DNA from: a virus
Virus record (IMG/VR): IMGVR_UViG_3300032116_012273
Span: 1 to 21,643 of that record
Strand: one strand, 5' to 3'
Length of the DNA: 21,643 nucleotides
Below, one piece after another: positions 1 to 21,643 of this stretch (its first letter is position 1; every line of letters starts with the position of its first letter). Made by a program: the position numbers and the translations under genes. Under the pieces are notes generated by a model. It was not told the DNA's origin. It worked only from the letters and a program-made list of their open reading frames with translations, and ran no database searches.

Positions 1-2315
1 GCATTCATTGAGAGCAACTCAAAGTATCTTTTGTCTGGTTCGAATGAAATAACCTTTGATGCTCCCTCTTTGTATGCCCATCTGTTAAAAACACCAATAT
101 TCCCACCAAGATCAACAACAACATCACCTTGATGAATTCTTTTGAATCGATTATGGTAATAATCTTGTAAATTATAAATTTCATGATAAATTGCATGTGG
201 CCAACCATACTTATATGCAATATCCATTGTACTGCCCTCGATATTCCATATCTCACCCAAATTCAGTAACTCGTTTTCACCTAAAAAGAAATATTCTGAT
301 TTGTAAAAACTATCATCTCTTTTCATTTTAATAAATTCAATCATCTTATCCGAATTATTCGAATCTTTATTTCCATGAAAATATAAAATTTGTGATTTAT
401 CTTTAGGAACATATTGATAACCATAAATCCTATTGAAATTGTATGGTCCATTAACATTCCAAAATGTGTAGAAGTCTTTTAATTGTTCTTGAGTTTGTCC
501 ACTATCTCCATCATATGACGATGTGTCGAAATTTGACAATGGTAGATGTTTGGTATAGTTATATTTCCATCTCATTGCATTATCAATACCTTCATCATTC
601 CATAAATAATATTTGTGATAGTCTTTTAAATCTATTGATTTGTAATTATGAATAATCTCCTCAAACCACCATTTACATTGTTTATTATATATGAACATAC
701 AAACATGATTATATGGATGTTTCTTCTCCACGTTCCATTTGTTGGCTAAGTTTTCATTAAACGATTGTGAAAATTTATTGTCGTCAATCGTATAATATCC
801 ATAAAACTCCTCTTGTCTATGTATATCTGAGAGTGGGTAATTTGTAATGTCTTTAAAATATTTCTTTATGTCATCGATATTATAATTCACTACAACATCA
901 CCGTCAATCCAAATAAAATTTTCATAGTCCTCATTTAAAGATTCGATACAAGCATATTGTTTCCAATACCATCTGTCATGTTCGGAATAGTATGGTATGG
1001 ATAATTTTTTCTTGATTAAGTTTGGATAATCAAATGGTATGTCACAATCAACACCATATACAACTATCTTAGAAGTTGAGAATTCGTTAAATGACTTAAC
1101 AAGTTTCTCTATGACCGGCATATAATTTAAATTGCCGGTGGTAATAAAAACAAAGTCTTTGGATTTCTTTGGTGTTGTTACGAATCTGTCCGCAACTCCC
1201 TTAGCAATTTTATCCCAACTAAAATCTTCTCTAATCTTTAATGATTCAGATTTAGCTCTTAATTTATAATATTTGTAGTCCTCGTAGACATTTTTCATTT
1301 GTACTGACAAATCACCATAATCAGGTTCAATGTAATTACCAACGAATGATGGGTCTTGTGTTTTAGCTGGTACTTCATACAACGTACCAACAGGTATTCC
1401 CATACCTTTGGCAAATTGAAGTTGTGCACCCCAATTGGAATAGATTGATGGTGTTCCTGATGCCATCGCCTCAATCAATGGTAAGTTCCAACCTTCACTT
1501 CTGGCGCAAGAAACAAATACATCACCTTCTTGTAGGTAATTGATATACTCTTCTCTACTTGGGAAATGTACAATTTTAATTCTCTCATCATTTAAACCGA
1601 AATGATTCATTCTCTCTTCGGTGGTATTCATTCCATCGGTGGCAAACTTGTTATCAACAGAAACGACCAACTCCACAGATTCATTTTTATCAAATGTCTT
1701 TATGAATGTCTCTACAATTTCTTTTGTTGATTTCCTATATTCCCATCTACCAAACAACAAGAATCTAAATTTATCTTTGGGTGTAACCTTATCTGCCGGT
1801 TTAAATGTCTCACCATCAACACCTTCAGGAACAACGAAAACTTTTGATTCAGGATAACCTTGTCTAATCAAGTTATTTTTCTGCCATTCACTGGGTACCC
1901 AAAATTCATCAAATTTTAAAATTTGTCTAAAAAAATCTTGTGGGTATTCTGTTGTTTCCCATACGTTATATCCAATTGTATAACCTTCATAATTCTCATA
2001 AAAATAAGAATGATTAACATCGTTCAATACAATATTAATATCAGGTTTGAAATTACCTTTATATCCATTTAATGGATAATCACTCCTTGTACCATCTGAA
2101 TTATACAGAGTTTGTAGGATTAACATTTCTCTCATCTCATCTGTCATATATGGTTCAGTATCATGACAGGTTTCGGTATAATGTTTCCAAGTACTCCCTA
2201 CAGTATAATTTCTAACTTTTACGGTATGATATTTGTTTAATGATGTGAAGAACGATCTAGCATGGTTATTATAACCAGTATCCCCAATAAAGGATGTATG
2301 TACCAATATATTCAT
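1..2315 (-). CDS. Multidomain glycosyltransferase (GT4) - glycosyltransferase-like - FkbM methyltransferase fusion, truncated at the left edge
   Basis: Seen: one uninterrupted frame of 771 codons from ATG at 2315 to the window edge, with no stop and no phase change. Residues about 1-380 look like a GT-B, GT4-type glycosyltransferase: VVPEGVD (161-167), FLLFGRWEYRKST (185-197) and the donor-site motif SEGWNLPLIEAMASGTPSI (273-291). Residues about 385-660 form a second, GT-A-like module with WIDGDVVVN, whose DGD at 471-473 is a likely metal/nucleotide-sugar motif. From about 725 a methyltransferase begins with VVVDLGGNIGVF (732-743) and ISFEPD (756-761), the SAM-binding and acidic motifs of FkbM enzymes; the rest lies outside the window. 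Inferred role: adding two sugars and O-methylating a surface or virion glycan. The gene has its own promoter-like element. The domain order is clear; substrates are unknown. Confidence 0.88.
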   Translation of the reverse strand, partial: MNILVHTSFIGDTGYNNHARSFFTSLNKYHTVKVRNYTVGSTWKHYTETCHDTEPYMTDEMREMLILQTLYNSDGTRSDYPLNGYKGNFKPDINIVLNDVNHSYFYENYEGYTIGYNVWETTEYPQDFFRQILKFDEFWVPSEWQKNNLIRQGYPESKVFVVPEGVDGETFKPADKVTPKDKFRFLLFGRWEYRKSTKEIVETFIKTFDKNESVELVVSVDNKFATDGMNTTEERMNHFGLNDERIKIVHFPSREEYINYLQEGDVFVSCARSEGWNLPLIEAMASGTPSIYSNWGAQLQFAKGMGIPVGTLYEVPAKTQDPSFVGNYIEPDYGDLSVQMKNVYEDYKYYKLRAKSESLKIREDFSWDKIAKGVADRFVTTPKKSKDFVFITTGNLNYMPVIEKLVKSFNEFSTSKIVVYGVDCDIPFDYPNLIKKKLSIPYYSEHDRWYWKQYACIESLNEDYENFIWIDGDVVVNYNIDDIKKYFKDITNYPLSDIHRQEEFYGYYTIDDNKFSQSFNENLANKWNVEKKHPYNHVCMFIYNKQCKWWFEEIIHNYKSIDLKDYHKYYLWNDEGIDNAMRWKYNYTKHLPLSNFDTSSYDGDSGQTQEQLKDFYTFWNVNGPYNFNRIYGYQYVPKDKSQILYFHGNKDSNNSDKMIEFIKMKRDDSFYKSEYFFLGENELLNLGEIWNIEGSTMDIAYKYGWPHAIYHEIYNLQDYYHNRFKRIHQGDVVVDLGGNIGVFNRWAYKEGASKVISFEPDKRYFELLSMN

Positions 2316-2321
2316 TGAAAT

Positions 2322-2350
2322 AATATAAGAAAATAATTAAAAAGAATCAA
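2322..2350 (-). promoter_or_regulatory. Sigma70-like promoter TTGATT-N17-TATATT before the multidomain glycosyltransferase gene
   Basis: On the minus strand, TTGATT (2350-2345) and TATATT (2327-2322) are separated by exactly 17 nt. The -10 ends 6 nt before the ATG at 2315, so transcription would start at or next to the start codon. The element overlaps the end of the GNAT-like gene. The same arrangement, with 30 of 38 positions identical from -35 through ATG, occurs before cysC at 8566-8594. Confidence 0.55.
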
Positions 2351-2789
2351 CTTGTTTGAAACCTATTTTTTCAAATAATTTAATTGATTTTATATTCCAT
2401 TCATCTGTCTCTGAATATATTATATCATTTTTGAAAAATTTATCTATAATATCTGAAACAAACTCTTTTCCTGACCACATTTTTTGTTCTACTAAGTTCC
2501 TTACGAATAAGTTAAATAATAGGTAACCGTCATTGTGTTCTTTAAACCACACATGTCCAAATGCACAATTATCCTTAATTCCAATGAACATAATCATGGA
2601 ATTTTGAAATCTTTCTATTGATTTAACAAGATTAAACATATCTTCCCATTGAATTTCATTATTGAAATTCTTTATTGTATTTTCAATATAATTTGTATAT
2701 TCAATGTAATTGTCTAAACTGATTTTTAAAATTTCATAATTTGGCTTCAAGCAAACCAAATCTCCGATAGACAATTCAAATTTTATCAT
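2337..2789 (-). CDS. GNAT-like acetyltransferase
   Basis: A 150-residue protein. Its C-terminal stretch NIKSIKLFEKIGFKQV (residues about 132-147) is the typical last helix-strand of GNAT acetyltransferases, and FGHVWFKE (about 77-84) fits a core strand. I do not see a clean acetyl-CoA R/QxxGxG/A loop, so the call rests on fold-like pattern and length. In this setting it could acetylate an amino or hydroxyl group on a sugar, but that is inference. Its ATG overlaps the upstream sulfotransferase stop by 4 nt (ATGA), indicating coupled translation. Its stop lies inside the promoter-like element of the next gene. Confidence 0.55.
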   Translation of the reverse strand: MIKFELSIGDLVCLKPNYEILKISLDNYIEYTNYIENTIKNFNNEIQWEDMFNLVKSIERFQNSMIMFIGIKDNCAFGHVWFKEHNDGYLLFNLFVRNLVEQKMWSGKEFVSDIIDKFFKNDIIYSETDEWNIKSIKLFEKIGFKQVDSF

Positions 2790-3343
2790 ATTAGATTTTT
2801 TGAATTATTTTTGATAATTCTATATCTACTACCGTATGGGAATTTTTTATTTTTCAAATTTTCAATACCCAAATAATCTATAATCCTATTTATACCATTA
2901 CCGTAATATAAATCTTCATACGAGATTATAAAGTTATCATCATTATTTAAATATTTTTCCTTAAAGGATAATTTAAGTTGCTTAAAAAAAAGTTCTTGTT
3001 CTTCATTTTTTTCAATTTTTTTTATCCATGGGTTATCGAAATTACCTGTCATTACAGCATTTACCCAAGATTCTATTTGTTCTTTTTCGTTTTCCCTATA
3101 TAGATAAATTTTTTTATCTGACGTATTTAAAAATTCAGAGTAATCTTTATAATGATAATAATCTTCTTTAACTAAGAGATGTTCTGTTTTGTATTTATAC
3201 TTTTCAAGATTCTTTTCTTCATTAAACCATTTAGATTTTGGATTGGACGGTAAAAACATTACTGTGAACTCATCATTAAAATAAAACCAATTTGTAAGAT
3301 TTGTTGATCCACTTCTTGGTTCGGATAATATTGTTATAATCAT
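2786..3343 (-). CDS. Small sulfotransferase-like protein
   Basis: A 185-residue protein opening with MIITILSEPRSGSTNL; residues 7-16 match the 5'-phosphosulfate-binding loop (PRSGST) of PAPS-dependent sulfotransferases. KIYLYRENEKEQIESW (78-93) resembles the 3'-phosphate-binding region, with an Arg (83) and a downstream Ser (92). ISYEDLYYG further on matches the strand-loop usually found in the family. It is shorter than typical carbohydrate sulfotransferases (250-350 residues). It probably moves sulfate from PAPS to a glycan; the acceptor is unknown. It follows another sulfotransferase-like gene after 8 nt and couples to the next gene through ATGA. The window also has cysC, which can supply PAPS. 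Confidence 0.7.
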   Translation of the reverse strand: MIITILSEPRSGSTNLTNWFYFNDEFTVMFLPSNPKSKWFNEEKNLEKYKYKTEHLLVKEDYYHYKDYSEFLNTSDKKIYLYRENEKEQIESWVNAVMTGNFDNPWIKKIEKNEEQELFFKQLKLSFKEKYLNNDDNFIISYEDLYYGNGINRIIDYLGIENLKNKKFPYGSRYRIIKNNSKNLI

Positions 3344-3351
3344 TTTTTAAA

Positions 3352-4089
3352 CTATAAAATTGTTTTTTTTGTTTTAAATTCATCATAAATTTTATAGATT
3401 AAGTCATATTTCTTTTTAAAGTTATCGTCCAAAACTAAATTAGGTTTATAGTGCTGACTTGAGTTAATTTTTAATAATTTAAAGTCAATATTTAATTTAT
3501 TTGAAACCCATTCTTCTAATTTATAAAGTTCATTAAAGTCAAACCATATAATATTCGGATCATAATGGTGATATGATGAATGAGGTCTCACTAAAATTTT
3601 TAACATGTTTTTTCCGTAGTCGTTAATGTTAGATAATTCATTTTTTAAAATGAATTCATTTACAACTTTATCAACCTCTCTTGGGTTCAGCACATCATAA
3701 TTATCGTAAAAAAGTATTTCGTCCAAATTTAATTTCAAACATTTTTGAAATGTATCTTTATCAACCTTTAAATCCATTTCATGAATAATATGTTTCCATA
3801 AAGAAATGAATCTTTCGTATTTATCTCTCTTTACCGATATGACCTCATGTTCATCACCAAATTTTTTTCTTAAACCTATTAGTGGTTCGTGTACGTGTGA
3901 AAATTCGTATTGAAATTCATGAAAATTAATTTCACGATTATCTTTTTTTTGTGTTTTTTTTTGATTTTCAATATCGTAGATTTCATTTAGGTGCTTTATC
4001 GTTAAATTTTGTTTGATACAACTTGCCATAAATGATGTAGATGCACATCTTGGTAAAGAAATGTAAAAAAAACTATTTTCAATAAACAT
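3352..4089 (-). CDS. Sulfotransferase-family protein
   Basis: A 245-residue protein starting at ATG 4089, inside the TAATG that ends the zinc-ribbon gene. An upstream in-frame ATG at 4128 would force a 40-nt overlap and add residues before the conserved N-terminus. The protein begins MFIENSFFYISLPRCASTSF; LPRCASTSF (12-20) is the PAPS 5'-phosphosulfate loop. ISVKRDKYERFISLWKH (84-100) matches the 3'-phosphate motif, where Arg and Ser bind PAP. The middle, with HVHEPL, resembles carbohydrate sulfotransferases (Sulfotransfer_2-like). It likely O-sulfates a glycan. It is the first of two adjacent sulfotransferase-like genes, which differ enough in sequence to suggest different acceptors rather than recent duplication. 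Confidence 0.72.
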   Translation of the reverse strand: MFIENSFFYISLPRCASTSFMASCIKQNLTIKHLNEIYDIENQKKTQKKDNREINFHEFQYEFSHVHEPLIGLRKKFGDEHEVISVKRDKYERFISLWKHIIHEMDLKVDKDTFQKCLKLNLDEILFYDNYDVLNPREVDKVVNEFILKNELSNINDYGKNMLKILVRPHSSYHHYDPNIIWFDFNELYKLEEWVSNKLNIDFKLLKINSSQHYKPNLVLDDNFKKKYDLIYKIYDEFKTKKTIL

Positions 4090-4415
4090 TATAAAATTGA
4101 TTTTTTTTGTTTCTGAGTATCTTTCCATAATAACTCATCAACAGGTTCCCATTTTTTTTCAGGACACTCATTATATTTAATTGTGAATATTTTCTTTCTT
4201 AAATTGCATCCACATTTAAAACAATAAGGATCACCCGTAACATCTCTTTTTTCTCTAAAATGTTCACAACCCACACATATATTCCATCTAGCTTCAGCCA
4301 AATTTTTTTGCTCTTCAGTAGGGTTTGCAGAGGCCACCCAAGCATCAAGAATTGTAACAATTTTCGAAGGATCTTTTACAATATTCGATATGATTTGTTT
4401 TAATCCTAAATTCAT
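4089..4415 (-). CDS. Zinc-ribbon small protein
   Basis: A 108-residue protein with a helical N-terminal half and a Cys cluster: CVGC (47-50) and CFKCGC (65-70), then ECPEKKW (83-89). The pattern CxxC...CxxCxC...CP looks like a treble or ribbon zinc site. Such small proteins with a CxxCGC...CPxxKW tail are familiar in tailed-phage genomes and have no established function; I recognise the pattern, not a role. The ATG at 4415 follows the 49-residue ORF by 10 nt. Its stop overlaps the next start by 1 nt (TAATG). Confidence 0.65.
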   Translation of the reverse strand: MNLGLKQIISNIVKDPSKIVTILDAWVASANPTEEQKNLAEARWNICVGCEHFREKRDVTGDPYCFKCGCNLRKKIFTIKYNECPEKKWEPVDELLWKDTQKQKKSIL

Positions 4416-4424
4416 TAATATTAA

Positions 4425-4458
4425 TTTATAAATGTTTAATTTTCAACGCATTTATAAA
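4425..4458. repeat. Perfect 10-bp inverted repeat at the end of the 49-residue ORF
   Basis: The arms tttataaatg (4425-4434) and catttataaa (4449-4458) are exact reverse complements around a 14-nt loop. The transcribed strand would form an AT-rich hairpin covering the last codons and stop of the 49-residue ORF, 10 nt before the zinc-ribbon start. No U-tract follows, so it is not a standard intrinsic terminator. It could be a processing or translational element, or a weak AT-rich coincidence. Confidence 0.4.
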
Positions 4459-4575
4459 AACGTTAATTACGTTTTTAATTCCGTTTATTTGGTTAGTATC
4501 TTTCAATTTTTTTCTGGCAGGTTTAATACTAGTTCTATTCGGATATTTTAGGTTTTTGTTATTTTCTGTTGCCAT
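4426..4575 (-). CDS. Small hypothetical protein, 49 residues
   Basis: ATG at 4575, stop TAA at 4428-4426. The product starts MATENNKNLKYPNRTSIK and ends KNVINVFINALKIKHL: a basic, Asn/Lys-rich head and an amphipathic C-terminal helix. I do not recognise it. It fits neatly between the Hint gene (35-nt gap) and the zinc-ribbon gene (10-nt gap), on the same strand, and leaves no other explanation for this interval, so I consider it a real small gene. Its 3' end carries the inverted repeat at 4425-4458. Confidence 0.6.
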   Translation of the reverse strand: MATENNKNLKYPNRTSIKPARKKLKDTNQINGIKNVINVFINALKIKHL

Positions 4576-4610
4576 TTTATATTTTTTTATTATTTTTTAG
4601 ATTATTAAAA

Positions 4611-6386
4611 TTAATATCCAGGAGGTGGGGAAGGTGCTGGTGGTTTTTGGTTATTACACCAAGCACCTGGTGAAGGGAAATATGGTGAGTCAACACATGT
4701 ACCTCCCCATGGTGTTGATGTCCATGTATCACAATACTCATACGCAGGTCCTTCAAAATATGGCGCACTTGGGTTGCCGTATTGAACTCTACAACATGCC
4801 GATATTAATGAACATGCATTAACCACCCAACCGCCACTATTACAAAGTGCACAACCACCAGGATCAACTCCGGTATTATTAATATAATAGATGGTTGGGC
4901 TTGGACAATAAAAAACTCTACAATCGTAACTATAGTTATGTGTGATTAACCCATATCTATTATTACTACTTTCGTCCAATGTTAAAAATAAATCAAATTG
5001 ACTAACATCAAGTGAGTATGCAGAAATACTTTGATGTGAAAAACCTAAACTTGTAACAGTCCTTTCTACGATAGTTTCTGTTTCGTTGTCCCATATAAAT
5101 AAAATTGAACCAATCTCTATATGTTGATATAGTGTAAATTTAGCCACAGTTACTCCAGAAATTAATTTTTTTGTTAAGACCATTGCATGTGGTACATCGG
5201 AAAATGTTAATCCATCATCTAACTGAAATTCAATTATTTCTCCAAAATATTCTTTTCGCACTTTACTCACAACCACAGAATTTTCTATTGAGTAATTTTC
5301 AACGATATCTGAAGTTTGTCCAGTCCATGAAAGGGTGGAAAATTCACTAGTATTAATCGGTAGTGAAGGAAAATTAATTGATTTTACATTGTCGCCAACA
5401 TTTAGTTGGTCTATTGTTATAATTTCATTGTTAGGTTTTAGTATTTTTGTTCCAGAATCTGCAGATAACTTTATTGCGAGATTTTGATATAAAGAATTGT
5501 ATTTTGTGACATATCTATTTCTATCCCATATTTGTACATTATTATTATCATCATAGTCAGGAGTACTAACTAAATCTAAGATATTAGTTCCTTCTACGTC
5601 CCATAGATGTAAAATATCTAAATTTGAACCATAAATTAAATCTACACTTCTATAAACTTTTAATTTATTTAAAAACAAATTATTAGGGTCACATATAAAT
5701 TCTTGAAGATACTCATCAATTTGTAAATTATTTTTTATGTTATCTAATTCTTCTACTGTATTTACTTTTAATAATTTTGGATAGATGTTACTATTTGTTG
5801 GTGTAATTCTTTTTTTTATGAGATAATTTGGGTGGTCGTTATTATCCCTCAAATTCGTCCCAATCGAATCGAATCCCAAAATTTCATCGTCTATATATGT
5901 TTTAGGTATTAAATTTGGATTAGTATCATACATTAATTTTAAAAACTCCCAATTATCTTTGGCATAAGTGTCATCAATCAATGCTGTTGTGTCATATGCT
6001 AATCTTATTATTAATTTACCTTCACCATCCTCAACATTCGGTATTGTAATTGAATTATCATCTACCTTAATGGAGGATATCGTTATATTAGTATTTCTGT
6101 AAATGTCTCTCAACAATCTAATTAAGTTTACACCAGTCGTATCATCAATATAATTTTGATTTTTTTCTTCTGTTTCACCTTCATGATCCACAATTTGCAT
6201 ATTGTTGTTATTGTGGATAATCACTATTTCTTGAATATTATTATTAGTAATAAAATCGGTAAAAACGTTAATATCTAAATATCGAGAAACGTCCACACAT
6301 AGTGACACGTTAGTGTTTGTTTCAATTGCTTTGAAAGTACCATCAATATCTCTAATGAAGTCGGTACCGGTAATAAGTGATTTCAT
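4611..6386 (-). CDS. Hint (intein-like autoprocessing) domain protein with ATP-grasp-like head and Cys/Pro-rich tail
   Basis: A 591-residue protein. Residues 308-484 read as a Hint domain. SADSGTKIL starts it with Ser308 in the position-1 nucleophile place; ITIDQLNVGDNVKS (323-336) follows; block-B-like FSDVPHAMVL has His400; YGLITHN ends it with His483-Asn484. The residue after Asn is Tyr485, not Cys/Ser/Thr, so canonical splicing is unlikely and cleavage more plausible, as in bacterial intein-like domains. Residues 1-300 (TDFIRDIDGTFKAIETNTN near the start, YLIKKRITP and DEYLQEFI later) vaguely resemble ATP-grasp ligases. The tail 485-591 has ten cysteines and ends in PPAPSPPPGY. The gene has a good promoter-like element. 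A virion or secreted role is inference. Confidence 0.72.
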   Translation of the reverse strand: MKSLITGTDFIRDIDGTFKAIETNTNVSLCVDVSRYLDINVFTDFITNNNIQEIVIIHNNNNMQIVDHEGETEEKNQNYIDDTTGVNLIRLLRDIYRNTNITISSIKVDDNSITIPNVEDGEGKLIIRLAYDTTALIDDTYAKDNWEFLKLMYDTNPNLIPKTYIDDEILGFDSIGTNLRDNNDHPNYLIKKRITPTNSNIYPKLLKVNTVEELDNIKNNLQIDEYLQEFICDPNNLFLNKLKVYRSVDLIYGSNLDILHLWDVEGTNILDLVSTPDYDDNNNVQIWDRNRYVTKYNSLYQNLAIKLSADSGTKILKPNNEIITIDQLNVGDNVKSINFPSLPINTSEFSTLSWTGQTSDIVENYSIENSVVVSKVRKEYFGEIIEFQLDDGLTFSDVPHAMVLTKKLISGVTVAKFTLYQHIEIGSILFIWDNETETIVERTVTSLGFSHQSISAYSLDVSQFDLFLTLDESSNNRYGLITHNYSYDCRVFYCPSPTIYYINNTGVDPGGCALCNSGGWVVNACSLISACCRVQYGNPSAPYFEGPAYEYCDTWTSTPWGGTCVDSPYFPSPGAWCNNQKPPAPSPPPGY

Positions 6387-6396
6387 ATTATCTATA

Positions 6397-6425
6397 ATTA
6401 TATTAAAAAGTTATTTTTTTGTCAT
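6397..6425 (-). promoter_or_regulatory. Sigma70-like promoter ATGACA-N17-TATAAT before the Hint-protein gene
   Basis: On the minus strand, ATGACA (6425-6420; 5 of 6 to TTGACA) and a perfect TATAAT (6402-6397) are 17 nt apart. The -10 ends 10 nt before the ATG at 6386, which implies a 5' leader of only a few bases. The -35 lies within the last codons of the DUF2061 gene, so the Hint gene could be expressed independently of the operon upstream of it. Confidence 0.55.
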
Positions 6426-6639
6426 CATATTTTGTATTTTTTAACCCAAATTTCACGTATTTGTACCAAATCCTCTCGTGTATGAAATAGGTCATCGGCT
6501 TTATCAATAATTCAATAACGCTTAAAGACAGTGATATTTTTACGTCTTTAGTTAAGATTACAACCGAAACAAATGTCACAAAACTACCAAATATTCTGTA
6601 TGTGATTGTTTTTACTATGTGTCTTTTTACTGAAACCAT
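6403..6639 (-). CDS. DUF2061 family small membrane protein
   Basis: A 78-residue protein. KRHIVKTITYRIFGSFVTFV near the start, ISLSLSVIELLIKPMTYFIHERIWYK later, and two hydrophobic segments (about 13-30 and 35-52) match DUF2061, a family of short membrane proteins of unknown function that includes the conserved HERxW(Y) motif. The charged C-terminus likely faces the cytoplasm. From memory, members are often found near or fused with APS kinase genes in bacteria and aquatic phages, and a cysC-like gene is nearby here, so a link to sulfate activation is possible but unproven. The start overlaps the upstream oxygenase stop by 1 nt (TAATG). Confidence 0.8.
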   Translation of the reverse strand: MVSVKRHIVKTITYRIFGSFVTFVSVVILTKDVKISLSLSVIELLIKPMTYFIHERIWYKYVKFGLKNTKYDDKKITF

Positions 6640-7205
6640 TATATTAAGGTTTTTTTATAATTCTCAATAGGTTTCGTTTGAAACCAATTAACTAATGAAT
6701 ATCTAGTGCCGTTTGTAACAGGTGCCACTTTATGTATCATCGAAGACAAAAAAACAAACAAATTACCTACTCCCTTTTCTAATGTTAAAATTCCATCGCC
6801 GTCGGGTTTTAATTGTAATTCACCACCATCATAATCATTATTCAATTGTATAACTGTTGAACAATATCTTGTCTTTTGGTTATCTTGAATCCCAACATCG
6901 ATATGCCAATCGTAAAACTCACCAACTTTATATTCGGTAAATTGATATATATTGTTTTCAAAATTCAGTTCATGACCTTTTATGTTAATAATCGGAAATA
7001 ATAATTCCTTAAATCTATCATTCATAAATGAAAATTTATCATCATAATTTATGAACGCAACATCCGATACTCTTGATTTTTTATCTGGTACCAAATCTCC
7101 TCTTACTGTCGCATTTTTTAATTCATAATTCGCTAAAGAATATTTCATTATACTATCGCATTCATCTTTAGTTAAAAAGTTTTTAACGGTGGTATATTTA
7201 AACAT
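6639..7205 (-). CDS. PKHD-type 2-oxoglutarate/Fe(II) dioxygenase
   Basis: A 188-residue protein with a clear double-stranded beta-helix iron site. YDWHIDVG holds His101 and Asp103; MIHKVAPVTNGTRYSLVNWF holds distal His158 and Arg168, which binds 2-oxoglutarate. GGELQLKPDGDG (128-138) is the conserved turn of PKHD-type hydroxylases (PiuC/YbiX-like and prolyl 4-hydroxylase-like), slightly shorter than the usual 225 residues. These enzymes hydroxylate amino acids, peptides or small molecules. PKHD-type oxygenases are common in cyanophages and pelagiphages, where substrates are not known. The gene lies between the nucleotidyltransferase (9-nt gap) and DUF2061 (1-nt overlap). Confidence 0.85.
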   Translation of the reverse strand: MFKYTTVKNFLTKDECDSIMKYSLANYELKNATVRGDLVPDKKSRVSDVAFINYDDKFSFMNDRFKELLFPIINIKGHELNFENNIYQFTEYKVGEFYDWHIDVGIQDNQKTRYCSTVIQLNNDYDGGELQLKPDGDGILTLEKGVGNLFVFLSSMIHKVAPVTNGTRYSLVNWFQTKPIENYKKTLI

Positions 7206-7214
7206 ATTTTATTT

Positions 7215-7580
7215 TTATTTAATATTTAATCCGTTATTGTCAATTTCCCCATTTCTTATTTTTGTTCCACTTATCTCAGCAATTTCGGATGGTGGTTCAT
7301 GATAAATAACATCATAACCAACACCTCTACCATAGTTAACACTATCGATATCTGGAATAATTGAGAGAAGTATTCTATCAAAATTATCATTAAAGAAGGG
7401 TTCTTTAATTAATTCTTGAAATACTTCTTGTGCGCTTTTAGGGTTATTTTCATCTTTAGGTACGTCTCTAATCGCAACCCAAACATTTTTTCCTTTGTCT
7501 AATTGTTGGTTAATTAACCATTCATGTCCTTTATGCCAATTTTGCCAACGACCTATGTACAATGCATACTTTTTATTCAT
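7215..7580 (-). CDS. HxGH-motif nucleotidyltransferase (cytidylyltransferase-like)
   Basis: A compact 121-residue protein with both signatures of the nucleotidylyltransferase superfamily: GRWQNWHKGHEWLI (10-23; HKGH at 16-19) and ISGTKIR (103-109). Between them, VAIRDVPKDENNP (35-47) and IIPDIDSVNYGRGVGYDVI (74-92) are distinctive. The fold covers NMN adenylyltransferases, cytidylyltransferases and, more distantly, ATP sulfurylase, whose own motif also reads ISGT-x-x-R. The length excludes a full ATP sulfurylase. Position two genes from cysC suggests a role in the same pathway, but NAD or CDP-alcohol metabolism cannot be excluded. The start overlaps the preceding oxygenase stop (ATGA). Confidence 0.72.
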   Translation of the reverse strand: MNKKYALYIGRWQNWHKGHEWLINQQLDKGKNVWVAIRDVPKDENNPKSAQEVFQELIKEPFFNDNFDRILLSIIPDIDSVNYGRGVGYDVIYHEPPSEIAEISGTKIRNGEIDNNGLNIK

Positions 7581-8125
7581 ATTAAACTTTTAGTTTCTTT
7601 AACTATATTTTTTATTTGAAATCCTAATGTAAGTGTAACCCTATGTCTATCCCCAATAACGGGGGTACTTCCATGTACAACCCTACCCGCCACACATCTC
7701 CATACCATATTTTCTTGTAATTTATTTATTTTTCCATTATATAATGAATCACCACCTTCTTCTGGATATTGTAATATTACATTATATCTAACATGAGTAT
7801 ATCCATCAAGATTTGGGTCGGTGTGTTGATGTATTGCACCTCCTTTCCTGTTTATACCAATGGCATCTTGAAATGTTGGGTCTAAAACCCAATCATTAAT
7901 ATTTTCCACTTCAATTATTCTTTTTTTTATGATACTCACTAATTCTAATGGTGAGTTTTCAATACTTTGTAGTATCCCAATTTTTTTTCCTTCTCCGTAT
8001 TCACCAATTTTATTTGAAAAAAATTTATCTTCGTTTTCGAATGTCCACTTCAAAAGAGTATTCTTTTCTTCATCTGATATGAAATCCACGTATCCATATG
8101 TTTCATTCATTTCTATTTTTTTCAT
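7577..8125 (-). CDS. 2-oxoglutarate/Fe(II) oxygenase-like protein
   Basis: A 182-residue protein. GGAIHQHTDPN (95-105) carries an HxD iron triad start (His101-Thr-Asp103). VVHGSTPVIGDRHRVTLTLGF (149-169) carries the distal His151 and an Arg (160 or 162) for 2-oxoglutarate. The strand RYNVILQYPEEGGDSLYNG (113-131) fits the jelly-roll core. It differs clearly from the PKHD protein downstream and from the StrG-like protein at 14535-15188. The substrate is unknown; the context is sulfate activation and glycan decoration. It may start at ATG 8125 or at Met6. It is coupled by 4-nt ATGA overlaps on both sides. Confidence 0.75.
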   Translation of the reverse strand: MKKIEMNETYGYVDFISDEEKNTLLKWTFENEDKFFSNKIGEYGEGKKIGILQSIENSPLELVSIIKKRIIEVENINDWVLDPTFQDAIGINRKGGAIHQHTDPNLDGYTHVRYNVILQYPEEGGDSLYNGKINKLQENMVWRCVAGRVVHGSTPVIGDRHRVTLTLGFQIKNIVKETKSLI

Positions 8126-8559
8126 AAATCAAGTTTTGAAATCAATTCATTAAAAGAAGATATAATTGAAATGTTCGTAGTATCTATGTCCAAATAGTTG
8201 TCCTGTGGTTTTTCATAATTGTTTACATGAAAATTATTCCTACCCCTATCATCAGTTGTATACACATAGATTTCACGTACATCGTTATTTTCTTTAAATT
8301 GTTCTCTTTGGTCTCGGTATGGTGATACTAAAGTCACAACAACCTCATATCCCTTTTTACTCATAAAAAGAGCAATCTCTTGGGCTCTTTCAATGTTTTT
8401 CTTTCTTCCTGTTTCGGAATAATCTTTATTTTGGAAAATATCTCTTAAATCGTCTCCATCAATATGGATTACCTTATTAGAATGTAGAAGATATGTCTCT
8501 AAATGTTTACCTAAAGTGGTTTTTCCAGCTCCTGGCTGACCTGTGAACCAATATATCAT
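8122..8559 (-). CDS. cysC: Adenylylsulfate (APS) kinase
   Basis: A 145-residue protein beginning MIYWFTGQPGAGKTTLGKHL. The P-loop GQPGAGKT is at 7-14, HIDGDDLRDIF (32-42) is the APS-binding segment, and YSETGRKKNIERAQEIALFM (47-66) and VVTLVSPYRDQRE (74-86) follow as in CysC. NYEKPQDNYLDIDT near the C-terminus is the family's YExPxxPxxxxDT region. It phosphorylates APS to PAPS, the donor for sulfotransferases. It is shorter than the bacterial enzyme (about 200 residues). I chose ATG 8559 over the TTG at 8586 because the family N-terminus begins there. No ATP sulfurylase is visible, so APS would come from the host. Confidence 0.88.
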   Translation of the reverse strand: MIYWFTGQPGAGKTTLGKHLETYLLHSNKVIHIDGDDLRDIFQNKDYSETGRKKNIERAQEIALFMSKKGYEVVVTLVSPYRDQREQFKENNDVREIYVYTTDDRGRNNFHVNNYEKPQDNYLDIDTTNISIISSFNELISKLDL

Positions 8560-8565
8560 AGATAT

Positions 8566-8594
8566 AATATAAGAAAAAAAAACCAAAAAATCAA
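8566..8594 (-). promoter_or_regulatory. Sigma70-like promoter TTGATT-N17-TATATT before cysC
   Basis: On the minus strand, TTGATT (8594-8589) and TATATT (8571-8566) are 17 nt apart. The -10 ends 6 nt before the cysC ATG at 8559. It is the same hexamer pair, spacing and ATG distance as the element at 2322-2350. It sits in the 36-nt gap after the 38-residue ORF and would start a transcript leaderless for cysC, running into the oxygenase and nucleotidyltransferase genes. Confidence 0.58.
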
Positions 8595-8595
8595 A

Positions 8596-8712
8596 TTAAT
8601 GATTATAAATAAATGGGTCTCTTTTTCTCAGTTCTTCCAATTTCTTTTTGAATTCTTTTTTCTTCTTACGTTCTGACAATAATTTTTTAAACCAATCAAT
8701 AAGTTTCTTCAT
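8596..8712 (-). CDS. 38-residue basic small protein
   Basis: ATG at 8712, stop TAA at 8598-8596. It begins MKKLIDWFKKLLSERKKKK and ends KKLEELRKRDPFIYNH. It is very rich in Lys/Arg, predicted as one amphipathic helix followed by the tail RDPFIY. Its ATG overlaps the carbamoyltransferase stop as ATATGA, the same junction seen elsewhere in this operon, which strongly supports translation. I have an impression that similar tiny KKLEELRKRDPF peptides accompany glycan genes in aquatic phages, but cannot verify it. Function unknown; it might bind nucleic acid, membrane or the neighbouring carbamoyltransferase. Confidence 0.65.
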   Translation of the reverse strand: MKKLIDWFKKLLSERKKKKEFKKKLEELRKRDPFIYNH

Positions 8713-10391
8713 ATTTTGTTTTTATATATTACATAATTTCCCATCACTAATACATCCATTTCAGTATCAAAAAACGTGTCAATGGCATCTTTTGGTGTTA
8801 ATACCATTGTTTTATCTTTAACATTAAATGATGTGTTTAGTAAAATTGGGTACCCTGTTATTTTTTCAAATTCTTTTAACAAATCATGTATTTGAGTGTG
8901 TGAGTGGACTGTTTGAACTCTGGCCGTTCCATCAACATGTGTAACCGCTTTTAATATATTAATATATTCCGGTTTTACTTTTACAACTTGATTCATATAG
9001 GGAACATCTTCAAACATCTCAAAATAGTTATGTTGTTTTTCTTTCATCACCATCGGTGCAAATGGTCTGAATCCCTCCCTTTTCTTAATTACTCTATTTA
9101 TTTTGTCTTTCATACCATCCAACATTGGGTTGGCTAATATTGATCTGTTACCCAATGCTCGAGCACCGAACTCACAATGTCCTTGATACCATCCAATCAC
9201 TTTACCCTTACTAATTTCATATGCTACCAATTGTATTAATTTTTGTTGACTATAGAATCTATGATATTTGTTACCAACCCTATTTTTAATGACTTTAATG
9301 ATATCGTTTTCATAATACATCGGACCTAAAAATGGATTTTTAGTTATCTTATCTTTGAGTTTCCCATTTTTGGAAAGATAATGTATACATGCACCTATGG
9401 AAGATCCTGCATCTGACGGTGCGGGTGGTATGGAGAGATGTTTGAATGGTGAGTTATCATATATTTTACCGTTAGCAGTACCATTATATGCACATCCTCC
9501 ACTCAAACATAAATTTTTTGATTCGGTAACTATTTGAATTGTATTCAATATTTTGAAAAACACTTCTTCGTATCTTTTTTGTATTGATGCCGCCAAATCC
9601 ATATGAATTTGTTCTAATTTTTCATCTGGTAGTCTCTGTTCTATACTCAATAATTCTGATAATTTTTCATTGAACATGGTTTTTTCTGACTTGTTCCAAA
9701 TGAAAACATCCATGTTACATCTCAATTCCCCGTTTTCAAAATTTATTAATTTTCTCACATTATCAATATACACATCAGGATTACCATACGATGCTAATCC
9801 CATTACTTTATATTCACCTTCGTTAGGTCTGAAACCCAAAAACGATGTCATGGCCGAATAGAATAACCCCAATGAATGTGGGTATTCGGATAATGGTAGA
9901 TATTTTATTTTGTTATCGTTAGCAATCCCCAAAGATAATGTATCTATTTCACCGACACCATCCACCGATAAACACACGGCATCTTTGAAATCAGATATAT
10001 AATACGAATAATATTGATGTGATTCGTGATGTGTTGAATAAAATACATTCTTATACTCTGATAAAAATGTATTTAGTTCTTTTATGTTTTTCTTTATTTT
10101 GAAATAAGATTTTATTGAATATAATAAATTTGAAAACAATTGTGTTTTTATGTTATTGATTACTCTTTCTTTTTTTAATTTAGGGTCCTCATAATAACAA
10201 ATCATTTCCACATCTTTTTTATCGATTTTGAATGTTTTGAATATATACTCTAACGTTTTCTTTGGAAATGATGAATCGTGTTTAATTCCTGTGAATTTTT
10301 CTTCTTCGCAAGCAAACAACAACTGTCCGTTTTTAAAGAGACATGCAGAAGAATCATGATAAAATGCCGATATACCAATTATATAACTCAC
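8709..10391 (-). CDS. Carbamoyltransferase, NodU/TobZ family
   Basis: A 560-residue protein, the full family length. The N-terminal Kae1-like domain opens with GISAFYHDSSACLF (6-19) and has the metal-binding HHESH (121-125), SVDGVGE (142-148) and CLSGGCAYNGTANGKI (295-310). The C-terminal YrdC-like domain has GWYQGHCEFGARALGNRSIL (400-419) and INRVIKKREGFRPFAPMVM (431-449). These enzymes make carbamoyl-AMP from carbamoyl phosphate and ATP and carbamoylate a hydroxyl, typically on a sugar. It starts with GTG at 10391, overlapping the TGA of the upstream dehydratase gene by 4 nt. It likely O-carbamoylates the glycan or its nucleotide-sugar precursor. Confidence 0.93.
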   Translation of the reverse strand: MSYIIGISAFYHDSSACLFKNGQLLFACEEEKFTGIKHDSSFPKKTLEYIFKTFKIDKKDVEMICYYEDPKLKKERVINNIKTQLFSNLLYSIKSYFKIKKNIKELNTFLSEYKNVFYSTHHESHQYYSYYISDFKDAVCLSVDGVGEIDTLSLGIANDNKIKYLPLSEYPHSLGLFYSAMTSFLGFRPNEGEYKVMGLASYGNPDVYIDNVRKLINFENGELRCNMDVFIWNKSEKTMFNEKLSELLSIEQRLPDEKLEQIHMDLAASIQKRYEEVFFKILNTIQIVTESKNLCLSGGCAYNGTANGKIYDNSPFKHLSIPPAPSDAGSSIGACIHYLSKNGKLKDKITKNPFLGPMYYENDIIKVIKNRVGNKYHRFYSQQKLIQLVAYEISKGKVIGWYQGHCEFGARALGNRSILANPMLDGMKDKINRVIKKREGFRPFAPMVMKEKQHNYFEMFEDVPYMNQVVKVKPEYINILKAVTHVDGTARVQTVHSHTQIHDLLKEFEKITGYPILLNTSFNVKDKTMVLTPKDAIDTFFDTEMDVLVMGNYVIYKNKI

Positions 10392-11395
10392 CTATTTAAA
10401 TATTTACGTCCGCTATTTATTTTATCTCTCCAATAATCTAATAAGTCGTCCATTGTTTTGTTATAGTTAATTTCGGGTTTCCATCCCGTGATTTCTCGAA
10501 ACTTTTTTGTGTCAGGAATTTGTAGATTGGCATCAATCGGTCTTAATCTATCTTTATCCACAATTATTTCAATGTCAGGTATTTTAGATTTAGAAAGTAA
10601 GTATCTTAATGTATCTCCCACCATACATGTGTGTTCTCCACCAATATTATAATACGCACCAGAAGACGGGTTAATATTCAATAACATCCAATAGGCTCTA
10701 ACCGCATCTCTAACGTCAGCATATGTTCTAAGTGAATCTAAATTACCCACAAATATTTTAGGTTCTTGTAACCCATTTTCAATCATGGCAATTTGTTTTG
10801 CGAATGATGATTCATGAAATACATCACCTCTTCTCGGTCCTGTATGTGTGAACATTCTGGTGGTCATTACCATCATATTATACGCTTCACCATAATATCT
10901 ACCAATTAAATCAGTACCAACCTTTGATATTGCATAGGGTGATGCTGGATGTAATGAACACTCTTCATTAATTGGTAATTTATCTTTAGTAACTCTACCA
11001 AAAATTTCACTTGATGCACATACATGTATATGGGCATCACTATATGGTGATTTTCTGAGTGCCTCTAATAAATTTGCGGTACCTATTATATTTGTTTGTA
11101 ATGTTTCTAAGGGTGAATCAAAACTTGTTTGAGGATATGATTGTGCACCTAAATGAAAAACATAATCTGGTTTAGATATTTCAATTGCATTTACAATTGA
11201 AGCGTAATCATTTAAATCCCCATATATTAATTGTATTCTTTCTTTTTTGTTAATAATATCAGTAAGGTGTTCAATATTATCCATCGATTCGTTCCATCTA
11301 CAAAATCCATATATTTTACACGGTTTTTCTAAAAGAAAATCTACCATGTGTGACCCAACCATCCCCAAAACACCTGTTATTAATATATTACTCAT
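10388..11395 (-). CDS. gmd: GDP-mannose 4,6-dehydratase-like extended SDR
   Basis: A 335-residue extended short-chain dehydrogenase. The NAD(P) loop is GVLGMVG (8-14). VCASSEIFG (125-133) supplies Ser128-Ser129-Glu130, as in dehydratases where the Glu acts in water elimination. SPYAISK (152-158) gives catalytic Tyr154/Lys158. GPRRGDVFHESSFAKQIA (186-203) parallels the PRRGETF segment of Gmd. It is expected to convert GDP-D-mannose to GDP-4-keto-6-deoxymannose. The Rmd reductase, a close relative, is the main alternative. The neighbours, a ColD-type enzyme and two epimerase/reductase SDRs, support the dehydratase reading. It overlaps the upstream SDR by 8 nt. Confidence 0.75.
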   Translation of the reverse strand: MSNILITGVLGMVGSHMVDFLLEKPCKIYGFCRWNESMDNIEHLTDIINKKERIQLIYGDLNDYASIVNAIEISKPDYVFHLGAQSYPQTSFDSPLETLQTNIIGTANLLEALRKSPYSDAHIHVCASSEIFGRVTKDKLPINEECSLHPASPYAISKVGTDLIGRYYGEAYNMMVMTTRMFTHTGPRRGDVFHESSFAKQIAMIENGLQEPKIFVGNLDSLRTYADVRDAVRAYWMLLNINPSSGAYYNIGGEHTCMVGDTLRYLLSKSKIPDIEIIVDKDRLRPIDANLQIPDTKKFREITGWKPEINYNKTMDDLLDYWRDKINSGRKYLNR

Positions 11396-12359
11396 TTTTA
11401 GATTTTAGTTTAAAATTATTAAACCATTCCACAGTTTCTTTAATACCATCTTCAAAACTATATGATGGTGTGAACCCTAACTCATTCTGTATTCTTTCAG
11501 TACTAACAGCTCTAAAAGGTATTGTAGTTGGTTTTGTATCATCCCACGTAACTTCTGGATTCTTTCCTGTAACTTTCAAAATTATATTTACAATCTCACC
11601 TATAGTAATTCCTCCACCATAACCTAAATTATAGGGTCTCATTGATTCTCCCTTCTCTAATATTAAAAGTGCACCTTTAACAACATCCTTTATATAAAGA
11701 AAATCTCTAACAACATCCGAACTTCCCCATACTGTTAATGGATTTTCATCATTTAATATTCTCTTAATAAGTGCAGGGACAACGTGACACGTCTTCAAAT
11801 CAAAATTATCAAATGGACCAAATATTGCCGTTCCTCTTGCCAATCCAATTTCTAATCCAGAAAATTTGGAGACGTGTTCCATTAATTTTTCCCTATATCT
11901 CCTCATCCAACCATATCCATAATAAGATTTATATGGTTCGTCAATCCAATATTCATCTTCTGTTAGTGGTCTTCTGATATCAGGATAACCTGTAGAACTA
12001 TTCAAATCTAAAAATCTTTTAACCTTGTTTTTAGTGCAGGATTCTAATACATTGGCAATTAAGTTTAATTGTTTCATTGCTATTTGAACATCCGTTGGTA
12101 CAGATGATGGGTGTGCCACTTCACCCGCACAATGAATTACGTAATCGGCATTTTCTGTTAATTTAATACATTCATCCAATTTCATTAAGTCTAAATTATA
12201 AAGTACTTGAACGTTTGGGTGTTTGAATTGTAATTCTTTTTTATGTACATGGGTTCTGACACGAGCACCTCTGTTTATAAGTTCCATCAAAAAATGTGTT
12301 CCTATGAAACCAGAACCACCCGTAACTACCACTAATTTATTTTTAAAAAAATCTCCCAT
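11388..12359 (-). CDS. NAD-dependent epimerase/reductase (extended SDR), atypical catalytic motif
   Basis: A 323-residue extended SDR with GGSGFIG (14-20), HCAGEVAHP (76-84) and LNSSTGYPD (119-127). The catalytic region is YYGYGWMRR (146-154): Tyr149 is in place, but the residue four later is Arg153 rather than Lys. GTAIFGPFDNFD and VRDFLYIKDVVKGA are typical of the GDP-fucose synthase/UDP-glucose epimerase group. Likely role: epimerisation and/or reduction of a 4-keto nucleotide sugar, e.g. the final ColC-like step. It starts one base after the stop region of the paralogous SDR at 12361-13335. Substrate uncertain. Confidence 0.75.
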   Translation of the reverse strand: MGDFFKNKLVVVTGGSGFIGTHFLMELINRGARVRTHVHKKELQFKHPNVQVLYNLDLMKLDECIKLTENADYVIHCAGEVAHPSSVPTDVQIAMKQLNLIANVLESCTKNKVKRFLDLNSSTGYPDIRRPLTEDEYWIDEPYKSYYGYGWMRRYREKLMEHVSKFSGLEIGLARGTAIFGPFDNFDLKTCHVVPALIKRILNDENPLTVWGSSDVVRDFLYIKDVVKGALLILEKGESMRPYNLGYGGGITIGEIVNIILKVTGKNPEVTWDDTKPTTIPFRAVSTERIQNELGFTPSYSFEDGIKETVEWFNNFKLKSKNE

Positions 12360-12360
12360 C

Positions 12361-13335
12361 TTAATGATTTACAAAAGCGTTATATCTTTTATCTAAAATA
12401 TCTTTATTGTTCAAAAACCATTCGGTTGTTTTTCTAATTCCATTATCCAAATTCACGGTATTTAAAAAACCTAAACTCCTTGACCTTTCCATACTAAACA
12501 ATCTTACTTTATCTCCACCAGAATGTTCTGTTAACCATTTTATTTCAACTTCTTTACCTGAATGTTTTATGACTAAATCAACCAAATCTTTTATTGTTTG
12601 TCTTCTTCCTGAACCTAAATTTATTGGCTGTGTTATTTTATTCTCAACTGCAAATACCATTCCTCTGGCAACATCTTCGGAATAAATAAAATCTCTAATT
12701 TGTGTTCCATCACCAAAAACTTCTAAAACATCATTTTCTTGTACTTTTCTTATTAATGAAGGTACTACCATAGCATTTGTTGGGTTGAAATTATCATATG
12801 GTCCATAAACATTTGCCGGTCTAACAATTGATATCTTATTCCAATTATATTGAATACCGTAAGTTTCTGCTTGTAATTCACCCATTCTTTTTGCCCAACC
12901 AGCATACTTGTCATTTGGTGATGGAAATGTTTGCCATACAGATTCTTCATAAAACATTTCAGATGGTCCATACACCCCGACAGAACTCGTATACAAAAAC
13001 CATTCTACATTTGATTCAAATGCCGCCTGCATCATATTGGTATTGAACTGTAACATCGGTACCATAAAGTCTACAGGTTGTTCTTTTGCCATTGTTGGGG
13101 ACCCTTTCACTCCTGCTAAATGAAAAACAAAATCTTTATCCTTACATATGTCCAAACAATTATCAAAGAACCTCAAATCCACTTGTAGGTGTTCAACAGC
13201 ATCAGGTAAATCTTTTGGTTTAGTTAAATCAGCAATACTAATTTGTACACCTTTACTTAATAGGATATCAATTAATGACCTACCAATCATACCTGCACCA
13301 CCAGTAATCAAAACTTTTTTATCTTTAAACATCAT
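12361..13335 (-). CDS. NAD-dependent epimerase/reductase (GDP-fucose synthase-like SDR)
   Basis: A 324-residue extended SDR with GGAGMIG (12-18), FHLAGVKGSP (71-80), YTSSVGVYG (115-123) and DKYAGWAKRMGEL (142-154). Lys149 aligns with the catalytic lysine, but the nearest Tyr (144) is five residues before it instead of four, with Ala145 in the usual Tyr place. PANVYGPYDNF and IRDFIYSEDVARGM are typical of WcaG/Fcl-like enzymes. It probably acts on the same nucleotide-sugar intermediate as its paralog. The protein starts Met-Met, so 13335 or 13332 is possible; both overlap the ColD-type gene by about 10 nt. Confidence 0.76.
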   Translation of the reverse strand: MMFKDKKVLITGGAGMIGRSLIDILLSKGVQISIADLTKPKDLPDAVEHLQVDLRFFDNCLDICKDKDFVFHLAGVKGSPTMAKEQPVDFMVPMLQFNTNMMQAAFESNVEWFLYTSSVGVYGPSEMFYEESVWQTFPSPNDKYAGWAKRMGELQAETYGIQYNWNKISIVRPANVYGPYDNFNPTNAMVVPSLIRKVQENDVLEVFGDGTQIRDFIYSEDVARGMVFAVENKITQPINLGSGRRQTIKDLVDLVIKHSGKEVEIKWLTEHSGGDKVRLFSMERSRSLGFLNTVNLDNGIRKTTEWFLNNKDILDKRYNAFVNH

Positions 13336-14488
13336 TTAATTTTTTACACAAATCAATTATTTGTTCATCACTTAAATCCGTGTGATTTCCAACATACAAC
13401 GAATTATCATGAATATATTCTATATTTTCAAAAGTCCCAACTTTACCATAATCATAAGATTCTAAATATGGTTGTTGAATTTGATTTCCTCCACCGGCAG
13501 TACCGAGTCTATATTCAACCTCACACGTACCAAGTATTTCACATATTAATGATATGTTAGTATTATTTTCTCTCATTATTAATGGTAGTGCGAAATTACT
13601 ATTACCTTCAATATTATAATCCGTTTTGAATTTTTTAGGATTTAAATTATCCAACCACACACTTAGATTATGTCTACGTTTTTCAATATTATAATCTATA
13701 CGTTTCATTTGTTCAATACCTAAAACGGCATTTAATTCAGTACTTCTCATATTGAATCCAGGTACTGCAAATGTGAATAATGGATTTAATTTGGGGTATG
13801 TTGATTTATAGTGATCTTGAACTATTTGAGACGCTTCTCTTGTCATTCCGTGTGACCTATGTAATCTTGATAAATCGTCAATAACAATGTCATTTGTACA
13901 TACCATTCCACCTTCGATTGTTGTTATATGATGACCAAAATAAAAAGAAAATATGGAGATGTCTCCGAAAGAACCTACTTTCTGATTATTAAATGTCGCA
14001 CCATGAGCTTCACAACAATCCTCAATCAACAATAAATTATTTTCCTTTGCTATTTTTATAATTTCTTCATTAATTGCATTAAATCCGAGACAATGTACAA
14101 GGACAATTGCCTTTGTTTGAGATGTTATTGCATTTTTTATATTCTGAGATGTAGTTGATAAGTTATCCATTGACACATCCACGAATACGGGTTTCATTCC
14201 TAATTGTACTACTGATGATACATCTGAAACCCATCCAAGAGGAGGGACAATTATTTCTCCAATTCCTCGTAATGCCTTAACAATTGCCATTGAAATGAAG
14301 TTTCCGGAACTACCAGAATTAACCATGGTACTATACTTAACACCTAACCATTTTGACCATATGGATTCAAATTCTTTTACTTTTGGTCCGTTTGTTAATC
14401 TTTGGTCCGATAAAATAAAATCAGATAAAATCTGTCTATCTGCTTTAGTTATATTGTCATTAATTAATGGCCATTTGAAATTCTTCAT
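13325..14488 (-). CDS. ColD/E1-type PLP-dependent sugar 3-dehydratase (DegT/DnrJ/EryC1 fold)
   Basis: A 387-residue protein starting at ATG 14488; a TTG at 14548 gives an implausible extension. It has the DegT aminotransferase fold: VNSGSSGNFIS (56-66), VPPLGWVSDV (81-90), IEDCCEAHGA (155-164; Asp157 for the PLP ring nitrogen). The usual PLP lysine is missing: the loop reads SFYFGHHITTIEGGM (181-195) with His186-His187 where aminotransferases have K. This His substitution marks GDP-4-keto-6-deoxymannose 3-dehydratase (ColD, 388 residues) and E1 of CDP-ascarylose synthesis. Expected reaction: loss of the C3 hydroxyl to give a 3,6-dideoxy-4-keto sugar. Gmd-like and SDR partners lie just downstream. 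Confidence 0.8.
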   Translation of the reverse strand: MKNFKWPLINDNITKADRQILSDFILSDQRLTNGPKVKEFESIWSKWLGVKYSTMVNSGSSGNFISMAIVKALRGIGEIIVPPLGWVSDVSSVVQLGMKPVFVDVSMDNLSTTSQNIKNAITSQTKAIVLVHCLGFNAINEEIIKIAKENNLLLIEDCCEAHGATFNNQKVGSFGDISIFSFYFGHHITTIEGGMVCTNDIVIDDLSRLHRSHGMTREASQIVQDHYKSTYPKLNPLFTFAVPGFNMRSTELNAVLGIEQMKRIDYNIEKRRHNLSVWLDNLNPKKFKTDYNIEGNSNFALPLIMRENNTNISLICEILGTCEVEYRLGTAGGGNQIQQPYLESYDYGKVGTFENIEYIHDNSLYVGNHTDLSDEQIIDLCKKLNDV

Positions 14489-14534
14489 ATCTGTGTTAAA
14501 TATAAAGAGATTGGTGGTGAAAATAAAGTCAAAT

Positions 14535-15188
14535 TTACATAGTCTCAAAGTATTCTCCTATCATAAATCTGGTTTTCATATTAATTGAACCTCCTTCATT
14601 AGGAATAAATTTGATAGGATCAACAAAACGAAAATCCACAGATACTCTAGTTGACATTGATTCATTTGGTTTATTACCGTGTCTTAAATTGGCACCACTA
14701 AAAACTAATATTTCACCATAATTTACTTTATATGGTTTATAGTCACCCTTATCTTCTTCAGACTCCATCCAAATAGTGTTATAATCATTGGTATCTACAA
14801 AGGGCATCCAAAAATTCACTTCAGAAGTTCCATGATTATAAGCCTTATCTTTGTGCCATTCACCTACTGCTAAATTTCCATTGGCCAATTGAACTCTAAA
14901 CGTTGGGATTACTTGATAAACAATTTTATCATAATCAAATCTCTCTTTTAATTCTTTAACTAATTCTAAATAAGTTGGTAGGAAATCATTTTTACATTTT
15001 TCGTAGTATTTTTTGTGCCAAATTGTGGATTGGTCTTTCTCTCTGATTAATAAATCATAATGCTCCAATAAATGTAAATTTTCTAATGAGGTTGTTTCCC
15101 CCTGAACTTCTAACATTTCTGAAACAATACGTCTAAATGGATACTTTTCAATATCATATGTAATTTTATAAGGAGTATTCAGGTACAT
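14535..15188 (-). CDS. 2-oxoglutarate/Fe(II) oxygenase-like protein (StrG/phytanoyl-dioxygenase-like)
   Basis: A 217-residue protein from ATG 15188; the in-frame TTG at 15197 is not needed. GEWHKDKAYNHG (109-120) gives His112 and Asp114. GANLRHGNKPNESMSTRVSV (165-184) gives distal His170 and Arg181, followed by DFRFV. The strand spacing resembles the phytanoyl-CoA dioxygenase-like group and StrG of streptomycin clusters, whose substrate is also undefined. Located directly upstream of the deoxysugar genes, it may hydroxylate a sugar or a small carrier. The start overlaps the DUF5672 gene by 23 nt, so the two are translated from overlapping frames. Confidence 0.72.
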   Translation of the reverse strand: MYLNTPYKITYDIEKYPFRRIVSEMLEVQGETTSLENLHLLEHYDLLIREKDQSTIWHKKYYEKCKNDFLPTYLELVKELKERFDYDKIVYQVIPTFRVQLANGNLAVGEWHKDKAYNHGTSEVNFWMPFVDTNDYNTIWMESEEDKGDYKPYKVNYGEILVFSGANLRHGNKPNESMSTRVSVDFRFVDPIKFIPNEGGSINMKTRFMIGEYFETM

Positions 15189-15927
15189 TTTTTTCAAATA
15201 TTTCTTTTAATAATTTAGTTTCAATTTTTATGGGATTGTGTATTCCCATGGGGTCAGGACAATACACATCCTCCATCGCAAATTTTTCTGCACTTTCTAA
15301 ATCGGCTAATCCATTCCCATTCAAATATTTTGAAAAATAAATGTCTTCCCACATTCCATAATCCGATTTATATTTTTCCGTAATTTCTATCATCTTATCT
15401 TTTGTTCTTAAAGATAAACCACCATTACCAATAATACAACCTTCTTTTGGTTTTTTCCATGGAGCACCTATATAATCCCATTTTAAAAAATCCTCAATTC
15501 CATTTTTTAATAACATAGAATCATTTTGAAAAATTAGTATTTTTTTTCCTTTAGACCTTTTCCAAAAATCGCTTGTTTTTAATATTTCGGTATGTGTTTG
15601 TCTATCTTTAAAATTTGAAATATTTAGATTTTCATAAACAATGTTATTGAAATCCTTTAATAAATCTTTTATAAAGAATTCATTCTCACTTCCGTGAAAT
15701 ATCTGTAATCCCCACTTAATACCCAATTTATTATTATTTAAAAAATACAAATGATTTTTTATGATTGGTCGTAGTTCGATTAAACTTCTTAAATCAAATA
15801 AAGATGCATAAAAATCCGATTCTTCATGTATTTCAGGAATATAATTTTCTAACTTATTTTCAAAAAATTTTAAATAATTTTGAAATAAAATTTGATTGTT
15901 TTTTTTATATTTAAATTCTTCGTTCAT
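15166..15927 (-). CDS. DUF5672 glycosyltransferase-like protein
   Basis: A 253-residue protein with the hallmark series of DUF5672: ILIFQNDSMLL with an N-D-S in the DxD position, KWDYIGAPW, GCIIGNGGLSLR, a later acidic MWEDIYFSKYL, and DPMGIHNP near the end. DUF5672 domains adopt a GT-A-like pattern and are often found in capsule, LPS and phage glycan clusters; sugar specificity is unknown. The first 70 residues are charged and not conserved-looking. Its ATG overlaps the upstream SGNH gene stop as ATATGA. Confidence 0.82.
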   Translation of the reverse strand: MNEEFKYKKNNQILFQNYLKFFENKLENYIPEIHEESDFYASLFDLRSLIELRPIIKNHLYFLNNNKLGIKWGLQIFHGSENEFFIKDLLKDFNNIVYENLNISNFKDRQTHTEILKTSDFWKRSKGKKILIFQNDSMLLKNGIEDFLKWDYIGAPWKKPKEGCIIGNGGLSLRTKDKMIEITEKYKSDYGMWEDIYFSKYLNGNGLADLESAEKFAMEDVYCPDPMGIHNPIKIETKLLKEIFEKNVPEYSL

Positions 15928-16541
15928 ATTTTATGTATGATATTTTCATATATGTAATTACCAATGAATTTATAACCCAATAGATTTGGGTGGTAATCTC
16001 CTTCCCAAAAATTTTTCTCGTCGTTCCAAACCATTCTACTGTTATATTCCCATACGGAAATATCGTTTTTTATTTCATAATCTTTTAAATAATCTGAAAT
16101 TGATTTATTTGGTTCAATAAAATAATCAGGTAAATTTCCTGTATCAAAGTTTTCGTGTTTGAACGTGGGATAAAAAGAATTAAAATAAAAATGTTTTCTA
16201 TTCTTTAATAGATTTTCCATTCTATTATATACTTTAATAACATCATGTTCATCATGATATCTATATGGATATGACAACATAACAATTATAATATCATTTT
16301 CTTCTAAAAAACCATTATCGATTGAATCGATGACACTTCTGAGTATATATTCGTTCCCATATCCACACACACCCATATTCACATATGCACAATTAAGTTT
16401 TTCTCCTAACCATCTCGGCCAAGAATTTTGATTTCTTAAATTTTCAATAAATTTAGGTGGGAATGCATCTTCTTTATATTTTAAATCAGATTCAACTCCG
16501 TGTCCTGCTGTCCAACTGTCCCCAAAACATATCAATCTCAT
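15924..16541 (-). CDS. SGNH/GDSL-type hydrolase-like protein
   Basis: A 205-residue protein. LICFGDSWTAGHG (3-15) is block I with Ser9 as nucleophile. NMGVCGYGNEY (55-65) supplies the Gly/Asn oxyanion residues. WEGDYHPNLLGY (179-190) supplies Asp182 and His184, spaced D-x-H rather than the usual D-x-x-H. Family members are esterases, often removing acetyl groups from glycans, and some SGNH proteins act as O-acetyltransferases. No signal peptide is visible, so it probably acts in the cytoplasm. It is the last of three tandem SGNH-like genes. Confidence 0.8.
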   Translation of the reverse strand: MRLICFGDSWTAGHGVESDLKYKEDAFPPKFIENLRNQNSWPRWLGEKLNCAYVNMGVCGYGNEYILRSVIDSIDNGFLEENDIIIVMLSYPYRYHDEHDVIKVYNRMENLLKNRKHFYFNSFYPTFKHENFDTGNLPDYFIEPNKSISDYLKDYEIKNDISVWEYNSRMVWNDEKNFWEGDYHPNLLGYKFIGNYIYENIIHKI

Positions 16542-17278
16542 AACTTATTTTTAATAAAATCCTCTATCCGATTTTCTAAAAATCCTTTAAATATTATTTC
16601 TTGTGAATCACCACCATAATGGTAGTTATCAACGGAGAGTTTAGGTACTTTATTTTTTTTAGTGAAATCCTCAACATACCCATCAATAATGTTCATATTT
16701 TTTATAATATCGGCATATCCAGACTTCTCGGCCAATTCCTTTATATCCACAAACCAACTAAAAAATAATATTTTTTTATTATAAAATTCAGATAAAGTCT
16801 GTAAAGTCATCAAAGTATGAAAAACTTTTAAATTTAAATTATATTCGGAAGTTAATATGTGATTTACAAAAAAATCGTTTATTTGTATTGGATTTACATT
16901 TTTTAATACTCTGTCTATTTGTGTTGCACTGTCTCTAACAGTAAATGTATAATAACTGGCATTTTTAAAAAACCTTTCTGAACACAATTGGTCTAAATTT
17001 ACATTAGATATACCGAATCTATTTTTATATTCATCAATAATATTATTACCATCAATACCTAATACTAATCTAGATGGGTCAGTCAATTGAAATATGTGGA
17101 AATCTAAATCTTTATGGTTTTCAAAAATATATTTTATTTTTTCTATGTGTATTTCATTGCCAACTCCCGACGCAAATGTCTCAATAATTTTTGGGTTATA
17201 TTTTTCACTTAAAAAGTTAACCCATGATTTACCATAACTTGGTGTGGAGTGTGAACATCCACTAACACCTATTTTCAT
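16538..17278 (-). CDS. SGNH-like hydrolase domain protein
   Basis: A 246-residue protein that starts MKIGVSGCSHSTPSYG; the block-I motif GCSHS has the candidate nucleophile Ser9. ASGVGNEIH (36-44) carries oxyanion Gly/Asn. LSVDNYHYGGDSQ (214-226) has Asp217 and His220 with canonical D-x-x-H spacing. LDFHIFQLTDPSRLV (58-72) matches the central strand region. The arrangement is that of the SGNH fold despite low overall similarity to its neighbours. Substrate unknown; a glycan ester is likely from context. It overlaps the downstream SGNH gene by 4 nt and the upstream one by 1 nt. Confidence 0.68.
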   Translation of the reverse strand: MKIGVSGCSHSTPSYGKSWVNFLSEKYNPKIIETFASGVGNEIHIEKIKYIFENHKDLDFHIFQLTDPSRLVLGIDGNNIIDEYKNRFGISNVNLDQLCSERFFKNASYYTFTVRDSATQIDRVLKNVNPIQINDFFVNHILTSEYNLNLKVFHTLMTLQTLSEFYNKKILFFSWFVDIKELAEKSGYADIIKNMNIIDGYVEDFTKKNKVPKLSVDNYHYGGDSQEIIFKGFLENRIEDFIKNKL

Positions 17279-18012
17279 TATATGTAATTAATTATATGTT
17301 TATAGAAATATTCAGACTGTGCTATGTGTCCATATTCACCAAAATGACAATCATTAACTTCTCCACTTGTTTCATGTATTATTTTTGACACCTCTTTACC
17401 GTTAACTCTATTAGTATTTGAAATGTATGTCATTAAATCGTGATTAAATGCGTGGTTGGGGTCTGTCACTACTATGAATCTTTTAAAATCAATAAAATCT
17501 GTTTTTTTATTAAAAATATCAAAGTCACTTGTCCAATGAAAAACATTACCATTTATTTTTTCAAAATATAAATTAATAAATTTAATCCAATTTTCCACTT
17601 CTTTTATCCAAAGTTTGTCTGTTCTATTATGTAATATTTCTTTTATTGTTTTTTCAGATAAATTAGTACCAGGATAATTATACATTGATGGTAATATTTG
17701 TTGGAAGTTTTCTTCGACCATATTTACCGCCACGAATCTAGCACAATGAGTCCAACCAAATATCACAATATCATCTTCTTTTATTTGATTACACACATCA
17801 AAGAATCTATTTAATATCCCGTAATTTGATTCTCCTCCCCATGCCATATTTTTTAAATCACAATTAAGTTTTTCACTTAATAATGTTGGCCAAACTTTTG
17901 GAAGATACCCTTTCCATTTTTTATAATCATCATATAATGACTTGTTATTTGGTAAGTCGATAGGATAATATTCCGCAGTAAAACTGCAACCAAATGTCCA
18001 TAAATTTCTCAT
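17278..18012 (-). CDS. SGNH-like hydrolase domain protein
   Basis: A 244-residue protein. RNLWTFGCSFTAEYY (2-16) provides block I with Ser10. NMAWGGESNYGI (56-67) is the oxyanion region. DIVIFGWTHCARFVA (80-94) follows as the central strand. EVNDCHFGEYGH near the C-terminus provides Asp221 and His223 (D-x-H). This FGCSFT...DxHfgeyGH version is frequent among uncharacterised aquatic-phage proteins as far as I recall. It is the first of the three SGNH-like genes transcribed. Its ATG overlaps the stop of the preceding glycosyltransferase-like gene as ATATGA. Confidence 0.7.
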   Translation of the reverse strand: MRNLWTFGCSFTAEYYPIDLPNNKSLYDDYKKWKGYLPKVWPTLLSEKLNCDLKNMAWGGESNYGILNRFFDVCNQIKEDDIVIFGWTHCARFVAVNMVEENFQQILPSMYNYPGTNLSEKTIKEILHNRTDKLWIKEVENWIKFINLYFEKINGNVFHWTSDFDIFNKKTDFIDFKRFIVVTDPNHAFNHDLMTYISNTNRVNGKEVSKIIHETSGEVNDCHFGEYGHIAQSEYFYKHIINYI

Positions 18013-19292
18013 ATTAAGTTTTTAAAAAATAAATAATCCGATTCATCATCCAAATTTTTTAAGACTTTTAACCTATTATTTTCAAATCTATTTTTATTAT
18101 TTTTATAAAATTCAATAAATTCTTTCTTGTTTTCATTAATTCTAATAACTTCATTTATAAATTTTTTAAAACGAATTTTTTGGTTTGGTTCGTCATCGTA
18201 ATCATGATTAATAATATCATCAAAAAAATCTAAATCATATTTTTTTTTCATCATTTTAATATGATTATGTGTTGCTAATATCAATGGAAATTGATAATGG
18301 AAAAATGGTTTAAATGATTTTTCGGTTATATGGATTGTATTTGTATCATCCAAAAAATTTGATTCTGTTGTTAAATTTACATATGAATTTTCATAATTAT
18401 ATTTAAATTCCGGTACTCTCATCCAATGAGGCAACCCATCAGTATTTAATTTATTTTTTTCTGAAAACCATTTTTTATCAACTTCATAGTCACTCACTTT
18501 AAACGGTAAATTTCTTAAATATTCTATTTGCATTTCATATTTTTCAATGTCATTCGTATCTACTATTGATTTAATAAAACTAACATCTAAATTAATTTCA
18601 TAATCAGGAACTAATGACCAATTTGTATCCTCTAATATATTATGATACATTAAAAATATTAATAGTGAATAACGATGTGGTTTTGGTGATTTATTAAATG
18701 TCATGAAAAACTTACCTGTTTTATTTTCAATAAAATCAGATTTTTCAATATTATTCAAGACAATTGTTGATGAATTTGGAAGAAAGGATAATGTATGTAC
18801 ATTTATATTTGTGATATATTTTATCTTGTATTCTTCTAATCTTGAATTATTATTTATTACATATATTTTATTCTCTTCAATATTTAATTCTTTCAATTTT
18901 TTTATTAATAGTCTAAATGAGTTTTCATTTTCTGCTTCATGTTCACTTCTAAACACAATAAAAAAATTATCACATTCTTTAATACATTTCAAAACAATAT
19001 CACTAAATGGCATATTGTCCATAAATAGATGATATACATCACAGGCGGCATTTCCAATAATGTAATAAAATTTTTCGTTTGGGTTATTGTAAACATCTTC
19101 AATTTTACATCTATTTAAAATAAATTTATCTAATCTTTTTGTCTCATTTAGATAATGTTGTGGTAGACCTTCCGACATCCAAAATCTCCAATTTTTATTA
19201 TAAAAAATTGATGCATTTGGATATGGGTTACCTGATTCATCCCATTCATCATAAACTAAATTGAGGATATTTTTATTTTCTCGTATTTCCAT
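18009..19292 (-). CDS. Putative glycosyltransferase (SEK/TEKxxKP family)
   Basis: A 427-residue protein without a signal peptide. FFMTFNKSPKPHRYSLLIF (about 195-213) and YVNLTTESNFLDDTNTIHIT running into EKSFKPFFHYQFPLILA (about 309-345) form a two-part pattern resembling the C-terminal nucleotide-sugar site of GT10/exostosin-like GT-B enzymes (T-E-S ... T-E-K-x-x-K-P ... P-L). The gene product at 20433-21638 shows the same pattern, so they are paralogs or family members. Acceptor and donor are unknown. It overlaps the upstream dehydrogenase gene by 20 nt and the downstream SGNH gene by 4 nt. Confidence 0.6.
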   Translation of the reverse strand: MEIRENKNILNLVYDEWDESGNPYPNASIFYNKNWRFWMSEGLPQHYLNETKRLDKFILNRCKIEDVYNNPNEKFYYIIGNAACDVYHLFMDNMPFSDIVLKCIKECDNFFIVFRSEHEAENENSFRLLIKKLKELNIEENKIYVINNNSRLEEYKIKYITNINVHTLSFLPNSSTIVLNNIEKSDFIENKTGKFFMTFNKSPKPHRYSLLIFLMYHNILEDTNWSLVPDYEINLDVSFIKSIVDTNDIEKYEMQIEYLRNLPFKVSDYEVDKKWFSEKNKLNTDGLPHWMRVPEFKYNYENSYVNLTTESNFLDDTNTIHITEKSFKPFFHYQFPLILATHNHIKMMKKKYDLDFFDDIINHDYDDEPNQKIRFKKFINEVIRINENKKEFIEFYKNNKNRFENNRLKVLKNLDDESDYLFFKNLI

Positions 19293-20436
19293 ATTTTATT
19301 ACTATTATGTTATTATTTTTTCTTTCAAATTCCCTCCACATGTCCACAACCACACTACCATCCACAAATTGAAATCCATTAAATTCATTTCTATGTGAAA
19401 TTAAATAAATCGCTTTACCTATGTTCTGATCAAATATAAAATTTTTACCTTTTTTATTTAAAAAATGTCCAGTTAAATATGATGTTGATCCATCAACAAT
19501 GTCTACATTTGGTTTATACGACTTACCAAGAATTACTATTGGTAAATTATATTCATTTTGTAATTGAACTAACCTATCCGCCAAATTTTCGGCTTGTTTT
19601 TCTCTTGCTGTCATAATTGAATCAAATAAATCATATCCCAACCCCAAATTTTTAGCCATATATCTTAAAGCGATATTATCTCTCGGGTGACATGAACCGC
19701 CGTCACCCATACCTGATTTCATATACCTGGCACTAACAATCCTTTTTGTACTTCTTTCGAGTGCACCTGTAACCACATCGACATTTATATTACCCAATTT
19801 TTCGGCAACGTCTTGTATCATATTTACTAACGCCACTTTTGTTGATATGAACGTATTATAAAAAATCTTTATTGATTCCGCCTCGTCCCATGTTCCTATT
19901 TCATATCTGGTATTAACATCTGTTATTGTTACATAAAAATCTTTTAATATTTTTGCATCGGTAGTATGTGAACCATCCTCAGTACCAATAATAACCATTT
20001 CGGGAAATACCATATCATATTTTACCGAACCCATAGCAATTAGATATGGGTTATATATAAACCTATAATTTTTAATTAATGGTTCAAATTCTCTTCGGAT
20101 TGTACCGGGTAATACTGTCGAAATTAAAATGACTAACTGATTTTTATTAATAAAATTATTGAGATTGGTTAATACACCTTTCACAATAGAATAGTCAAAA
20201 TCTTTTGGTTCTAAATGTGATGTAGGTTCTTTTCCATCATAAAGTGGGTCATGTGGGGTCGGTACTGCAACAAAAATCAAATCTTTATCTCTACACACAT
20301 CTTCTAATGTGTTAACAACTGAAAAATATTTAGTTTGTACGTCAACAATATCATAACCCTCAACATAATATTTTTCTGACATTACCTCGGCAGCCTCTTT
20401 ACCTAATTTACCTAAACCAATAAACCCTATCTTCAT
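19273..20436 (-). CDS. UDP-glucose/GDP-mannose 6-dehydrogenase family protein
   Basis: A 387-residue protein. GFIGLGKLG (4-12) is the NAD-binding loop. VAVPTPHDP (57-65), STVLPGT (106-112), EAESIKIFYNTFISTKVALVN (185-205) and GMGDGGSCHPRDN (242-254) follow. Cys249 is the predicted thioester nucleophile. The usual GGxCxPKD has Arg in place of Lys. GKSYKPNVDIVDGS (304-317) is the C-terminal active-site loop. It would oxidise C6 of a nucleotide hexose to a uronic acid in two steps with NAD. Whether UDP-glucose, a HexNAc or GDP-mannose is the substrate cannot be told from sequence. It sits between two related putative glycosyltransferases, consistent with a uronate-containing glycan. Confidence 0.85.
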   Translation of the reverse strand: MKIGFIGLGKLGKEAAEVMSEKYYVEGYDIVDVQTKYFSVVNTLEDVCRDKDLIFVAVPTPHDPLYDGKEPTSHLEPKDFDYSIVKGVLTNLNNFINKNQLVILISTVLPGTIRREFEPLIKNYRFIYNPYLIAMGSVKYDMVFPEMVIIGTEDGSHTTDAKILKDFYVTITDVNTRYEIGTWDEAESIKIFYNTFISTKVALVNMIQDVAEKLGNINVDVVTGALERSTKRIVSARYMKSGMGDGGSCHPRDNIALRYMAKNLGLGYDLFDSIMTAREKQAENLADRLVQLQNEYNLPIVILGKSYKPNVDIVDGSTSYLTGHFLNKKGKNFIFDQNIGKAIYLISHRNEFNGFQFVDGSVVVDMWREFERKNNNIIVIKYGNTRK

Positions 20437-21638
20437 ATTAATTTTCTTTTAATGTCTTTGTCAGATATGTCATTCCATATTTCTAATAATACATCTCTTA
20501 TAGTTAATGAGTTATCGTGTGAATTATATTTAGTGATGTAATATTTTTTATAATGATTATAATTATATTCAATAACTTCTTTCATTTCTTCCCTAATTAT
20601 TTTTAATTCATTCAATGATTTTTTATTGAATTTGTCTATTTCAGATACAATCATTTTACATCTAATATTTTCATCTTTCTCATCATCATACGACTCATCA
20701 ATCCATTTACCATATGTTTTAAATCCTAAAGATTTTAAATACTCTAAAGATTTGTAATTACCATATAAGATAAATGGATGTCCAACCATTATTGGTTTCC
20801 ATATTTTTTCTGAAAAAAACAACGTACCATCTTCAACCATAGTTTCTGTAACAACTGAGATAAAAGTTTTTTGATAATCTTCTATTGTTAAATTGCAGGC
20901 CAAATTATACCTAAGTTCGGGTAATGTGTCCAGCATAATTGGTGTATTGAGATTGAAATAGTTTTTTGTCTCATCATCTATGGTGAATGGGAAGTATGTT
21001 ATTTTATTTAAACTAATTCTACCTTTGTCTAATAGATTTTTTTCATGTATGTCAACCACAAAACGAATTCTATGATTTCTTATTTGCCTATTGTATGATA
21101 AAAATAGAAATTTTTCATCTGACGGTATAAAATCAACAATTGGTCCATTATACTTATTCCATGGTTCGAAATAATGAATTCCTCTAGCTTGATATCCATA
21201 ATCATGATTTTTAACAATCTGATCCGATAATAAATTACCACAAACATAATAAATTGAATCTTTGGGGAAGTTCATTTCATTTCTCCATTTTTCAATCATT
21301 TCAAAATCATCATTTCCTTTTGTACCAGAATAACCTTCATAAATAAAAAACATTAAAATTTTTGATTTTCCAATTCTAATATCGTTTACATATTTATCAG
21401 AAATACATTTAAACCCTATATCTTTGTTTTTAATGAAGAATTCCCTAGCATACACATTTATAATGTATATATGTGGTGAGTCCCCGATTTTATCCATTGG
21501 GGTGTATTCTATTAACTCAGAATGCTGTGGCGTTATTTGATGTTTTATATGTCCATTTTTGAACATTTCACCCTTTTCACTGAACACATTCCACTCTCCC
21601 CACATCAATGGAATAGTCAATTTCTTAAGTTCCTTCAA
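20433..21638 (-). CDS. Putative glycosyltransferase (SEK/TEKxxKP family), 5' end uncertain
   Basis: A 401-codon frame from TTG at 21638; the frame is still open to the right edge, so the true start may lie outside the window or at the internal ATG encoding MWGEWN (Met12). FLFLSYNRQIRNHR (about 178-191) and ISVVTETMVEDGTLFFSEK (about 265-283), followed by IWKPIMVGHPFIL, match the pattern seen in the 18009-19292 product. KSLEYLKSLGFKTY and KWIDESYD follow, a tail common in putative glycosyltransferases of phage and bacterial polysaccharide clusters. Donor and acceptor unknown. The stop overlaps the dehydrogenase start as ATATGA. Confidence 0.62.
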   Translation of the reverse strand: MKELKKLTIPLMWGEWNVFSEKGEMFKNGHIKHQITPQHSELIEYTPMDKIGDSPHIYIINVYAREFFIKNKDIGFKCISDKYVNDIRIGKSKILMFFIYEGYSGTKGNDDFEMIEKWRNEMNFPKDSIYYVCGNLLSDQIVKNHDYGYQARGIHYFEPWNKYNGPIVDFIPSDEKFLFLSYNRQIRNHRIRFVVDIHEKNLLDKGRISLNKITYFPFTIDDETKNYFNLNTPIMLDTLPELRYNLACNLTIEDYQKTFISVVTETMVEDGTLFFSEKIWKPIMVGHPFILYGNYKSLEYLKSLGFKTYGKWIDESYDDEKDENIRCKMIVSEIDKFNKKSLNELKIIREEMKEVIEYNYNHYKKYYITKYNSHDNSLTIRDVLLEIWNDISDKDIKRKLI

Positions 21639-21643
21639 ATACC

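Follow-up and report, generated by a model that had tools for sequence, protein, structure and literature searches.

Four contiguous genes from an uncultured phage appear to encode the central enzymes of a viral nucleotide-heptose pathway, with a proposed branching at C4, whose product would go to a surface glycan; we put this reading forward as somewhat probable. The DNA analyzed here, which we call the window, is 21,643 nt long, comes from virus record IMGVR_UViG_3300032116_012273, and is part of an uncultured tailed phage. Gene identities, catalytic residues, conservation, phylogeny, and neighborhood were taken from sequence; substrate, product, branching, and role are what we infer from them.

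The Window and Its Genes

The four ORFs (DegT, SDR-A, SDR-B, and the dehydratase; Table 1) are tightly packed: DegT and SDR-A overlap by 11 bp, 1 nt separates SDR-A from SDR-B, SDR-B and the dehydratase overlap by 8 bp, and the end of the dehydratase gene overlaps the start of the carbamoyltransferase gene by 4 bp. With such overlaps and so small a gap, these genes, the carbamoyltransferase included, look like a single operon, and decoration of the sugar is a possible task for the carbamoyltransferase. Family matches of all four core genes lie far above chance (E 1e-28 to 1e-106), and all four are under purifying selection (dN/dS about 0.05–0.2, with dS near saturation). The dehydrogenase homologue keeps its place upstream of DegT among the syntenic viruses. 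A search of the window for repeats and tRNAs gave nothing notable.

Table 1. Genes of the window and their predicted products
Feature	Coordinates	Strand	Basis
DegT/ColD-type PLP (PMP) 3-dehydratase, 387 aa	13325..14488	-	Pfam PF01041, PDB matches, tree
SDR-A, extended SDR, GDP-fucose-synthase fold, 324 aa	12361..13335	-	family and fold matches
SDR-B, extended SDR, GDP-fucose-synthase / GDP-mannose 3,5-epimerase fold, 323 aa	11388..12359	-	family and fold matches
GDP-D-glycero-D-manno-heptose-4,6-dehydratase-like SDR (DdahA/WcbK type), 335 aa	10388..11395	-	7us5 match, tree
NodU/CmcH-type O-carbamoyltransferase	8709..10391	-	Pfam Carbam_trans_N/C, 206 and 217 bits
UDP-glucose/NDP-sugar dehydrogenase homologue, glycan island	19273..20436	-	sequence matches
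401+ aa gene running to window end	20433..21643	-	ORF

The Two Predicted Dehydratases

In the DegT protein, His186-His187 occupy the site of the aminotransferase lysine. The preliminary description had remarked on this HH and on the length of 387 residues, and both are indeed there; alignment places H186 at ColD H188, precisely the column at which the mutant chains 3b8x, 2r0t, and 3gr9 depart from the wild type. The pair is invariant among 13 aligned viral relatives. Against Pfam PF01041 the protein scores 242 bits, and its top PDB match is ColD (2gms, 191 bits, 33% identity), with E1 at 149 bits. The absence of a [2Fe-2S] cysteine motif is what separates the ColD type from E1/SpnQ, and at the four iron–sulfur Cys columns of E1, the DegT protein aligns a gap, a gap, A, and V; an iron–sulfur dehydratase of the E1/RfbH type is ruled out by these missing cysteines. 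In the tree, where a single change separates 85 His rows from 14 Lys rows, the protein belongs to a clade of 19 rows, all of them His-bearing (support 100), and ColD forms a long, separate branch. This nesting, together with the invariance of HH, rules out a random K-to-H change in an aminotransferase. The comparison with ColD and E1 and the phylogeny, both suggested in the preliminary description, thus agree with it: a ColD-type PLP/PMP 3-dehydratase is the supported assignment, and such an enzyme would place the product of the viral cassette among the 3,6-dideoxy nucleotide sugars, with GDP as the probable carrier.

Its partner had been labeled “Gmd-like,” and here we must differ. With the GDP-D-glycero-D-manno-heptose 4,6-dehydratase of Campylobacter jejuni (7us5), the dehydratase shares 52% identity (357 bits), compared with 31% (150 bits) for Escherichia coli Gmd, and its score for the Gmd family is 170 bits against a cutoff of 415 bits. 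In its tree, it joins the characterized heptose enzyme in a 9-row clade (support 99), outside a clade of 26 true Gmds (support 100). The low score and the tree position rule out a canonical Gmd. The motif CASSEIFG...YAISK meets the [ST]SE...YxxxK pattern of the DdahA/WcbK type, a motif that is also typical of GMD (PMC8987622). Judged by sequence, the enzyme is of the GDP-heptose 4,6-dehydratase type (DdahA/WcbK), not Gmd.

The Two SDRs

That two GDP-fucose-synthase-like SDRs lie side by side holds for their contiguity and fold, and GDP-fucose synthase is the closest NCBIfam family for both, but the catalytic residues have not been kept. The reference set in fucose/colitose synthase is Ser107/Cys109/Tyr136/Lys140/His179 (E. 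coli Fcl numbering). At these five columns SDR-A has S, G, A, K, M—that is, the catalytic Tyr has become A145, Lys149 is retained, and the epimerase Cys and His are replaced by G120 and M189—and SDR-B has S, T, Y, R, H, with Ser121, Tyr149, and His192 retained, Lys changed to Arg153, and Cys changed to Thr123. With the set incomplete in both, neither would be a standard colitose synthase, and by the same residues, neither is a canonical C4 reductase. Pseudogenes are ruled out by the dN/dS values and by confident predicted folds (pLDDT 87 and 92). The fold search returned only general GDP-sugar SDRs (fucose synthase, GDP-mannose 3,5-epimerase, and C. jejuni heptose reductases) and no clue to what replaces Tyr or Lys.

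Relatives in Viruses and Cells

The preliminary description thought such a cassette rare for a viral genome. We found it in about 50 viral contigs, and relatives of the DegT gene occur at 57 IMG/VR loci and in dozens of cyanophage records. What, then, do these relatives carry beside it? In 45 of the 57 viral loci, a thiamine-dependent E1-alpha/E1-beta pair lies within 8 kb of the cassette, and E1b immediately precedes DegT in most of those loci, in SAR116, and in several bacterial phyla. E1a scores 99 bits as pyruvate dehydrogenase and 20 bits as transketolase; the catalytic Glu of the short-form E1b was assessed by eye. The 21,643-nt window holds no such pair; in its own subgroup, the pair lies about 8 kb off, in divergent orientation. 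In the closest syntenic virus (L143), it is encoded at 11259-11891 (+) and 11906-12451 (+), beginning 94 bp upstream of the gene (9876-11165, -) that corresponds to the one running to the window end; in the window, it would lie just outside. This location is among the observations that we count against the heptose pathway.

A SAR116 bacterium (L065) has the genes RmlC-E1a-E1b-DegT-SDRA-sSDR-SDRB3-dehydratase-hddC-hddA in a row, hddC and hddA being genes of GDP-heptose supply, and a Thermoplasmatales archaeon has the order dehydratase-E1a-E1b-SDRA...hddA. Verrucomicrobial relatives pair E1 and DegT with no recognizable heptose dehydratase nearby, another observation on the debit side of a heptose pathway. 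In the cyanophages S-SM2 and P-TIM68, a fused E1-type protein adjoins a carbohydrate kinase and a phosphoheptose isomerase, and no DegT is annotated within 9 kb on either side of it.

As for supply, gmhA, hddA, and hddC were sought in viral records and not found (hddA and hddC are absent from 25 viral records), which also counts against the pathway; a viral route to GDP-heptose through these genes is rejected for the records searched, and GDP-heptose would need a host source. An HldE-like (domain I-like) kinase adjoins the dehydratase in 26 of the 57 viral loci, and HldE domain II-like nucleotidyltransferases occur in some. Such genes would suggest ADP-heptose, a further point that we hold against the GDP-linked scheme; the window itself has no HldE-like gene.

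Discussion

In the chemistry that we envision, the dehydratase would act at C4/C6 of D-glycero-D-manno-heptose, most likely GDP-linked; the His-type PLP enzyme would then strip the C3 hydroxyl as ColD does, by way of PMP and using glutamate as the amino donor, leaving an NDP-3,6-dideoxy-4-keto-heptose. In most relatives, E1-alpha/E1-beta would attach two carbons derived from pyruvate at the C4 ketone, an addition resembling those of yersiniose and the octoses of antibiotics, and the two noncanonical SDRs would epimerize, isomerize, or reduce the product. The final sugar would enter a surface glycan built by nearby glycosyltransferase, carbamoyl-, sulfo-, and oxygenase genes, and this glycan may change the surface of the host or serve as a decoration of the virion. 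The heptose part draws on the identity and tree of the dehydratase, on the SAR116 and archaeal clusters, and on the frequent HldE-like kinase. The branching part draws on how often the E1 pair lies near the cassette and on the ability of E1-type TPP enzymes to branch keto sugars (PMC12247030); the finished sugar is probably C-branched at C4.

Each known system shares something with this scheme. The C. jejuni HS:5/HS:11 GDP-3,6-dideoxyheptose pathway likewise has a heptose-type 4,6-dehydratase and then a ColD-like PLP C3-dehydratase, chemistry that is proven in HS:5 (PMC10440746), but it has a C5 epimerase, a C4 reductase, and hddA/hddC/gmhA; of these supply genes the window has none, and its two SDRs carry altered catalytic residues. 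Its proven C3-dehydratases are 62–67% identical to ColD (PMC10440746), whereas the window DegT, at 33%, is only distantly related, a difference that we count against the heptose pathway. The colitose pathway (Gmd-ColD-ColC) shares a 4,6-dehydratase, a ColD-type 3-dehydratase, and a fucose-synthase-like SDR; the window differs in its heptose-type dehydratase, in having two SDRs rather than one, and in its incomplete ColC-type residues. The branching systems of yersiniose A (YerE) and of octoses (AviB1/B2, KbDH) share with the window's relatives a thiamine enzyme in a 3-deoxy-4-keto sugar pathway. YerE belongs to the decarboxylase superfamily and takes a CDP-hexose as its substrate, and E1-type (alpha-KADH2) branching is known from antibiotics (PMC12247030, PMC4753412), not from phage or LPS heptoses; the window itself does not include the pair, and nothing relevant came from a literature search on heptoses branched by thiamine enzymes. 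The cyanophages Bellamy and SynMITS9220M01 have a heptose-type dehydratase (51–52% identical to the window's; that of Bellamy shares 75% identity with the C. jejuni enzyme), and genes for a kinase, a nucleotidyltransferase, and a carbamoyltransferase lie nearby; the stretch examined held no relative of the window DegT or SDR-B and only distant SDR matches.

Could the product instead be a linear GDP-3,6-dideoxyheptose, much as in HS:5, with the thiamine pair serving some other step (transketolase-like supply of sedoheptulose phosphate, for example) or another sugar? The C. jejuni pathway works without a thiamine enzyme (PMC10440746), the two cyanophages with a fused E1-type protein lack an annotated DegT beside it, and the pair stands apart and divergent in the window's subgroup. 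Against this we set E1b directly preceding DegT in most viral loci and SAR116, an E1a that resembles pyruvate dehydrogenase rather than transketolase, and SDRs that are not canonical C4 reductases, and we consider the linear product unlikely.

The preliminary proposal was that GDP-mannose is turned into GDP-colitose or some other GDP-3,6-dideoxyhexose, and the 3,6-dideoxy half of it survives with the ColD-type enzyme. ColD is the best structural match, the dehydratase retains a motif shared with GMD, fucose synthase is nearest to both SDRs, and the published cyanophages S-CAM7 and ACG-2014f already hold colitose-type sets with a true Gmd; yet a dehydratase far below the Gmd cutoff and outside that clade, SDRs with incomplete catalytic sets, and GDP-heptose genes in the SAR116 cluster make colitose itself improbable. 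Still less probable, to our minds, is a heptose carried by ADP, with similar chemistry fed by an HldE-type kinase and nucleotidyltransferase: the HldE-like genes of other loci and the missing hddA and hddC speak for it, but the sole characterized member of the dehydratase clade and the SAR116 cluster are of the GDP type, and the window has no HldE-like gene. Returning to the branched heptose, we offer its fullest form only tentatively: these viruses and the SAR116 bacterium that shares their cluster may make an undescribed nine-carbon, C4-branched 3,6-dideoxyheptose with a heptose 4,6-dehydratase, a ColD-type 3-dehydratase, a split pyruvate-dehydrogenase-like thiamine enzyme, and two fucose-synthase-fold SDRs that, lacking the usual Tyr or Lys, would use a different chemistry.

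What follows if a hexose is thus corrected to a heptose? The genes point to a widespread, unannotated pathway common to uncultured T4-like phages and marine bacteria, and its conserved SDRs, missing Tyr or Lys, offer a direct test of noncanonical SDR catalysis. If the branching is true, it would link the pyruvate-dehydrogenase-like thiamine enzymes of antibiotic sugars to the surface glycans of phages and bacteria, and the making of a rare surface sugar in the course of infection would matter for receptor masking and for phage–host specificity.

The Cassette and Its PLP Enzyme

The 21.6-kb window comes from a virus record, has a G+C content of 23–32%, and carries nearly all of its genes on the minus strand, with the four genes of the sugar cassette contiguous and intact. 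All four give pairwise dN/dS values against relatives of ~0.05–0.2 (Nei-Gojobori), which are approximate because dS is near saturation.

The cassette and the gene that follows it
Gene	Position	Strand	Basis
DegT (PLP enzyme)	14488–13325	-	
SDR-A	13335–12361	-	
SDR-B	12359–11388	-	
Dehydratase	11395–10388	-	
NodU-type carbamoyltransferase	next after dehydratase; start overlaps dehydratase end		Pfam

Among solved structures, DegT is closest to ColD (191 bits), followed by E1, the [2Fe-2S] PLP dehydratase (149 bits). The preliminary description had likened its HH site to that of ColD, and alignment bears this out: H186 shares a column with ColD H188, precisely where mutant ColD chains depart from wild type, and none of E1's four [2Fe-2S] cysteines is present in DegT. 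Nor does the protein fall among lysine-bearing aminotransferases. In a tree of 99 proteins, whose rows were gathered with patterns favoring the HH motif, one change splits 85 His-type from 14 Lys-type rows, and the window protein lies in a clade of 19 rows, all of them His-type and from viruses or marine bacteria (support 100). The His-for-Lys exchange marks C3 dehydration rather than transamination, and without an iron–sulfur cluster the ColD route applies, with PMP restored by glutamate and the 4-keto product freed by water (PMC8987622, PMC10440746). Judged by its sequence, DegT is very probably a 3-dehydratase.

Heptose or Hexose?

The first enzyme had been called Gmd-like, at the head of a GDP-colitose-like pathway, and this label we must withdraw. 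The window dehydratase matches C. jejuni GDP-D-glycero-D-manno-heptose 4,6-dehydratase (7us5) at 357 bits and 52% identity, as against 187 bits and 35% for GDP-6-deoxy-4-keto-mannose reductase and 150 bits and 31% for E. coli Gmd; in a tree, it shares a nine-row clade with 7us5 (support 99), apart from a long-branched clade of 26 true Gmds that includes that of cyanophage ACG-2014f (support 100). By homology the enzyme is heptose-type, and we consider it likely that the cassette's sugar is a heptose rather than a hexose. In cyanophage Bellamy (L059, 12001–13020), a protein whose sole annotation is NAD-dependent epimerase shares 75% identity with the C. jejuni enzyme.

Cellular relatives, from a single scan across genomes of bacteria and archaea, fix the predicted context of the cluster. 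A SAR116 genome (L065) carries in one row RmlC-like, E1-alpha, E1-beta (a thiamine-dependent pair distinct from the iron–sulfur E1), DegT, SDR-A, a small SDR, SDR-B3, heptose-type dehydratase, HddC-like (191 bits to HddC versus 125 to mannose-1-phosphate guanylyltransferase) and HddA-like (153 bits) genes; HddA also matches solved heptose kinases. A Thermoplasmatales archaeon (L135) has dehydratase, E1 pair, SDR-A, SDR-B, SDR-B3 and HddA in a single stretch. Verrucomicrobial and Chloroflexi relatives have the E1 pair, DegT and HddA/HddC-like genes (in one, gmhA too); their sugar may differ, because no recognizable heptose-type dehydratase lies near their E1 pair and DegT. A B12-binding radical SAM gene, perhaps for further sugar modification, adjoins the E1/DegT/HddA cluster in L068 (11174–12754; family match checked), and by eye a similar one occurs in L073, L113 and L135, these clusters spanning several bacterial and archaeal phyla.

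The Thiamine Enzyme and the SDR Pair

Our IMG/VR scan found 57 viral loci with DegT relatives. DegT–SDR-A adjacency is almost universal, and the dehydratase comes after them in 46. In 45 of the loci, a thiamine enzyme resembling pyruvate dehydrogenase has its two subunits encoded within 8 kb, E1-beta mostly directly preceding DegT. Eleven of 12 long contigs have a single E1-alpha match, ~10 kb or less from the cassette where placed. In the viral group with the window's gene order (L011–L013; L143), the pair is encoded on the other strand and lies 94 bp upstream of the window-end gene, so the window probably breaks off shortly before it. Of the 57 loci, 38 have an RmlC-like epimerase and 26 have an HldE-like kinase; gmhA was absent from the 12 viral records searched, as were hddA and hddC from 25. 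T4-type major capsid matches (5/8 long contigs, 0/14 control genomes) support a tailed-phage identity. The 326-kb contig L002 has DegT (569–1747) at one end and E1-alpha (321059–321523) close to the opposite end, their order matching that found elsewhere, which suggests a circularly permuted large phage genome. Phages S-SM2 (L147, 9001–10209) and P-TIM68 (L148, 9067–10212) encode a single-chain fused E1-type enzyme, annotated "transketolase central region," beside zinc alcohol dehydrogenase, carbohydrate kinase and phosphoheptose isomerase.

Neither SDR is a standard epimerase-reductase, because catalytic residues are altered. At the sites of E. coli GDP-fucose synthase S107, C109, Y136, K140 and H179, SDR-A has S/T, G/A, A/G, K and M/L (the catalytic Tyr is missing in 54/54 sequences), and in SDR-B of the window these are S, T, Y, R and H; alternative SDR-B forms in other viruses replace Tyr with V or A (P once). 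The two SDRs are modeled with confidence (pLDDT 87 and 92), and the models match GDP-sugar SDRs. Such SDRs can be active, as in PglF-type dehydratases with Met in place of Tyr (PMC8987622).

We propose that an NDP-heptose would undergo 4,6-dehydration, then C3 deoxygenation, then thiamine-dependent two-carbon addition at C4, the basis being homology for the first two steps and gene neighborhood for the third. Addition of this kind is on record for YerE and for antibiotic-sugar enzymes of the E1 type (PMC12247030; PMC4753412). We would give this branching slightly less than an even chance; in one consistent reading, a C4 reductase would be dispensable if the addition uses up the C4 ketone.

The Glycan Island

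Near the cassette (2786–4128, 7215–8559) are two sulfotransferase-like proteins (by eye; without Pfam match), an APS-kinase-like gene that matches Pfam APS_kinase, and a small HxGH nucleotidyltransferase, possibly a glycan sulfation module. A 591-aa protein (4611–6386), with no Pfam or PHROG match, has a Hint/intein-like middle (SADSGTKILKPNNEIITIDQLNVGD...ITHN) and a Cys/Pro-rich tail. Three tandem SGNH/GDSL-like hydrolase genes (15924–18012), kept in the syntenic viral group, are possible glycan O-acyl esterases or transferases. A conserved 135-aa protein (RKYLPTLAELIDRLSISQLKEVFI...; L010, 12773–13180), without Pfam match, has homologues in 40/57 viral loci, always within the glycan island.

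Nucleotide-sugar islands in phages are already known, and published cyanophages hold a Gmd, fucose-synthase-like and HH-DegT set. Among isolates in the phage collection, we found no close relatives of the cassette (DegT <40% among the records listed, SDRs ~30%, dehydratase 51–52%). What the cassette makes would, we infer, serve a virus-directed surface glycan.
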